Shown: positions 1 to 64,000 of the stretch, in pieces
How positions within the stretch are numbered: the stretch's first letter is position 1
Layout of the letters: every line of letters starts with the position of its first letter
Source of the DNA: Photorhabdus laumondii subsp. laumondii
Lineage (GTDB): Bacteria; Pseudomonadota; Gammaproteobacteria; Enterobacterales; Enterobacteriaceae
Reading direction: 5' to 3'
DNA: 64,000 nucleotides
Assembly: GCF_003343245.1 (NCBI RefSeq)
Contig: NZ_CP024901.1
Coordinates: 2,356,001 to 2,420,000, forward strand
The notes under the pieces: generated by a model
What the model saw: the letters and a program-made list of their open reading frames with translations, nothing else
Told to the model about the DNA's origin: nothing
The model's database searches: none
Made by a program: the position numbers and the translations under genes

Positions 1-210
1 TTCATATTTTGCAATAGGCAAGGGTAACTCACTTGCTGAAAATTCGATAATATCAGAATTTTCAGATAAGTTGAGTCGTTGGCAAAAAAACGGATTTGCA
101 TAGATAAATGTTGACCGGCAATGTTTAGTTTCCCAAAGATCATGACTATTTTCCCACATGTAAACTAATTGCGGAGTGATATTATTTTGTTTGTTTTTTA
201 TATTTAACAT
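1..210 (-). CDS. PAS4-LuxR solo regulator, N-terminal part (cut by window edge)
   Basis: Only the first 70 codons are inside the window; the gene continues to the left. The start is the ATG read from 210 downward, behind an AAGGAGT-like ribosome site. The peptide begins MLNIKNKQNNITPQLVYMWE, close to the protein at 27628-28320 (MQHIKNRPNNITPQL), so it belongs to the divergent subgroup with a WENS motif before the PAS4 domain. Residues 20-70 are the first half of the sensory PAS4 fold. A LuxR-type helix-turn-helix is expected beyond the edge but cannot be seen. Confidence 0.75.
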   Translation of the reverse strand, partial: MLNIKNKQNNITPQLVYMWENSHDLWETKHCRSTFIYANPFFCQRLNLSENSDIIEFSASELPLPIAKYE

Positions 211-544
211 GGCAACTCCTTAATGAGTCTTTAAATCATTATCTGAAACGTTTTTTTAATGATTACACTTAAAATAACCTGATTATATAAGAGATTGCAA
301 TAATTAATTCGTAGAGAAATAAAATTTATCGATTTTTACACATATCTGTTAATTAAATGGCTTATTATTCTATGTAAAAAAATACCTCTATGTAAAAAAA
401 CATAAGCATTAATATTGTTTAGTTCTGAAATTATTTAAATCGTCTTTATACAGGTTTGATTTAATCCTTAACATCTCTTTTTCTGTTTTTATTTTCCTTT
501 TCTTTGTCTGTCGAGATCATGTTGTATGGCTTGTACTCAATGAA
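211..544. promoter_or_regulatory. AT-rich upstream region of the PAS4-LuxR gene at 1-210
   Basis: No gene is visible. The block resembles the regions upstream of the related gene at 28320 and of the remnant at 32220. All three have an ACTCCT-type ribosome site, a TATCTGA stretch and a TTAATTAAA motif in the same order. It probably holds the promoter of this LuxR subgroup; promoter boxes are not assigned. Confidence 0.4.
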
Positions 545-1324
545 TTAAGACGTTGCTTGTAATAATAGTAAATCAATGAGCATGATCAGATTAGACTCGA
601 ATGAAGTTATTTCGTTGATTTCTGCATCGAAATAAATTGCCTCGTCATACAGTGCAAAGTGCACATCAGCCAGTGAAGCTAATGGATTAGCAGATGAGCG
701 GGTAAATGCAATGACTGTCATACCAACATTATGAGCAATGCGTACTTTATCCAATACTTGTTCTGTCTGGCCGCTGCGAGAGATAGCAATAAAAACTTCA
801 TATTTCACCGCATTACTTAGGAAAATCTTACGGCTATCTCCTGGGCCGGATTTAAAAGCAGTTTTCCCTAATATTTGCAATTTTTGCGTCAAGTAATCGG
901 CAAATAGTCTGGAGAAACCGGCACTATAGAGAAAAAAATTCTCTTTCTCACGTAGCAGAGTGCTAAAGCGTGACATTTTTTCTGGTGTAATTAAAGAGAA
1001 AGTTTTACGGTAATTAGTCACGAAGTGTTCAAATGCATCAGGAATTATCTCAGTATGATGGGGCTGAATATTCCCGGAAATAGACGTTCCACTGGACAGT
1101 AATTGTTTACAGTACCAAATAAATTCACTATAGCCACTGAACCCCAGTTTCTGACATAAACGCATAATAGTGGCGGGAGAAATGAACGTAGCTTTTGCCA
1201 GCTCACGTACTGTAATTTGCCCAATTAACAATGGATGCGCGGTTAAATAGGATAATACGCGGTATTCCGCGCGAGTTATTCTTTCGCTGTGCTGTAATAA
1301 GGGTGCTAATCGATTATCCGTCAT
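545..1324 (-). CDS. RpiR-family transcriptional regulator of the adjacent sugar operon
   Basis: A 259-residue protein with the RpiR layout. Residues 1-75 form an N-terminal helix-turn-helix (ITVRELAKATFISPATIMRL), and residues 105-245 form an SIS sugar-isomerase fold that binds a phosphosugar (AISRSGQTEQVLDKVRIAHN). Regulators of this family usually sense a phosphorylated sugar and control neighbouring PTS or glycosidase genes. Here it lies downstream of the GH4 glycosidase and EIICB genes on the same strand, so it is inferred to control alpha-glucoside uptake. An ERIC element directly abuts its start codon and so lies between this gene and the rest of the operon; a separate promoter is possible. 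The exact sugar cannot be read from the sequence. Confidence 0.85.
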   Translation of the reverse strand: MTDNRLAPLLQHSERITRAEYRVLSYLTAHPLLIGQITVRELAKATFISPATIMRLCQKLGFSGYSEFIWYCKQLLSSGTSISGNIQPHHTEIIPDAFEHFVTNYRKTFSLITPEKMSRFSTLLREKENFFLYSAGFSRLFADYLTQKLQILGKTAFKSGPGDSRKIFLSNAVKYEVFIAISRSGQTEQVLDKVRIAHNVGMTVIAFTRSSANPLASLADVHFALYDEAIYFDAEINEITSFESNLIMLIDLLLLQATS

Positions 1325-1446
1325 CTTTCAAGTTGCCTCTTTGTTGGCTGCACTCGCTCACCCCAGTCACATCGTTATCTATGCTCCCGCTCCCGGGGAT
1401 TCACTCCCTTGCCGCCGCGATGCATCTTGAAACCCATAGGGTATAT
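1320..1446. repeat. ERIC element 1
   Basis: A degenerate ERIC copy in the orientation that begins with GTTGCCTCTTTG and ends CATAGGGTATA. The core contains a duplicated CTCCCG. Its left end overlaps the first codon of the rpiR gene, so the regulator's ribosome site and leader lie inside the repeat. Confidence 0.85.
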
Positions 1447-1580
1447 GTTCGGCTGTTCGGTAATTGAATTGTGGTGAATTTTCTTAATCTCCTCAAGATA
1501 GTGATTGTCGGATAGTGAGCCGGCTCGCATAAAAATCTGCTTTACTATGTAAGAAAGGCAGATTATAGGTTAAATATGGG

Positions 1581-2939
1581 TTAAATCGCTTCACCTTGGT
1601 GCCAGGCTGGATTTAGCGTAGGCCAATAACCCAGGTTGGCTTCGATCATTTCATCCAGAATCGCTTTGGCTTGTTGCATGGTAGGGACGGTACGATTCAG
1701 TGTGAATGCTTGCAGCACTTTCTCATAGCTACCTTCTAATGCCGCTTCCACTAACAACTGTTCTGAAGCCAGTTGTTGCGCTAGCAGCGCTTGATGGAAC
1801 AGTGGTACGTTCCCTATACATACCGGTTCAGGGCCTTGAGCGGTAATGTAAGCAGGTACTTCCACCATTGCATCATAAGGTAAGTTAGCGATAGCGCCTC
1901 TGTTTTCGGTAATGACCAAATGGCGTTGGCGCAAATCAAAAGCCAGTGAACATGCTACATCAACAATAAAAGCGCCATGTACCCCTACATGGAAAGCGTC
2001 GGGTAAAATCCCTGTATGTTTAAACTCAGCCGCTGCTTTAAACAACTTCTTTTCGCGCCCGTCCATCACTTCATTGGCACGGGTATAGTCAGGATTTTGG
2101 TGCTCAACAATATGGTTTGGCATCAGATAGTATTGCAAATAGGGGTTAGGCACATAATCAGGAAAATGGTCCATGAGCGGCTTGATATTACGCCAGGTTT
2201 TAACCCATGACGGATCGGCATGTTGCGGATCTGTCTGTGCGGCATTAGCAGTCAGTAAACCATGCTGAGCGATATGGCGACGCAATTCAGGCAAATGATC
2301 TTTTCCGTTCACCCATACCTTGGTAAACCAGCCGAAATGGTTCAGACCAAAGTAATCGACAGTCATATCGTGGCGATCTACGTCTAAAATTGCTGCCATG
2401 TTGCGCATAGCGGCCACTGGCATATCACAGATATTGAGTACGCTAGCGTGTGGACGTAGACGGCGTATTCCTTCAGCAACGATAGAGGCAGGGTTGGAGT
2501 AATTTACGATCCAAGCGTTGTCTGCGTAGCGCTCCACTAAATCGATCAGTTTCACCATTGGCATAATAGTACGTAGACCATAAGCCAATCCGCCAAGGCC
2601 ACAGGTTTCCTGACCAATTACGCCGTGGTGTAAGGGGATCTTTTCGTCCTGTTCTCGCATTTTATACTGACCGACGCGTATCTGAGCAAAGACAAAATGG
2701 GTACCACTAAAGGCGGTTTTTGCCTCGCTTGTCACGACAAAGCGAATCGTCTGGCTATGTTCGCGTATCACCTTTTCTACTACCGGCGCGATAGTGTTTT
2801 GTCGGTGAGTATCGATGTCATACAAACGAATTTCCGCTAGTGGGAAGTCGTTTAGCCGTACCATCAGGCTTTTTACGATACCTGGCGTATAGGTACTCCC
2901 GCCGCCAGCGATAGTTAAAATGAAAGGGGCGTTAGCCAT
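1581..2939 (-). CDS. Glycoside hydrolase family 4, 6-phospho-alpha-glucosidase
   Basis: A 452-residue GH4 enzyme expected to hydrolyse phosphorylated disaccharides in the cytoplasm with NAD+ and a divalent metal. The N-terminal Rossmann motif is FILTIAGGGSTYTPGIVKSL (residues 6-25). NYSNP and ICDMP, followed by GLNHFGW, form the metal and active site. The CDMP tetrad is the known signature of 6-phospho-alpha-glucosidases (GlvA, AglB, MalH), whereas beta-specific relatives usually carry CN-type motifs. The length matches the family. The gene starts 13 bases after the EIICB gene on the same strand, so the two are co-transcribed: the transporter phosphorylates the sugar and this enzyme splits it. 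The exact disaccharide (maltose, sucrose isomers, trehalulose) is unknown. Confidence 0.88.
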   Translation of the reverse strand: MANAPFILTIAGGGSTYTPGIVKSLMVRLNDFPLAEIRLYDIDTHRQNTIAPVVEKVIREHSQTIRFVVTSEAKTAFSGTHFVFAQIRVGQYKMREQDEKIPLHHGVIGQETCGLGGLAYGLRTIMPMVKLIDLVERYADNAWIVNYSNPASIVAEGIRRLRPHASVLNICDMPVAAMRNMAAILDVDRHDMTVDYFGLNHFGWFTKVWVNGKDHLPELRRHIAQHGLLTANAAQTDPQHADPSWVKTWRNIKPLMDHFPDYVPNPYLQYYLMPNHIVEHQNPDYTRANEVMDGREKKLFKAAAEFKHTGILPDAFHVGVHGAFIVDVACSLAFDLRQRHLVITENRGAIANLPYDAMVEVPAYITAQGPEPVCIGNVPLFHQALLAQQLASEQLLVEAALEGSYEKVLQAFTLNRTVPTMQQAKAILDEMIEANLGYWPTLNPAWHQGEAI

Positions 2940-2952
2940 GTTTATGCTCCTG

Positions 2953-4494
2953 TTAAAGTGCTTCTTCTACGGCTTCACGCATTTTTTGGACGTGCAGACC
3001 GTAAATTACCTGAACGTTATTTCCCTGACAGATGACACCTTTTGCGCCGGTTGATTTAAGCCTGTTTTTGTCAATGAGCGTGGTGTCATGTACTGTTATG
3101 CGTAGCCGGGTGTAGCAGTTGTCGATAGCGACAATATTTGCTGTACCACCTAACCCACAGATGATTTGTTGTCCTGGTTTGTCATCATTGGCAACTTGAT
3201 ACTGTTGCTTGCTATAGAGGCGTGTTTCCTGATCGTTATTTTCGCGTCCCGGGGTTTTCAGGTCGTAATGTAAAATGAGGAAACGGAATGCGAAGAAATA
3301 AATCACCGACATGATTAGCCCTACGGCGATATACATTGGCCAGTTAGATTTTTCGGTACCGAGCGGTAAGTTGTACAGTATGAAGTCGATTATGCCATTA
3401 GCGCCGATAGCATGTACGCCGAGTAGATAGAACAGCATAAAACCTAAACCGGTTAGCACGGCATGAACACCAAATAGTAGCGGAGCAACAAACAGGAAAG
3501 AAAATTCGAGTGGTTCGGTCACGCCTAACAAAAAAGTGGTCATGGCGGCAGGGATGAGAACAGCTTTTGCTGTACTTTTCTTTTCTGGGCGGGCAGTCAC
3601 ATACATTGCCAGTGCAGCGGCAGTCAGGCCAAACATCTTGCTGATCCCTCGTGCATCCCATACCACGCTGTGACTGAGTTGATGTACAGCCGGGCAGGCC
3701 ATTTCAGCGAAATAGATATTACGAGCTCCTTGATGTACAGTGCCGCATACCTCTGCAATGCCCCCTAATTCGGTATACAAAAAGGGCGTGTAAACCAGAT
3801 GATGTAAACCTAAGGGGATCAGAATGCGCTCCAGAAAGCCGTATATAGCGACGCCAAATGCCCCGGACTCATGAATACCATGCGCAAGGGCGCTGATGCT
3901 CCGTTGCGCATAGGGCCAAATATCACTCATTAAGTAACCCGATATAACGGCCAGAGGGATCATCAGAATGGCAACAAAACAGTGCCCGGAATAAATTGCC
4001 ATTACACCATTAAACTGTTTTGACGAATAACGGTTATAGCAATAGCCAGCCAGTGCACCGATCAATATCCCGGCAAAAGCCCCCATTTCCAATACTTGCA
4101 CACCTAGCACCATTCCTTGACCAACATTGCGCATTTGCGTTTCTGGCACCAATTTTCCTTGTAATGCTAAAGTGACGTGCATGGCGTTGATAAAAATGAC
4201 GAAAGTAACCAGACCGATCAATGCGGCATAACCTTTATTGCGTTTTGCCAGTCCGATAGGGATTCCAACAGCAAAAATCAACGCCAGATTGCTCAATATT
4301 GAAATAGCAGATTGGGCGATCAGTTTGCCAGATTGCTGAATTAACCCGTGGTTTAAAAATGGAAGATATTCTGCAAGGTTACCGTTTCCCAATACATTGC
4401 CAAAAGCAATAAACAGCCCGACAATAGGGAGAATTAACACCGGGCCATACAAAGATTTGCCAAGGTTTTGCAATGTGTTAATGATTCTTTTCAT
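2953..4494 (-). CDS. PTS alpha-glucoside/maltose transporter EIICB (MalX/GlvC/AglA type)
   Basis: A 513-residue inner-membrane permease. Residues 1-410 form the EIIC transport domain with many hydrophobic helices, including FLERILIPLGLHHLVYTPF and the TEPLEFSFLF substrate motif. Residues 440-513 form the EIIB domain with the phospho-acceptor Cys460 in DNCYTRLRI. No EIIA domain is present, so phosphate must come from EIIA-Glc (Crr) encoded elsewhere, as for MalX and GlvC. This is the first gene of the minus-strand operon EIICB-GH4-rpiR. The region in front holds a candidate CRP site and an inverted repeat. Confidence 0.88.
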   Translation of the reverse strand: MKRIINTLQNLGKSLYGPVLILPIVGLFIAFGNVLGNGNLAEYLPFLNHGLIQQSGKLIAQSAISILSNLALIFAVGIPIGLAKRNKGYAALIGLVTFVIFINAMHVTLALQGKLVPETQMRNVGQGMVLGVQVLEMGAFAGILIGALAGYCYNRYSSKQFNGVMAIYSGHCFVAILMIPLAVISGYLMSDIWPYAQRSISALAHGIHESGAFGVAIYGFLERILIPLGLHHLVYTPFLYTELGGIAEVCGTVHQGARNIYFAEMACPAVHQLSHSVVWDARGISKMFGLTAAALAMYVTARPEKKSTAKAVLIPAAMTTFLLGVTEPLEFSFLFVAPLLFGVHAVLTGLGFMLFYLLGVHAIGANGIIDFILYNLPLGTEKSNWPMYIAVGLIMSVIYFFAFRFLILHYDLKTPGRENNDQETRLYSKQQYQVANDDKPGQQIICGLGGTANIVAIDNCYTRLRITVHDTTLIDKNRLKSTGAKGVICQGNNVQVIYGLHVQKMREAVEEAL

Positions 4495-4617
4495 TAAATT
4501 TTTGTTCCCTGCTATGGATATTATTTAATGACATAAAACTAAAGAGACAGATTAAGAATAACAGCATAGGGAGATAAAATGACACTTACCCGATTGTTTT
4601 AAATAACAAATAACGGG

Positions 4618-4637
4618 AAAAGTAACATGTAACTTTT
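4618..4637. promoter_or_regulatory. Inverted repeat, candidate RpiR operator
   Basis: AAAAGTAACATGTAACTTTT is a near-perfect palindrome about 125 bases upstream of the EIICB start. Its place in the only upstream region of the sugar operon makes it a candidate operator for the RpiR regulator. This is inferred from position and symmetry only. Confidence 0.35.
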
Positions 4638-4642
4638 AAACG

Positions 4643-4658
4643 TGTGATTATGCTCGCA
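4643..4658. promoter_or_regulatory. Candidate CRP-cAMP site
   Basis: TGTGATTATGCTCGCA matches the CRP consensus TGTGA-N6-TCACA at nine of ten conserved positions. Catabolite control would fit a PTS glucoside operon. It lies next to the palindrome at 4618. Confidence 0.4.
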
Positions 4659-4894
4659 AACTAATTTTTGTTGTAAATGATTGGCGGAGAAGGGCAATAA
4701 TGGGTCATAATATTGAGGTTTAAAAAATTTATAAAAGGCATCATTGATGACGATATGGATAAAATCTGGTAGTAGTTTGAAAAGCTGAATATTGTATCTA
4801 GCTGATATACCAGATTATTCTGTATAGAGGATCGTCTACCCGTGTTACCAGTTTGTTAGATTTGCTGCCCCGCCGGTTTCTTCTAGCAAAGATA

Positions 4895-5021
4895 TATACC
4901 CTATGGATTTCAAGATGTATCGCGACGGCAAGGGAACGGATCCCCGGGAGCATAGAGAACTATGTGACTGGGGTGAGTGAGCGCAGCCAACAAAGAGGCA
5001 ACTTGAAGGATAACGGGTATA
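4895..5021. repeat. ERIC element 2
   Basis: A full 127-bp ERIC copy, TATACCC at the left and GGGTATA at the right, with the GTGACTGGGGTGAG core. It separates the sugar operon leader from the yhfT/yhfS relic. Confidence 0.92.
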
Positions 5022-5106
5022 GAGAGATTAAATGTTTATCGGAAGCTGGAAGCCGGAAAACATTGCTGCATCAACATCCTTCCTTAGTGATTTGAACCAG
5101 ACATCA

Positions 5107-5460
5107 ATCTGACGGACACGTCCTTTTGTTAAAATGGTTATTGGGCCTATCGCAGCGATTTTTGTTGGTAATTTTAGCCAAAAAGCCTTATTGGGTAGGG
5201 ATCGGTTAATTGAATCACTATTTTTCTTTTGGCCTTGTGATGGTAAGAATAGGGGGAAATTACCGGAGAACAGACATTGAATATCTATCCATTACACAGC
5301 TTGAGCATAGATCAAGTACAGAAACAGAGGTTTCATACAGTCATCTGCCGCTATTCTGGCGCAGGTTTAATTACTATGGGGGATTTAGGGTTGGTTCCGG
5401 GTCTTAATCAGTTACAGATAACGCAGCGTGTTAAATGCGTTGCAACAAAGAATATTTGGG
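5107..5460 (+). pseudogene. Decayed duplicate of the yhfT 3' end and yhfS 5' end
   Basis: The segment from about 5107 reads RPFVKMVIGPIAAIFVG, matching RPLVEMAIGPIATIVVG near the end of yhfT (about 14,850). It is followed by a frame-broken tail, the GGAGAACAGA ribosome-site region and a start reading MNIYPLHSLSIDQVQKQRFH, matching yhfS (MNTYPLPSLSMEQAQHKQFH, 14991). Homology runs through GLVPGLNQLQITQRV and stops near 5440. It is therefore a truncated, mutated copy of the yhfT-yhfS junction lying 4-10 kb upstream of the intact operon. The recombinase gene starts 10 bases later. Confidence 0.75.
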
Positions 5461-5470
5461 ATAGACCATA

Positions 5471-6091
5471 ATGGGTCAGCGAAGACATCTAACGCAATAC
5501 GAAGTGGAAAGAATGCTGGAAGTGGCGAAAAAGGGCCCTAATGGGGAGCGCGACTATTGTCTGGTATACATGAGTTTTGTTCATGGCTTACGTGTTAGTG
5601 AAGCCAGGTATCTACGGATATCTGATCTGGATTTGGAAGATGGCAGTTTGTATATCCGGCGTTTAAAAGGCGGATTTTCTACTATTCATCCTCTGTTAGG
5701 CTATGAAATCCAGGCGATCAGGGAGTGGCTAAAAGTCCGTAAAACCTTCCGAGGGGCAGAAAGTGATTGGTTGTTTCTGTCACGCAGCGGAAACCCACTG
5801 ACTCGCCAGCGCATTTATCAACTTATTAGTCAATTAGGACGATTGGCTAATATTTCCGTAGGCTCTCATCCGCACATGTTGCGCCATGCCTGTGGTTTTG
5901 CGCTTGCAGATAGGGGGATAGATACTCGGTTGATACAAGATTATCTTGGGCACAGTAATATTCGCCATACAGTACGCTATACTGCCAGTAATGCAGAGCG
6001 TTTCCACGGTGTTTGGGGTGTAAAAAGGAATCGGCACCGAGAATTACACTTTGATTACGTCCCAAATGAAAATCCTTGTCCAACTGAATAA
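5471..6091 (+). CDS. FimB/FimE-type tyrosine recombinase
   Basis: A 206-residue catalytic-domain-only tyrosine recombinase, the usual size of the FimB/FimE/MrpI fimbrial switch enzymes. All catalytic residues are visible: Arg41 (HGLRVSEA), Lys66 (RLKGG), His135 and Arg138 (HMLRH), His161 (LGHSN) and the nucleophile Tyr170 (VRYTA). It should cut and rejoin short inverted repeats, typically to flip a promoter. No fimbrial operon and no obvious invertible segment lies beside it; it stands between a yhfT/yhfS relic and an ERIC element. It may act at a distance or be a stray copy. The C-terminus after residue 175 is specific to this protein. Confidence 0.85.
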   Translation: MGQRRHLTQYEVERMLEVAKKGPNGERDYCLVYMSFVHGLRVSEARYLRISDLDLEDGSLYIRRLKGGFSTIHPLLGYEIQAIREWLKVRKTFRGAESDWLFLSRSGNPLTRQRIYQLISQLGRLANISVGSHPHMLRHACGFALADRGIDTRLIQDYLGHSNIRHTVRYTASNAERFHGVWGVKRNRHRELHFDYVPNENPCPTE

Positions 6092-6123
6092 GCGATTCTG
6101 ATGTATGCGCCTGTTAAGGCGCA

Positions 6124-6250
6124 TATACCCTACGGATTTCAAGATGCATCGCGACGGCAAGGGCGTGAATCCCCGGGAGCATAGGTAACTATGTGACCGG
6201 GGTGAGCGCGTGCAGCCAACAAAGAGGCAACTTGAAAGATAACGGGTATA
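6124..6250. repeat. ERIC element 3
   Basis: A full 127-bp copy in the same orientation as element 2, located 30 bases after the recombinase stop. Elements 2 and 3 bracket the yhf relic and the recombinase. Confidence 0.92.
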
Positions 6251-6563
6251 CATAAAGACCATCTTAGACCATCTTAAATAGCGTGACGTTTAATATTCTC
6301 ATATTGAGAGTTCTTACCATCGCTGTAAAACTAACTTTTCTATAAGTGTTTCGGAATGAGTTGACCACTACATTTATAAATGCGGTTAAATCTGTTCCCT
6401 CTGTCGATAAAAAAAATGTTTCACAGAACCCTCAAGGTTTACCAAATCTCTTAAACCGGAGATAGACAAAAAACGATGGCTGGAAAAATGTGAGTAATCT
6501 CAAAAAATTGCGATTTTATTTCACATAAGTATTGAATGAAAATTAGTCATGTTCCACACTCGT
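6251..6563. other. Non-coding stretch upstream of fruB
   Basis: About 300 bases between ERIC element 3 and the first Cra site. No convincing open frame or RNA is seen. Confidence 0.4.
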
Positions 6564-6575
6564 TGAAACGTTTCA
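6564..6575. promoter_or_regulatory. Cra (FruR) operator 1
   Basis: TGAAACGTTTCA is the perfect palindromic Cra consensus. It lies about 90 bases upstream of fruB, matching the paired operator arrangement known for the E. coli fru operon. Cra represses and fructose-1-phosphate relieves. Confidence 0.85.
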
Positions 6576-6629
6576 GTTTTTTATCTCTTTTTCTTTCTAT
6601 GGACTTAATGCTTTTTTCTCTGCGTAAAC

Positions 6630-6641
6630 TGAAACGATTCT
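6630..6641. promoter_or_regulatory. Cra (FruR) operator 2
   Basis: TGAAACGATTCT matches the Cra half-site consensus, 25 bases before the fruB start and 66 bases from operator 1. Confidence 0.8.
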
Positions 6642-6665
6642 ATTTTTGGTAATAGGGAGAAAATT

Positions 6666-7793
6666 ATGTTCCAGTTGGCTCTGCAAAATATCCATACAGG
6701 CGCAATTGCGACCAGTAAAGAGGATGCTATTCGCCAGGTGGCGGCCATGTTAGCCGCGAATGGTAACGTCGGTGATGCCTATGTTGACGGCATGTTGCAA
6801 CGTGAAAAGCAAATTTCCACCTACCTTGGCAACGGTATCGCCATTCCCCATGGCACGTTAGATACTCGTGATCTGGTCATGAAAACCGATGTACAGGTAT
6901 TTCACTTCTCACAGGGTGTTGAATGGGATCAAGGCGCGATGTGTTATGTGGTTATTGGTATCGCCGCGCGTTCCGATGAGCATTTGGCACTACTGCGCCA
7001 GTTAACACACTTACTGAGTGATGATCGTATTGCAAAACAGCTAAAAACTATTGAGTCAGCACAGGCACTGCATAGCTTGCTAATGGGAGAAGTTCAGCAG
7101 TCTGAGTTCAAATTCGATACCAGCTTGATTACGTTAGATGTTAATGCCTGCGATCTGATGACATTACAGGCATTGAATGCCGGGCGGTTACAGCGAGCGG
7201 GGGCCGTGGATACGACCTTTGTCAGCAAAGTGATTAACAGTAAGCCACTGGATCTTGGGCAGGGCATTTGGCTCAGTGATAGCCCCGACGGTAACTTAAC
7301 CAGCGCTGTAGCAGTGAGCCGATTATTCACGCGGGATAACGAGCCGGTGGTGATGTTGCTGACGGTGGCGGTTGCTGACGACCAACCACTAAGTGTGTTG
7401 CACCACCTAAGTAACTTGCTATTAGCACAAAAAGCGGAATGTTTGCTGAAAGCTGATGCGCCGACAGTGCTGGCATTACTGACCAGCGGCGCACTGGCGC
7501 AGAGCACCATATCCAGCGGGGAATTTGTCCTGTGCAACGAACATGGCTTACATACTCGCCCAGGTGCTGTGTTGGTCAATGTTATCCGGCAATTTTCCAG
7601 TGAAATTACCCTCATCAATCTTGATGGTGCCGGTCAACCGGTAAACGGCCGTAGTCTGATGAAAATCATGACATTGGGCGCTAAAAAAGGCCATCGGCTT
7701 CACATTACTGCCAATGGTGATGATGCGCCGCAGGCGATAGCGGCCATTGGTGAAGCGGTGGCCTCCGGTTTGGGCGAGGGGCCGCGAGAGTAG
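6666..7793 (+). CDS. fruB: Fructose PTS diphosphoryl transfer protein FruB (EIIA-M-FPr)
   Basis: A 375-residue cytoplasmic phosphocarrier. Residues 1-145 are EIIA-Fru with the active His62 in IAIPHGT. A middle M domain follows, and residues 285-375 are an HPr-like FPr domain with His296 in [11 protein letters not shown]. It passes phosphate from Enzyme I to FruA. The length matches E. coli FruB (376). An AGGGAG ribosome site precedes the ATG. Two Cra sites upstream indicate fructose control. It is followed after only 69 bases by fruA, whereas fruK normally lies between. Confidence 0.95.
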
Positions 7794-7862
7794 AAATCCC
7801 CCATTTGCCGTGATAATGGCGCACGTCGATCTACAACCCTTTTAGCTAACAGCAGGAGAAGC

Positions 7863-9533
7863 ATGATGAAAATGCTGCTTATCGTTGATCCTTCACTCGG
7901 ACTTGCCGGAAGTTATCTGGTGAAAACAATCCTCAGTGCCGCTGCGGCGGAAATCGGGCAGATACTAACAGAAAATCCAGCAGAGGCCGATTTGGTGGTC
8001 GTGACCGGCAGTCGCATCCCCACCGATAACACATTGAACGGTAAGCTTGTTTATCTCGGTGACACGGAACAGGCATTGCATGCGCCGAAAAATTTCTTTC
8101 AGCAGGCAAAAGCTGACGCCAAGCCGTATCAGATACCGGCAACTGACATCAGTTGTGATACAAAACGGATTGTCGCGGTGACTGCTTGTCCTACAGGGGT
8201 AGCGCACACCTTTATGGCCGCTGAGGCCATCGAAACCGAAGCCAAAAAGCGCGGTTGGTGGGTCAAGGTGGAAACGCGTGGTTCAGTAGGTGCGGGTAAT
8301 GTGATTACGCCGGAAGAGGTAGAAAAAGCGGATCTGGTGCTAGTCGTTGCCGATATTGACGTAGATCTGGCGAAATTTGCCGGAAAACCGATGTACCGTA
8401 CCTCTACCGGGCTGGCGTTGAAGAAAACAGCGCAAGAATTTGATAAGGCGCTAGCCGAAGCCAAGCTTTTCGAGCCGGAAGGGCAAAAGGTTAAAACTGA
8501 CCGGAGGGAAGATAATACCGGTATCTATCGTCACTTGTTGACGGGTGTTTCTTACATGTTACCGATGGTGGTGGCGGGTGGCCTGTGCATTGCATTGTCA
8601 TTTGCTTTTGGCATCACTGCATTTAAAGAATCGGGTACATTGGCGGCGGCGTTAATGCAAATCGGTGGTAGCTCAGCTTTTGCGCTGATGGTCCCTGTAC
8701 TGGCAGGTTACATTGCTTTCTCGATCGCTGATCGCCCAGGTCTGACACCCGGTTTAATTGGCGGCATGCTGGCAACTAGCACGAACGCGGGATTTATTGG
8801 CGGTATTATTGCGGGTTTCCTCGCCGGTTACGTAGCGAAGTTGCTTAACAGCAAAGTGAAATTGCCGCAAAGTATGGCCGCATTGAAACCGATCTTGATC
8901 ATTCCGCTATTTACTAGCCTGATCACTGGCCTGATTATGATTTACGTTATTGGTAAACCCGTCGCCGGTATTATGGCGGGGCTAACGTATTGGCTTTCTC
9001 ACATGGGGACAACCAACGCACTCCTGCTAGGAGCCATTTTGGGCGGGATGATGTGTGCTGATATGGGGGGAGCGATAAACAAAGCTGCCTATGCGTTTGG
9101 TGTCGGCTTGCTTAGCTCACAAACCTACGCGCCAATGGCGGCCATTATGGCTGCGGGGATGGTTCCCCCGCTGGCTATGGGAGTGGCAACACTGATTGCC
9201 CGGCAGAAGTTTGATAACGTTCAGCGGGAAAGTGGTAAAGCCGCATTGGTGTTAGGACTCTGTTTTATTTCCGAAGGCGCGATTCCCTTTGCTGTCCGTG
9301 ATCCGATACGTGTGCTCCCATGTTGTATCGTTGGTGGTGCGGTGACGGGAGCGATCTCTATGGCAATAAGTGCGCAATTAATGGCACCGCACGGTGGCCT
9401 GTTTGTGCTGTTGATTCCAGGTGCTATCACACCAATACTGGGTTATTTGATGTCGATTATTGTCGGTACTTTGTTGGCAGGATTGATCTATGCACTGATT
9501 AAGCGTCCAGAAACGACCACAACTAAACCATAA
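7863..9533 (+). CDS. fruA: Fructose PTS permease FruA (EIIB'BC)
   Basis: A 556-residue membrane permease. Residues 1-95 are the B' domain, residues 100-200 the EIIB domain with the phospho-Cys109 in VTACPTGVAHTFMAAEA, and residues 220-545 the EIIC transport domain (GGMMCADMGGAINKAAY; ISEGAIPFAVRDP). It imports fructose as fructose-1-phosphate. It is co-transcribed with fruB. Because fruK is not between them, 1-phosphofructokinase must come from elsewhere for this import to feed glycolysis. Confidence 0.95.
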   Translation: MMKMLLIVDPSLGLAGSYLVKTILSAAAAEIGQILTENPAEADLVVVTGSRIPTDNTLNGKLVYLGDTEQALHAPKNFFQQAKADAKPYQIPATDISCDTKRIVAVTACPTGVAHTFMAAEAIETEAKKRGWWVKVETRGSVGAGNVITPEEVEKADLVLVVADIDVDLAKFAGKPMYRTSTGLALKKTAQEFDKALAEAKLFEPEGQKVKTDRREDNTGIYRHLLTGVSYMLPMVVAGGLCIALSFAFGITAFKESGTLAAALMQIGGSSAFALMVPVLAGYIAFSIADRPGLTPGLIGGMLATSTNAGFIGGIIAGFLAGYVAKLLNSKVKLPQSMAALKPILIIPLFTSLITGLIMIYVIGKPVAGIMAGLTYWLSHMGTTNALLLGAILGGMMCADMGGAINKAAYAFGVGLLSSQTYAPMAAIMAAGMVPPLAMGVATLIARQKFDNVQRESGKAALVLGLCFISEGAIPFAVRDPIRVLPCCIVGGAVTGAISMAISAQLMAPHGGLFVLLIPGAITPILGYLMSIIVGTLLAGLIYALIKRPETTTTKP

Positions 9534-9685
9534 AAACAGAAATTATTAATTATCAAACTAAAATCATTGAAATTTCAGAAAATTACCTATTTATTCGTGA
9601 CCTCATTCGCATTTTTACTATTTTTCGATTGTCATTTGCCTGCTTAAATTGGATATAAATATATTCAAAAAAATGAAGAATTATT

Positions 9686-10591
9686 ATGAGTCATGGGCTG
9701 CTTAAAAAAGAGGGGGTTGCTCAAGCGTGTCTGGCACGTTATCTGCTAGGTGAGCGCTGTGGTAATCGGTTGAAAACGATTGAAGAGCTGTCATCTGACT
9801 ATGGGTTATCTGTTGGGTTAGTTCAGTTTGCATTAAAAAAACTGGAGAGTTCTGGCGCGGTTTATGTGGAACGACGAGGGCGTAATGGTAGCTATTTGGT
9901 CAGTATGGATCACAAAGCACTGTTAGCCCATGCTGATATTAGCAACGTAGTTTGTGCAATGCCGCTGCCTTATACCCGATTGTACGAAGGGCTGGCGAGC
10001 GGGCTGAAAGCGCAATTTGAGGGCATTCCATTTTACTTCGCCCACATGAGAGGTTCAGATGCCAGGGTGGAATGCTTGCGTAAGGGTATTTATGACTTGG
10101 CGGTGGTATCACATTTGGCGGCGCAAACTTATCTGGAACAAGGTGATGTTTGTACTGTACTTGAATTGGGGCCACATACCTATGTTGGTGCACACCAACT
10201 GATTTATCGCAAAGGAGGTGAACATAATATCCGTCGTGTTGGGTTGGATCATCGTTCTGCCGACCAGAAAATCATGACTGAAGTGTACTTTGCCGGGCAG
10301 GATATCACGTTGGTGGATATTTCTTACCACGAGAGCCTGTATAAGGTCGCGAAAGGTGACATTGATGCCGTGATCTGGAACGTCAGCAGAGAAGTTGAAC
10401 TCAGTTCCAGAGAGCTTATTGCAGTACCGCTCAGTGGAAGTGCATGTTTTACCCGAGCCTCTGAAGCGGTGATTTTAACCAGAGCTGATGACATTCTGAT
10501 GCAACAACTTTTACGCACGATGGTAAATACAACAGAGTTATTAGTTCATCAACAACGTGTACTGGCAGGTCAACAGGACCCAAGTTATTAA
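9686..10591 (+). CDS. yhfZ: YhfZ-family GntR-like regulator
   Basis: A 301-residue protein with an N-terminal winged helix-turn-helix (residues 5-75, LKTIEELSSDYGLSVGLVQF) and a solute-binding-like C-terminal domain (VCAMPLPYTRLYEGLASGLK). The sequence and length match E. coli YhfZ closely. It heads the yhf operon and is inferred to regulate it. The 152 bases upstream are AT-rich and should contain the operon promoter. The function of the operon is not established in E. coli either. Confidence 0.92.
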   Translation: MSHGLLKKEGVAQACLARYLLGERCGNRLKTIEELSSDYGLSVGLVQFALKKLESSGAVYVERRGRNGSYLVSMDHKALLAHADISNVVCAMPLPYTRLYEGLASGLKAQFEGIPFYFAHMRGSDARVECLRKGIYDLAVVSHLAAQTYLEQGDVCTVLELGPHTYVGAHQLIYRKGGEHNIRRVGLDHRSADQKIMTEVYFAGQDITLVDISYHESLYKVAKGDIDAVIWNVSREVELSSRELIAVPLSGSACFTRASEAVILTRADDILMQQLLRTMVNTTELLVHQQRVLAGQQDPSY

Positions 10592-10614
10592 TTTGGCATG
10601 GATGGCGTTAACGC

Positions 10615-10971
10615 GTGGAAAATCGGCTGAATCTGCTCTATCAGGGAAATGTCATTGATCAGGATATTCATGATGGCATGTTACAAGTTGTGGCGCAGCT
10701 TGAAAACGATTGGGAAATTCCTGTCAGGAATGCGTTAGGGGAAATAGTAATAACACATATGGCCAACGCGTTAATGCGCTCACGCCGGGGAGAACAAATC
10801 AGTTCAATGGATAATGAACTGCTGATGGAAGTGCGTCAATCGAGAATCTTTTCTCATTTGCAAGCAATTAACGCTTCGCTGCTGGCACATTTTGACGTGC
10901 AATTACATCCCTGTGAAGAGGGTTATCTGCTGGCAAACTTGTTTAGCCTTTGGGCGGCAAAGGGGCAGTGA
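10615..10971 (+). CDS. yhfY: YhfY, PRD-domain protein
   Basis: A 118-residue protein corresponding to a single PTS regulation domain (PRD), as in E. coli YhfY (120 residues). It begins with GTG, 23 bases after yhfZ; the next in-frame methionine would remove conserved sequence. PRDs are phosphorylated on histidine by PTS proteins, so YhfY may link the operon to PTS status (inferred). A gap of 116 bases with a strong AGGAGGT site follows before yhfX. Confidence 0.88.
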   Translation: MENRLNLLYQGNVIDQDIHDGMLQVVAQLENDWEIPVRNALGEIVITHMANALMRSRRGEQISSMDNELLMEVRQSRIFSHLQAINASLLAHFDVQLHPCEEGYLLANLFSLWAAKGQ

Positions 10972-11087
10972 TAATACCACCATAGAGATGAGGGAATTTT
11001 TTTCCATCAAATATTCAAAAAAATGATGATTTAACATCTAACTTAATGCAGTGGCATTGATCGCCGAAGGAGTACAGGAGGTACTGC

Positions 11088-12266
11088 ATGTTTATACATG
11101 CACTGAACAAACAAAATCCGGCACTGATTGAGGCAGCCCAGACATTATGGGCGCAAGGGGTCTTACTGCCTGATACTTATGTGATTGACGTGGATCAGGT
11201 TTTAGAAAATGCCAGACGATTGCTTGCGGTAGCGGAGCATTATGGCATTGCTCTCTATCTGATGACCAAACAGGTTGGGCGTAACTCCTGGTTGGCACGT
11301 AAACTGATGGAATTGGGTTATCAGGGTGTCACCGCGGTGGATTTTAAAGAGGCTAGAGCCTTGATGAGTGGGAAGATCCCAGTGACTCATGCAGGCCATC
11401 TGGTACAGATCCCTCGTAATATGGTCTCCTCAGTGATGCAGCAACATCCGGAAGTGATCACAGTATATTCTTTAGAAAAAGCGGAGGAAATTTCCAGTCT
11501 GGCGCGGCGTGAGGGAAATGTGCAACGCATTATGCTGAAAATCTACGATGATCATGACCATTTATATCCGGGTCAGGAAGCGGGTTTTCACTTGTCGGAA
11601 TTGCACACCATCGTTCAGCACATTATGGCAATGCCCGGTGTAAAACTGACGGGGTTGACACATTTTCCTTGCTTGCTGTGGCAAGAGGATCAGCAGCAGA
11701 CACTGCCGGCACCAAACTTATTTACTTTACTGAAAGCAAAAGACATTTTACGACAAACTGGGGTTGAGGTGACGCAGATAAATGCGCCATCGGCGTCAAG
11801 CTGTAGCACACTGCCGTTACTGGCAAAGTATGGCGTGACCCATACCGAGCCCGGGCATGCGCTAACAGGAACCATCCTTGCCAATTTTCGGGGAGAGCAG
11901 CCAGAACGCATTGCTATGCTCTATTTGACGGAAATATCCCACCGATTTAACGGTAACAGTTACTGCTATGGGGGCGGTTATTACCGTCGTGGACGGGCGC
12001 ATAACGCGCTGATATTCCTGCCAAACGGCCAGATCGCCGCCACGCACCTGTTACCGATGGATAACACCAGTATTGATTACCACTTTCCTCTGAGCGGTGA
12101 ATTTCCGGTCGGCTGTGCTGTCGTGCTGTGTTTTCGCACCCAGATATTTGCTACCCGCAGTGATGTGGCGTTAGTTAGCGGTATCCAGTCAGGGCATCCG
12201 GTCTTGGAAGGGCTTTATGACAGCCAGGGAAACCCTATCCCGATTAATGGAGAACATGGTCTGTGA
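11088..12266 (+). CDS. yhfX: YhfX, alanine-racemase-fold PLP enzyme
   Basis: A 392-residue fold-type III PLP protein. The PLP lysine is Lys61 in LMTKQVGRN at the end of the first barrel strand, and TEPGHALTG provides a phosphate-binding loop. It belongs to the alanine racemase/ornithine decarboxylase superfamily; the reaction is unknown. A strong ribosome site (AGGAGGTACTGC) precedes the ATG. In E. coli yhfW follows; here php follows after 43 bases. Confidence 0.9.
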   Translation: MFIHALNKQNPALIEAAQTLWAQGVLLPDTYVIDVDQVLENARRLLAVAEHYGIALYLMTKQVGRNSWLARKLMELGYQGVTAVDFKEARALMSGKIPVTHAGHLVQIPRNMVSSVMQQHPEVITVYSLEKAEEISSLARREGNVQRIMLKIYDDHDHLYPGQEAGFHLSELHTIVQHIMAMPGVKLTGLTHFPCLLWQEDQQQTLPAPNLFTLLKAKDILRQTGVEVTQINAPSASSCSTLPLLAKYGVTHTEPGHALTGTILANFRGEQPERIAMLYLTEISHRFNGNSYCYGGGYYRRGRAHNALIFLPNGQIAATHLLPMDNTSIDYHFPLSGEFPVGCAVVLCFRTQIFATRSDVALVSGIQSGHPVLEGLYDSQGNPIPINGEHGL

Positions 12267-12309
12267 ACAGACACAGTTCCACTCTCTTCGTCTGCGGACC
12301 GCCTTACTC

Positions 12310-13200
12310 ATGACCCAGAAAAACAGAATTGACGCGTCCGGCTATACCTATGTACATGAGCACCTGCATCTCGATTTATCATCATTTAAAAACAACATTG
12401 ACTGCCGACTGGATCAATACGAGCTGATTTGTGAAGAGATGAAAACACTGGTCAGCTTGGGTGTACACAATATTGTGGAGATGACCAATCGTTACATGGG
12501 ACGTAACCCACAGTTTATGCTGGATCTGATGCGGGACTCCGGCATTAATGTAATAGTTTCAACTGGCTATTACCAATCTGCCTTTTTTCCTGAACATGTA
12601 GCACATACCACAGCTCGACAACTGGCGGATGAAATGATCGCTGAGATTGAGCAGGGTATCGACGATACAACGCTGAAAGCCGGAGTGATCGGGGAAATTG
12701 GTTCCAGTAAAGGGGTAATTACGCCGGATGAAGAGAAAGTCTTTCATGCTGCGGCTATAGCTCATCTGGCAACCGGGCATCCTATTTCGACGCATACGAC
12801 ATTAAGCACGATGGGCCTTGAACAACTGGCGTTACTGAAAAAGCACGGTGTAGATGCTGAACGTGTAGTTATTGGTCACTGTGATCTTAAAGATAATCTG
12901 GACAACATTTTGCGCATCATTGAACTGGGGGCCTATATCCAGTTCGACACGATTGGCAAAAACGATTACTACCCGGATGAAAAGCGGATCGCTATGTTAC
13001 AGACCTTGGCCCAACGTGGCTTGCTTAACCGCGTCATGTTATCGATGGATATTACCCGTCGTTCTCATTTAAAAGCCAATGGCGGCAATGGATTTGATTA
13101 TTTAATCACCACCTTTGTGCCGATGCTAAACCGGGCTGGATTAACGCAAACCGATATTGATTTGATGTTACGTGATAACCCAATGCTATTTTTCAACTAA
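12310..13200 (+). CDS. php: Phosphotriesterase homology protein Php
   Basis: A 296-residue metal-dependent hydrolase of the amidohydrolase superfamily. The HxH metal motif is His16/His18 (VHEHLHLD), with the bridging region at GEIGSSKG, later histidines in STHTT and IGHCD, and SMDI near the end. The start was placed at 12310 because it gives the usual length (292 in E. coli); an in-frame ATG at 12217 would overlap yhfX and add unconserved residues. Activity towards phosphotriesters is not expected in this subgroup. It lies 11 bases before yhfU. Confidence 0.92.
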   Translation: MTQKNRIDASGYTYVHEHLHLDLSSFKNNIDCRLDQYELICEEMKTLVSLGVHNIVEMTNRYMGRNPQFMLDLMRDSGINVIVSTGYYQSAFFPEHVAHTTARQLADEMIAEIEQGIDDTTLKAGVIGEIGSSKGVITPDEEKVFHAAAIAHLATGHPISTHTTLSTMGLEQLALLKKHGVDAERVVIGHCDLKDNLDNILRIIELGAYIQFDTIGKNDYYPDEKRIAMLQTLAQRGLLNRVMLSMDITRRSHLKANGGNGFDYLITTFVPMLNRAGLTQTDIDLMLRDNPMLFFN

Positions 13201-13211
13201 AGGAAAAACCT

Positions 13212-13571
13212 ATGAGATTTGTTATTGGAGGACAAATTGAGAAAGAAAAAATTGCTGAAACTTTACGCCATCTGGCTGGCGATAAAGCCTCATCCATTAC
13301 CGTGATGGGTGACATAGATGCCGCTATGGCGCTTAAGAGTGGTGATGCGGATTACTATTTTGGTGCCTGTAATACCGGTGGAGGCGCTTTGGCAATGGCA
13401 ATTGCTATTGTTGGTATTGACAAATGCGCCACCGTCAGTATGCCAGGCAAGATCCTGCCTGATGAAGAAATTATTGCCCATGTAAACGCCGGGAAAACCG
13501 CATTTGGTTTTACCGGTCAGGATATAGACGCGGTTATTCTGGTAATTATCAAGGCTATTCTTTTTTCATAA
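13212..13571 (+). CDS. yhfU: YhfU, DUF2620 protein
   Basis: A 119-residue small protein with Gly-rich segments (ACNTGGGALAMAIAIVGIDK), matching YhfU (DUF2620). It always occurs beside YhfT and is probably a soluble component of that transporter, although its role is unproven. It is tightly spaced on both sides (11 and 10 bases). Confidence 0.9.
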   Translation: MRFVIGGQIEKEKIAETLRHLAGDKASSITVMGDIDAAMALKSGDADYYFGACNTGGGALAMAIAIVGIDKCATVSMPGKILPDEEIIAHVNAGKTAFGFTGQDIDAVILVIIKAILFS

Positions 13572-13581
13572 GGAGAGGAAA

Positions 13582-14943
13582 ATGGAATATGAATTTTTCA
13601 CCCGTTTAATGGAAATTGATCCATTTAAAGCGGGTTTATTGGCGGTGATTGGTGGGATATCTGCCATGATGGCTAACCGCGGTATTGCAGTATTTCATGA
13701 TGGGCTACGTCCTTTAATGCCGGAACATCTGGAAGGGCGTATGAATCGTAAAACCCTGGCTGCCACCAGTTTTGCCCTAAGTTTTGGGTTAGTTATCGGC
13801 TTTGGTATTCCGTTCTCGCTGACCGCCCCGATTATTCTGGTGCATAGCTTATTATTGGGAACCGATGTCATTGGTACTTGGTGTGCAAACAGTAAAAAAG
13901 GTTTCATACTTTCTGCTGTCTTGGGAGCGCTGTATGCCGTTGCCTTGATGACCGGTTTACGATCGGTTGTCGATATCTTTGCCCATTTACCGGTTAATTT
14001 CATGGGCAACCTGAGTAAAGTTGGCGATCCTATCGTAGCCTGCTTTGCACTATTTCCTGCGATTGTTGTGGCCTATCAATACGGATATGGCAAAGGAATA
14101 TGGGTACTGATTGCGACATTGGTGGGGTATATCGCGACCAAAGCGGTAGGATCATTAAGTTTTGGTGGGGCTCTGAGCAAACCGGTGCAATTGGATCCTA
14201 ACGGGATAGCCCTGCTGATCTCAATGATTGTGATGTTCTACTTCGCGATGAAACAGCGTGTTCCCAAAGCTGGCGAGGGATCTGCTCCGGCCAAAGGGGC
14301 GAATGAGACGCTGGTTGGGTTATTCTCCACGCGGATACAGCGCATTCAAAATAACATTTGGTTGCTGGTATTAAGTGGTGGTTTGACGGCGGTAGCGGCT
14401 TCAATGTCACTCAGTCTGCTGGCGGAAGGTCCGGTATCCTTGCAACTGATGGCGCAGGGGGAAGGGGCTAATGCCATGCTGGTGGCGCTTGCCAGAGCGA
14501 TCAGCTTTGTGCCGTTAGTCGGTATGACAGCCATTGCTACCGGGGTTTATAGCCCGGTCGGCATGAAGTTTGTATTTGTCGCCGGATTAGTCACGAATAA
14601 TCTGTGGATTGCCTTCATTGCCGGTAGTTTGATTATGTTTATGGAAATCAAACTGCTGGCGAGAATTGCTATCTGGTTGGATAAATATCCCGGCGTCAAA
14701 GCTTGTGGTGAGCATATTCGTACTGTTATTACCCGCATGTTAGAAGTTGCCTTATTGGTGGGGGGAATGATGGCTGCCAACGCCATTCTGCCGGGCATGG
14801 GATTTATGGTGGTGGCGGGGATTTATCTACTCAACCGTACGGCTAAACGTCCTTTGGTTGAAATGGCGATTGGGCCGATTGCAACGATTGTAGTTGGGGT
14901 GCTAGCTAACGTTATTTATCTGTTCTCCCCCTTTATTTTGTGA
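13582..14943 (+). CDS. yhfT: YhfT, predicted polytopic inner-membrane transporter
   Basis: A 453-residue membrane protein with roughly ten or more hydrophobic segments from residue 15 to the last residue. The sequence pattern (ISAMMANRGIAVFHDGLRP near residues 25-43) is that of YhfT. It is expected to import the substrate used by the PLP enzymes and hydrolase of the operon (inferred). AAGGAGAGG precedes the start. Its 3' end is also present as a decayed copy near 5107-5160. Confidence 0.9.
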   Translation: MEYEFFTRLMEIDPFKAGLLAVIGGISAMMANRGIAVFHDGLRPLMPEHLEGRMNRKTLAATSFALSFGLVIGFGIPFSLTAPIILVHSLLLGTDVIGTWCANSKKGFILSAVLGALYAVALMTGLRSVVDIFAHLPVNFMGNLSKVGDPIVACFALFPAIVVAYQYGYGKGIWVLIATLVGYIATKAVGSLSFGGALSKPVQLDPNGIALLISMIVMFYFAMKQRVPKAGEGSAPAKGANETLVGLFSTRIQRIQNNIWLLVLSGGLTAVAASMSLSLLAEGPVSLQLMAQGEGANAMLVALARAISFVPLVGMTAIATGVYSPVGMKFVFVAGLVTNNLWIAFIAGSLIMFMEIKLLARIAIWLDKYPGVKACGEHIRTVITRMLEVALLVGGMMAANAILPGMGFMVVAGIYLLNRTAKRPLVEMAIGPIATIVVGVLANVIYLFSPFIL

Positions 14944-14990
14944 TGATAAAAATAGAGGGGGGGAAGTGAGGGAGAACAGGAGAACAGATA

Positions 14991-16127
14991 GTGAACACAT
15001 ATCCATTACCTAGTCTGAGCATGGAGCAGGCGCAGCACAAACAGTTTCATTTAGTTGACATTATTTGCCGCCATTTTCCCGGTGCTGATTTCCTCACCAC
15101 CGGAGATTTAGGGCTGGTGCCGGGATTGAACCGGCCACAGATAACGCAACGTGTTGAACAGGTCATTGCCGATTTCTTTTCTGCTGAGGCTGCTGTGTTA
15201 GTACAAGGGGCGGGAACCGGGGCAATACGTTGTGGGCTATCGGCATTACTTAATGCGGGTGATCGCTTGCTGGTTCATGATGCGCCGTTATATCCCTCGA
15301 CGGCGATTATTGCCGAGCAGATGGGCTTGCATCTGGTGCGGGCCGATTTCAATCAATCCGAACAAATACGAGCTGCGATTTTGCAACATTTACCGGTGGC
15401 GGGGTTGGTACAACACACGCGGCAGAAAATTGATGATGCTTATGAGCTGGCAGACGTTATATCACTGCTGAATGCGGCATCACTACCGGTTCTGGTTGAC
15501 GATAACTATGCTGCCATGAAAGTGGAACGTATCGGTTGTGAATGGGGCGCGGCGTTATCGGCCTTCTCCAGCTTTAAACTGTTTGGCCCGCAAGGTATCG
15601 GTGTTGTGGTAGGTCAACAAGCGGCAATAGAGCGCATTCGGCGTAGTATGTATTCCGGTGGCAGTCAAGTACAGGGATTTCAGGCATTGGAAGTATTGCG
15701 TGGATTGGTATTTGCTCCGGTGATGCATGCTGTGCAGGCTCAGGTGAGTGAAACATTAGTGGTCCGGCTTAATCAGGGGATCATACCGCAGGTGAAACAG
15801 GCGTTTATCGCCAATGCACAATCGAAAGTATTGCTGGTGGAGTTTTATGATGAGATTGCCGAACAGGTACTTCATGTTGCTCATCAGCTTGGTGCACTGC
15901 CATATCCGGTGGGCGCTGAATCAAAGTTTGACATTCCGCCACTGTTTTACCGATTATCTGGTACATTTCGCCAATCTGATCCCACGTTAGAGAGGCGGAT
16001 GATAAGGATAAATCCTAATCGAAGTGGTGCGGAGACAGTGATAAGGCTGCTGAGTCAAAGCTGTGCACAGGCTGCTTCCTTGCTACACCCTCAACCACTC
16101 CCGATATACCGCTTTCCATCAGTATGA
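14991..16127 (+). CDS. yhfS: YhfS, fold-type I PLP-dependent enzyme
   Basis: A 378-residue aminotransferase-fold protein with the PLP lysine Lys196 in FSSFKLFGPQG, the preceding DDNYA and QGAGTGAIR loops, and C-terminal RINPNRSGAETV. It matches E. coli YhfS (361 residues) with a slightly longer C-terminus. It begins with GTG after AGGAGAACAGATA. The final gene of the yhf operon. The 5' part is also found as a relic at about 5275-5440. Confidence 0.9.
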   Translation: MNTYPLPSLSMEQAQHKQFHLVDIICRHFPGADFLTTGDLGLVPGLNRPQITQRVEQVIADFFSAEAAVLVQGAGTGAIRCGLSALLNAGDRLLVHDAPLYPSTAIIAEQMGLHLVRADFNQSEQIRAAILQHLPVAGLVQHTRQKIDDAYELADVISLLNAASLPVLVDDNYAAMKVERIGCEWGAALSAFSSFKLFGPQGIGVVVGQQAAIERIRRSMYSGGSQVQGFQALEVLRGLVFAPVMHAVQAQVSETLVVRLNQGIIPQVKQAFIANAQSKVLLVEFYDEIAEQVLHVAHQLGALPYPVGAESKFDIPPLFYRLSGTFRQSDPTLERRMIRINPNRSGAETVIRLLSQSCAQAASLLHPQPLPIYRFPSV

Positions 16128-16262
16128 GAGGCAGACAACAAGTCCGTTCTTGGGTCTCGTTTTCATTTTGCCGGCGCGTGTGACGATGCTCGACGTTGTG
16201 AAACACTATACGGGACGTTAGTCCCGTCGAAACGCCCCTCCCGCCTTATTTCGGCGAGAGTA

Positions 16263-16310
16263 GATTCATTCCCTTGCCGTCGCGATGCATCTTTAAATCC
16301 ATAGGCTATA
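16263..16310. repeat. Half ERIC element
   Basis: Only the right half of an ERIC is present (GATTC through CTTGCCGTCGCGATGCAT to the CTATA end). The left half has been replaced by unrelated GC-rich sequence that includes the inverted repeat ACGGGAC/GTCCCGT near 16211-16227. Confidence 0.75.
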
Positions 16311-16413
16311 AATCCTGAATTAACGTAAAGGTTGGCGATGTCATTAATTGTATCCCTAATTATTATCTAAATAATTAATAGAATTATTAATAATTAACAG
16401 TAAAATCGATTAT

Positions 16414-17109
16414 TTATAATATAAAATGGCCTATTGATAGAAAATACCTTGATGGAACATAGAGATCATACCCTTTTTCTTTGCAAAGTAATCGTAACTC
16501 AGTCAATGAGCTGACCGATAATTTTTCATAAATACTTTCAAAATATTTTTCCACCGCATGGCATGAAACATTCATTTCAATGGATGTTTCATTATTATTC
16601 ATACCGCAGCAAAATAGAAAAATAACCATCCACTCTTTCTCATTTAACAAATCATTAGGTGGCCTGAGGCTAGCTGACGTTGGTATATGCTCTTTAATAT
16701 AATGATAAACCGTAAAGTGCTCTAATTCTCTGGCGTGAGAGATAATGCCGACACAGTGATTATCCTCACTCATCAATGGATATTTTTCGCAAAAATAGGA
16801 TTTAGGCGGCCGACCATTACCTTGAGGATAAGTGCCGACAGAGCATACTTTCTGCATACATTCTAACACCTTGCGATCATGTTCTTTAAAGTGATGGGCA
16901 AAACCATTAACAGCTATTGGTAATTCTTCAACGGTATACCCTATAATACTAAAGTTTTCCGGTAACTGAATGATTTTAATAAACTTGGTATTTGCATAAA
17001 TAAAGCGGGATTCCTTATCTTTTACAAACCAAGGATCAGGGCTTCTGTCCCATACATGTGTTAACTGGCGGGTAATAAAAGGGACTTGTTTTAATCCTGA
17101 TTTATTCAT
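16414..17109 (-). CDS. Divergent PAS4-LuxR solo regulator (P1)
   Basis: A 231-residue protein and the most diverged complete member of the array. The PAS4 region (residues 20-115) carries DPWFVKDKESRFIYANTKF. The C-terminal helix-turn-helix (residues 150-205) is LNEKEWMVIFLF..MNVSCHAVEKYFESIYEKLSV, with NETSIEMNVSCHAVEKY in place of the KQIG.MLNISYRTVE segment of its neighbours. It probably recognises a different operator or is drifting. It lies at the downstream end of the array, 147 bases from the next gene. An AAAGGATA ribosome site is present. No signal synthase is nearby, hence a solo. Confidence 0.8.
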   Translation of the reverse strand: MNKSGLKQVPFITRQLTHVWDRSPDPWFVKDKESRFIYANTKFIKIIQLPENFSIIGYTVEELPIAVNGFAHHFKEHDRKVLECMQKVCSVGTYPQGNGRPPKSYFCEKYPLMSEDNHCVGIISHARELEHFTVYHYIKEHIPTSASLRPPNDLLNEKEWMVIFLFCCGMNNNETSIEMNVSCHAVEKYFESIYEKLSVSSLTELRLLCKEKGYDLYVPSRYFLSIGHFIL

Positions 17110-17256
17110 AAATATCCTTTAAGATAATTATTGCTTTTTTAACTTATTGAATGTAAATACATCATTGAAAGCAAAGCATATTTCCATAGGGCCGTATATT
17201 TTATCAATAAATAACTAACAAAGGTAGCATGTAGAAACTGGGGAATAATACGTAAT

Positions 17257-17928
17257 CTAAGACAATAAAAACCTTTCTGGGATATAGTGCTCAAAATTAT
17301 TGGCTCGAAAATACTCTTCCAACTGTTGACTGGAGTGAATCCCGATTTTGCGATATATTCTTAGCATATGTTCTTCAACCTCATGATAGGCGATATTCAA
17401 TATTTTCCCAATCTGTTTTTTGGGCTGTTTCTGTAAGAAGAGAAAGATAATATCCCACTCCTGTTGAGTAAAAAGATCGGAGGGGGGCTGGAATAGCAAG
17501 GATGGCGGTAATTTATCATAATATTGATGTAGGCAGGTCAATGAATACTCTTTAGCCTTCCACATATGGTACATAATTCCCATACAATGACCATTATCAT
17601 GATAAAGAGGCAATTTTTCACAAAAATAGGATGACAAAGTTTGCTCTTGCCCAAAAACATGGGTTTCAAGTGAACAGACTCTTTCGCCTTTAGTCATGAC
17701 ACTTTTATCGTGGAGAATAAACTCCTTGGCGAATTCAGCACCATCCCAGGGCAATTCATGATCATAAAGCCCTTCATAATCAAATGACGCTTTAAAATTA
17801 TGGATAAATTTTTTTGTGGCTGAATTACCGTAGATAAAGTTTGAAGAACTATCCTTGACTCCCCACGGTTCATTACTTATTTCCATTGTATTAATAACTT
17901 GAGGTGATAGTGAATAGTTATTTTTCAT
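17257..17928 (-). CDS. PAS4-LuxR solo regulator (P2), NYSLSPQ type
   Basis: A 223-residue protein. The PAS4 domain (20-115) reads SSSNFIYGNSATKKFIHNFK, and the DNA-binding domain is FTQQEWDIIFLF..KKQIGKILNIAYHEVEEHMLRIY, ending in IPERFLLS. With 29751-30419 and 31126-31800 it forms a subgroup having a LHQYYDKLP-type linker and a FLLS/FLLF end. The six short relics in the array carry the same SSSNFIY sequence, so they descend from a gene of this kind. It lies 27 bases downstream of P3. Confidence 0.85.
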   Translation of the reverse strand: MKNNYSLSPQVINTMEISNEPWGVKDSSSNFIYGNSATKKFIHNFKASFDYEGLYDHELPWDGAEFAKEFILHDKSVMTKGERVCSLETHVFGQEQTLSSYFCEKLPLYHDNGHCMGIMYHMWKAKEYSLTCLHQYYDKLPPSLLFQPPSDLFTQQEWDIIFLFLQKQPKKQIGKILNIAYHEVEEHMLRIYRKIGIHSSQQLEEYFRANNFEHYIPERFLLS

Positions 17929-17955
17929 ATTAGTAAAACTCCTTTATTCTAAAGG

Positions 17956-18636
17956 TTAAAGAAAAACTCTGTTTTTTGGATGGATAAATTTCTTTGGCAT
18001 ATAGAGATGATAATCATGAGTGCGACAATACTCTTCCAATTGATCACTAGAATGAACCCCAATTCTTCCATATATTCGTGAAATATGAGTTTCAACCGTA
18101 CGATAAGAAATATTTAACACCTTACCGGTTTGTTTACTGCTATGCTTTTGTAGCATAAGGAAAATAACATCCCATTCCCGTTGAGTAAAGAGATCAGTCG
18201 GTGGCTGGAACATAATAGATGCCGGCAGTTTTCCATGAAATAGCCAAGTAAATGAGGGATCCTGAGCTTGCCAACCATGATATATAATGCCTACACAGCT
18301 TCCGTCTTCATGATAAAGAGGATATTTTGCAAAAAAGTAAGATGATAGAATTTGTTCTTTTCCATGTATATGTGTCTCAAGTGAACATATTCTTTTCTCC
18401 TGTTCTACCACCTTTCTGTCATGGGCCATATATTCTTTGGCAAATTCGGCACCATCCCAAGGTAATTCATGCTCATAAAGCCCTTCATAGTCAAAATAGC
18501 TTGAAATATTTTGAAGGCGTTTACATGCTTGATTGACATAAATATAGCATGTGTTTTTATCTTTTATTCCCCAGGGTTCATTACTTTGCTCCATTGTATT
18601 AATAACTTGAGATGAAATAATTAGTTTATTGCTCAT
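17956..18636 (-). CDS. PAS4-LuxR solo regulator (P3), NKLIISS type
   Basis: 226 residues. It starts MSNKLIISSQVINTM; PAS4 core DKNTCYIYVNQACKRLQNIS; DNA-binding region FTQREWDVIFLMLQKH..GKVLNISYRTVETHISRIYGR. Its C-terminus (MPKKFIHPKNRVFL) is unlike the two common C-terminal forms of the array. An AAGGAGTGATAAC ribosome site is present. A PAS relic lies immediately upstream (18688-18897). Confidence 0.88.
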   Translation of the reverse strand: MSNKLIISSQVINTMEQSNEPWGIKDKNTCYIYVNQACKRLQNISSYFDYEGLYEHELPWDGAEFAKEYMAHDRKVVEQEKRICSLETHIHGKEQILSSYFFAKYPLYHEDGSCVGIIYHGWQAQDPSFTWLFHGKLPASIMFQPPTDLFTQREWDVIFLMLQKHSSKQTGKVLNISYRTVETHISRIYGRIGVHSSDQLEEYCRTHDYHLYMPKKFIHPKNRVFL

Positions 18637-18687
18637 GTTATCACTCCTTTTTCTTTAGCCTTGAAATTGGATTTTTTAATCTTATAA

Positions 18688-18897
18688 TCAATTTAACTCA
18701 CGACTACCTAAAATCCTAGGGTGGTTCATTATCATAAAATTCTTTATAATTAAATGATTGCTTAAAGTCACGAGTAAATCTTTTTTAGCTGAATTGCCAT
18801 AGATAAAGTTTGAAGAACTATCCTTTATTCCCCACGGCTCATTGCACTTTTCTATTGTGTTAATAAATTGAGGTGATATTGCATAGTTCTTCTTCAT
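18688..18897 (-). pseudogene. PAS4-LuxR N-terminal relic 1
   Basis: It starts MKKNYAISPQFINTIEKCNE with a good GGAGTT ribosome site, runs through SSSNFIYGNSAKK, then frameshifts and ends after 69 codons. No DNA-binding domain remains. Even in the other frames only traces of the PAS middle (FNYKEFYDNEPPW) survive. Confidence 0.8.
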
Positions 18898-18927
18898 ATT
18901 AGTGAGAACTCCTTTGTAATCTAAGGA

Positions 18928-19608
18928 TTAAGGAAACGTTCTGCTTCCAGGTTGCACAAATCTTTTTGGCACATAGAGATCATAATCATTGGTGCGACAA
19001 TATTCTTCCAATTGACGACTGGAATGAAGACCAATTCGTTTACATATGCGTGAGATATGGTTTTCAACCGTACGGTAGGAAATATTTAACATTATACCGA
19101 TTTGCTTATTGCTATATTTGTGTAACATCAGGAAAATAACATCCCATTCTCGTTGAGTAAAGCGATCGGTCGGTGGTTGGAACATAATATTGGCGGGCAA
19201 TTTTCCACGGAATAATCGGGTGAATGAGAAATCCTGAACTTGCCAACCATGATATATTGTTCCCATACAGCTTCCGTCTTCATGATAGAGAGGATATTTT
19301 TCAAAAAAGTAAGAGGACAGAATTTGCTCTTTAAAAAATTTATGTGTTACAAGTGAGCATATTCGTTCTTCTTTTTCCATTACTATTTTATCATTGGCCA
19401 TATACTCTTCAGAAAATTCAGCTCCGTCCCAAGGAAGATCATAATCATAAAGACCCTCATAGTCAAAGGAGCGTGAAATATTTTGAACGCGATTACATGC
19501 TTGATTAGCATAAATAAAGCATGAGTTTTCATCCTTGATTCCCCAGGGTTCATTACTCTGCGCCATTGTATTAATAACCTGAGGTGAGATGGCATGGTTC
19601 TTCTTCAT
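18928..19608 (-). CDS. PAS4-LuxR solo regulator (P4), KKN-ISPQ type
   Basis: 226 residues. N-terminus MKKNHAISPQVINTMAQSNE; PAS core DENSCFIYANQACNRVQN with FFKEQILSSYF; C-terminal form A (YRTVENHISRICKRIGLHSS, EEYC), ending VPKRFVQPGSRTFP. It is preceded by P5 with 29 bases between, and followed by relic 1. Form A differs from form B in the recognition-helix flank (ENH..ICKR against ETH..IYKR). Confidence 0.88.
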   Translation of the reverse strand: MKKNHAISPQVINTMAQSNEPWGIKDENSCFIYANQACNRVQNISRSFDYEGLYDYDLPWDGAEFSEEYMANDKIVMEKEERICSLVTHKFFKEQILSSYFFEKYPLYHEDGSCMGTIYHGWQVQDFSFTRLFRGKLPANIMFQPPTDRFTQREWDVIFLMLHKYSNKQIGIMLNISYRTVENHISRICKRIGLHSSRQLEEYCRTNDYDLYVPKRFVQPGSRTFP

Positions 19609-19637
19609 ATTAGTGAGATTCCTTTTTAATCTAAGGG

Positions 19638-20318
19638 TTAAAGAAACATTTTGCTTTCTGGATGTACAAATCTTTTTGGCACATAGAGATCATAGTCATT
19701 GGTGCGACAATATTCTTCCAATTGGCGACTGGAATGAAGACCAATTCGTTTACATATGCGTGAGATATGGTTTTCAACCGTACGGTAGGAAATATTTAAC
19801 ATTATACCGATTTGCTTATTGGTATATTTGTGTAATATCAGGAAAATAACATCCCATTCCCGTTGAGTAAAGCGATCGGTAGGTGGCTGGAACATAATAT
19901 TGGCGGGTAATTTTCCACGAAATAGTCGGGTGAATGAAAAATCCTGAGCTTGCCAACCATGATATATCACGCCCATACAGCTTCCGTTTTCATGATAGAG
20001 AGGATATTTTGCAAGAAAATAGGATGATAGAATTTGTTCTTTTCCGAATAAATGTGTTTCGAGTGAACATATTCTCTTTTCCTGTTCCATGACTTTTTGA
20101 TCATGAAGCATATATTCTTTGGCAAATTCGGCTCCATCCCAGGGTAATTCATATTCATAAAGACCTTCATAGTCAAAAGAACTTGAAATATTTTGAAGAT
20201 GTTTACATGCCTGATTGACATAAATAAAGCATGAGTTTTTATCTTTTATTCCCCAGGGCTCATTACTCTGTTCCATTGTATTAATAATCTGAGGAGAGAT
20301 GACATAGTTCTTATTCAT
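19638..20318 (-). CDS. PAS4-LuxR solo regulator (P5)
   Basis: 226 residues. N-terminus MNKNYVISPQIINTMEQSNE; PAS core DKNSCFIYVNQACKHLQN; variable patch ICSLETHLFGKEQ; C-terminal form A, ending VPKRFVHPESKMFL. The end mixes the PKRF of one class with the HPESKM of the other, as expected if 3' ends exchange. It is spaced 29-30 bases from both neighbours. Confidence 0.88.
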   Translation of the reverse strand: MNKNYVISPQIINTMEQSNEPWGIKDKNSCFIYVNQACKHLQNISSSFDYEGLYEYELPWDGAEFAKEYMLHDQKVMEQEKRICSLETHLFGKEQILSSYFLAKYPLYHENGSCMGVIYHGWQAQDFSFTRLFRGKLPANIMFQPPTDRFTQREWDVIFLILHKYTNKQIGIMLNISYRTVENHISRICKRIGLHSSRQLEEYCRTNDYDLYVPKRFVHPESKMFL

Positions 20319-20348
20319 ATTAGTAACAACTCCTTTTTAATCTAAGGA

Positions 20349-21029
20349 TTAAGGAAATATTCTGCTTTCTGGATGCACAAACCTTTCTGGTACATAGAGA
20401 TCATAATCATTGGTGCGACAATATTCTTCCAATTGACGACTGGAATGAAGACCAATTCGTTTACATATGCGTGAGATATGGTTTTCAACCGTACGGTAGG
20501 AAATATTTAATATTATACCGATTTGCTTACTGGTATATTTGTGTAATATCAGAAAAATAACATCCCATTCCCGTTGAGTAAAGCGATCGGTCGGTGGCTG
20601 GAACATAATATTGGCGGGTAATTTTCCACGAAATAGTCGGGTGAATGAAAAATCCTGAGCTTGCCAACCATGATATATTGTTCCTATACAGCTTCCGTCT
20701 TCATGATAAAAAGGATGTTTTTCAAAAAAATAAGATGAAAGAATTTGTTCTTTTCCATGTACATGTGTTATAAGTGAACGCATCCTTTCTTCTTTTTCCA
20801 TCACCATTCTGTCGTGAGTCATGTATTCTTCAGCAAATTCGGCTCCATCCCAGGGAAGATCATAATCATAAAGCCCCTCATAGTCAAAAGAGCTTGAAAT
20901 ATTTTGAACACGTTTACATGCTTGATTGGCATAAATAAAGCATGAGTTTTTATCTTTTATTCCCCAGGGCTCATTACTTTGCGCCATTGTATTAATAATC
21001 TGAGGGGAGATGACATAGTTCTTCTTCAT
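20349..21029 (-). CDS. PAS4-LuxR solo regulator (P6)
   Basis: 226 residues. N-terminus MKKNYVISPQIINTMAQSNE; PAS core DKNSCFIYANQACKRVQN; patch MRSLITHVHGKEQ; C-terminal form A with GIILNISYRTVENH, ending VPERFVHPESRIFP. Almost identical to P4 and P5 from the middle of the protein onward, while differing around residues 25-105. Confidence 0.88.
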   Translation of the reverse strand: MKKNYVISPQIINTMAQSNEPWGIKDKNSCFIYANQACKRVQNISSSFDYEGLYDYDLPWDGAEFAEEYMTHDRMVMEKEERMRSLITHVHGKEQILSSYFFEKHPFYHEDGSCIGTIYHGWQAQDFSFTRLFRGKLPANIMFQPPTDRFTQREWDVIFLILHKYTSKQIGIILNISYRTVENHISRICKRIGLHSSRQLEEYCRTNDYDLYVPERFVHPESRIFP

Positions 21030-21058
21030 ATTAGTGAGAACTCCTTTTAATCTAATGG

Positions 21059-21739
21059 TTAAGGAAACATTTTGCTTTCTGGATGCACAAACCTTTCTGG
21101 CACATAGAGATCATAATCATTGGTGCGACAATATTCTTCCAATTGACGACTGGAATGAAGACCAATTCGTTTACATATGCGTGAGATATGGTTTTCAACC
21201 GTACGGTAGGAAATATTTAGCATCCTACCGATTTGCTTACTGGTATATTTGTGTAATAGGAGGAAAATAACATCCCATTCCCGTTGAGTAAATAAATCAG
21301 TCGGTGGCTGGAACATAATATTGGCGGGTAATTTTCCATGAAATAATCGGGTGAATGAAAAATCCTGAGCTTGCCAACCATGATAAATAGTTCCCATACA
21401 ACTTCCGTCTTCATGATAAAGAGGATGTTTTTCAAAAAAATAGGATGACAGAATTTGTTCTTTTCCAAAAGTATGTGTTACAAGCAAACATACTCCTTCT
21501 TCTTTTTCCATCACCTTTTGATCATGAGCGATGTATTCTTTGGCAAATTCGGCCCCATTCCAGGGTAATTCATTATCATAAAGCCCTTCAAAATCAAAGG
21601 AACGTGAAATATTGAGAAGACGTTTACATGCCTGATTGACATAAATGTGGCATGAGTTTTTATCTTTTATTGCCCAGGGGGCATTACTTTGCTCCATTGT
21701 ATTAATAATCTGAGGAGAGATGACATAGTTCTTCTTCAT
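21059..21739 (-). CDS. PAS4-LuxR solo regulator (P7)
   Basis: 226 residues. N-terminus MKKNYVISPQIINTMEQSNA with PWAIKD in place of the usual PWGIKD; PAS core CHIYVNQACKRLLNISRSFD; patch VCLLVTHTFGKEQ; GRMLNISYRTVENHISRICKR, that is the first part of form B joined to form A, ending VPERFVHPESKMFP. The G-to-A change sits at the mouth of the PAS fold and may alter ligand preference (inferred). Confidence 0.88.
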   Translation of the reverse strand: MKKNYVISPQIINTMEQSNAPWAIKDKNSCHIYVNQACKRLLNISRSFDFEGLYDNELPWNGAEFAKEYIAHDQKVMEKEEGVCLLVTHTFGKEQILSSYFFEKHPLYHEDGSCMGTIYHGWQAQDFSFTRLFHGKLPANIMFQPPTDLFTQREWDVIFLLLHKYTSKQIGRMLNISYRTVENHISRICKRIGLHSSRQLEEYCRTNDYDLYVPERFVHPESKMFP

Positions 21740-21769
21740 ATTAGTAACAACTCCTTTTTAATTTAAGGG

Positions 21770-22450
21770 TTAAGGAAACATTTTGCTTTCTGGATGCACA
21801 AACCTTTCTGGTACATAGAGATCATAATCATTGGTGCGACAATAATCTTCTAATTGACGAGTAGAATGAAGACCAATTCGTTTATATATGCGTGATATAT
21901 GGGTTTCAACCGTACGATAGGAAATATTTAACATTCTACCGATTTGCTTGCTGGTATATTTGTGTAATAGGAGGAAAATAACATCCCATTCCCGTTGAGT
22001 AAAGAGATCAGTCGGTGGTTGAAATAATATAGATGCAGGAAGTTTTCCATAAAATAGTCGAGTAAGTGAGAAATCTTGGGCTTTCCATGCATGGAGAAAG
22101 AGACCGATACATTCGTTTTCATCATTATAGATTGGATATTTTTCCGAAAAATAAGATGATAGAAATTTATCTTTCCCATATGTATGTGTTTCAAGTGAAC
22201 ATATTCTTTTCTCTTGTTTCATAACATTTTTATCGTGAATAACGAATTCTTTTGCAAATTCAGCCCCGTTCCAGGGGAGTTCACTATCATTTTTCCCTTC
22301 ATAATCAAATAAATCTGGGAGATTTTGGATTTGTCTAAATGCCAAATTACCAAAAACCCAACATGAGTTTTTGTCTTTGATTGCCCAAGGTTCATTACTT
22401 TGTTGCATAGTATTAATAACTTGAGGCGAAATAATTAATTCATTTTCCAT
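21770..22450 (-). CDS. PAS4-LuxR solo regulator (P8)
   Basis: 226 residues. Hybrid start MENELIISPQVINTMQQSNE with PWAIKD; an unusual PAS core (SCWVFGNLAFRQIQNLPDLF) and NDENECIGLFLHAW in place of EDGSCMGTIYHGW; C-terminal form B (TVETHISRIYKRIGLHST, EDYC), ending VPERFVHPESKMFP. A PAS relic lies between it and P9. Confidence 0.88.
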   Translation of the reverse strand: MENELIISPQVINTMQQSNEPWAIKDKNSCWVFGNLAFRQIQNLPDLFDYEGKNDSELPWNGAEFAKEFVIHDKNVMKQEKRICSLETHTYGKDKFLSSYFSEKYPIYNDENECIGLFLHAWKAQDFSLTRLFYGKLPASILFQPPTDLFTQREWDVIFLLLHKYTSKQIGRMLNISYRTVETHISRIYKRIGLHSTRQLEDYCRTNDYDLYVPERFVHPESKMFP

Positions 22451-22497
22451 GTTATCATTCCTCTTTCTAGCCTTAAAATTAGATATTTGATATTTAA

Positions 22498-22680
22498 CTC
22501 ACGACTACCTCAAACCCTAGGATAGTTTATAATCAAATAATTGTTTAACATTGATGAATAAATTTTTTTATCTGCATTGCTGTAGATAAAGTTTGAAGAA
22601 CTATCCGTTATTTCCCACGGTTCATTGTTCATCTCCATTGTACTAATAATCTGAGGTGATAGTGCATAGTTCTTTTTCAT
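22498..22680 (-). pseudogene. PAS4-LuxR N-terminal relic 2
   Basis: It reads from 22680 as MKKNYALSPQIISTMEMNNE, with SSSNFIYSNADKK, then loses frame; the last part still resembles the GSRELN tail of relics 1 and 3. No helix-turn-helix. Confidence 0.75.
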
Positions 22681-22710
22681 ATCAGTAAAAACTCCTTTTT
22701 AATCTAATGG

Positions 22711-23394
22711 TCAAGGAAACATTTTGCTTCTAGGTTGCACAAATCTTTTTGGCACGTAGAGATCATAATCATTGGTGCGACAATAATCTTCTAATTGACG
22801 AGTAGAATGAAGACCAATTCGTTTATATATGCGTGATATATGGGTTTCAACCGTACGATAGGAAATATTTAGCATCCTACCGATTTGCTTACTGGTATAT
22901 TTGTGTAATAGGAGGAAAATAACATCCCATTCCCGTTGAGTAAAGAGATCAGTTGGTGGTTGAAATAATATAGAAGCAGGAAGTTTTCCATAAAATAGCC
23001 GGGTGAATGAAAAATCCTGAGCTTTCCACATATGATATATAGTTCCTATGCAATCCCCGTTATCATGGTAAATAGGCGTTTTTTCACAAAAGTAAGACGA
23101 TAGAAATTTATCTTTGCCAAACAGATGTGTTTCAAGAGAACATACCCTTCCTCCTCTTTCCATTACACTTTTATCATGAGCAATAAATTCTTTTGCAAAT
23201 TCAGCTCCATCCCAGTTGAGATCATCATCATAAAGCCCTTCATAATTAAATGATTTTTTAAAATCATGAATGAACTGTTTTGTTGCTGAATTACCATAAA
23301 TAAAGCATGAGTTCTTGTCTTTTATTCCCCAAGGATCATTACTCTGCTCCATTGTATTAATAACTTGAGATGAAATAATTAATTCATTTTCCAT
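22711..23394 (-). CDS. PAS4-LuxR solo regulator (P9), mosaic PAS
   Basis: 227 residues. Start MENELIISSQVINTMEQSND. The PAS front half (FIYGNSATKQFIHDFKKSFN) is that of P2 (FIYGNSATKKFIHNFKASFD), not of its neighbours, and accounts for the one-residue longer protein. C-terminal form B, but ending VPKRFVQPRSKMFP, the form A class end. This is the clearest mosaic of the array. Confidence 0.88.
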   Translation of the reverse strand: MENELIISSQVINTMEQSNDPWGIKDKNSCFIYGNSATKQFIHDFKKSFNYEGLYDDDLNWDGAEFAKEFIAHDKSVMERGGRVCSLETHLFGKDKFLSSYFCEKTPIYHDNGDCIGTIYHMWKAQDFSFTRLFYGKLPASILFQPPTDLFTQREWDVIFLLLHKYTSKQIGRMLNISYRTVETHISRIYKRIGLHSTRQLEDYCRTNDYDLYVPKRFVQPRSKMFP

Positions 23395-23436
23395 GTTATC
23401 ATTCCTCTTTCTAGCCTTAAAATTAGATATTTGATC

Positions 23437-23634
23437 TTATAATCTATTTAACTCACGACTACCCCAAACCCTAGGGTAGTTTATAATCAAATAATTGTTT
23501 AACATTATGAATAAATTTTTTTTATCTGCATTGCTGTAGATAAAGTTTGAAGAACTATCCGTTATTCCCCACGGCTCATTGTTCATCTCCATTGTATTAA
23601 TAATCTGAGGAGAGATAACATAGTTCTTATTCAT
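23437..23634 (-). pseudogene. PAS4-LuxR N-terminal relic 3
   Basis: MNKNYVISPQIINTMEMNNE, SSSNFIYSNADKK, then a frameshift and stop after 65 codons. Very similar to relics 2 and 4-6; it keeps its ribosome site. Confidence 0.8.
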
Positions 23635-23664
23635 ATTAGTAACAACTCCTTTTTAATCTAAGGG

Positions 23665-24345
23665 TTAAGGGAGCATTCTGCTTCCAGATTGCACAAATCT
23701 TTTTGGCACATAGAGATCATAATCATTGGTGCGACAATATTCTTCCAATTGCCGACTGGAATGAAGACCAATTCGTTTACATATGCGTGAGATATGATTT
23801 TCAACCGTACGGTAGGAAATATTTAACATTATACCGATTTGCTTATTGGTATATTTTTGTAACATCAGGAAAATAACATCCCATTCTCGTTGAGTAAAGA
23901 GATCAGTCGGTGGTTGAAATAATATAGAAGCTGGAAGTTTTCCACGAAATAACCGAGTGAATGAAAAATCCTGAGCTTGCCAAGCATGATATATCGTTCC
24001 CATACAACTTCCGTCTTCATGGTAAAAAGGATATTTTGCACAAAAGTAGGATGACAGAATTTGTTCTTTCCCAAATACATGTGTCTCTAGTGAACACACT
24101 CTTTCTTCTTTCTCCATCACTTTTTGATCATGAGCGATGTATTCCTTGGCAAATTCGGCTCCATCCCAAGGTATTTCATCATCATAAAACCCTTCAAATT
24201 CAAATGAACTTGAAATATTCTTAATAGATTTTAATGCCAAATTACCATAAATAAAGCATGAATTTTTATCCTTTATTCCCCAAGGATCATTACTTTGCTC
24301 TAATGTATTAATAACTTGAGATGAAATAATTAATTTATTGTCCAT
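23665..24345 (-). CDS. PAS4-LuxR solo regulator (P10)
   Basis: 226 residues. Start MDNKLIISSQVINTLEQSND; PAS core FIYGNLALKSIKNISSSFEF with FYDDEIPWDG; C-terminal form A, ending VPKRFVQSGSRMLP. Its last 80 or so residues match P11 almost exactly, while the linker (PASILFQPPTDLF) is that of form B genes. Confidence 0.88.
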   Translation of the reverse strand: MDNKLIISSQVINTLEQSNDPWGIKDKNSCFIYGNLALKSIKNISSSFEFEGFYDDEIPWDGAEFAKEYIAHDQKVMEKEERVCSLETHVFGKEQILSSYFCAKYPFYHEDGSCMGTIYHAWQAQDFSFTRLFRGKLPASILFQPPTDLFTQREWDVIFLMLQKYTNKQIGIMLNISYRTVENHISRICKRIGLHSSRQLEEYCRTNDYDLYVPKRFVQSGSRMLP

Positions 24346-24362
24346 GTATTACTCCTTTTTCT

Positions 24363-24475
24363 TTAGCTGCATTGCTGTAAATAAAGTTTGAAGAACTATC
24401 CGTTATTCTCCACGGCTCATTGTTCATCTCCATTGTATTAATAATCTGAGGAGAGATAACATAGTTCTTATTCAT
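24363..24475 (-). pseudogene. PAS4-LuxR N-terminal relic 4
   Basis: MNKNYVISPQIINTMEMNNE through SSSNFIYSNAAK, about 38 codons, joined directly to the ribosome-site region of P10 (AAAGAAAAAGGAGTAATAC). The join shows a deletion from within the PAS to the leader of the next gene. Confidence 0.75.
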
Positions 24476-24505
24476 ATTAGTAACAACTCCTTTTTAATCT
24501 AAGGG

Positions 24506-25186
24506 TTAAGGGAGCATTCTGCTTCCAGATTGCACAAATCTTTTTGGCACGTAGAGATCATAATCATTGGTGCGACAATATTCTTCCAATTGCCGACTGG
24601 AATGAAGACCAATTCGTTTACATATACGTGAGATATGATTTTCAACCGTACGGTAGGAAATATTTAACATTATACCGATTTGCTTATTGGTATATTTTTG
24701 TAACATCAGGAAAATAACATCCCATTCCCGTTGAGTAAAGAGATCGGTCGGTGGCTGGAACATAATATTGGCTGGCAATTTTCCACGAAATAGTCTGGTG
24801 AATGAGAAATCCTGAGCTTGCCAACCATGATATATCGTTCCCATACAACTTCCGTTTTCATGATAAAGAGGATATTTTTCAAAAAAATAAGATGAAAGAA
24901 TTTTTTCTTTTCCAAAAGTATGTGTTAAAAACAAACATACTCTTTCTTCTTTTTCCATCACCTTTTGATCATGAGCGATGTATTCTTTGGCAAATTCGGC
25001 CCCATCCCAAGGTAACTCATGCTCATAAAGTCCTTCAAATTCAAATGAACTTGAAAAATTCTTAAGAGATTTTAATGCCAAATTGCCATAGATAAAGCAT
25101 GAGTTTTTATCCTTTATTCCCCACGGGTCATTACTTTGCTTCAATGTATTAATAACTTGAGATGAAATAATTAGTTTATTGTCCAT
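24506..25186 (-). CDS. PAS4-LuxR solo regulator (P11)
   Basis: 226 residues. Start MDNKLIISSQVINTLKQSND; PAS core FIYGNLALKSLKNFSSSFEF with LYEHELPWDG; patch VCLFLTHTFGKEK; linker PANIMFQPPTDLF; C-terminal form A, ending VPKRFVQSGSRMLP. Together with relic 4 and P10 it forms a recent tandem duplicate unit. Confidence 0.88.
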   Translation of the reverse strand: MDNKLIISSQVINTLKQSNDPWGIKDKNSCFIYGNLALKSLKNFSSSFEFEGLYEHELPWDGAEFAKEYIAHDQKVMEKEERVCLFLTHTFGKEKILSSYFFEKYPLYHENGSCMGTIYHGWQAQDFSFTRLFRGKLPANIMFQPPTDLFTQREWDVIFLMLQKYTNKQIGIMLNISYRTVENHISRICKRIGLHSSRQLEEYCRTNDYDLYVPKRFVQSGSRMLP

Positions 25187-25202
25187 GTATTACTCCTTTT
25201 TC

Positions 25203-25315
25203 TTTAACTGCATTGCTGTAAATAAAGTTTGAAGAACTATCCGTTATTCCCCACGGCTTATTGTTCATCTCTATTGTATTAATAATCTGAGGTGATAGTG
25301 CATAGTTCTTCTTCA
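25203..25315 (-). pseudogene. PAS4-LuxR N-terminal relic 5
   Basis: MKKNYALSPQIINTIEMNNK, ITDSSSNFIYSNAV, cut at the same place as relics 4 and 6 and joined to the leader of P11. Confidence 0.75.
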
Positions 25316-25346
25316 TATCAGTAAAAACTCCTTTTTAATCTAATGG

Positions 25347-26027
25347 TCAAGGAAACATTTTGCTTTCTGGATGCACAAACCTTTCTGGTACATAGAGATC
25401 ATAATCATTGGTGCGACAATAATCTTCTAATTGACGAGTAGAATGAAGACCAATTCGTTTATATATGCGTGATATATGGGTTTCAACCGTACGATAGGAA
25501 ATATTTAACATTCTACCGATTTGCTTGCTGGTATATTTGTGTAATAGGAGGAAAATAACATCCCATTCCCGTTGGGTAAAGAGATCAGTCGGTGGTTGAA
25601 ATAATATAGAGGCAGGAAGTTTTCCATAAAATAGTCGGGTGAATGAAAAATCCTGGACTTGCCAACCATGAAATATCGTTCCCATACAACTTCCGTCTTC
25701 GTGGTAAAGAGGGTATTTTTCACAAAAATAGGATGACAGAATTTGTTCTTTCCCAAATAGATGTGTTTCGAGTGAACATATCCTTTCTTTTTCTTCCATC
25801 ACTATTTTATCTTGAGTCACATGTTCTTTAGCAAATTCAGCACCATTCCAAGGAATTTCATCATCGAAAAGCCCTTCATAGTTAAAAGAATTTGGAACAT
25901 TATGAAGAGATTTTAATGCCAAATTAACATAAATAAGGCATGAATTCTCATCTTTTATTCCCCAAGGATCATTACTCTGCTCCATTGTATTAATAACTTG
26001 AGATGAAATAATTAGTTTATTGCTCAT
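25347..26027 (-). CDS. PAS4-LuxR solo regulator (P12)
   Basis: 226 residues from the ATG at 26027, which follows AAGGAGTAATAAC; a longer frame from 26057 would run into P13 and lacks a ribosome site. Start MSNKLIISSQVINTMEQSND; PAS core CLIYVNLALKSLHNVPNSFN with HVTQDKIVMEEKER; C-terminal form B, ending VPERFVHPESKMFP. P13 lies directly upstream with 26 bases between and no relic. Confidence 0.88.
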   Translation of the reverse strand: MSNKLIISSQVINTMEQSNDPWGIKDENSCLIYVNLALKSLHNVPNSFNYEGLFDDEIPWNGAEFAKEHVTQDKIVMEEKERICSLETHLFGKEQILSSYFCEKYPLYHEDGSCMGTIFHGWQVQDFSFTRLFYGKLPASILFQPPTDLFTQREWDVIFLLLHKYTSKQIGRMLNISYRTVETHISRIYKRIGLHSTRQLEDYCRTNDYDLYVPERFVHPESKMFP

Positions 26028-26053
26028 GTTATTACTCCTTTTTAATCTAATGG

Positions 26054-26734
26054 TCAAGGAAACATTTTGCTTCTAGGTTGCACAAATCTTTTTGGCACGT
26101 AGAGATCATAATCATTGGTGCGACAATATTCTTCCAATTGCCGACTGGAATGAAGACCAATTCGTTTACATATGCGTGAGATATGGTTTTCAACTGTACG
26201 GTAGGAAATATTTAACATTATACCGATTTGCTTATTGGTATATTTTTGTAACATCAGGAAAATAACATCCCATTCCCGTTGAGTAAAGAGATCGGTCGGT
26301 GGTTGGAACATAATATTGGCTGGCAATTTTCCATGAAATAACCGGGTGAATGAGAAATCCTGAACTTGCCAACCATGAAACATCGTTCCCATACAGCTTC
26401 CGTCTTCGTGATAAAGAGGGTATTTTTCAAAAAAATAAGACGAAAGAATTTGTTCTTTTCCAAATTTATGTGTTAAAAGCAAACATATTCTTTCTTCTTT
26501 TTCCATCACTTTTTGATCATGAATGATATATTCTTTGGCAAATTCGGCCCCACCCCAAGGAATTTCATCATCGTAAAGTCCTTCATAGTCAAAAGAGCTT
26601 GAAATGTTTTGAAGATGTTTACATGCTTGATTGGCATACATGAAGCGTGAGTTTTTATCCTTTATTGCCCACGGGGCATTACTCTGCTCCATTGTATTAA
26701 TAACTTGAGATGAAATAATTAGTTTATTGTCCAT
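26054..26734 (-). CDS. PAS4-LuxR solo regulator (P13)
   Basis: 226 residues. Start MDNKLIISSQVINTMEQSNA with PWAIKD as in P7; PAS core RFMYANQACKHLQNISSSFD; PWGGAEF replaces PWDGAEF; C-terminal form A, ending VPKRFVQPRSKMFP. Relic 6 lies upstream. Confidence 0.88.
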   Translation of the reverse strand: MDNKLIISSQVINTMEQSNAPWAIKDKNSRFMYANQACKHLQNISSSFDYEGLYDDEIPWGGAEFAKEYIIHDQKVMEKEERICLLLTHKFGKEQILSSYFFEKYPLYHEDGSCMGTMFHGWQVQDFSFTRLFHGKLPANIMFQPPTDLFTQREWDVIFLMLQKYTNKQIGIMLNISYRTVENHISRICKRIGLHSSRQLEEYCRTNDYDLYVPKRFVQPRSKMFP

Positions 26735-26753
26735 GCTATTACCCCTTTTTCTT

Positions 26754-26865
26754 TAGCTGCATTGCTGTAAATAAAGTTTGAAGAACTATCCGTTATTCCC
26801 CACGGCTCATTTTCCATTTCCATTGTATTAATAATCTGAGGTGATAGTGCGTAGTTCTTCTTCAT
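26754..26865 (-). pseudogene. PAS4-LuxR N-terminal relic 6
   Basis: MKKNYALSPQIINTMEMENE, ITDSSSNFIYSNAAK, truncated at the same point as relics 4 and 5. Confidence 0.75.
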
Positions 26866-26894
26866 ATCAGTAAAAGCTCCTTTTAATCTAAGGA

Positions 26895-27572
26895 TCAGGG
26901 AAACATTCTGCTTTCTGGATGCACAAACCTTTCTGGTACATAGAGATCATAATCATTGGTACGGCAATAATCTTCTAATTGACGAGTAGAATGAAGACCA
27001 ATTCGTTTATATATGCGTGAGATATGGGTTTCAACCGTACGATAGGAAATATTTAACATCCTACCGATTTGCTTACTGGTATATTTGTGTAACATCAGGA
27101 AAATAACATCCCATTCCCGTTGAGTAAAGAGATCGGTCGGTGGTTGGAACATAATAGATGCCGGCAGTTTTCCATAAAATAGCCGGGTGAATGAGAAATC
27201 CTGAGCTTGCCAACCATGAAATAGAATCCCCATGCAGCTACCATCTTCATGATAAATAGGTAGCTTTTCAAAAAAATAGGATGACAGAATTTGATTTTTC
27301 CCATATACATGCGTTTCAAGTGAACACACTCTTTGTTCTTTTGTCATTACAGTTTTATCATGAGTAATAAATTCTTTTGCAAATTCAGCTCCATCCCAGG
27401 GAATTTCATCATCAAAAACTCCTTCATAGTCAAAAGAATTTGAAAGATTTTGGAGGGTTTTAAATGATTGATTAGCATAAATAAAGCATGAGTTCTTGTC
27501 TTTTATTCCCCAAGGATCATTACATTGCTTCATTGTGTTAATGATTTGCGATGAAATTATCTTGTTACTCAT
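26895..27572 (-). CDS. PAS4-LuxR solo regulator (P14)
   Basis: 225 residues. Start MSNKIISSQIINTMKQCND; PAS core FIYANQSFKTLQNLSNSFDY with VFDDEIPWDG; patch VCSLETHVYGKNQ; C-terminal form B, ending VPERFVHPESRMFP. First gene of the closely related block; 55 bases separate it from the divergent P15. Confidence 0.88.
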   Translation of the reverse strand: MSNKIISSQIINTMKQCNDPWGIKDKNSCFIYANQSFKTLQNLSNSFDYEGVFDDEIPWDGAEFAKEFITHDKTVMTKEQRVCSLETHVYGKNQILSSYFFEKLPIYHEDGSCMGILFHGWQAQDFSFTRLFYGKLPASIMFQPPTDLFTQREWDVIFLMLHKYTSKQIGRMLNISYRTVETHISRIYKRIGLHSTRQLEDYCRTNDYDLYVPERFVHPESRMFP

Positions 27573-27627
27573 AGTATCATTCCTTTTTCTAGCCTTAAAA
27601 TTAGCTTATTGATATTTAATTTTGTAA

Positions 27628-28320
27628 TCAATTTAATTCCACACTGCCGATAGTGACAAATCTTGCAGGAATATAAGCGTCAAGTTTATTTTCTTTACAG
27701 AAATCTTTTAATTCTTCGTGTAATGATAAATTGAATTTTTGGTAGATTGACTGAATATGATTAACCACATCTTCGGCACTTATCATTAACGCTTCACCGA
27801 TTTTCTCTTCATCTAATGAACGTAGCGTTAGAAAGAGAACTTCCCATTCAGTTTGTGTCAATTTGTCATTAGGGGCGATAAATTCCAACGTTGCCGGAGG
27901 GGTTTTATCATAATAGTAGGCAGTAGAAAAGTTTTTGGTTTTGCACATATGAAAAGTGAGCCCAATACAATTGCCATCTTCATCGCAAAGTGGGTATTTA
28001 TTACAAAGATAGATTTGCTTAATCTTATGTTCTTCAAATGGATGCGTTTCTAGTGAACTAACACGTTGCATAGTTTGAAGAACTTTTTGATCCTGACGAT
28101 GGAATTCTTTTTCATATTCTGCAATAGGTGAGGGTAATTCACCTGTGGTAAGCCCGGTAATCTCGAAATCGTCAGGTAAATTGTGTAGTTGATAAAAAGC
28201 GGAATTGGCGTAAATAAATCTCGATTGGAGATCTTTAGCTCCCCAAGGTTCATCACTGTTTTCCCACATATGAATTAATTGTGGGGTGATATTATTAGGT
28301 CTATTTTTTATATGTTGCAT
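27628..28320 (-). CDS. PAS4-LuxR solo regulator (P15), WENS subgroup
   Basis: 230 residues. Start MQHIKNRPNNITPQLIHMWE; PAS4 core RFIYANSAFYQLHNLPDDFE; the helix-turn-helix (LTQTEWEVLFLTL..GEALMISAEDVVNHIQSIYQKF) differs strongly from forms A and B, notably SAEDVVNH for SYRTVENH. Closest to the partial gene at 1-210. It is the most upstream gene of the 16.4-28.3 kb minus-strand run, so its 5' region may drive the whole array. Confidence 0.85.
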   Translation of the reverse strand: MQHIKNRPNNITPQLIHMWENSDEPWGAKDLQSRFIYANSAFYQLHNLPDDFEITGLTTGELPSPIAEYEKEFHRQDQKVLQTMQRVSSLETHPFEEHKIKQIYLCNKYPLCDEDGNCIGLTFHMCKTKNFSTAYYYDKTPPATLEFIAPNDKLTQTEWEVLFLTLRSLDEEKIGEALMISAEDVVNHIQSIYQKFNLSLHEELKDFCKENKLDAYIPARFVTIGSVELN

Positions 28321-29100
28321 TAGTGACTCCTGAATGATTATTTCAGTTGTTATCTGACATGTTTGCTAACTAATTATACTTAAAATGCCTTGGTAATATA
28401 ATAGAATATAATAACTTGCTCGTCAAAATACATATATTTATTAATTAAACCTTTTATTGTTATATAGTGATACTTTTAACATTAATGAATATAACTAAAA
28501 ATACTATTTAGTATAAAAATATTTTAGTTAACTTATTAAACAGCAAAATTAATGAATAAATTTTTTAAGTCATGAATAATTAAGTGACGTAGATCAAAAC
28601 TTTCTGTCATTAATCGAAGCGTGAAGGAGCGGTTGTTATAACGATGATAGGTAATAGAATGAAAAAGAAGGCGTTATTTTTGGCGCGGGATAATGGCGAA
28701 AAAATGACATTTAATCGGAATAATATTCGATCAATTAAAGAATGCTTTTTAAACGGCGTATTTAGAGCATTGTAATTAGATAAACTATATTTTGGAATTA
28801 TCAGAATAATCAACTAAATAGAGTTTTCAATCTAAAAACCGAGTTTGAATTTTCCTACTGCTGACAATAGCTATTCTTAAATAAAATTAAGGTTAGGTAA
28901 ATTCTATGAAATTAAATTATCGAAGAATAATTAAGTAAAAAACTTACTTAAAATGGTATAGCCCAAGATATAAAGTTGTATTTCAAGTTCCACTTAGATG
29001 TTTGCCACCATCACGTTCTTACTCTATTTCCCACAGTTTGTATCAATGATTTTCTGCTTTGACAGTGCCGGCGAGGTAACGTCGGAGGCAAAAAATTGAC
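28321..29100. other. AT-rich region upstream of P15, no clear gene
   Basis: The part next to P15 shares motifs with the leaders at 211-410 and 32221-32400 (a TATCTGA-like word, then TTAATTAAA). The rest shows no convincing gene. A 43-codon frame at 28644-28775 (MIGNRMKKKALFLARDNGEK) is possible but unsupported. Confidence 0.4.
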
Positions 29101-29520
29101 CTGATTTTCATTATCAAGGCGAAGAGGACGAATTAAATCGGTATCACCTGAGTAAAATTGCGGAACGGTCCGGTAAGGCGCTGACTCGTATTCGCTTTCG
29201 TTGGATCAGAGATGAAAAAAACGGAAAGATGACGGTTCAGGGCTATCATGTCAGCCCGGAAAGTGGTTTGGATAACGTGCTGGTTCGTATGATGAGATTG
29301 AATCCGACTACCGGTAATTATGAATTCTGGGAGCCGGGAGAAAATCGACCGACGATTTTATGGACGCCGAATGAACAGGAATGCAAGGCTCCACCGCATA
29401 CCGGAAATGAAGAGCAGTCGTTTATTCCGTCGTAAATAACCGTATTACCAATCCCGGATAAAGAGGGTAGTGATATTGAATCGCTGCCAATGCCAGAAGA
29501 GAAGGATTTCCGTGATTATA
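29101..29520 (+). pseudogene. S-type pyocin/colicin fragment cut by an ERIC element
   Basis: The frame from about 29120 reads GEEDELNRYHLSKIAERSGK and then YHVSPESGLDNVLVRMM, NYEFWEPGENRPTILWTP and PHTG, as in the translocation domain of S-type pyocins. After a stop at 29435 another frame continues with LPIPDKEGSDIESLPMPEEK and RDYI, where ERIC element 4 begins. The receptor-binding start and the killing domain are missing. The assignment is from memory of the Pyocin_S domain pattern and is moderately certain. Confidence 0.55.
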
Positions 29521-29645
29521 TACCCGTTATCCTTCAAGTTGCCTCTTTGTTGGCTGCGCTCGCTCACCCCAGTCACATAGTTACCTATGCTCCCGGGGAT
29601 TTACTCCCTTGCCGTCGCGATGCATCTTGAAATCCATAGGGTATA
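29519..29645. repeat. ERIC element 4
   Basis: A full 127-bp copy, inserted in the last recognisable codons of the pyocin fragment at a TA. Confidence 0.92.
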
Positions 29646-29750
29646 TCCCTAATATGATGTTTTTAAATGAAATATTTAAACAGGGCGGATTATTTTCTCC
29701 ATTAATAATGGATAAGGGTAATATGTAAAAACTAGGAATAAATACGTAAT

Positions 29751-30419
29751 TTAAGACAATAAAAACTTTTCCGGTATATAGTAATTAAAATTATTGGCTC
29801 GACAATACGCTTCCAGTTGTTGGCTGGAATTAATTCCTATCTTACGGTATATCCGAGTCATATAATATTCAATAGTGCGATAAGCTAGATTCAGTATCCG
29901 CCCAATCTGCTTTCTGGTATTTTTCTGTAAAAAGAGGAAAATGATATCCCATTCACGGTGAGTAAAAAGATCCGTTGGTGGTTGCAGCATAATTGAGGCC
30001 GGTAGTTTGTCGTGGTATTGATGTAAATAGGCTAATGAATAGTTTTTTGCTTTCCAACCATGATATATGACTCCGATGCAATCTCCATCTTTATGGTAAA
30101 AAGGTGATTTTTCGAAAAAGTAAGACGATAGGATTTGCTCTCTGCCAAATATATGGGTTTCGATTGAACATATTCTCTGCTGTTTTTCCATTACCTTTTT
30201 ATCATGATTAATAAATTGTTCCGCAAATTTAGCGCTATCCCAAGGAAGTTCATTTTCATAGGCCCCTTCAAATTCAAATGAATTTGAAAAGTTCTGAAGA
30301 GATTTTAATGCTAGATTACCGTAAATAAAGCATGAGTTTTTATCTTTAATTCCCCAAGGCTCGTTGCTTACTGCCAATGTATTAATAACTTGAGATGATA
30401 TAGCTATGCGATTACTCAT
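29751..30419 (-). CDS. PAS4-LuxR solo regulator (P16), FLLS subgroup
   Basis: 222 residues from the ATG at 30419 (AAAAAGGAATTATAAT in front); a longer frame from 30473 adds an unconserved leader. Start MSNRIAISSQVINTLAVSNE; PAS core FIYGNLALKSLQNFSNSFEF; linker AYLHQYHDKLPASIMLQPPT; helix-turn-helix GRILNLAYRTIEYYMTRIYR, where YYM replaces the THI/NHI of the main block; ends IPEKFLLS. Close to P2 and P17 but separated from the array by the pyocin remnant. Confidence 0.85.
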   Translation of the reverse strand: MSNRIAISSQVINTLAVSNEPWGIKDKNSCFIYGNLALKSLQNFSNSFEFEGAYENELPWDSAKFAEQFINHDKKVMEKQQRICSIETHIFGREQILSSYFFEKSPFYHKDGDCIGVIYHGWKAKNYSLAYLHQYHDKLPASIMLQPPTDLFTHREWDIIFLFLQKNTRKQIGRILNLAYRTIEYYMTRIYRKIGINSSQQLEAYCRANNFNYYIPEKFLLS

Positions 30420-31125
30420 ATTATAATTCCTTTTTACCCATTTTGGGTTTAAGTTGTGATATGTTTGAATCATATTATCAGTTTAATACTTTATTATCAG
30501 TAATAATAGACTTTTTCAGAAAATAATTATTGTGGCTATTTTTATTACGAGAATTGTTTAGTTGTGCATGCCATTATAGATTTAATTTGAGGTAAATTTT
30601 CTTAATATAATTAACCGTGTTTTCTATAATGGATGAGAGTAATTTATCAGTTGAGAATCGATCAATTTTACACAGATAAATTAGTTCAATAATGATATTA
30701 TTTAAATGATTTATTTGTTTGTGATATTTAAAATAGCTGTGTTTTATGATGGAAAAAAGCCAATTCTTTCTGCTGATTAAATTTATTTTTATTTAAGATG
30801 TGAACTTTAAATATGAGTAACTGTAACAGGAAATAATTATTTTTCTAAAAATAAAATAGGCGTAATTGTTGCAGGCAGTTTGAACACGGACAGCGCGGAA
30901 AAACCGGAGCGTACACGTAGTACGTGAGGATTTTGAGCACTGCCCAGGTTCAAAATGGCAAATAAAATAGCCCTATTGAGATAGGCAGTAAACTGTTTAT
31001 ATAACTGATGTTTCTAATATATGAAAATTGTGTCGGTATAATTTTCATATATTACCTGTATCATACCGACAGCGATAAACTATTTAATCATGTTTTTTAT
31101 GACTAAAAAATAGTAAATAAAATTA
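30420..31125. other. Intergenic region between P16 and P17
   Basis: About 700 AT-rich bases. It contains the 136-bp palindromic repeat at 30856-30991 and an inverted repeat near 31025-31060 (GAAAATTGTGTCGGTAT and TATAATTTTC). Part must serve as promoter for P16. No gene seen. Confidence 0.4.
30856..30991. repeat. Palindromic MITE-like repeat, copy 1
   Basis: It begins TAGGCGTAATTGTTGCAGGC and ends CCCTATTGAGATAGGCAGTAA. The core contains a CACGTAGTACGTG palindrome and GAACACGGACAGCGCGG. The same sequence occurs at 44289-44448, there with a complete left end (GCCTATCTCAATAGG) forming a terminal inverted repeat. This copy lacks the first dozen bases and the GCTCTTTATGGCAAAGAAGG insert. Confidence 0.75.
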
Positions 31126-31800
31126 TTAAAATAGTAAAAATTTTTCGGGTACATAACGTTTAAAATTGTTGATGAGACAATATTCTTCCAGTTGTTGGTT
31201 GGAATCAACACCTATCTTATGATATATATTGGCCATATGGGATTCAATTGTACGGTAAGAGATATTTAATATTTTTCCAATCTGTTTCCTGGTATATTTT
31301 TGTAAAAAGAAGAAAATAATATCCCACTCACGTTGGGTAAAAGTATCTGTTGGTGGTTGAAATATAATAGATGTGGGGAGAACGTTATAATATTGATATA
31401 AGTTTATTAATGAAAAATCTTTGGCTTTCCATCCATGAAAAAGTATGCCTATACATTCCTTTGCATCGTTATATAGTGGTAATTTTTCTTGGAAGTAAGA
31501 CGATAAAATGTTTTCTTTTCCATATGTATATGTTTCAAGTGAACAGATTCTTTTCCCTTTTGTCATTACAATTTTATCATGATCAATAAATTCTTTTGCA
31601 AACGCCGCTCCACCCCAAGGAAGTTCGTCATCAAAAAGCCCTTCATAATCAAATGATGTTGGAATGTTTTGAATAGATTTTAGGGCCGGGTTACCATAAA
31701 TAAAGCGTGAATTTTTATCTTTGATTCCCCACGGTTCATTGCTTGCTTCCATTGTGTTTATTATTTGTGATGAAATGTATGTTCCATTAATTTTTTTCAT
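31126..31800 (-). CDS. PAS4-LuxR solo regulator (P17), FLLF subgroup
   Basis: 224 residues. Start MKKINGTYISSQIINTMEAS; PAS core RFIYGNPALKSIQNIPTSFD; linker INLYQYYNVLPTSIIFQPPT; helix-turn-helix GKILNISYRTIESHMANIYH; ends VPEKFLLF. It stands alone, 30 bases downstream of an ERIC element that covers its presumptive upstream region. Confidence 0.85.
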   Translation of the reverse strand: MKKINGTYISSQIINTMEASNEPWGIKDKNSRFIYGNPALKSIQNIPTSFDYEGLFDDELPWGGAAFAKEFIDHDKIVMTKGKRICSLETYTYGKENILSSYFQEKLPLYNDAKECIGILFHGWKAKDFSLINLYQYYNVLPTSIIFQPPTDTFTQREWDIIFFFLQKYTRKQIGKILNISYRTIESHMANIYHKIGVDSNQQLEEYCLINNFKRYVPEKFLLF

Positions 31801-31830
31801 GATTAATGCCTATTATAGTGATGATAAATT

Positions 31831-31957
31831 TATACCCGTTATCTCTCAAGTTACCTCTTTGTTGGCTGCATTCGCTCACCCCGGTCACATAGTTACCTAT
31901 GCTCCCGGGGATTCGTTCCCTTGCCGTCGCGATGCATCTTGAAATCCATAGGGTATA
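31831..31957. repeat. ERIC element 5
   Basis: A full 127-bp copy between the start of P17 and a decayed LuxR copy. Confidence 0.92.
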
Positions 31958-32220
31958 TAATATTCGGCGACCCTAAGTGATCAATGTTTATAGGGTGTAA
32001 AAGAGGGTAGTTATTTTTCTTGTCGTGGTCTCCAAATGAGTGAGTTTCTAGCAAAGTGGCTCTGCATCGTTTCAAAGTATGTTTTATCTTAGTAACGGAA
32101 TTCTTGTTCATATTTTAAGATTATCAAATATAATTTATATGTTTAAATGACTCCATTTTTATTCTTCGTACACGTTAAGATTAAAGTGATACTGATTAGT
32201 TTACTTTTTATATTTTGCAT
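31958..32220 (-). pseudogene. PAS4-LuxR relic, WENS subgroup, cut by ERIC
   Basis: From 32220 downward the frame reads MQNIKSKLISIT, like the MQHIKNRPNNIT start of P15. After a frame change the segment LKRCRATLLETHSFGDHDKK corresponds to LQTMQRVSSLETHPFEEHKI of P15. The 3' half is gone where ERIC element 5 begins. The region above 32220 is the matching leader. Confidence 0.65.
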
Positions 32221-32849
32221 AGTAAATCCTTGGTGATTACTTAAGACATTATCTGAATGATTTAAGTAATAATTCTACGTAACATGATTTGATTCTATAG
32301 CATAGAATAACAATTTGCTTTTCAAGGTAAAATAACTATTAATTAAATTATTTATTATTTAACAATGAAATTTTAAATAAACATAAATGTATTTATGAAT
32401 ATTATTTCACAGAAAAATTATTTAGTAAGGGTGTTTTTTATGAATGTCCAACTATAGCCGGTAATACTTATTTTTTTCGATGTTCATTAGTGATGAATGG
32501 GTATCAATAGTCTCGGCATATTGTATACCCGTCATCTTTCAAGTTGCTTCTTTGTTGGCTGCACTCACTCACCCCGGTCACATAGTTATCTATGCTCCCG
32601 GGGATTCGCTCCCTTGCCGCCGCGATCCATCTTGAAATCCATAGAGTATATCGAACAATAGATTTAACATTTTGGGAATTAATAAAAATCCCTTAATTGA
32701 AATAAGACCAAATGAAATGTATCTGTGATCATTTTAACTTTTTGTAAAATTATAATGGTTAAAATTTTTGAGATAAAAAATAAATCAATCTAGGAATATG
32801 AAAAATTTATTAATTATCTCGTTGCTCTGCTTATAAGAAATCTAATGAC
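32221..32849. other. AT-rich stretch with LuxR-type leader and an ERIC element
   Basis: 32221-32400 resembles the leaders of the genes at 210 and 28320. ERIC element 6 occupies 32524-32650. Nothing else recognisable. Confidence 0.4.
32524..32650. repeat. ERIC element 6
   Basis: A full 127-bp copy with TATACCC and GAGTATA ends. Confidence 0.9.
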
Positions 32850-33758
32850 TTAAATTTTTCTATAATCTAACTTTTCAAATGAATTTATAGCGCTATTTTT
32901 CGATAGATTATAAATTTTAACTCCTTTTCTTATGGCTATTTCATGAGCCAGGTTGAAACAAGGAATGATGAAATCATGTAAGTTATTATTTAATTTGGTA
33001 TCTAGCTTGTCATTTTGGGTTTCATAAAACCTTGGTTTTGAAAAATTGTTCATGTCTAGACCTGCGAAATATATTTCTTTATACCCCAAAAAAAATGCTA
33101 TTTGCAAAGCAGAATATGCCACTGTTGTTCCGTTGTAGAATCCGAGATTTAAGTTCAATGAGAAGGCGACACTGTTCTGTATTATTATTTCATCACTCTT
33201 TATTTCAAAAAGTTCTTTTTCCTGTTGATAAACTGGCTGGTCAATGTTCTCAATAATAATGACTTTACATTTTAATTCAAGATAACCGTAATGAATTAAG
33301 ATATCATTGAGACAATCCATTGTTGTGAAGAGTATCAATTCATTATCTTTTAATATATTTAAAACGATATTCTTCCTATTTAGAATGAATGTTCGGTCAA
33401 TTATAACATGATATTTGAATTTTACCTCTGGTGATAATTCATACGAGCCGTTAACACCCATAATATCAAATTTGGTATCATCAAAAAAATCTGTTTTGAT
33501 GGTAGATACCGACGGTCCAGATGCAATAATGATTAAGGGTTTTTCTGATTTTTTTGGGAATTCATTGATGTTTATACTTTTCTTATTGAATGAAACGGCG
33601 TCGATTTTGCCATTAATGTTTCTTGAGATCTTTATGTGAGGCCAAAAGTTCATATTGTGTTTCATTTTTTTACTGGATACATTTCTGTATATTGATTTTG
33701 TTATATTCTGCTTACAGAGCATACCTAGTTTTAAAAGATATTTATATTTTAAAAACAT
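32850..33758 (-). CDS. Putative LPS glycosyltransferase, WaaZ / GT42-sialyltransferase-like
   Basis: A 302-residue protein with LIIIASGPSVSTIK (residues 75-90), a nucleotide-binding loop found in WaaZ (Kdo III transferase) and CST-type sialyltransferases, followed by GVNGSYE and the diagnostic GTTVAYSALQIAFFLGYKEI with YFAGLDM (about residues 215-245). Such enzymes transfer Kdo or sialic acid onto lipooligosaccharide. The donor cannot be decided here. The gene is very AT-rich compared with the core genes, suggesting acquisition. It lies 35 bases downstream of an acetyltransferase, probably in one operon modifying surface sugar. Confidence 0.6.
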   Translation of the reverse strand: MFLKYKYLLKLGMLCKQNITKSIYRNVSSKKMKHNMNFWPHIKISRNINGKIDAVSFNKKSININEFPKKSEKPLIIIASGPSVSTIKTDFFDDTKFDIMGVNGSYELSPEVKFKYHVIIDRTFILNRKNIVLNILKDNELILFTTMDCLNDILIHYGYLELKCKVIIIENIDQPVYQQEKELFEIKSDEIIIQNSVAFSLNLNLGFYNGTTVAYSALQIAFFLGYKEIYFAGLDMNNFSKPRFYETQNDKLDTKLNNNLHDFIIPCFNLAHEIAIRKGVKIYNLSKNSAINSFEKLDYRKI

Positions 33759-33793
33759 ATTGTGTTACCATTTTTTATTTTAAATTGGAATGT

Positions 33794-34369
33794 TCAATTA
33801 ATTATTTTTTGCTTTTTTATCTTTATCTCATTTTGAGATTTAGGCGTATATGCAATACAATCAGCAGGGATATCTTTATTGATAAATGACATGGCGCCTA
33901 TGTAGACATTATCTCCAATTGTTATGTTGTCACTTATAATACAAGAATTTGCACCTATTTTTACATCATTACCTATACTTATTTTCCCTTGAATATCTTC
34001 ATTAAGAACGCCAATGGTTGTATTTTGTAAAACATGAAAATTATCACCAATAATGCAAGTGCGGGAAATAACAATGCCAACATAATGAGATATACGTAAA
34101 TTTTTTCTTATATAGCAGCCTAATCCTAAATCACATCCATATTTATTTCTTAAATTTCTATTGATACGAATCGAGATTTTCTTGGCTTTATTTGTCCTAT
34201 ATAAGTAATTAGCAATTCTCCACCAGAAATAGAACCTGCGGTCTGGGCATTTAAGGGCTCGATGGATTGCTTTGAACCATGAAAACGATGTCCGTGAACA
34301 GATAACTTCGCTGAGTAAACATGCTGTTAAATGGCTTAGCTCTTCTTTATGTGATAATACCTTGTTCAT
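33794..34369 (-). CDS. Hexapeptide-repeat acetyltransferase (CysE/LbH type)
   Basis: About 191 residues from the ATG at 34369; the frame extends seven codons to a GTG at 34390, so the start is uncertain. The C-terminal half is a left-handed beta helix (IGDNFHVLQNTTIGV, ISIGNDVKIGANSCIISDNI, TIGDNVYIGAMSFINKDIPA), and ISHYVGIVIS carries the expected catalytic histidine. The N-terminal helices resemble serine acetyltransferase. Next to a probable LPS glycosyltransferase and with similar AT-rich composition, it more likely O-acetylates a surface glycan than makes cysteine (inferred). Confidence 0.65.
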   Translation of the reverse strand: MNKVLSHKEELSHLTACLLSEVICSRTSFSWFKAIHRALKCPDRRFYFWWRIANYLYRTNKAKKISIRINRNLRNKYGCDLGLGCYIRKNLRISHYVGIVISRTCIIGDNFHVLQNTTIGVLNEDIQGKISIGNDVKIGANSCIISDNITIGDNVYIGAMSFINKDIPADCIAYTPKSQNEIKIKKQKIIN

Positions 34370-34449
34370 TTTTCTATCAAAACCCTGCACTGATTAGCCG
34401 TATCATTTTTCAGATATGGATTATATTAAAAATATCGAATTTAGCCAAA

Positions 34450-34576
34450 TATACCCGTTATCTTTCAAGTTGCCTCTTTGTTGGCAGCACTCGCTCACCC
34501 CGGTCACATCGTTATCTCTGCTCCCGGGAATTCACTCCCTTGCCGTCGCGATCCATCTTGAAATCCATTGGATATA
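34450..34576. repeat. ERIC element 7
   Basis: A full 127-bp copy (TATACCC ... GGATATA). Confidence 0.9.
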
Positions 34577-34752
34577 GATCAATTTGGCAAACCTGGCTAT
34601 GTGAATTTTTGTTGACGAAATACAGGTGAATCTCAAGAAAAAGTCACCGTCAAGCGTAAACATAGTAAATCCAGTCAAACCATCTTGCAGAAAAAAGAGA
34701 AAAAACAGGGAAATTACTGGGTTGGCAGTGAGACGTATATCTGGGTAATTTA
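34577..34752 (+). pseudogene. Unidentified gene remnant
   Basis: After the ERIC, one frame reads KVTVKRKHSKSSQTILQKKE, then GNYWVGSETYIWVI and a stop. It is the coherent end of a protein whose front is missing. The family is not recognised. Confidence 0.35.
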
Positions 34753-34839
34753 ATTAAAATGTCAATAGTGATACGTAATGGGTATTAATAGATAAATTTC
34801 CGGCTGTCGTTTCTAATGTTGAACTATTTATTACTACCA

Positions 34840-34996
34840 ATTATATAAAAATAATTAACCTTATAAGTAATAAGAACGCTGCATTATTCTTTTTCTGAAC
34901 TAGACTTGATTGGCGTGAATTGCAAGAGAGATTGTTTTTACAATAATTCAATATATTGGTTGTAAAATAATATTATTTAATTGCAGGAGAAAGTAT
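34840..34996 (+). promoter_or_regulatory. Conserved leader of tail-fibre cassette 1
   Basis: About 155 bases that recur before the fibre genes at 36708 and 47738. All share AATTATA-AAAATA, then TTTCTGAACTAGACT about 95-100 bases before the start, then ATATATTGNTTAT, then an AGGAG site. The conservation of a long non-coding leader implies a promoter or recombination block carried with each cassette. Confidence 0.55.
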
Positions 34997-35914
34997 ATGA
35001 GTTATAAGAATGATTTTAAGGCTTTTTCTACTAGTGATAATGCGAATGTAATCAGTCAAGACAAATACGAGGTAAATCAGAGTTTACAAACTGGATTTTC
35101 ACCAGATAATGTTCCCACCCACTTATTAAATAAGGTATTACGTCAAGCGTCAGCGGTATCATCTGCCGTGACTGATTTTATCGCGACACGATCTGGCAAT
35201 GATGTTCTGGATGATGGAAACATAGCCAAACTCACCGCTCAATTAAATAAAGCGCTAGAGCAAAAAATGACAACAGATATTCCCAGTGCTTCATTAACAC
35301 AAAAAGGTGTTGTCCAGCTTACAAATGTGGTTGGTAATAGCGATACATTGGCGGTTACACAAAAGCTTGTTCAGGAAGTAATAAATTCATTACGTGAATA
35401 TACCCGCGAAGAGATAGACAACCGGATGAAAACAGCCAATGAAATTCCTGTCGGTTCTCCTATTCCGTGGCCGTTACCTCATCCACCATTCGGTTATTTC
35501 ACTTGTAATGGTTCAGCTTTTAATAAATTACAGTATCCGAAGTTGGCGGAAGCTTATCCTGACGGTAGATTACCTGATTTAAGAGGCGAATTTATTCGCG
35601 GATGGGATGATGGTCGTGGTATTGATAGCGGCCGTGGAATTTTAACTCATCAAGGGGATGCCATTAGAAATATTGTAGGTTCATTTCCTGGGGCAATAGC
35701 ACTTCATTTTGAGCTGGCAGCAAAAGGGGTTTTTTACGGTAACGCAACTTTTGGCGTGGCTACAGATGGTAATCCTAAATCAGTAGATCATTTTACCCGG
35801 GATGCTGTATACACTACATACGGTTTTGGGTTCGACACGTCAAGGGTTGTTCCTGTAGCTTCGGAGAACCGTCCTCGCAACATCGCCTTTAATTACATAG
35901 TAAGAGCGGCGTAA
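34997..35914 (+). CDS. Phage tail-fibre/collar protein, cassette 1
   Basis: 305 residues. Residues 1-95 are the conserved particle-proximal region of this fibre family (KNDFKAFSTSDNANVISQ; LRQASAVSSAVTDFIA; DVLDDGNIAKLTAQLN). Residues 97-130 contain the fibre repeat ASLTQKGVVQL. Residues 150-305 are a tail-collar domain (IPVGSPIPWP, GYFTCNGSAF, LPDLRGEFIRGWDDGRG) ending RPRNIAFNYIVRAA. It would form the receptor-binding tip of a phage or phage-like tail, but no tail, capsid or lysis gene is nearby. Its stop overlaps a start-like ATG (TAATG) of a decayed assembly gene. Confidence 0.85.
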   Translation: MSYKNDFKAFSTSDNANVISQDKYEVNQSLQTGFSPDNVPTHLLNKVLRQASAVSSAVTDFIATRSGNDVLDDGNIAKLTAQLNKALEQKMTTDIPSASLTQKGVVQLTNVVGNSDTLAVTQKLVQEVINSLREYTREEIDNRMKTANEIPVGSPIPWPLPHPPFGYFTCNGSAFNKLQYPKLAEAYPDGRLPDLRGEFIRGWDDGRGIDSGRGILTHQGDAIRNIVGSFPGAIALHFELAAKGVFYGNATFGVATDGNPKSVDHFTRDAVYTTYGFGFDTSRVVPVASENRPRNIAFNYIVRAA

Positions 35915-36033
35915 TGGCTGAACAAAAATACGCTTGATAGCCGGAAATAGAAAGAGAGACGGCTTTCTACTTGGATGGAAAAAATTTTGACCCTTTTTTA
36001 ACGGTAAATTTTAATCTGTTGATTTTTCAGTAA
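35914..36033 (+). pseudogene. Tail-fibre assembly (Tfa) gene relic 1
   Basis: It starts ATGGCTGAACAAAAATACGC (MAEQKYA) like the intact assembly module at 37565 (MTEQKYALEHETAVLG), then hits TGATAG; later codons read EIERETAFYLDGKNFDPFLT. A nearly identical relic follows the fibre gene at 38244-38993. Confidence 0.65.
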
Positions 36034-36119
36034 ATATTGTTTATCCCACAAAAAAGGGTTTTTTATTTTTTATAATGGTTGCTCTTTAACATTCAATAGG
36101 TTGGGGTTAATATGTAACA
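36034..36119 (+). promoter_or_regulatory. CRISPR leader, array 1
   Basis: An AT-rich stretch with CCCACAAAAAAGGGTTTTTT (a short terminator-like hairpin) and GGTTGCTCTTTAACATTCAA before the first repeat. The same leader, along with the Tfa relic before it, precedes array 2. Confidence 0.75.
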
Positions 36120-36267
36120 GTGCACTGCCGTACAGGCAGCTTAGAAAATACAACTAACATAGCGAGATAATCATGACAGGTGCACTGCCGTACAGGCAGC
36201 TTAGAAAACCTTTTAGTTATGAGGGTGTGCGTTTTTATTGTGCACTGCCGTACAGGCAGCTTAAAAA
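36120..36267 (+). CRISPR. Short CRISPR array 1, type I-F repeat (3 repeats, 2 spacers)
   Basis: 28-bp repeats at 36120, 36180 and 36240, period 60, with 32-bp spacers. The repeat begins GTGCACTGCCG, contains the CTGCCGTACAGGCAG palindrome and ends TTAGAAA, as in type I-F systems. The last repeat is degenerate (TTAAAAA), marking the leader-distal end. Directly after it a decayed tail-fibre 3' end begins. No cas gene lies in the window. Confidence 0.9.
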
Positions 36268-36478
36268 ACCAACATTTTCACTTACCAATCTATTTTCAGA
36301 ACTGTCGGCTCAAGTGTATCGTTGAGAACAATGAATGTGTGTTTTATGAAGATAGAGAGCCTATGACATTCCAGAACACCGTCGCTTAGATATTCGTGTC
36401 CAAATGCCAGAAGATTCATCTTGGAATTTAAAATAGCAGGCGTTACAGGAAGAGATAGAAGGAATAAGAGCAGAATAG
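36268..36478 (+). pseudogene. Tail-fibre 3'-end relic behind CRISPR array 1
   Basis: FQNCRLKCIVENNECVFYED and REP correspond to FQNWRLKSIDDSGNKIFYQD and GEP near the end of the fibre at 49343-50629; after a frame shift LDIRVQMPEDSSWNL matches LDIRVQMPEDSLWNL. Only the last 70 or so codons are left. The CRISPR segment seems to have replaced the upstream part of such a gene. Confidence 0.75.
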
Positions 36479-36547
36479 TTTTCAGATGTTAAATATAAAT
36501 GGTTTGGGTATGTTTTCGATTCTAAAATATTTAATTACTTATTACTG

Positions 36548-36707
36548 CTAATTATATAAAAATAGTCAATCTCCTAATAAATAGGAATGCTGTATTACTC
36601 TTCTTTCTGAACTAGACTTTGATTTTAATGAATTACAGACGGATTATTTTTACAGTAATTAAATATGTTGATTATAAAAAATATTATTTTGCTTAAGGAG
36701 TAAGGAT
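36548..36707 (+). promoter_or_regulatory. Conserved leader of tail-fibre cassette 2
   Basis: The second copy of the fibre leader (AATTATATAAAAATAG, TTTCTGAACTAGACTTTGAT, then AAGGAGTAAGG). Confidence 0.55.
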
Positions 36708-38189
36708 ATGAGTCAAAAAAATGATTTTAAAGCTTTTTCTATTAGCGATAATGCTAATGTAATTAGCCAAGAAAAATATGAAGAAAATCAGAATTTGCAG
36801 ACTGGGTTTCCACAAGATGGTATTACCACTGATATGCTAAATAAGGCATTACGTCAGTCTTCCACGATATCCTCTGTAGTCGCTAATTTTATCGCTACAC
36901 AATCTGGCAATGATGTTCTGGATGATGGGAATATAGAGAAACTCACCAGCCAATTAAATAGAGCGCTGGAACAGAAAATGACAATAAAGGTTCCTGATGC
37001 TTCATTAACACAGAAAGGTATTGTTCAACTTACAAATGTGGTTGGCAATAGCAATACATTGGCGGTTACACAAAAACTTGCTCAGGAAATAATAAATTCA
37101 TTACGTGAAGAAATTAATATACCTGTGGGTTCCCCCATTCCGTGGCCGTTACCCTATCCACCTGTCAACTATCTCGTTTGTAACGGTGCATTTTTCAATA
37201 AATTGCAGTACCCAAAGTTAGCAGAAGCTTATCCTGACGGCAGATTGCCCGATCTAAGGGGAGAATTTATCCGTGGCTGGGATAGTGGGCGAAATGTGGA
37301 TCCATCTCGTTCAATATTGTCATGGCAGGAAGGGGCTTATTTGGTACAGAATGTTGATCGGGCTAATAATTTTATGATTACCCTCTCACGCAATGAGTTT
37401 GCAAAATTGCAGTGGGATATTCCACAAAATAAAAATACTTCGGTAAAAGCTGTATATTATAAAGCTCAGGCAGACTGGATTGCGAATTCCGCATTTATAG
37501 GGGTATCGAGGCCCCGTAATATAGCATTTAACTACATAGTGAGAGCAGCAGCATGCAGCATAATGACAGAACAAAAATACGCGTTAGAACATGAAACCGC
37601 TGTATTGGGTGAAGACGGATTAGCAATTCAACCCGGTTGGATAAAAGTTTATCACACGAATCAAATAACAAGAGAATTTATTAACGCTGGTATTGAATAT
37701 GTCATGCTCGGTGTCAGTTTATCAGCACATTCTTATTTAGATGCACCAGACTTTCCCGATTCTGATGATGTGGCTGTTTGTCGCAGTGAAGACGGTAAGT
37801 GTTGGGAGATCGTCCCTGATTATCGGGGGAAAATAGCTTACGACACGTTAACATTAACTCAACAGAAAATCACTGAACTGGGTGAATTACCTGAAACTCT
37901 GACCTTCAAGCAACCGACCACCGGTTTTGATAAATGGGATGGCACAAAATGGGTCACTGATAATGTAGCTCTAAAAGCAAATCAAATTGAACAAGCGGAA
38001 CAGCAGCGTGTAACTCTGTTGCGACACGCGAGTGAATCCATTGCATTACTGCAAGATGCTGTTGATTTAAATATCGCTACCGAAGTAGAAAAATCCGCCT
38101 TACTGACATGGAGAAAATATAGGGTAATGCTCAATAGAGTAAATATTTCATTGTCTCCCGATATTGAATGGCCGGAACAGCCGAGGTAA
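36708..38189 (+). CDS. Fused tail fibre and tail-fibre assembly protein, cassette 2
   Basis: 493 residues. Residues 1-95 anchor region (FKAFSISDNANVISQEKYEE), residues 97-130 ASLTQKGIVQL repeat, residues 138-283 collar domain ending RPRNIAFNYIVRAAA. Then, without a stop, MTEQKYALEHETAVLGEDGL and the assembly-protein domain (GWIKVYHTN, SYLDAPDFPD, WEIVPDYRGKIAYDT, FDKWDGTKWV). The same two parts are separate genes at 47738 and 48479. The collar part is shortened compared with cassette 1 and lacks the GFGFDTSRVVP segment. Natural fusion or sequencing artefact cannot be told apart here, but the frame is clean across the join. Confidence 0.82.
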   Translation: MSQKNDFKAFSISDNANVISQEKYEENQNLQTGFPQDGITTDMLNKALRQSSTISSVVANFIATQSGNDVLDDGNIEKLTSQLNRALEQKMTIKVPDASLTQKGIVQLTNVVGNSNTLAVTQKLAQEIINSLREEINIPVGSPIPWPLPYPPVNYLVCNGAFFNKLQYPKLAEAYPDGRLPDLRGEFIRGWDSGRNVDPSRSILSWQEGAYLVQNVDRANNFMITLSRNEFAKLQWDIPQNKNTSVKAVYYKAQADWIANSAFIGVSRPRNIAFNYIVRAAACSIMTEQKYALEHETAVLGEDGLAIQPGWIKVYHTNQITREFINAGIEYVMLGVSLSAHSYLDAPDFPDSDDVAVCRSEDGKCWEIVPDYRGKIAYDTLTLTQQKITELGELPETLTFKQPTTGFDKWDGTKWVTDNVALKANQIEQAEQQRVTLLRHASESIALLQDAVDLNIATEVEKSALLTWRKYRVMLNRVNISLSPDIEWPEQPR

Positions 38190-38243
38190 AGACTTTGATT
38201 GATGTGAGTTGCGAAATAATGTTATTTAATTCAAGGAGGACAT

Positions 38244-38993
38244 ATGAGTCCCAAGAATGATTTTAAAGCTCTCTCTGTTATTAATAATAAAAACATAGTG
38301 AGTCAAGAGAAATATAAAATAAGTTCGGATTTGCAGACAGAGTTTCCTTCAAATGATGTTCACTCTCATTTGTTAAATAAGGCGTTGGATCAATCATCAA
38401 CTATATCAGCCGTCATAGCTAATTTTATTGCGGAACAATCTGGCGAGGATGTTTTAGATAATGGTGATATAACCAAGCTTACCGCTCAATTAAATAAAGC
38501 ATTAGAACAGAAAATTTCAGATACCTCTAACATTCCTGTCGGTATTCCTGTTCCTTGGCCGACTGCCGTGCCGCCTGCTGGGTGGTTGCAGTGTAATGGG
38601 GCGGTCTTTGATAAGTCGAAATTTCCGAAATTAGCAGAAGCTTATCCTGATGGTAACTTACCTGATTTGAGAGGAGAATTTATTCGGGGTTGGGATGATA
38701 GACGAGGTATTGATAGTGGCCGTAGAATTTTAACGCATCAGGGGGATGCTATCCGAAATATTCAGGGTTCGTTCGCCGGCATGATAGCACTAAATTATCA
38801 TTTGGCAACAAGAGGGGCTTTTTATGCTAGTCAAGTTCTTGGAATAGCGACAGATGGCAGTTTCAAATCGATAAATATTTCTGACACAGATACTCCATAC
38901 GGCTTTGGGTTCGAGGCGTCAAGGGTTGTTCCTGTAGCCTCAGAGAACCGCCCTCGCAACATAGCATTTAATTACATAGTGAGAGCGGCGTAA
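38244..38993 (+). CDS. Phage tail-fibre/collar protein, cassette 3
   Basis: 249 residues. The anchor region is more diverged (MSPKNDFKALSVINNKNIVS), the ALTQKG repeat is absent, and the collar domain follows at residue 95 (IPVGIPVPWPTAVPPAGWLQ). The last 90 residues resemble cassette 1 closely (LTHQGDAIRNI, GFGFEASRVVPVASENRPRN), as does the DNA beyond the stop up to the CRISPR leader, so the 3' half was copied between the two. AAGGAGGACAT precedes the ATG; the full conserved leader is missing. Confidence 0.85.
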   Translation: MSPKNDFKALSVINNKNIVSQEKYKISSDLQTEFPSNDVHSHLLNKALDQSSTISAVIANFIAEQSGEDVLDNGDITKLTAQLNKALEQKISDTSNIPVGIPVPWPTAVPPAGWLQCNGAVFDKSKFPKLAEAYPDGNLPDLRGEFIRGWDDRRGIDSGRRILTHQGDAIRNIQGSFAGMIALNYHLATRGAFYASQVLGIATDGSFKSINISDTDTPYGFGFEASRVVPVASENRPRNIAFNYIVRAA

Positions 38994-39112
38994 TGGCTGA
39001 ACAAAAATACGCTTGATAGCTAGAAATAGAAGAAGAGACTGCTTTCTACTTGGATGGAAAAAATTTTGACCCTTTTTTAACGGCAAATTTTAATTTATTG
39101 ATTTTTAAGTAA
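38993..39112 (+). pseudogene. Tail-fibre assembly (Tfa) gene relic 2
   Basis: Nearly the same sequence as relic 1, including ATGGCTGAACAAAAATACGC and the TGATAG stops. Confidence 0.65.
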
Positions 39113-39199
39113 ATATTGTTTATCCCACAAAAAAGGGTTTTTTATTTTTTATCATGGTTGCTCTTTAACATTCAATAGGTTGGGGTTAATATGTAACAA
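39113..39199 (+). promoter_or_regulatory. CRISPR leader, array 2
   Basis: Nearly identical to the leader at 36034-36119 up to TTGGGGTTAATATGTAACA. Confidence 0.75.
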
Positions 39200-39827
39200 G
39201 TGCACTGCCGTACAGGCAGCTTAGAAAACAGCCGGAAAATTAATGGCAAAGCATTAAGTGTGCACTGCCGTACAGGCAGCTTAGAAACGTAATTTCCTGC
39301 TTATCATTACTCTTTAAAGGTGCACTGCCGTACAGGCAGCTTAGAAATACGTTTGCACTCTTCTATATAGTGAGGGTTAGTGCACTGCCGTACAGGCAGC
39401 TTAGAAACGTAATTTCCTGCTTATCATTACTCTTTAAAGGTGCACTGCCGTACAGGCAGCTTAGAAATACGTTTGCACTCTTCTATATAGTGAGGGTTAG
39501 TGCACTGCCGTACAGGCAGCTTAGAAATGATGCCGACGAACGGCAACAATGCCGGTGATGTGCACTGCCGTACAGGCAGCTTAGAAATTTGAAAACTCCC
39601 TGAAGCAATGGCGTGACCGGTGCACTGCCGTACAGGCAGCTTAGAAAAACTTCTCCCGCACACAAAGGGAGAGTGGGCGGTGCACTGCCGTACAGGCAGC
39701 TTAGAAATAGAAATCCTTGAATATAGTCAGACCCGTAATGCGCACTGCCGTACAGGCAGCTTAGAAAAACTTCTCCCGCACACAAAGGGAGAGTGGGCGG
39801 TGCACTGCCGTACAGGCAGATTAGAAA
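39200..39827 (+). CRISPR. CRISPR array 2, type I-F repeat (11 repeats, 10 spacers)
   Basis: Repeats start every 60 bases from 39200 to 39800, 28 bp each, with 32-bp spacers. The repeat at 39740 begins GCGCACTG, and the last (39800) has CAGATTAGAAA in place of CAGCTTAGAAA, so the leader is on the left. Spacers 2 and 3 (39288, 39348) recur as spacers 4 and 5 (39408, 39468), a tandem 120-bp duplication. Spacer 8 (39648) recurs as spacer 10 (39768). Spacer 1 (39228-39259) translates to SRKINGKALS, a tail-fibre motif. No cas genes are present in the window. Confidence 0.95.
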
Positions 39828-39917
39828 AGAGGATTAATTGAGCGCTTTTAGTGAATATTTATTCATTGCACCACAGCGATGTTAGGAAAGCATGTTAGGA
39901 AGGGGAGGGGCCGGCAT

Positions 39918-39941
39918 AAAAAAAGCCACCTTGCGGTGGCC
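39918..39941 (-). terminator. Rho-independent terminator of the tRNA operon
   Basis: The stem GCCACC/GGTGGC (39925-39940) is followed on the minus strand by a run of seven T. It ends the pgsA-side tRNA transcript and also separates it from CRISPR array 2. Confidence 0.85.
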
Positions 39942-39983
39942 TTTTCTTTTTTCTAACTCACTGTTTTATCAGCGAATTTCATT

Positions 39984-40070
39984 TGGTGCCCAGGGCGGGA
40001 CTTGAACCCGCACAGCCTTACAGCCGAGGGATTTTAAATCCCTTGTGTCTACCGATTTCACCACCTGGGC
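39984..40070 (-). tRNA. leuZ: tRNA-Leu (anticodon TAA)
   Basis: 87 bases including the encoded CCA. The acceptor GCCCAGG pairs with CCTGGGC, the T loop is GGTTCAAGTC, and the anticodon stem GGGAT/ATCCC carries TTAAA. A long variable arm, as in leucine tRNAs. In E. coli glyW-cysT-leuZ has the same order. Confidence 0.95.
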
Positions 40071-40076
40071 TGAATT

Positions 40077-40150
40077 TGGAGGCGCGTCCCGGAGTCGAAC
40101 CGAGGTTGACGGATTTGCAATCCGCTGCATGGCCACTCTGCCAACGCGCC
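40077..40150 (-). tRNA. cysT: tRNA-Cys (anticodon GCA)
   Basis: 74 bases with CCA. Acceptor GGCGCGT, anticodon loop TTGCAAA, T loop GGTTCGACTC. Six bases before leuZ. Confidence 0.95.
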
Positions 40151-40198
40151 TTTCTATATTCAACGACTAATTCAGCATCCAACTTCTGAACAGTAAGT

Positions 40199-40274
<76 letters not shown>

Positions 40275-40418
40275 ACCGCTTTGAACTAGCTGATTTACTT
40301 ATTTGTTTTCGTAAATCTCATGTGCCGTTCGATGCGTTGCATTCTACTTACTTCACGTATCGAGTCAACACAATTATTGTTACACCGTGTTTGTTCGATG
40401 GTTTTTACGTCATTTCGA

Positions 40419-40967
40419 TCAAGCTTCACGCAAATCAGACCAAGCCGCATTTATGTATTGAAACATTGACCAAAATGTCATCACCGTAGCAACATAAAGT
40501 AATATGAATCCACCCAATTCGAATTCAAAATTAGGGCGCCATAATAAAGCAATTAACGCTGCCATCTGTGCTGTCGTTTTTACCTTACCCATCCAGGAAA
40601 CGGCAACACTACTGCGTTTGCCTAATTCAGCCATCCATTCTCTGAGAGAAGAGATGATAATTTCACGCGCTATCATGGTTGCTGCGGGCAGGGTTATCCA
40701 CCATGTATGATAGTGTTCGGAAACTAAGACTAATGCGGCCGCAACCATGATTTTGTCCGCGACAGGATCAAGAAATGCGCCAAAGCGAGTTGTCTGTTTC
40801 CAAAGGCGAGCGAGAAAACCGTCAAACCAGTCTGTCGCCGCAGCGACAATAAAAATTATGGCACAAACCATCGGCGCCCATGTGAATGGCAAATAGAATG
40901 CCAGGACAAAAAATGGGATCAGGGCGATACGAAATAGAGTGAGCCATGTTGGTATATTTAATTGCAT
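40419..40967 (-). CDS. pgsA: CDP-diacylglycerol--glycerol-3-phosphate 3-phosphatidyltransferase
   Basis: A 182-residue inner-membrane enzyme that makes phosphatidylglycerophosphate. The CDP-alcohol phosphotransferase motif is complete ([13 protein letters not shown] then [18 protein letters not shown] at residues 49-71). Length as in E. coli. It is followed by glyW-cysT-leuZ and preceded by uvrC, the conserved enterobacterial order. Confidence 0.96.
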
Positions 40968-41024
40968 AGTGCTTCTTAACTATCTGGCTATAGTGGAATT
41001 TATAAGTATGGTGCATCAATGTAC

Positions 41025-42857
41025 TTAGTGTTTCAATGCATTATAAATTTTTTCTGCTAATGCATAGGAAATAGTCGGTACTTTTGCGATCTCTTCGACA
41101 CTTGCATTACGTAAAGGCTGCAAACCTCCCATGTATTTCAGTAACATTTGTCGGCGTTTTGGTCCAACGCCTTCAATAGATTCCAGTGTACTGGTGTTTC
41201 TAACTTTAGATCTACGCTGACGGTGCCCGGTTATTGCATGATTATGTGATTCGTCACGAATATGCTGAATCACATGCAGGGCAGGAGAGTCCGGCGGTAA
41301 TGCGATACTTTTATCCTCCGTTGCGAAAAATAGCGTTTCAAGCCCGGCTTTGCGATCACTGCCTTTGGCAACACCTATTAATTGAGGTCGCGTTTTATCC
41401 CATTCAACATCAAGAGACTGAAAGACATCGATTGCTTGAGCTAATTGCCCTTTACCACCATCGATGAAAATAATGTCGGGAATTTTTGACTCATCTAATG
41501 CTTTCCCGTATCGACGGCGTAGTACTTGATTCATGGCAGCGTAATCATCACCGGGAGTAATACCACTGATATTATAGCGCCGGTATTCAGAACGTAGTGG
41601 ACCATTGCTATCAAAGACGACACAGGATGCAACAGTTTGTTCTCCCATAGTGTGACTAATGTCAAAACATTCCATTCTCTGAATTTTTGCTAACTTAACT
41701 AATTTGGTGAGAGAGTCTAATCTTTGGTGAATAGTTGATTGTTGTGATAAGCGGGTCGATAGGGCAATTGTTGCATTTGTGCGGGCAAGTTTCAGATAAC
41801 GGGCTTTATCTCCGCGGGGCCGGGTTTGAATATGAATTTTTCGCCCGGATATTTCAGATAAAGAATCAGACAAAATGTCTTTCTCTGGCAGAGTAAAATC
41901 CAGCAAAATTTCTGAGGGCAAAGTCCGATTTTGGCTGCCTTGTAAATAAAATTGGCCAAGGAATGTTTGTACAATCTCATCAAGCGTTGTCCCTGTCGGG
42001 ATTTTAGGATAGTAACTTCGGCTACCCAGTACTTTGCCCTGACGTATAAACAGTACATGCAGGCAAGCCATGCCCGCGTCAAAGGCAACACTGATAACAT
42101 CGAGGTCATCGTCTGTTCCTGAAACAAATTGTCTTTCAGTAACCTGACGAACGGCCTGGATTTGATCACGGTATCTTGCAGCATCTTCAAATTTCAGTTG
42201 CTGGCTGGCTTGCTCCATTCGTTCAATTAATCTGGTTAAAACTTGCTGATCTTTGCCTGAAAGGAACAGACGAATATAATCAACTTGCTGCTGATATTCA
42301 TCTTCACTTACCAACCCTTTAACGCAAGGCCCAAGGCAGCGACCAATTTGATATTGCAGGCATGGCCGCGAGCGATTGCGGTAGACACTATCCTCACATT
42401 GTCGGATAGGAAAAAGTTTTTGCAGTAAGATTAATGATTCCCGTACCGCATGAGTGTTTGGAAATGGGCCGAAATATTCACCTTTGAAATGTTTAGCTCC
42501 CCGGTACATTGCCAGTCGTGGATGTTTATCTGCGCTGAGAAAAATGTAAGGGTAGGATTTGTCATCTCGCAGTAAAACGTTATATCGGGGTTGATAGAGC
42601 TTAATGTAATTATGCTCCAGCAGCAGTGCTTCGGTTTCGGTATGCGTAACCGTAACATCTATCTGAACAATATTTTTAACCAGAGATTCGGTTTTACGAC
42701 TGGTGACTTGTGCGCGAAAGTAACTGGCAAGCCGTTTTTTTAAATCCTTGGCTTTACCGACATAAATAACCGTGCCTGAGGTGTCATACATACGATAAAC
42801 GCCAGGTTGACTGGTTACTGTTTTTAAAAATGTTTTTGAATCAAATTGTTCCGTCAC
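41025..42857 (-). CDS. uvrC: Excinuclease ABC subunit C
   Basis: 610 residues, normal size. GIY-YIG nuclease domain at residues 14-95 ([20 protein letters not shown]), UVR motif near 203-240, the RNase H-like C-terminal nuclease ([12 protein letters not shown]), and helix-hairpin-helix DNA binding at the end ([18 protein letters not shown]). It makes the dual incision in nucleotide excision repair. Its start overlaps the end of uvrY by 17 bases. Confidence 0.97.
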
Positions 42858-43506
42858 TATTTAATAGACTCTCTGTGTCGAATAGCCCATAACGTATTGC
42901 CATATGTGTTAATTCTACATCACCGTTGATATTTAGTTTACTAAACATTCGGTAGCGATAGCTATTGACGGTTTTTGGGCTGAGATTAAGTTGTTCAGAG
43001 ATATCGCTCACTTTTTGTCCTTTCGTGATCATCAGCATAATCTGTAATTCACGATCAGACAGACAACTTAATGGATTGTCTTGCTGTGGGCTAATTTGGC
43101 TAAGAGCCATTTGTTGAGCAATATCGGGAGCGATATAGCGCTGGCCGGCATTAACTGCACGAATTGCATTTACCATGTCCTGAGGGGTAGAGGCTTTACT
43201 GAGATATCCTCTGGCACCAGCCTGCATCACCTTCATTGGCAAAGGATTTTCAGTATAGATAGTCAACATGATGACACGGACATCGGGACAATAGCGTAGG
43301 ATTCTTTTTGTTGCCTCCAGGCCCCCAATGCCTGGCATGTTCATATCCATTAACACGATATCTACTTTATTAGCTCGGCACCATTTTATCGCATCTTCAC
43401 CACAATTAGCTTCTCCTACTACGGTTATCCCTTTTACGTCATCAAGAATACGTTTTACACCAACTCTGATCAGCTCATGATCATCGACTAACAAAACATT
43501 TATCAA
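42841..43506 (-). CDS. uvrY: Response regulator UvrY (BarA partner)
   Basis: 221 residues when begun at the TTG at 43506, which has GGAGACAC eight bases upstream and gives the [11 protein letters not shown] start of E. coli UvrY, itself a TTG gene. An in-frame ATG further upstream would add ten unconserved residues. Receiver domain with phospho-Asp54 (VLMDMNMPG) and a LuxR/FixJ-type helix-turn-helix ([19 protein letters not shown]). With BarA it drives the Csr small RNAs, a control of motility and virulence. Confidence 0.95.
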
Positions 43507-43940
43507 AAAAGTGTCTCCAACTGGCTCTATGCTCATACATGAGCTTCATTGATATTGCTTGTGTATTGAATTTGTTTCAGAAAAGTTAACTTCAATTGTC
43601 TGTTTTTTAACTTTTGGTAAAGATTATATAAAACAATAGAATAGATAAATTATCCTTAAAGTTCATCAGGAATGTGAATATTATACTTATCTCTTCCAAA
43701 GACAAAAGAGAATTATTTTATACGATAGGAAGTATTATTTATTTGCAATCATAATATCTCATATATTCTGATTATGATAAAATTAATAACTAAATAAATA
43801 TTTATAAAATATATGATTTTAACAACAATTTAACGTTTTTTGGCGTAGATCTATTTGGAAAATGTATAAAAATAGGGGATGAATTATGTGGTATAATTAT
43901 TATTTTCATGACGCAATTAATACGTAAACAGGTAACGACT
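43507..43940. promoter_or_regulatory. Divergent region between uvrY and yecF
   Basis: 434 AT-rich bases. A TATAAT box at 43892-43897 is suitable for yecF. sdiA, which lies beyond yecF in E. coli, is not found. No other gene seen. Confidence 0.4.
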
Positions 43941-44165
43941 ATGAATAAAATCGATTTAATTCCTTCATCTGATACTGAAACCTTGGCAACAGAGGTGACA
44001 TGTTTGAAAGTTCTGTTGGCCTCTATTCTTAAAACTATGGGACAAGCTCATGCAGGGAGAGTTGTACTGAATCTGGAACGTGTTATTGCAGAAATGGGCG
44101 ATGAAAAACAGGCCAAGATATTTGAAAATACCGTTCAGCAAATAAAAGCGTTATATCGGCAGTGA
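43941..44165 (+). CDS. yecF: YecF family (DUF2594) small protein
   Basis: 74 residues from the ATG at 43941, the same length as E. coli YecF; an in-frame ATG at 43908 is less likely. The conserved part is TEVTCLKVLLASILKTMGQA, AGRVVLNLERV and QQIKALYRQ. The function is unknown. Neighbour uvrY is as in E. coli. Confidence 0.88.
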   Translation: MNKIDLIPSSDTETLATEVTCLKVLLASILKTMGQAHAGRVVLNLERVIAEMGDEKQAKIFENTVQQIKALYRQ

Positions 44166-44288
44166 GGTAGAGTCTCAGGGGTTAATGTTATTGCCCCTGT
44201 ACATATCCCACTTTTGCCACGTATTGAAATGAACAGCACCTATTTTCATAAAATTTTTATTTGGAAAAATATATATAGTTGAATAAGA

Positions 44289-44448
44289 GCCTATCTCAAT
44301 AGGCGTAATTGTTGCAGGCAGTTTGAACACGGACAGCGCGGAAAAACCGGAGCGTACACGTAGTACGTGAGGATTTTGAGCACTGCCCAGGTTCGCTCTT
44401 TATGGCAAAGAAGGGCAAATAAAATAGCCCTATTGAGATAGGCAGTAA
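44289..44448. repeat. Palindromic MITE-like repeat, copy 2 (complete)
   Basis: 160 bp bounded by GCCTATCTCAATAGG and CCTATTGAGATAGGC, an inverted repeat of 15 bases. The core is as at 30856, plus GCTCTTTATGGCAAAGAAGG. It has no coding capacity. Confidence 0.8.
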
Positions 44449-44524
44449 CTCATAGTAATTAACAGGATATAGTGTATACTAAATGTAGTAGTCTGGTTTG
44501 GTATGTAAATATAGGAGCGTGCGT

Positions 44525-44953
44525 ATGTACAAAACTATTTTAGTACCGGTAGATATTTCAGAAGATGAACTAACGAGTAAAGCGGTTAAGCATGCACTGT
44601 CTTTAGCAAAAGAAACGGGTGCGAAGCTCCATATTCTTCATGTACTGCCAATTTCATCCGCGATTGTTAACGCATATTCGTTGGGATATGATGAAATTAA
44701 GGATAAAGCGACAATTAAAGCCGAAGATGATTTAAAAACGCTGATTGATGCCATCGATTTTCCTGCTGACAGGTTATCTTATTCTATTGCATTTGGGTCG
44801 CCAAGAGATGAAATAACAGCAGCAGCGACAGAAATTAATGCTGATCTTATCGTTATTGGCTCTAGAAGGCCCAATATTACAACGCACTTATTAGGATCTA
44901 ATGCATCAGGTGTTGTCAAATATTCGACAACATCTGTTTTGGTTATCAGGTAA
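44525..44953 (+). CDS. Universal stress protein, UspF-like (1)
   Basis: 142 residues from the ATG at 44525, behind ATAGGAGCGTGCGT. Fold: KTILVPVDISEDEL at the start, GSPRDEI, then the ATP-binding GSRRPNITTHLLGSNASGVV near residues 110-130. Members bind ATP and support stress survival. Sister of the gene at 45731, which shares the first 15 residues and the ATP loop; a small membrane protein lies between them. Confidence 0.9.
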   Translation: MYKTILVPVDISEDELTSKAVKHALSLAKETGAKLHILHVLPISSAIVNAYSLGYDEIKDKATIKAEDDLKTLIDAIDFPADRLSYSIAFGSPRDEITAAATEINADLIVIGSRRPNITTHLLGSNASGVVKYSTTSVLVIR

Positions 44954-44959
44954 GGTGGT

Positions 44960-45086
44960 TATACCTTATGGATTTCAAGATGCGTCGCGACGGCAAGGGA
45001 GAGAATCCCCGGGAGCATAGGTAACTATGTGACCGGGGTGAGCGAGTGCAGCCAACAAAGAGGCAACTTGAAAGATGACGGGTATA
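44960..45086. repeat. ERIC element 8
   Basis: A full 127-bp copy, beginning seven bases after the stop of the first stress protein, and likely part of its 3' mRNA. Confidence 0.92.
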
Positions 45087-45213
45087 ATGGCTAGCCATCT
45101 TCGGGTGGTTTGCTAGCTAACGCTGGGTTGCACTATTTTTATTAAATTTGCTCTGATTTCATTTTCATTGAGATTGCATAAGGTTTTGTAGAATTGTTGA
45201 GGATGCAATAATT

Positions 45214-45552
45214 GTGGAAAAATTTACTGATAAACTGATTCGTTTGGACCATTTTGTATGGCGGGTGATACGCTTTTACTTTATTGCTGCAACGTTTTTC
45301 TTTATTGGAATAATTCCGGGTGTCCTAGGGTTTTACCTGATAGAAGAGCATACATTTTCTGAATCTTTGCTTAACGCTTTATTTATGCTGGGATCGCAGG
45401 GGTTAGATCCCGTTCCTGTTAGTTTATCCGGTAAATATTTTATTGCCATATATGGGGTATTTTTGGAAAGTGTGTTCTTTATTACTTTGGGGCTTGTTGT
45501 AACACCTTTCATTCATCGAATATTACATAAGTGGCATCTTGACTCTGAGTGA
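45214..45552 (+). CDS. Small inner-membrane protein of unknown function
   Basis: 112 residues from a GTG at 45214 (TTGAGGATGC in front). Hydrophobic segments at about residues 20-43, 48-64 and 70-102, the last including YFIAIYGVFLESVFFITLGL. The motif GSQGLDPVP in the loop resembles the pore-region loop of small two-helix ion channels, but this is only a resemblance. It lies between two UspF-type genes; fusions or pairs of Usp with transporters are known, so a partnership is possible. Confidence 0.65.
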   Translation: MEKFTDKLIRLDHFVWRVIRFYFIAATFFFIGIIPGVLGFYLIEEHTFSESLLNALFMLGSQGLDPVPVSLSGKYFIAIYGVFLESVFFITLGLVVTPFIHRILHKWHLDSE

Positions 45553-45641
45553 TTGAAAATAGAGCGATACGGTAATTTATTTGATTTAGTTAAATAATTC
45601 ACAACAAATAATGTAATATTTTATACACTCATTGAAATAGT

Positions 45642-45713
45642 TATACCCTATGGATTTCAAGATGCATCGCGGCGGCAGCCAACAAAGAGGCAACTTGAAA
45701 GATGACGAGTATA
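45642..45713. repeat. Shortened ERIC element (internal deletion)
   Basis: 72 bp: both ERIC ends are present (TATACCCTATGGATTTCAAG and AACTTGAAAGATGACGAGTA), but the central 55 bases with the GGGGTGAG core are missing. It ends 18 bases before the start of the next gene and so forms its 5' leader. Confidence 0.85.
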
Positions 45714-45730
45714 TAAATATAGGAGTACGT

Positions 45731-46168
45731 ATGTACAAAACGATTTTAGTACCGGTGGATATTTCAGAAGATGAGTTGACCGATAAAGCGATTGCACATG
45801 CAGAGTATTTGGCGAAGTTGTCTGATGCTAATATACATCTTTTCCATGCCGTTCCTGATATATCAAGATTTTCAATTAGTTATAGTTACCATTATGATTT
45901 GCTCAACTCTTTTGCCAAGAAATCTATTGCAAGATCAGAAGAGGAATTGGCAAAAGTGGCTGAAAAAATAGATTTGCCAAAAGAGCGAGTCTCTTTCTCC
46001 GTAGCCTGTGGATCACCGAGGGATAAAGTATTATCGACAGCAGATGAGATTAAAGCAGATTTAATTGTTGTTGGTTCCCGGCGGCCTAATATTTCCACCC
46101 ATTTATTAGGCTCAAATGCTTCAGGAATTGTCGGATATGCAAATATTTCAGTTTTGGTAGTCAGATGA
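45731..46168 (+). CDS. Universal stress protein, UspF-like (2)
   Basis: 145 residues from the ATG at 45731 behind ATAGGAGTACGT. KTILVPVDISEDELTDKAIA at the start, GSPRDKV, and GSRRPNISTHLLGSNASGIV before a VLVVR end as in E. coli UspF. A longer frame upstream runs through the shortened ERIC and is not used. Confidence 0.9.
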   Translation: MYKTILVPVDISEDELTDKAIAHAEYLAKLSDANIHLFHAVPDISRFSISYSYHYDLLNSFAKKSIARSEEELAKVAEKIDLPKERVSFSVACGSPRDKVLSTADEIKADLIVVGSRRPNISTHLLGSNASGIVGYANISVLVVR

Positions 46169-46204
46169 ATGATTTGTTTAGCAGTGAAAAAACCCGTTTT
46201 CACA

Positions 46205-46331
46205 TATACCTTATAGATTTCAAGCTGCATCGCGACGGCAAGGGAGCGAATCCCCGGGAGCATAGCAAACTATGTGACCGGGGTGAGTGAGTGCAGCCAA
46301 CAAAGAAGCAACTTGAAAGATGACGGGTATA
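46205..46331. repeat. ERIC element 9
   Basis: A full 127-bp copy 36 bases after the second stress protein. Confidence 0.92.
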
Positions 46332-46659
46332 GTACTCATTGCTTAATAGATATTGTGTTATTTAATACTGATGTAATAATCCGGTGCAGATATTTTGCAT
46401 CGGATCATCCTATTTTTAGAACAGAATATTGAACTTATTTTGGTGATAATTGATTTTAAGCTATCCATTTTTCACCAAAAAGTTGATCTGCACAGGATAG
46501 ATGTTGCATTAAATCCCGGATTAAAGTGAATATCAGACAAAGATGCCACAAGAATCAGCAACTTATGCGGTTATAGTAAAAATAAGCATGATTTTAATTT
46601 ATTGGCTATAGTTAATTTCAGCAAGGTAACTCGTTTTGATATCTGGATGAGGACAAAAC
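46332..46659. promoter_or_regulatory. Region upstream of aqpZ
   Basis: 328 bases without a gene. It holds an imperfect hairpin (CCGGTGCA/TGCATCGG, 46381-46403) followed by T-rich sequence, perhaps a terminator for the stress gene, and must contain the aqpZ promoter. Confidence 0.35.
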
Positions 46660-47355
46660 ATGTTAAGAAAATTAGCGGCTGAATTACTTGGAACTTTTGT
46701 TCTGGTTTTTGGGGGATGTGGTAGTGTTGTATTCGCTGCGGCATTTCCTGAATTAGGGATTGGTTTTGTCGGTGTATCTTTGGCATTTGGTTTAACCGTA
46801 TTGACGATGATATATGCTGTTGGGCATATTTCTGGCGGGCATTTTAACCCCGCTGTAACAATTGGTCTTTGGGCTGGTGGTCGTTTCAGGGCAGTGGAAG
46901 TTATTCCTTATATTATTTCTCAGGTTATCGGTGGTATTCTTGCTGCTGCGGTATTATATGTTATTGCCAGTGGGCAAGTGGGTTTTGATGCGACCACGAG
47001 TGGCTTTGCCTCAAATGGTTTTGGTGAGCATTCACCGGGTGGATTCTCGCTTCAATCGGCTATTGTAGCTGAAATTGTTTTAACGGCTATTTTCTTAATT
47101 GTTATTATTGGTGCGACAGATAGACGAGCACCTCCGGGTTTTGCACCATTAGCAATAGGTTTGGCGCTGGTTTTAATTAATTTGATTAGCATTCCTATTA
47201 CCAACACGTCAGTCAATCCGGCACGAAGCACGGCTGTTGCGATATTCCAGAATACCTGGGCTTTAGAGCAGTTGTGGTTTTTCTGGGTGATGCCAATTAT
47301 TGGTGGGATTGTTGGAGGGGGAATTTACAGGTTATTGTTCGCTGAAAAACAATGA
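46660..47355 (+). CDS. aqpZ: Aquaporin Z
   Basis: 231 residues, the same length as E. coli AqpZ. Six membrane helices and the two half-helix motifs HFNPAVTIG (about residue 62-70) and SVNPARSTA (about 184-192). It carries water across the inner membrane. GGATGAGG precedes the ATG. A terminator follows. Confidence 0.95.
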
Positions 47356-47380
47356 TTTTTACTGGTGAGTTACCTTGCTT

Positions 47381-47412
47381 AAGGCCACGCTGTAGTGTGG
47401 CCTTTTTATTTT
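47381..47412 (+). terminator. Rho-independent terminator after aqpZ
   Basis: The stem AAGGCCAC/GTGGCCTT with loop GCTGTAGT is followed by TTTTATTTTT. Confidence 0.9.
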
Positions 47413-47577
47413 TCAATGAAATAACTTTTTGTCACTATTATTTTTTCATTTGTTTTAATAAAGGTATGAAATATTTTCATGAAGATTTTTAGTTATAAAT
47501 AGTAAAGATAAAGTAAAAGATGATAAATGCAAATAATCTGGATGTGTTTTATTGCAGTGTGTTGGGTGATTTATTAG

Positions 47578-47737
47578 TGTCAATTATACAAAAATAATTA
47601 ACCCTATAAGTTATAAAATAAATTTCATTATTATTTTTCTGAACTAGACTATCATTAGCGTCAATTGAGAGAGGCTATCTGTACGAAAATTTAATATATT
47701 GATTACTGAATGATATTATTGAATTAAAGAGGAGTAT
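47578..47737 (+). promoter_or_regulatory. Conserved leader of tail-fibre cassette 4
   Basis: The third copy of the fibre leader (AATTATACAAAAATAATTAA, TTTCTGAACTAGACT at 47636-47650, AGAGGAGTAT). Beyond it, back to 47413, is AT-rich sequence with no gene. Confidence 0.55.
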
Positions 47738-48457
47738 ATGAGCCAAAAAAATGATTTTAAAGCCTTTTCTATTAGTGATAATGCTAATATAGTGAGTCAA
47801 GAAAAGTATGAAGAAAGTCAGAATCTAAAGACGGGATTTCCACCTGAGAATGTTTCTACTCATGTATTAAATAAGGTATTACGCCAATCCTCAACAATAT
47901 CATCTGTTGTGGCTAATTTTATTGCGACACAATCAGGTGAGGATGTTTTGGATGATGGTGATATAGCTAAACTTACTGTACGATTCAATAGGGCTTTAGA
48001 TAAAGCTTTAGAGCAAAAAATTTCAGGTATTTCCAGTATTCCCGTTGGCTCTCCTATTCCTTGGCCGTTGTCCCATCCACCTTCCGGTTATTTCACTTGT
48101 AATGGTTCCGCTTTTAGTAGATCACAGTATCCGAAGTTAGCAGAAGCTTATCCTGATGGCAGAATACCCGATTTAAGAGGCGAGTTTATTCGTGGCTGGG
48201 ATGATGGGCGAGGTGTTGATAGTGGCCGTGTTATTTTAAGCGCACAGACTGACAACACAAAAAGAATACAACTTACGAAAGGACTCCCTGATGGGCAATT
48301 TCTTTCTAGTTATCAAGGTCCTGTAGATAGATACCAGTTCCCGCTGGGGCGTGATGTTCTTGAGAGTGCCACTGTTACATCAATTGCTAACAATACAGGC
48401 GGTCATGAAACCCGCCCCCGTAATATCGCATTTAACTATATCGTAAAAGCAGAATAA
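47738..48457 (+). CDS. Phage tail-fibre/collar protein, cassette 4
   Basis: 239 residues. Anchor region (FKAFSISDNANIVSQEKYEE) nearly as in cassette 2; no ALTQKG repeat; collar domain from residue 104 (IPVGSPIPWPLSHPPSGYFT) with a different tip (SAQTDNTKRIQLTKGLPDGQ) and the RPRNIAFNYIVKAE end. The assembly gene follows after 21 bases. Confidence 0.87.
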   Translation: MSQKNDFKAFSISDNANIVSQEKYEESQNLKTGFPPENVSTHVLNKVLRQSSTISSVVANFIATQSGEDVLDDGDIAKLTVRFNRALDKALEQKISGISSIPVGSPIPWPLSHPPSGYFTCNGSAFSRSQYPKLAEAYPDGRIPDLRGEFIRGWDDGRGVDSGRVILSAQTDNTKRIQLTKGLPDGQFLSSYQGPVDRYQFPLGRDVLESATVTSIANNTGGHETRPRNIAFNYIVKAE

Positions 48458-48478
48458 TATCGTAAAGGTAGAATAATA

Positions 48479-49105
48479 ATGACACAAGAAAATATTTTAG
48501 ATACTGAAACCGCTGTATTAGGTGAAGACGGATTAGCAATTCAAGCTGGCTGGATAAAAGTTTATCATGCTAATTCCTATACGAGAGAATTCTCTGGCTC
48601 TGATTTCGAATATGTTGCGGAAGGCGTGGGTTTGTCAGCGCATTCTTATTTGGACGCACCAAACCTGTCCGATTCTGATGATATGGCTGTGCGTCGCAGT
48701 GAGGATGGAAGTTATTGGGAAATTGTCCCGGACCACCGTGGAAAAATAGCTTACAACACGCAAGCGGGTGTACAGGAAGAAGTGACTGTACTGGGTGAAT
48801 TGCCAGAAATATTAACATTCGAGCAACCGTCCACCGATTTTGATCAATGGGATGGTGAAAAATGGGTAACGGACTTTGAAGCTCAAAAAGTCAGTCAAAT
48901 TGAACAGGCAGAGCAACAACGGGCTATTTTTCGTCGGCAAGCCGATGAAGCCATCACTGTATTGCAATATGCAGTTGAAACTGAAATGGCATCGGAAGAG
49001 GAAAAAACTTTATTGTTAGATTGGAAAAAGTATTTGGTATTATTGCGTCGGGTTGATGTTTCATCGGCACCAGATATTAATTGGCCTGAACAGCCGCAAG
49101 AATAA
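48479..49105 (+). CDS. Tail-fibre assembly protein (Tfa family)
   Basis: 208 residues, intact. LDTETAVLGEDGLAIQAGWI at the start, SYLDAPNLSDSDD, WEIVPDHRGKIAYNT, and the conserved FDQWDGEKWVTD before a helical C-terminus. Assembly proteins of this family are chaperones that trimerise the fibre encoded just upstream. Close to the C-terminal half of the fused protein at 36708. Confidence 0.88.
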   Translation: MTQENILDTETAVLGEDGLAIQAGWIKVYHANSYTREFSGSDFEYVAEGVGLSAHSYLDAPNLSDSDDMAVRRSEDGSYWEIVPDHRGKIAYNTQAGVQEEVTVLGELPEILTFEQPSTDFDQWDGEKWVTDFEAQKVSQIEQAEQQRAIFRRQADEAITVLQYAVETEMASEEEKTLLLDWKKYLVLLRRVDVSSAPDINWPEQPQE

Positions 49106-49140
49106 TACCATTAATGTCTTATAATCCTCAGACATTCACA

Positions 49141-49166
49141 AGGCACTGGTTTTTTAATCAGTGCTT
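49141..49166 (+). terminator. Hairpin after the fibre assembly gene
   Basis: The stem GCACTG/CAGTGC encloses a T-rich loop; only a short T tail follows. A probable weak terminator. Confidence 0.4.
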
Positions 49167-49342
49167 TGATTAAAGAAATTCGTATAAAAGTCCATATAAA
49201 AATGAACTCTGGTTCGTAAAGTTGATTTGGTGATCGATTTTGAATTTATTTTCTTTAAAAATGGTGAGTGATCAACAAGGATATTTTAAGATGTTGAATA
49301 TTTTTGATTATAAATGAACATTATTTAATTTGGGGAAGGTAT

Positions 49343-50629
49343 ATGAGTAAAAATGATTTTAAAGCTTTTTCTACTAGTAATAATGCTAATGTAGTGAGTC
49401 AAGAAAGATATGAAGAGAGTAGGGATTTACTGAGTGGGTTTCCACCAAATGATGTTCCTACCCATTTGTTAAATAAAGTATTACGCCAATCGTCAACCAT
49501 AGCTTCTGTCGTGGCTAATTTTATTGCGGCACAATCTGGTGATGATGTTCTGGATGATGGTGATATAGCTAAACTTACTGCGCAATTAAATCGAGCATTA
49601 GAACAAAAAATCACAGCAAAAATTCCCAGTGCCTCATTAACACAAAAAGGTATTGTTCAACTGACCAATGAGATGGGTAATAATGACACACTGGCTGTGA
49701 CGCAGAAGCTGGTTCAGGAAATAATCAATTCGTTGCGTGAAAATATTAATGCCAAAGTACCTAATAGCCGGAAAATAAACGGTAAGGCGTTGACTGGGGA
49801 TATCAATCTGACTGCGGGGGATGTGGGTGCGGTACTAGCTAATGATGCAATGTATTCAATGAATATTGATCGTTTGGATGGTCGGGAAAATCTATACAAT
49901 GGTTGTGCTGGATTTAAACCGAATGCGCCGTTCCTCACTCGATATGGGCTGCCATCTGATCGTTTTGGCGTTCAGCTAAGATTTAGCAATATAAATGGTC
50001 CATCAAGTGAAGGAATAGATCAAGTATGGAGTCATAGGCTAATTTTTGTTCATGGAAGCGATACATATCGTACAGATCATATAAATTTAGATTACAAAAT
50101 TACCCGTAAATTCTGGGACGATATAAATGCTAAGCCAGACGCCAACGGAAACCTCAAGGTAGCCTCCCCGGTAATAGAAATCTACCCTGATGGCACATTC
50201 TCGACTAATGACGAATCTGAAGGTGCAGAAGTGATAAAACAGGGAACCGGCATATATCGTATATCAAATATCTTGGGCTATAACGCTGATGGTGGTTGGG
50301 GTGTTAATGGGGGTATTTCTGTTCCTCGCGACAATAATAATCTCGAACTGATTTTTGTTGATGATCAGGTTCAGTCTGACGGCTCTATTATTATTGAGAC
50401 TTTCCATCGCCAACATACGCATTTACCGGAGAGATTCCAAAATTGGCGACTCAAATCTATTGATGACAGTGGTAACAAGATATTCTATCAAGATGGGGAG
50501 CCCTGTGATATTCCCGATTCTTGCCGTTTAGATATTCGGGTCCAAATGCCAGAAGATTCACTCTGGAACTTGAATCGAAAGAGGTTACAGGAAGAAATGG
50601 AGAGTACCAGCGCTTCTGCTAATAAATGA
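49343..50629 (+). CDS. Phage tail-fibre protein, cassette 5 (long, KINGKAL type)
   Basis: 428 residues from the ATG at 49343 behind GGGGAAGGTAT. Anchor region (SKNDFKAFSTSNNANVVSQE), then ASLTQKGIVQL, then SRKINGKALTGDINLTAGDV (about residues 142-161), a link found in many phage fibres, followed by a tip unlike the collar type (RYGLPSDRFGVQLRF ... ERFQNWRLKSIDDSGN, RLDIRVQMPEDSLWNL). The tip's 3' end also occurs as a relic at 36268. CRISPR spacer 1 of array 2 encodes the same SRKINGKAL motif. Confidence 0.87.
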   Translation: MSKNDFKAFSTSNNANVVSQERYEESRDLLSGFPPNDVPTHLLNKVLRQSSTIASVVANFIAAQSGDDVLDDGDIAKLTAQLNRALEQKITAKIPSASLTQKGIVQLTNEMGNNDTLAVTQKLVQEIINSLRENINAKVPNSRKINGKALTGDINLTAGDVGAVLANDAMYSMNIDRLDGRENLYNGCAGFKPNAPFLTRYGLPSDRFGVQLRFSNINGPSSEGIDQVWSHRLIFVHGSDTYRTDHINLDYKITRKFWDDINAKPDANGNLKVASPVIEIYPDGTFSTNDESEGAEVIKQGTGIYRISNILGYNADGGWGVNGGISVPRDNNNLELIFVDDQVQSDGSIIIETFHRQHTHLPERFQNWRLKSIDDSGNKIFYQDGEPCDIPDSCRLDIRVQMPEDSLWNLNRKRLQEEMESTSASANK

Positions 50630-50862
50630 TTCTGGTAGTAAATTGCAGTAAGGCGGGGCCGTATATCGGCCCTGTATCCATTCCTCAATAATAGGATAAC
50701 TGCCATTTTGTGATATCTCAACCTGTTCATTGAATAGCTTTTCTTTTTAAAAGAGATGCTAAGAAGAAATGCAAAGAAACAATGTTTGTCTTATAGGTCG
50801 ATTATGAGGCAACATAAAAGGTTAAAATCAGAATGGTATTTTTATATAAGTAGGGTTTATCA

Positions 50863-51861
50863 TTGAAACGTAAAGTTATTTTTTGGGCAATTCACATTGG
50901 GTGTTTCAGTTTAATTGCTCCTTTATCTTCTTTTGCCGCACCGGCTACTTTTGAACAAGCTAAAGTTGAATTGCGTAAACGCATATACCATGATCAATTT
51001 AAGTCAGGGGAAGGGACATTTTACTGTGGTTGCGATTGGCAATGGACAGGTAAGAGCGGTGGACGCGCAATCCTTTCTTCGTGTGGTTATCAAGTCAGGT
51101 CACAACAGAATCGTGCTGAACGAATTGAATGGGAACATATTGTTCCCGCCTGGGTTTTTGGTCATCAGCGGCAATGTTGGCGGAATGGAGGGAGGAAGAA
51201 TTGTGTCTCTTCCGATCCTGTTTTTAGGGCAATGGAATCTGATATACATAATTTGGTTCCATCAATTGGCGAGGTTAATGGCGATCGTAGTAATTTCAGT
51301 TATGGAATGTTACCAAAAAATATGCCGAATAATTATGGTCGTTGTACCAGTAAAGTTGATTTTAAATCTCGAACGTTTGAACCGAGAGATGAAGTAAAAG
51401 GGCAGGTCGCTCGGATCAATTTTTATATGCACGATCGTTACAATCTTTCCATGTCTCGCCAACAACAGCAGCTATTTATCGCCTGGGATCGTCAATATCC
51501 ACCGAGTAAATGGGAGCGGGAGAGAGATAACCGAATTACCGGTATTATGGGGCATCATAACCCTTTTGTTACCGGTGAACAGAAATGGCAATTATGGCAT
51601 AAAAACTCCGCCTCTGGCATTCCAAAAAGCGAGCAGATAAAAGGGCAGAGAAATAGTCAAACAGATACCCAGAAACAACGGGTATTATCTGATTCATCCT
51701 CTAGAGGATTAATTAAAGGGAATAACAACAGCAAAATCTACCATTTTTCTCATTGTTCAGGTTATAAGGTGATTCAGGAGAAGAACTCGGTCTATTTTAA
51801 AACAGAAATTGAAGCAAGAAATGCGGGTTTTCGGTTGGCTGGAAACTGTAAGGGGACTTAA
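50863..51861 (+). CDS. endA: Endonuclease I with extra C-terminal domain
   Basis: 332 residues from a TTG start. Signal peptide at residues 1-26 (IAPLSSFAA), then the EndA/Dns nuclease with RIEWEHIVPAWVFGHQ and the Cys-rich disulfide region (FYCGCDWQW). Family members are about 235 residues. Here a Ser/Gln-rich linker (residues 250-285) leads to a module GNNNSKIYHFSHCSGYKVIQ with EIEARNAGFRLAGNC, resembling the Ada-type metal-binding domain appended to some secreted nucleases. It would degrade DNA in the periplasm or outside. Only two cysteines are seen in the module, so metal binding is unsure. Confidence 0.88.
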   Translation: MKRKVIFWAIHIGCFSLIAPLSSFAAPATFEQAKVELRKRIYHDQFKSGEGTFYCGCDWQWTGKSGGRAILSSCGYQVRSQQNRAERIEWEHIVPAWVFGHQRQCWRNGGRKNCVSSDPVFRAMESDIHNLVPSIGEVNGDRSNFSYGMLPKNMPNNYGRCTSKVDFKSRTFEPRDEVKGQVARINFYMHDRYNLSMSRQQQQLFIAWDRQYPPSKWERERDNRITGIMGHHNPFVTGEQKWQLWHKNSASGIPKSEQIKGQRNSQTDTQKQRVLSDSSSRGLIKGNNNSKIYHFSHCSGYKVIQEKNSVYFKTEIEARNAGFRLAGNCKGT

Positions 51862-51870
51862 TAAAACAGA

Positions 51871-51997
51871 TATACCCGTCATCTTTCAAGTTGCTTCTTT
51901 GTTGGCTGCACTCACTCACCCCGGTCACATAGTTATCTATGCTCCCGGGGATTCGTTCCCTTGCCGCCGCGATGCATCTTGAAATCAATAGGGTATA
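51871..51997. repeat. ERIC element 10
   Basis: A full 127-bp copy, ten bases after the endA stop. Confidence 0.92.
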
Positions 51998-52001
51998 GTT
52001 A

Positions 52002-52185
52002 ACTATTTGCTCTGTTGTCATCAATAATAATATTATTGCCATCCGGTGAAGAAGAGTGCTTTCAGATAGTGACTTCTTTGCCGGATAGTAGCTGGATGTA
52101 TCAATACCATGGTAGTCAAATCAATAATGGCTACTATGATGTTAAGTCATTAGCTTATATTAAGTCATATTATTCAATGAATTAA
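52002..52185 (+). pseudogene. Short coherent frame, probable gene end cut by ERIC
   Basis: An open frame right after the ERIC reads LFALLSSIIILLPSGEEECF and then PDSSWMYQYHGSQINNGYYD to a stop at 52185. There is no ATG with a ribosome site. It looks like the end of a lost gene, or a short secreted peptide. Not recognised. Confidence 0.3.
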
Positions 52186-52265
52186 ATTTCTCGCAAAACT
52201 AAATAAACGATACTGTCGATTATTTTTAATTGAGCGTCCTTGGCTTGTTTGTCATAACTCAGAGA

Positions 52266-52283
52266 TTGTCATTATACTGTCAT
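52266..52283 (+). promoter_or_regulatory. Pho box upstream of phoH
   Basis: TTGTCATTATACTGTCAT consists of two 7-base repeats 11 bases apart, matching the PhoB consensus CTGTCAT-N4-CTGTCAT. A third TTGTCAT lies at 52249. phoH is a known phosphate-starvation gene. Confidence 0.75.
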
Positions 52284-52512
52284 AATGATTCGTTAGTTTT
52301 CACTAAATGGAAATAATGGTGAGTAGTGTTAATGATTGATATACCGATCATATGCGAGCTAGCGGGAATATCAAGGTCATTAATATATGTGGCGGTTCCA
52401 CTACCGTTTTTCTATGGGGCTAAATAAGCGGAAAAGAGGCTTGAAATAACGTAGTGATTGTATCGGTGATATGACACCGCATGGGTGAAAACAACGATAA
52501 GGTGATACTGCT

Positions 52513-53301
52513 ATGAGTAGACAGAAAGCAGTGATTAAATCGCGTCGAGAGGCAAAACGGATGATGAAAAGGGATTTGCGCCATCAATGTTATCGGGATG
52601 ATAATGTAACCTCTTTAGTGCAACCCGGTGGCGTAGAAGCTATTGGTATGGCACGTGATAACCGGGATACTTCGGAAATTTTGCCACGGACTGAAACGCA
52701 ATGGCGTTATATGCGCGCAATAAACTATAAAAAACTGATTATTGCCAGTGGGGAGGCGGGTTGCGGTAAAACGTTTATTAGTGCGGCAATGGCTGCGGAT
52801 GCATTGATTAATAAGGAAATTGATAGAATCATTGTTACCCGTCCTGTATTACAGGCGGATGAAGATCTCGGCTTTTTGCCCGGAGATATGGCTGAAAAAT
52901 TTGCGCCTTATTTCCGACCGGTTTATGACGTTTTATTAAAACGTATGGGCGCATCGTTTTTGCAATATTGCTTGCGGCCTGAAATTGGCAAAGTGGAAAT
53001 TGCGCCTTTTGCCTATATGCGGGGCAGAACATTTGAAAATGCATTTGTAATTCTGGATGAAGCCCAGAATGTCACGGTTAATCAGATGAAAATGTTTCTG
53101 ACCCGGCTTGGGGAAAATGTTACTGTGATTGTAAATGGTGATATAAGTCAATGTGATTTGCCAGTGGGAGTGGTATCAGGATTGCGTGATGCACTGGGAA
53201 GATTTTCAGATGATGAAGTCGTCAGTGTTATCCATTTTAATCAAGAGGATTGTGTTCGTTCTCAATTGTGCCAGAAAACGTTGCTGGCTTATTGTAAATA
53301 A
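52513..53301 (+). CDS. phoH: PhoH, phosphate-starvation ATPase
   Basis: 262 residues. Basic N-terminus, SLVQPGGVEAIGMARDNRDT, Walker A GEAGCGKT (residues 80-87), TRPVLQADEDLGFLPGD, Walker B VILDEAQN (about 183-190). Close to E. coli PhoH. Helicase-like ATPase domain with a role in RNA metabolism in the family. A Pho box 230 bases upstream predicts induction by PhoB. Confidence 0.94.
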   Translation: MSRQKAVIKSRREAKRMMKRDLRHQCYRDDNVTSLVQPGGVEAIGMARDNRDTSEILPRTETQWRYMRAINYKKLIIASGEAGCGKTFISAAMAADALINKEIDRIIVTRPVLQADEDLGFLPGDMAEKFAPYFRPVYDVLLKRMGASFLQYCLRPEIGKVEIAPFAYMRGRTFENAFVILDEAQNVTVNQMKMFLTRLGENVTVIVNGDISQCDLPVGVVSGLRDALGRFSDDEVVSVIHFNQEDCVRSQLCQKTLLAYCK

Positions 53302-53594
53302 CCGATGGAAATATGCCGTGGGGGCTTTTGCAAGAGCGCCTCACGGTGTGATCTTTTAGCATATTCTCTGATTATTCGGTATATTTTAACTCTCTGATCT
53401 TCAGCCAGTTTCCCTTTTTCTTCCTGCTGACTGACGGCCAATGATTTTTATTGGAAATTCTGATAGAACTACTTTATTTTCCAGTAGTCTATCGTTTGGC
53501 GGTGAAGGTCAATTCGCCCGTTAGGATATTCAACCCATTCCTTTTTTTAGTCACCGAGATCTTGGGTATTTTGGTTTCTTCCTACAGCATTATC
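53302..53594. other. Non-coding stretch after phoH
   Basis: About 290 bases; a weak GC-rich hairpin (GAGCGCCTCACGGTGTGATC) just after phoH could end its transcript. Nothing else recognised. Confidence 0.35.
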
Positions 53595-53721
53595 TATACC
53601 CAATGGATTTCAAGATGCATTGCGGCGGCAAGGGAGCGAATCCCCGGGAGCATAGATAACTATGTGACCGGGGTGAGTGAGTGCAGCCAACAAAGAAGCA
53701 ACTTGAAAGATGACGGGTATA
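53595..53721. repeat. ERIC element 11
   Basis: A full 127-bp copy, ending 14 bases beyond the 3' end of the siderophore-interacting protein gene. Confidence 0.92.
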
Positions 53722-53735
53722 AATATGTAAGGCCA

Positions 53736-54569
53736 TTAATCGTCGCTATCCACCACTTCATGACGCAGGGCATGATAACCTTCTTCATCAAAGCCATGCC
53801 TCCAATAAGGAATGGCATATAGCTGGTGGCGTTCATAGCCTTTTTCCCGGCGAATATAGTGACGAAGTTCTTTTACCAGCTTATCCTCACCGGCCAGCCA
53901 GAAAGTGACATTTTCTGTTGGTAATGACCAGGATTTGAATTCAGATACGATTGTGTCAGTTATTTCAACGTCACCAGTGATCCAGTGAACTGTTATTCCT
54001 GCCGGTTTTTTTAATTCCTGAATATCTTGCTCACTTTCGATACGAATAATGACTTGCCCGGTTGCATCTGGTTTTACTGTTGCCAATAGCGCAGCAATAG
54101 CAGGCAAAGAACTTGGGTCGCCAGCCATATAATAGTGGCTGACTTTTGGCAGTAATGGATCAGGTCCACCGGGGTTAGTAATACCCATCCAGTCACCAAT
54201 TTGGGCTCTATAAGCAAATTCTACCGCCGGGCCGCCATTGTGATGTAGTGCAAATTCAATATCGATCTCTTTTTGTTCGGTGCGGATGGCTCGAACCGAG
54301 TAAGTGCGCGTTATTGGACGCAGTTCACTCGGCGGCCATATCGGGCCTTCTGGCGATAAAGTCGGTAATACCGGTTTAGTTTGTCCCGGAAGCGGTAAGA
54401 ATATCTTTAGGTGTCCGCCTTCACATTCCGTGGGATAACTATCCAGACATTCACCGGTGAAAGTCATGCTGCGCATATTAGGTGTCACGTCGAAAATGTT
54501 TTTCACCTGAACAAGTCTAGGGGGGGCAGGTCGGTAAATGTTTTTTTCTTCAATTGTTTTATTGGTCAC
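53736..54569 (-). CDS. Siderophore-interacting protein (ViuB/YqjH family ferric reductase)
   Basis: 277 residues. FAD-binding domain with RTYSVR (around 92-97) and GDWMGITNPGG, then an NAD(P)H-binding part (YYMAGDPSSLPAIAALLA, FWLAGEDKLVKELRHYIRRE) and the YWRHGFDEEGYH end typical of the family. It removes iron from internalised siderophores by reduction. A perfect Fur palindrome lies 76 bases before its start. Confidence 0.92.
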   Translation of the reverse strand: MTNKTIEEKNIYRPAPPRLVQVKNIFDVTPNMRSMTFTGECLDSYPTECEGGHLKIFLPLPGQTKPVLPTLSPEGPIWPPSELRPITRTYSVRAIRTEQKEIDIEFALHHNGGPAVEFAYRAQIGDWMGITNPGGPDPLLPKVSHYYMAGDPSSLPAIAALLATVKPDATGQVIIRIESEQDIQELKKPAGITVHWITGDVEITDTIVSEFKSWSLPTENVTFWLAGEDKLVKELRHYIRREKGYERHQLYAIPYWRHGFDEEGYHALRHEVVDSDD

Positions 54570-54644
54570 GTAAAATTCCTCTGGAAAATTTACCGAAGGT
54601 TATTATCTGATAAAGCCAAAGTTAGTGTAACAGCAATTAACGAA

Positions 54645-54663
54645 AATGATAATTATTATCATT
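54645..54663. promoter_or_regulatory. Fur box
   Basis: AATGATAATTATTATCATT is a perfect 19-bp inverted repeat of the Fur consensus type. It lies in front of the siderophore-interacting gene (start 54569), which it should repress under iron sufficiency. It is 45 bases beyond the stop of the kinase gene. Confidence 0.88.
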
Positions 54664-54707
54664 AAATAAATTGCGCTGCCGTCGATAATGGGATTGATCT
54701 GCCTTTT

Positions 54708-55937
54708 TCAATCCACTGAAAATTGAATTTCTACCTCTGTACCACCATGTTTACGGTTTTTTATCTGTAATTGCCCACCTAGGATAGAAACTCTGTCTTG
54801 CATAATAGCCAGCCCAAATTTGTTTTTATTAGCGGAGTCCAGATTGATACCCTGACCATTATCACTGACAACGGTAATGATTTTGTCATCGATAGGATAA
54901 ATACGGATACTGATCCAATTGGCATTGGCATGCTTATAACAGTTGTTCAAACATTCCCTAATGATTTGTATCAAATGTTTGCTGTAACTGTCAGGAATGT
55001 GCTGATGTGTCAGGCGGTAATTGAATTCAATGTTGAAGCCTAGACGATGGTTAAATTCACTAATCAAGGTCTGTAAAGATTCTTGTAGATTACATTGAGG
55101 TTGTTCGTTCCTGAACGTTGCCAGTAATTCTCTGAGCTGGCGATAGGCAATATTTAACTCATCTTTAATCATATTCAACGAGGTTAAACTTTGCTTGGGT
55201 AAATTATCACTGCCGATATATAGACAATTAACTTGAATCTTAAGGAAAGAGAGGGATTGGGCAATGGAATCGTGGAGTTCACGAGAAATAGCGGTTCTCT
55301 CTGCGGCCAACATACTCTGGTGTTGGCATTGGATCTGATTTTCCCGTAATAGTTTATTTGTCATTAACGTCACCACATCCTGAACCAGACTTTTTTCATC
55401 GGGAGTGAGATCACTATTCCTGTGTGTTTTTATCCAGAGTGTCCCATAGCTATCAATATTATCATCTAGATTCCATCTCATAATCAGCGGCATATCAAAA
55501 TAGGGACATTGATGGGGATTGCGAAAGAAATATTCTTGTTGTGATGGATAAAAGATGATTTTGGCTTCACAGAAAGGGATCAGACGATTGAGGTGAGAAA
55601 AAATCTCCTGAAGCTTTTCAGGTAGCAGTTTACAATTTTGTAGTTTGAAATGGCTTTGACAGAGAAAATCCAAATAGCTATTTTTTTGTTTCAGTGCGTT
55701 AATTTCTGCTTTGTATCTTGCATGTTGCCATTCTTTGACAGGAGCAGAGTTATGTACCACTTTTATCAGGAAGTAGATATTTGTAATACTTAACATTATC
55801 AATAACGGTAAAATTAAATCTGGAATCGACGGTTTATCAATCAACAACAGTATAAAAAGTAAAAACAAATTTATAATAGAGTTGATTACAAACAGTTTTT
55901 GGTTTTTGAAGATGGTGTTATTTGAACTTGTTTTCAT
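54708..55937 (-). CDS. NarX/NarQ-like histidine kinase without a periplasmic sensor
   Basis: 409 residues. Two hydrophobic helices (about 17-33 and 39-60) with almost no loop between, so the ligand-binding periplasmic domain and P-box of NarX/NarQ are lacking. A Cys-containing GAF-like middle follows (residues 90-200; CQSHF, NCKL, PFCEAK, HQCPYF), then HisKA_3 with His222 in ISRELHDSIAQSLSFLKIQV and the HATPase region (IIRECLNNCYKHANA, SDNGQGI, GLAIMQDR). NarX family middles also carry cysteines. No response regulator is adjacent. The signal may be cytoplasmic (inferred). Confidence 0.82.
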   Translation of the reverse strand: MKTSSNNTIFKNQKLFVINSIINLFLLFILLLIDKPSIPDLILPLLIMLSITNIYFLIKVVHNSAPVKEWQHARYKAEINALKQKNSYLDFLCQSHFKLQNCKLLPEKLQEIFSHLNRLIPFCEAKIIFYPSQQEYFFRNPHQCPYFDMPLIMRWNLDDNIDSYGTLWIKTHRNSDLTPDEKSLVQDVVTLMTNKLLRENQIQCQHQSMLAAERTAISRELHDSIAQSLSFLKIQVNCLYIGSDNLPKQSLTSLNMIKDELNIAYRQLRELLATFRNEQPQCNLQESLQTLISEFNHRLGFNIEFNYRLTHQHIPDSYSKHLIQIIRECLNNCYKHANANWISIRIYPIDDKIITVVSDNGQGINLDSANKNKFGLAIMQDRVSILGGQLQIKNRKHGGTEVEIQFSVD

Positions 55938-56004
55938 CAGGCTAAGATTCCGTTCTGCAATACTGATGAAAACTTTAGCTCAATTTGTTAAATAGTGTTA
56001 ATAA

Positions 56005-56163
56005 TTACTTCAATTTCATACCTGCTGCTGTCATCAGAAGGCGAAATAGTGTGGAAACAGCAAAAAGAGCCATCACACTGCATAACCAGATCATTGCCAT
56101 CCAGCCTATCCGTTTCCATACAGAAGGGCGTGGGGTGTTTTGATTAGTGGTAGCCTTGTTCAT
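56005..56163 (-). CDS. Small membrane subunit of the bd oxidase (DUF2474)
   Basis: 52 residues, start ATG at 56163 overlapping the end of the cioB gene by 20 bases. MNKATTNQNTPRPSVWKRIG then one membrane helix (MAMIWLCSVMALFAVSTLF) and a basic end. The size, place and KRIGWM pattern match DUF2474 proteins of cyanide-insensitive oxidase operons, the counterpart of CydX. Confidence 0.8.
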   Translation of the reverse strand: MNKATTNQNTPRPSVWKRIGWMAMIWLCSVMALFAVSTLFRLLMTAAGMKLK

Positions 56164-57151
56164 GGTTAACTTTCCCCCGAAAAACGTAGTAGCTCCAATA
56201 GGTGTAAACCAGAATCACTGGGATGATAAGTAGGGCACCGACCAGCATAAAACCTAAACTTTGTTGCGGCGCTGCCGCGGCTTCATAGCTGATGGTCGGT
56301 GGGATCAAGTTAGGCCAGATACTGATGCCCAACCCACTGTAGCCAAGGAAAACTAACAATAGTGCGACCAGAAACGGTGTGTAATGAGCTTTACGTTTGA
56401 TGGAGTGCAGTAGTTTCCAGCCAGACCAGACCACCAACAGTGGCACAGGAAGGAAGAACAACAGGTTAGGTAAGCTGAACCAACGTTCAGTGATTGCCGG
56501 ATGAATGAATGGTGTCCATAAACTGATAATGGCGATAACTGTCAGCATCAGAAAAGTGAGCGGGCGGGCGACACGGTACATCTCTTGTTGTAGGTGACCT
56601 TCGGTTTTCATAATTAGCCAGCCACAGCCTAATAGTGCGTAAGCAATTATCAGGCCAAAACCACAAAATAGGGGGAAGGGTGAGAACCAATCAAAATAGC
56701 CGCCAGTGTAAGCTCGGTTTTCCACCGGGAACCCTTGAATAAAGGCACCCACCACCACGCCCTGAACAAACGTCGCCATCACAGAGCCGCTGATAAAAGC
56801 GTTGTCCCAGATATGACGATGCTCAGGCGCGCATTTGAAACGAAATTCAAAGGCGACACCACGGAAGATCAGGCCAAATAACATTAATGTCACGGGGATC
56901 GTTAATGCATCAAGGATAACGGCATAAGCCAAAGGAAAAGCACCGAATAAACCTGCGCCGCCAAGCACCAACCAGGTTTCGTTACCATCCCACACCGGCG
57001 CAACGCTGTTCATCATTAAATCACGGTCCTTATCGCTTTTAACCGTGGGATAGAGCAGCCCAATCCCAAGGTCAAAACCATCCATGACAATGTACATCAT
57101 GATGCTGAACACAATGATGATGAACCAGATTAACGGCAGATCAATACCCAT
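56144..57151 (-). CDS. cioB: Cyanide-insensitive bd-type quinol oxidase subunit II
   Basis: 335 residues with about eight membrane helices. Starts MGIDLPLIWFIIIVFSIMMY with MDGFDLGIGLLYP and the conserved VAPVWDGNETWLVLGGAGLF. Partner of subunit I, whose last 11 bases it overlaps. It has no heme itself in this family. Similar to CydB, but the DUF2474 neighbour and the short Q loop of subunit I point to the Cio branch. Confidence 0.9.
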   Translation of the reverse strand: MGIDLPLIWFIIIVFSIMMYIVMDGFDLGIGLLYPTVKSDKDRDLMMNSVAPVWDGNETWLVLGGAGLFGAFPLAYAVILDALTIPVTLMLFGLIFRGVAFEFRFKCAPEHRHIWDNAFISGSVMATFVQGVVVGAFIQGFPVENRAYTGGYFDWFSPFPLFCGFGLIIAYALLGCGWLIMKTEGHLQQEMYRVARPLTFLMLTVIAIISLWTPFIHPAITERWFSLPNLLFFLPVPLLVVWSGWKLLHSIKRKAHYTPFLVALLLVFLGYSGLGISIWPNLIPPTISYEAAAAPQQSLGFMLVGALLIIPVILVYTYWSYYVFRGKVNHEQGYH

Positions 57152-58478
57152 TGTTTAACTCCTTTTTGGGACCTTTGCGGATAAGTTTCATCATGTAGGC
57201 GTAACCCACACCGAATACCGAGCTGTAGACCGCGATGAAAAGCAACAAACTGATGTTCATATGTATTTCACCGTGTGCGGATACCGCATCTTTGGTACGT
57301 AGCAGACCATAAACTACCCACGGTTGACGGCCTATTTCGGTAGTAAACCAACCGGCAAGAATGGCGATCAGGCCGGAAGGTGCCATTAAGAAGATAAAAC
57401 GCAGGAAAGCTTTTGACTGATAAAGTCGTCTCTTATAGCGTAGCCAAAGTCCCCAAAAGCCGGCAACTATCATCAACATACCGAGGCCGACCATCACTCT
57501 AAATGACCAGAAAACCATAAGCGCGTTTGGTCTGTCTTCCGGTGGAAACTCCTTCAGCGCCGGAACCTGCTTATCTATACTGTGAGTTAAGATTAGACTG
57601 GCGAGATAAGGAATTTCAACGGCATAACGCGTCTCTTCCCGCGCCATATCCGGGATACCAAACAGGATCAGCGGCGTGGCTTCACCGGGAAGATTTTCCC
57701 AGTGGCCTTCCATTGCCGCGACTTTAGCGGGTTGATGCTTGAGGGTGTTGAGACCGTGAGCATCACCAATCAATGCCTGCAAAGGCGCAATAATCAAGAT
57801 CATCCACATCGACATGGATAGCATTTTTTTCATTGCTGTCGAGTCATTGCCTTTTAATAAATGCCATGCCGCGGAAGCTGCAATAAAGAATGCTGAGGCG
57901 AGGAAGGCCGCAGTAGACATATGAGCCAGGCGATAGGGAAAGGAGGGATTAAATATCACTGCCAGCCAGTCGACGGGGACGACCTGATTATTGACAATTT
58001 CGTGACCTTGCGGGGTTTGCATCCAGCTATTGGAAGCCAGTATCCAAAAAGTGGATATTAGAGTACCTAGTGCAACCATAAAGGTGGCGAAGAAATGTAA
58101 TTTTTCACCCACACGATGCCAGCCAAATAACATAACGCCGAGAAAGCCCGCTTCAAGAAAGAACGCGGTCAGTACTTCGTAAGTCAGCAATGGGCCGGTG
58201 ATTGAACCGGCAAAATCGGAGAAAAAACTCCAATTGGTACCGAACTGATAAGCCATAACCAGACCGGAAACCACGCCCATCCCGAAGTTAACAGCAAAAA
58301 TTTTCGACCAGAAATGATATAGCACTTTGTAATCACTATTACGCGTTTTCAGCCATAACCCTTCCAGTACCGCTAAAAAACTTGCCAGCCCGATGGTAAT
58401 TGCCGGAAAAATAATGTGAAACGAGACGGTAAACGCGAATTGAATTCTGGCCAGTTCCAAGGCACTTAAACCAAACAT
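57141..58478 (-). CDS. cioA: Cyanide-insensitive bd-type quinol oxidase subunit I
   Basis: 445 residues, shorter than CydA of E. coli (522) because the quinol loop is short. Heme ligand His21 (TVSFHIIFPAITIG), GLVMAYQFGTNWSFF, a second ligand in YRLAHMS, and the conserved GRQPWVVYG near 370-378. It reduces O2 to water with electrons from quinol and should resist cyanide. First gene of the operon cioA-cioB-DUF2474. Divergent from ydcR, with which it shares an upstream region of 131 bases. Confidence 0.9.
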   Translation of the reverse strand: MFGLSALELARIQFAFTVSFHIIFPAITIGLASFLAVLEGLWLKTRNSDYKVLYHFWSKIFAVNFGMGVVSGLVMAYQFGTNWSFFSDFAGSITGPLLTYEVLTAFFLEAGFLGVMLFGWHRVGEKLHFFATFMVALGTLISTFWILASNSWMQTPQGHEIVNNQVVPVDWLAVIFNPSFPYRLAHMSTAAFLASAFFIAASAAWHLLKGNDSTAMKKMLSMSMWMILIIAPLQALIGDAHGLNTLKHQPAKVAAMEGHWENLPGEATPLILFGIPDMAREETRYAVEIPYLASLILTHSIDKQVPALKEFPPEDRPNALMVFWSFRVMVGLGMLMIVAGFWGLWLRYKRRLYQSKAFLRFIFLMAPSGLIAILAGWFTTEIGRQPWVVYGLLRTKDAVSAHGEIHMNISLLLFIAVYSSVFGVGYAYMMKLIRKGPKKELNNGY

Positions 58479-58546
58479 AGTAACCTCTTATTTTTAGTTT
58501 GAATAAAGGCAGGAAATGTATGCGGACAAGTAAAGCATGAAAAAAA

Positions 58547-58589
58547 TGACTATAATAGTGACAGTTTTCTGTATATTGACTATAACAGT
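58547..58589. promoter_or_regulatory. Paired direct repeat, candidate YdcR operator
   Basis: TGACTATAATAGT (58547-58559) and TGACTATAACAGT (58577-58589) are direct repeats exactly 30 bases apart, in the shared leader of ydcR and cioA. MocR-type regulators bind paired direct repeats, so autoregulation, and perhaps control of cioA, is likely (inferred). Confidence 0.55.
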
Positions 58590-58609
58590 TTGCGGAGAGG
58601 TCTGAATTG

Positions 58610-60031
58610 ATGAAGCGTTATGAACAATTTGCCAGGCAAATTCTTCAACATATTGAAGATGGTACCTGGCTGGTGGGAGATAGATTACCTTCATTGAGGG
58701 AATCAGTGAAGTTATCAGGTTTGAGTTTGATGACCGTTGTTCAATCGTATCAATTACTAGAAAGTCAGGGATGGATCATTTCCCGGCCTCAATCGGGTTA
58801 TTACGTCGCTAAACGTTTGCAGCCCTTTGCCGCAGCAAAAGGGGGAAAGCGATTACATTTAAGTGAAAGCGTGGAAATAAGCGCTTCTATTTTTGATGTA
58901 TTACAGGCGTGCAAAGATCCTGCGATTATTCCGTTTGGTTTAGCATTTCCAGATCCATCCTTATTGATTCAACCTAAACTTTCCAAAGCGTTAGCGGCTG
59001 CTGCCAGACGAATAGCACCACATAGCGCTTTAGCTAATTTACCGCCGGGTAATGATAAGTTACGCCGTAACATATCGCGCCGTTATGCAATGCATGGTAT
59101 TCATGTCCCTCCTGATGAAATTGTCATCACTGCGGGTGCGATGGAATCACTGAGTTTCAGTTTACAGTCGGTGACAGAACCGGGGGATTGGGTGGTGATT
59201 GAATCACCGGCTTTTTACGGTGCTTTACAGGCCATTGAACGTTTACGTCTGAAAGCGGTAGCCATCAAAACTGATCCACAAAACGGTATTGATTTGGATG
59301 CGTTGGAGGAGGTGATCCAGAAATACCCAATAAAAGCTTGTTGGTTAATGACTCACTTTCAGAACCCGCTAGGGGGAACGATGTCCGCTGAAAGTAAATT
59401 ACGGCTGGTGAATATCCTGAACAGTAATCAGGTGGTGCTGATTGAAGATGATGTTTATGGTGAACTCTACTTCGATCAGCAACGGCCTGTACCGGCGAAA
59501 GGGTTAGACAGTGAAAACAACTTTATGCACTGCTCCTCGTTTTCTAAATGTCTGGCCCCGGGATTCCGTGTGGGTTGGGTGGCAGCAGGAAAACATGCCA
59601 AGAAAATCCAACAGTTACAAATGATGAGTACCGTTTCTGCCAGCATGCCGACGCAATTGGCAATTGCTGATTATCTTGCGGAGGGGGGATATGACAACCA
59701 CTTACGTCGCCTTCGTCGCATATTGGAGCAACGTCAGCAACTGATGTTACGAGCAATTGGTGACTATATGCCTGCTTCAGTCAAAGTGAATCGCCCTAAA
59801 GGTGGCTATTTTCTCTGGTTGGAATTTGAGCCTCTGTTCAGTGCACAGCGGCTTTATCAACTGGCATTGGCAGAAGGGATCAGTATTGCACCGGGCAGTA
59901 TGTTTTGCACCAGCGAACAGTTTAACCATGCCTTTCGTCTGAATGCCTCTTTTGATTGGAATCAGCAAATGGAACGTGCGATGCAGACTTTGGGCAATAT
60001 TTGTCATACATTATTGGTTGAAATAGCCTGA
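58610..60031 (+). CDS. ydcR: MocR-type regulator (GntR helix-turn-helix fused to aminotransferase), YdcR-like
   Basis: 473 residues from the ATG at 58610 behind GGAGAGG. Residues 1-70: winged helix of the GntR family (DRLPSLRESVKLSGLSLMTV). Residues 90-470: fold-type I aminotransferase with NLPPGNDKLRR, ITAGAMESL, HFQNPLGG and the PLP lysine Lys313 in HCSSFSKCLAPGFRVGW. Close to E. coli YdcR along its whole length. Its effector is unknown. It is divergent from the oxidase operon. Confidence 0.9.
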   Translation: MKRYEQFARQILQHIEDGTWLVGDRLPSLRESVKLSGLSLMTVVQSYQLLESQGWIISRPQSGYYVAKRLQPFAAAKGGKRLHLSESVEISASIFDVLQACKDPAIIPFGLAFPDPSLLIQPKLSKALAAAARRIAPHSALANLPPGNDKLRRNISRRYAMHGIHVPPDEIVITAGAMESLSFSLQSVTEPGDWVVIESPAFYGALQAIERLRLKAVAIKTDPQNGIDLDALEEVIQKYPIKACWLMTHFQNPLGGTMSAESKLRLVNILNSNQVVLIEDDVYGELYFDQQRPVPAKGLDSENNFMHCSSFSKCLAPGFRVGWVAAGKHAKKIQQLQMMSTVSASMPTQLAIADYLAEGGYDNHLRRLRRILEQRQQLMLRAIGDYMPASVKVNRPKGGYFLWLEFEPLFSAQRLYQLALAEGISIAPGSMFCTSEQFNHAFRLNASFDWNQQMERAMQTLGNICHTLLVEIA

Positions 60032-60068
60032 TCCCAGGCTGATATTAATCCCTATCAAGGAGAAGTTC

Positions 60069-60269
60069 GTGGAGAAAGCAACGGTATTTAAAAGTAACCG
60101 TTCTCAAGTAAGCCGTCCGACTTTCCAAAGTCGTGGTTTTCCCGAAGGTGTGAGACAGGTTGATATGGCTGGTGAGTCTTGGGACAGTTGGTTTGATGGT
60201 CTTGGTGTTACGGCAGATTTCTTGACAGAACGTGACCAACCGCCAGTACAAGAACGTGAGGGATTCTGA
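60069..60269 (+). CDS. Orphan VapB-like antitoxin with internal deletion
   Basis: 66 residues from a GTG (AAGGAGAAGTTC in front). It starts MEKATVFKSNRSQ and ends ESWDSWFDGLGVTADFLTER then EQEREGF-like sequence, both halves of the VapB/MvpT antitoxin. About ten residues of the middle are missing and the DNA-binding part is altered (RPTFQSRGFPEGVRQVDM). No vapC follows; a few codons at 60280 (ATGAAATTTATGGTG, MKFMV) may be the beginning of a lost toxin gene. Confidence 0.65.
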   Translation: MEKATVFKSNRSQVSRPTFQSRGFPEGVRQVDMAGESWDSWFDGLGVTADFLTERDQPPVQEREGF

Positions 60270-60340
60270 ACGCCCTCATCACATATGAAATTTATGGTGT
60301 CCACAACGCTTTTGCCGACACCATTTTGAGGTTATTTCAC

Positions 60341-60463
60341 TATACCCGTCATCTTTCAAGTTGCCTCTTTGTTGGCTGCACTCACCCCGGTCACATCGTT
60401 ATCTATGCTCCCGGGGATTCGCTCCCTTGCCGTCGCGATGCATCTTAAAATCTATAAGGTATA
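60341..60463. repeat. ERIC element 12
   Basis: A 123-bp copy, lacking four bases in the GCACTCGCTC part. It ends three bases from the stop codon of the next gene (60466). Confidence 0.88.
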
Positions 60464-60465
60464 CA

Positions 60466-61308
60466 TTATTCTATACAAAGCGCTCTTACGTTACTTCCTT
60501 GCTTTCTCCGAGTGGTCATACTGTCAATCCAATCTTCTAATGATACCTTCTGTGCTTTCTCGAATGCGGGCCTTACATTTACCCATGATTCGTACCTTAG
60601 GTTATATTCTGCTTGTGGCAGGAAGTAATGAGATTTGAATTCGATAAGACCTTTATCATCTTCGTAAGCGATGATTGAAAACTCAGACCAATACAAGAAG
60701 AATGACACGCCACCTCTTGGTGATGTAGCAAGAACACTTTGTACGAAATTGGATTGAGTTTGCCTTCTACCAGCATAAGATAATGCAGCGATAGCCAATT
60801 GTCTCAGTGGGGTTTTCATCTGCTCTCTCTCCTGACTCGATAATCCTAGGAAGTTTTCCAGGAAAGAGTTGATCAAAACATCGGCATCATGGCTTTTTTG
60901 AATAACATTTTGTGTACTTGTTGACAGTAAAGAAAGGAATGGAACGCCAGATAATTCTGCTGTAAATGAGAAGAAATTCTTTTTATTACCTTGGCCTTGA
61001 GGATCTAAAGGATTATAGCCTGAAACCGCACGGCACATATTAATAACAGTTTGCAAGCCTTCGGTAATGCTGAGTGGGTTTTTAGAGGGTGAGGCAGAAT
61101 CTTTTGCCAACTGGGTATAATTTCCTGTAGCTGCGCCATTCGCTGGGCTCTGTACATCAGAATAATCGCCAGCCTCAGGATACTCCATAATAATATTACC
61201 TGAGCGTTCCCAATCTTTAAGGAGCCTTGTGCCTCCTTTTTCAATATGTTCTATCCATTCTTGGGCTTTTTTAACTGCATAATCAGGATTATTTAAGATA
61301 TTTTCCAT
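60466..61308 (-). CDS. Unknown protein, paralogue A
   Basis: 280 residues, cytoplasmic-looking, no signal peptide or membrane helix. It is homologous over its length to the protein at 63183-63989: shared NILNN/DILTN start, SDVQSPANGAAT, SITEGLQTVINMCRAVSGYN, GVPFLSLL, SHDADVLINSF, FKSHYFLPQAEYNL and WIDSMTT. The last residues (KQGSNVRALCIE) have no counterpart and lie against an ERIC element, so the end may have been altered by that insertion. An AAGGATAAAAATC ribosome site is present. I do not recognise the family; the repeated-gene setting suggests an accessory function. Confidence 0.75.
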   Translation of the reverse strand: MENILNNPDYAVKKAQEWIEHIEKGGTRLLKDWERSGNIIMEYPEAGDYSDVQSPANGAATGNYTQLAKDSASPSKNPLSITEGLQTVINMCRAVSGYNPLDPQGQGNKKNFFSFTAELSGVPFLSLLSTSTQNVIQKSHDADVLINSFLENFLGLSSQEREQMKTPLRQLAIAALSYAGRRQTQSNFVQSVLATSPRGGVSFFLYWSEFSIIAYEDDKGLIEFKSHYFLPQAEYNLRYESWVNVRPAFEKAQKVSLEDWIDSMTTRRKQGSNVRALCIE

Positions 61309-61329
61309 GATTTTTATCCTTAATAGATT

Positions 61330-61581
61330 TATACCCGTTATCTTTCAAGTTGCTTCTTTGTTGGCTGCACTCTCTCACCCCGGTCACAGAGTTATCTATA
61401 CCCTTCATCTTTCAAGCTGCTGCTTTGTTGGCTGCGTTCACTTACCCCAGTCACATAGTTATCTATGCTCCTGGGGATGCGTTCTCTTGCCGCCGCACTG
61501 CAACTTGAAATCTATTGGGTATATGCTCCCGGGGATTCGCTCCCTTGCCGCCGCGATCCATCTTGAAATCCATAGGGTATA
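61330..61581. repeat. ERIC element 13, with another ERIC inserted in it
   Basis: The outer element spans 252 bases: its left part is 61330-61400 and its right part resumes at 61522 (TATGCTCCCGGGG). The inner copy at 61397-61523 interrupts GTTATCTATGCTC. Removing the inner 125 bases restores a 127-bp ERIC. It lies in the leader of paralogue A. Confidence 0.92.
61397..61523. repeat. ERIC element 14, inserted inside element 13
   Basis: A full-length but more diverged copy (TATACCCTTC ... TGGGTATA). The junctions read GTTATCTA/TACCC and GGGTA/TATGCTC, as expected if a 123-bp core entered at a TA that was duplicated. Confidence 0.9.
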
Positions 61582-62046
61582 TTAAGTTAAGTATTGAATG
61601 TTAGGGTACTGTTGAAAGTAGGGAACAATGTTGAACCCTATTTTTAACAGTGAGATAAATCGATAATCATGTACTTAATATTACTGTTTTTTTAGCTTGG
61701 TAATTTTTATTTTAAATTTTTGTTAATAAGTGTTAAATATATTTTTGTATGAACTAAGTATATCCATAAGTGGATGTTTTTCACTATCAAATATTAAGGG
61801 TATGTAATTTAACTTATTCCTCACGGATAAATGTTTTTTTATGTGATATTTTCATATTAATAGTAAAATACTGCTTGTGAAATTTATCGATTTGAAATTC
61901 ACATTTTGAGATAATTCATTTTTATATATATTGATCGTATGTTCTATTCTTTATGTTATATTTGTCTATTCTCCTTTAATTTAATGGTTTTATTGAATAA
62001 CTATGATGAGAATAATATCAGCACATATTGGTAATAATGTTATTGA
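61582..62046. other. AT-rich stretch before the insertion sequence
   Basis: About 465 bases with no open frame or RNA that I recognise. Confidence 0.4.
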
Positions 62047-63147
62047 TATACCCAAGAAACTTCAAGATGCAGTTTTTAGCACCTGAAAATGGTCGTTAAT
62101 TCTAGACATCAGCGAGTCCGCTATATCCGGTAGCGTTGTGGTGAAAAATTTGAAGACGTTGTCTCGAAATTCATGTTTATCCGCGAAATAACGGTTATTT
62201 CGAACCTGTTCATTCATGACCTTCCATAATCGTTCTATCGGGTTTAAATTTGGACTATAGGGAGGAAGGTAATGTAACTCAATATTGCTAACATAAGCCC
62301 ACTCCTTCACAAGATGAGCTTTGTTGTAACCCGCTCCATCCACAATAAGGTGAATTTTTTGATGATAGTCAGGATAAGACTTTCTTATTTCATTGAAAAA
62401 ACAGCAAATGTTGTAGTCGTTGATGGTCTGATATTCCTGGAACACCGTACGACCAATGGCATTCAGGTTGAGGGCACCCAATATATTCAGGCGAGTCCGG
62501 CTTCCTGTTGTTTTGACGGTTTTTTTCTCGCCTTTTCGCATCCAGCCATAACTGAGTTTGGTGCCTTGAGTCGGGTGAACAGCATCAAGAAAAAGGATGG
62601 GTTCGTCTTTCGCTGTGACTTTAAGATTCTCATAATATTCAATAAATTGTCGCTGTTTTTCTGCGTCGAATTTATGAGGGACGCCACAAGGTTTTTTATA
62701 AGAAAAACCCTGACGGTGTAGCCATTTATTCATGCCGGGAATGCTAAAGGTAATATTCCAGAGCTGAGCAACATAGGCCACGATTTCATGGGTGTGATGG
62801 AAAAGATGTTGAGATAAGTGATTGATTAAAAAATCAGTTTGTTCTCGGGAAAGCAAACTATCAGACCCTCCATTATCAGATTTAAGTTTACCTTGATTAA
62901 GGTAATCACTGATATGGCGGTCAACGGTGGTCTGATGGAGTCGCAATGCCTGGGCTATCATCACAGAACTCCACCCTTCAGAAGCCAGAAGGATCGCTTT
63001 TATTCTGTCTCGTACCTGACCATCACGAGTGGTGTCGTGAAGACGTTCAAGTTTGATTTTTTGTTCTGATGTAATAAATATTTTCATAGCGAGGATAATG
63101 ATCTCCATTTCGGATAAAATCAAGCATCTTCAATGATTACGGGTATA
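62047..63147. mobile_element. IS630-family insertion sequence with ERIC-like ends
   Basis: The ends are TATACCC-AAGAAACTTC-AAGATGC (left) and, reversed, TATACCC-GTAATCATTG-AAGATGC (right). The mobile core is probably 62049-63145 (1097 bp) flanked by duplicated TA, the target of this family. It contains one transposase gene and separates the two unknown paralogues. The same end pattern is found in the ERIC elements of the window. Confidence 0.88.
62062..63087 (-). CDS. IS630-family transposase
   Basis: 341 residues from the ATG at 63087 (MKIFITSEQK), the usual start; a frame from 63123 begins inside the terminal repeat. N-terminal helix-turn-helix domains (residues 20-75, WSSVMIAQALRLHQTTVDRH), then the DDE nuclease with Asp168 (ILFLDAVHPTQ), Asp250 (HLIVDGAGYNK) and Glu285 (YSPNLNPIERLWKVMN); the last two are 35 apart as in the Tc1/mariner-IS630 superfamily. 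It appears intact and so possibly active. The stop codon lies inside the left terminal repeat. Confidence 0.93.
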   Translation of the reverse strand: MKIFITSEQKIKLERLHDTTRDGQVRDRIKAILLASEGWSSVMIAQALRLHQTTVDRHISDYLNQGKLKSDNGGSDSLLSREQTDFLINHLSQHLFHHTHEIVAYVAQLWNITFSIPGMNKWLHRQGFSYKKPCGVPHKFDAEKQRQFIEYYENLKVTAKDEPILFLDAVHPTQGTKLSYGWMRKGEKKTVKTTGSRTRLNILGALNLNAIGRTVFQEYQTINDYNICCFFNEIRKSYPDYHQKIHLIVDGAGYNKAHLVKEWAYVSNIELHYLPPYSPNLNPIERLWKVMNEQVRNNRYFADKHEFRDNVFKFFTTTLPDIADSLMSRINDHFQVLKTAS

Positions 63148-63182
63148 TAAATCAATTAATCTACTGACAGAGAGTTTTCAGT

Positions 63183-63989
63183 TTATGCTTTCATTTTGGT
63201 TGTCATACAATCAATTAAATACTCTATGGTTATCTTATCTTCTTTCTCGAATACTGATCTTACTATTTCCCACGTTTTCTGGCTGAGATTATATTCTGCC
63301 TGGCAAAGATTATAATGAGAGGTGAATTTAATAGTACCCTTGTTATCTACTTTCTTTATTATCAATATAGAAGAATAGAGTAAGAGTGACACCCCATTTG
63401 GGGTTTTAGTCAGAGCATATTGCACCAGATTGGATTTTTTTTCCTTTTGATCGGCATATGATAAAGCGGTATGAATCAACTTTTTCAAATAAATCTTAAT
63501 AGTAATTTTATCCTGAGGAGATAACCCTTGAAAGGCTTCAACAAAAGAATCGATCAAGACATCTGTGTCATGACTTTGTTGAGTAATCGTATTTGTGTCT
63601 GCCCATAGTAAAGAGAGAAAGGGAACCTTTTCTATTTCTTCTGTGAATGCTGTGAATTTCTGCGCATTGCCATTACCTTCCGGTTCCAGCGGGTCATAAC
63701 CTGAGGCCACTCGACATAAGTTAATGATAGTTTGCAGCCCTTCAGTGACACTGACTGGGTATTTATTTGATGTGGCCGATTTCTTGGCGAATAGTGTGTA
63801 TTTATTTGTCGCGGCTACACTGGCTGGACTTTGTATATCAGAAAGATTCTCAATTTCTAAGAAATGAGTAAAAATGTTATCTGAATGTTGCTGCGTTTTA
63901 GAATATTTTTCTCCTCTGTGTTTAACGTATTCTCTCCACTCTTGGACAGTTTTAATTTTATGATCAGAATTTGTGAGTATATCTTTCAT
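63183..63989 (-). CDS. Unknown protein, paralogue B
   Basis: 268 residues starting MKDILTNSDHKIKTVQEW, homologous to paralogue A (SDIQSPASVAAT, SVTEGLQTIINLCRVASGYD, VPFLSLLWAD, SHDTDVLIDSF, YNLCQAEYNL, LIDCMTTKMKA). No signal peptide, membrane helix or catalytic motif is obvious. It is AT-rich. The two genes probably arose by tandem duplication and were then separated by the insertion sequence. Function unknown. Confidence 0.75.
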   Translation of the reverse strand: MKDILTNSDHKIKTVQEWREYVKHRGEKYSKTQQHSDNIFTHFLEIENLSDIQSPASVAATNKYTLFAKKSATSNKYPVSVTEGLQTIINLCRVASGYDPLEPEGNGNAQKFTAFTEEIEKVPFLSLLWADTNTITQQSHDTDVLIDSFVEAFQGLSPQDKITIKIYLKKLIHTALSYADQKEKKSNLVQYALTKTPNGVSLLLYSSILIIKKVDNKGTIKFTSHYNLCQAEYNLSQKTWEIVRSVFEKEDKITIEYLIDCMTTKMKA

Positions 63990-64000
63990 GTCTATTTTCC

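Follow-up and report, generated by a model that had tools for sequence, protein, structure and literature searches.

ERICs of Photorhabdus share their end sequences with CCC-type IS630 elements and resemble MITEs of that subfamily

ERICs are among the best known bacterial repeats and form the basis of ERIC-PCR typing. For Photorhabdus TT01, Zamora-Lagos et al. (2018; PMC6267812) described ERIC as a MITE related to CCC-type IS630 elements. In the excerpts of that paper, the closest described system, MITEPlu5 with ISPlu3, ISPlu8 and ISPlu19, comprises an ERIC-like 123-bp MITE of Photorhabdus, present in TT01 as 552 complete copies, whose ends resemble those of CCC-type IS630 elements and whose target is TA. 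MITEEc1, the E. coli ERIC, belongs to the same repeat family and appears as an IS630-family MITE in passages of PMC11434687 and PMC10903355. A first-pass annotation of the locus studied here held that the source transposase of ERIC is usually left open; with the 2018 link in Photorhabdus and the filing of MITEEc1 under IS630, that statement is out of date. In the portion of a 2024 review that was available (PMC10969869), the term IS630 is absent, and the available parts of PMC3049150, PMC3091717, PMC2759123 and PMC9323374 do not make the ERIC–IS630 link. Experimental movement of ERIC by a transposase was not found in the accessible parts of the open-access literature, which is no proof of absence.

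The ERIC–IS630 link is, then, already known. Because it has been in print since 2018, our contribution lies in testing it more sharply and more widely, and no discovery is claimed. What we add is a correspondence that is mostly end for end, similar ends in ISEc40 and at 31 loci from other genera, the finding that ERIC is commoner than the transposase, and the finding that the interiors are unrelated.

We analyzed a 64-kb stretch of Photorhabdus DNA (the window), in which a complete CCC-type IS630 element lies beside ERICs (Table 1). ERIC was recognized as a 127-bp repeat (both TA included) with a conserved core and many copies. The segment 61330-61581 consists of two ERICs in the same orientation, the second having entered the first at its central TA, with nhmmer matches to model positions 1-70 and 68-127 on either side of the full match. 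Sampled stretches L040, L038 and L175 also contain three end-to-end ERIC pairs, one of them with a partial copy.

Table 1. Coordinates of the ERIC and IS630 features in the window
Feature	Position	Strand	Remarks
Outer ERIC	61330..61581	+	Left half ~61330-61398, right half ~61522-61581; split by the second ERIC at its central TA
Inner complete ERIC	61397..61523	+	123 bp (61399-61521) with TA on both sides; 127 bp including both TA
CCC-type IS630 element	62047..63147	-	Includes the target TAs; element proper 62049-63145, 1097 bp
IS630 family transposase, 353 aa, open frame	62062..63123	-	TTG start in the ORF list, followed by in-frame ATGs
IS-R, IS end downstream of transposase, TATACCCAAGAAACTTCAAGATGC	62047..62070	+	Similar to ERIC right end (17/22 counted from TACCC)
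IS-L, IS end upstream of transposase, TATACCCGTAATCATTGAAGATGC	63124..63147	-	Similar to ERIC left end (18/22 counted from TACCC)

The ERIC/IS630 stretch is bracketed by ORFs 60466-61308 and 63183-63989, which seem to be related, sharing 71% DNA identity across 101 bases, with the proteins compared by eye; one has a weak DUF4847 match below the cut-off and the other no family match. Elsewhere in the window, the minus strand carries a long array (16414-31800) of similar-sized ORFs of 223-240 aa, and the three tested match PAS_4 plus LuxR-type GerE. Many copies of a ~409-bp segment (29113-29521), 81-95% identical to it, are listed for genomes of the genus; the segment ends where an ERIC begins, and looks like a remnant of repeated coding sequence. 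CRISPR repeat arrays (Rfam CRISPR-DR4) at 36120-36267 and 39200-39827 bracket ORFs 36708-38189 and 38244-38993.

The transposase scores 250 bits against NCBI model NF033545 for IS630 transposases (cut-off 100) and has Pfam matches to DDE_3 (PF13358; E 3.2e-38) and HTH_33. Its catalytic residues form what we take to be a DD34E motif, the spacing having been read by eye, and no solved structure is similar to it by sequence at E 0.01. Named relatives of the protein are mostly from Photorhabdus. A DDE transposase of IS630 type and a duplicated TA target place the element in the IS630 family. Thirty-one full-length copies of the CCC type were found in the genome, all 1097 bp long and all with TA on both sides. 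Twenty-eight form an A/B group, 94-100% identical to the window copy, and the remaining 3 a C group, 69% identical to it over the part aligned. Identical copies fall into sets of 15, 5 and 3, with eight copies single, so multiplication has been recent; among the 11 distinct sequences, one carries a shortened frame. The same genome contains a second IS630 type, with AATAA ends, of which 13 copies were examined.

The ends of the IS630 element (62047-63147) and of the ERICs had been proposed to follow the common design TATACCC-N10-AAG(A/T)TGC with identical spacing, and the window sequence contains all four ends in exactly this form. The ERIC ends read TATACCCGTTATCTTTCAAGTTGC (from 61330, + strand) and TATACCCAATAGATTTCAAGTTGC (from 61523, - strand). 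The pattern TATACCCN10AAGNTGC occurs at 22 sites in the window, 2 of them the IS ends and 20 at the ends of full or partial ERIC matches. Genome-wide (5.69 Mb; 5,687,677 bases in a single contig), there are 411+407 sites on the two strands, compared to 0+0 for the reversed pattern. Less apt was the description of the ten intervening bases as variable: the majority ERIC-left sequence, GTYATCTTTC, and the IS-left sequence, GTAATCATTG, agree at 7/10 positions, and most positions of the ERIC ends are nearly constant. The latter profile was drawn from 79 full-length ERICs and is based on 56 copies of 123 bp; 20 copies in which one end or both lacked a recognizable TACCC were left out, and hence its TACCC is conditioned.

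We then compared the ends over 22 positions counted from TACCC, with the two commonest 22-mers (22/59 and 21/59) representing the ERIC ends. The ERIC left end agreed with the upstream IS end at 18/22 positions and with the downstream IS end at 15/22; for the ERIC right end, the figures were 17/22 (downstream) and 14/22 (upstream). With TACCC removed, same-end identity was 13/17 (left) and 12/17 (right), and the printed shuffle P value was 0.0000 (≤1/20,000). Since same ends outscore crossed ends, the ten "variable" bases carry signal. Ends of the resident C group matched the same ERIC ends at 16 and 16 of 22 positions. The expectation that ERIC ends would fit this IS (17-18/22; crossed 14-15) better than shuffled sequence or the ends of the AATAA-type IS630 (6-8/22) was thus confirmed. 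Among 851 TACCC sites in a 464-kb sample, 147 of the 151 ERIC-like sites matched IS ends at 11-14 of 17 positions, compared to ≤10/17 for 697 of the 700 non-ERIC-like sites; of the other three, one was at 11 and two, presumably IS ends, at 17.

On these sequence comparisons, we think it very probable that ERICs are MITEs and that their outer ~22 bp are the sites at which CCC-type IS630 transposases would bind and cleave. A transposase of this type, supplied in trans, would cut at the TACCC termini, and ERIC would enter a TA, which would be duplicated. Given that ERIC shares its end signals with the complete IS630 element beside it, the enzyme of that element probably moves ERIC; more generally, we infer that CCC-type transposases bind and move it.

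Which member of the clade is concerned is a separate matter. IS ends from ISEc40, Grimontia, a Legionellaceae bacterium and a methanotrophic endosymbiont (a hand-picked subset of 79 transposase-relative loci; L081 dropped) match the same ERIC ends at 15-19/22 positions. Summed same-end scores exceed crossed-end scores for 6/6 CCC-type IS against the Photorhabdus ERIC and for 6/7 against a consensus of ERICs from 31 loci of other genera. The exception is the methanotroph IS, at 22 versus 23 against the latter consensus, which counts against ERICs being MITEs of this clade. The other-genus consensus, for which our own genus, duplicates and partial matches were left out and some genera entered twice, agrees with our own A/B ends at 25/34 positions (0/5000 shuffles). 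A better fit of ERIC ends to the IS of their own genome was not evident (by eye, in G166 only, for the IS left end). Because ISEc40, Grimontia and Legionellaceae have ends that fit ERIC roughly as closely as the resident ends do, these data identify the subfamily and not the individual source. The earlier suggestion that ERICs are relatives of the resident IS630 element accordingly holds at the level of the subfamily and does not extend to derivation from this particular element, other clade members matching about equally.

These equal matches are in keeping with a narrower account, compatible with the one preferred here, in which ERIC was built and spread by another, older or unsampled member of the clade, and the resident IS came late, whether or not they can still move it. 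We give this account an even chance. In a family-wide draw of 149 genomes, ERIC was found in 76 and a close transposase in 4, our own genome being counted in both (transposase cut-off E 1e-70; ERIC by BLAST with one Photorhabdus consensus; many small, reduced genomes). The 72 of 76 ERIC-bearing genomes that lack a close transposase count against the clade-level MITE reading as well. An order-level draw of 197 genomes, again including our own, gave ERIC in 19 and the IS left-end pattern in 3. In E. coli, the ERIC query found places in 5375/5426 genomes, and the IS query gave any match in 955/5426 and a match over 80% or more of its length in 554/5426; the E. coli IS matches, among the ten listed, are named ISEc40. 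With searches of this sensitivity, ERIC has a far wider distribution than the transposase. Co-occurrence itself was rejected as evidence, being too weak: ERIC is present in 4/4 genomes with the transposase (own included) and in 72/145 without.

Copy ages also favor a source other than the resident IS, the copies of which are much more alike than those of ERIC. Mean pairwise identity among ERICs is 91.7%, with 2 identical pairs among 84 copies, so most ERICs look older than the present IS copies, a further point against the preferred reading. On the other hand, ERIC-like positions vary between close Photorhabdus strains, with 47 indels between two strains according to the available part of PMC6267812, and ERIC positions vary between sister species in a genus where the IS type is common. 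Both observations argue against the resident IS being mere late arrivals.

End variants were also seen outside Photorhabdus. At the 31 other-genus ERIC loci, 26% of left ends and 29% of right ends carry a base other than C at the fourth position. Several ERIC copies, including E. coli L160, have TACAC at both ends, as if the ends had changed together. When one exact left-end pattern was sought in 149 genomes, no IS with a TACAC left end fitting the TACAC-ended ERICs was found (0/149).

Both elements had been thought to insert at TA, and this is what we see, for all 31 full-length IS copies and for 84 of 88 ERICs with placed ends. The ERIC sample comprised 102 full-length matches from a hand-chosen 644 kb (~11% of the genome), 14 of which were dropped because their ends could not be placed; excluding TA, 79 of the 88 are 123 bp long. 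Joining the flanks of 23 ERICs, from the window and from syntenic stretches of sister species, and seeking them in other genomes gave clean single-TA empty sites in sister species for 5/23. One further ERIC was nested, its "empty sites" being other ERICs, 2 more reported empty sites were unclear, with gapped junctions, and 15 gave none; this comparison used one stretch of ≤20 kb per relative, so most window ERICs had no syntenic partner in it. Targets are embedded in TATA in 29/31 IS and 43/84 ERIC cases, compared to 6311/45558 for all TA sites. We considered this preference as a specific link between ERIC and the IS and rejected it: AATAA-type targets are TATA-embedded in 5/13 cases, and the lack of specificity counts against the preferred reading.

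Inside the ends, the likeness stops. Local alignment of the ERIC and IS interiors scored 16, compared to a shuffle mean of 17.8, with 274/300 shuffles scoring at least as high. On these grounds we rejected the candidate view that ERIC arose from this IS by internal deletion: with unrelated interiors, ERIC is not a recognizable internal deletion of the element, and its interior reflects either ancient divergence or the joining of ends to other DNA. A match confined to the outer ~22 bp, with differing interiors, could also be read as convergence, in which TA-inserting elements come to share end motifs, with ERIC either immobile or dependent on an unrelated enzyme for its movement. We regard convergence as very unlikely. 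The AATAA-type IS630, which inserts at TA in the same genome, resembles ERIC ends at only 6-8/22 positions, 12-13 of the 17 positions beyond TACCC match in the CCC type, and ERIC empty sites exist. We likewise see scant prospect for a purely positional association, whereby IS630 lands at TATA supplied by ERIC ends and the two often touch: 8/31 IS copies do adjoin an ERIC end (at a distance of 2 bp in one case), but this exceeds the TATA-only expectation (8 versus 2.2; P = 0.001, a post hoc test conceived after the flanks were seen), and position leaves the 17-18/22 end identity unexplained.

Shared ends, a common TA target and precise empty sites uphold the MITE reading at the subfamily level, and our data support the view that ERIC behaves, at that level, as a MITE of the CCC-type IS630 clade. 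Counted in its favor are the end-for-end likeness (mostly), identical spacing, TA duplication, empty sites, and an intact, recently multiplied IS. ERIC is short (123 bp), has no transposase gene, has ends matching those of an autonomous element and duplicates the same target; its interior does not derive by deletion from the autonomous element. Many MITEs, however, lack an interior derived from an autonomous element, and so we do not treat this feature as defining. As RNA, the ERIC consensus folds into a strong hairpin (-43.1 kcal/mol, z -4.87).

Somewhat more speculatively, enterobacterial ERICs may constitute one ancient MITE family, mostly without an enzyme, that is remobilized whenever a genome acquires a CCC-type IS630, for example ISEc40 or the element described here. 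The incoming enzyme would treat each ERIC end, left or right, as the corresponding end of its own element, and the IS would in turn use ERIC ends as landing sites. We offer this picture tentatively and would not yet favor it. The analysis does name a concrete enzyme clade for ERIC movement, including an E. coli member, ISEc40.

How does this locus compare with the known systems? For the Photorhabdus pair MITEPlu5 and IS630, the available text of PMC6267812 differs from our account in that end-for-end polarity, a shuffle test, other genera and the excess of ERIC over transposase do not figure in it. MITEEc1 differs from the ERICs of the window in its termini, the one E. coli copy compared (L160) having TACAC and not TACCC at both ends. 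ISEc40 is a CCC-type IS630 with 73% DNA identity to the window element over its full length and closely similar ends, although it is patchy in E. coli, as the 955 and 554 of 5426 genomes given above indicate. The pneumococcal RUP, which we liken by description, is a different repeat (107 bp) in another host; yet it too, in the part of PMC2229807 available, is a MITE with a proposed IS630 mover, IS630-Spn1, with matching ends and insertion at TA.
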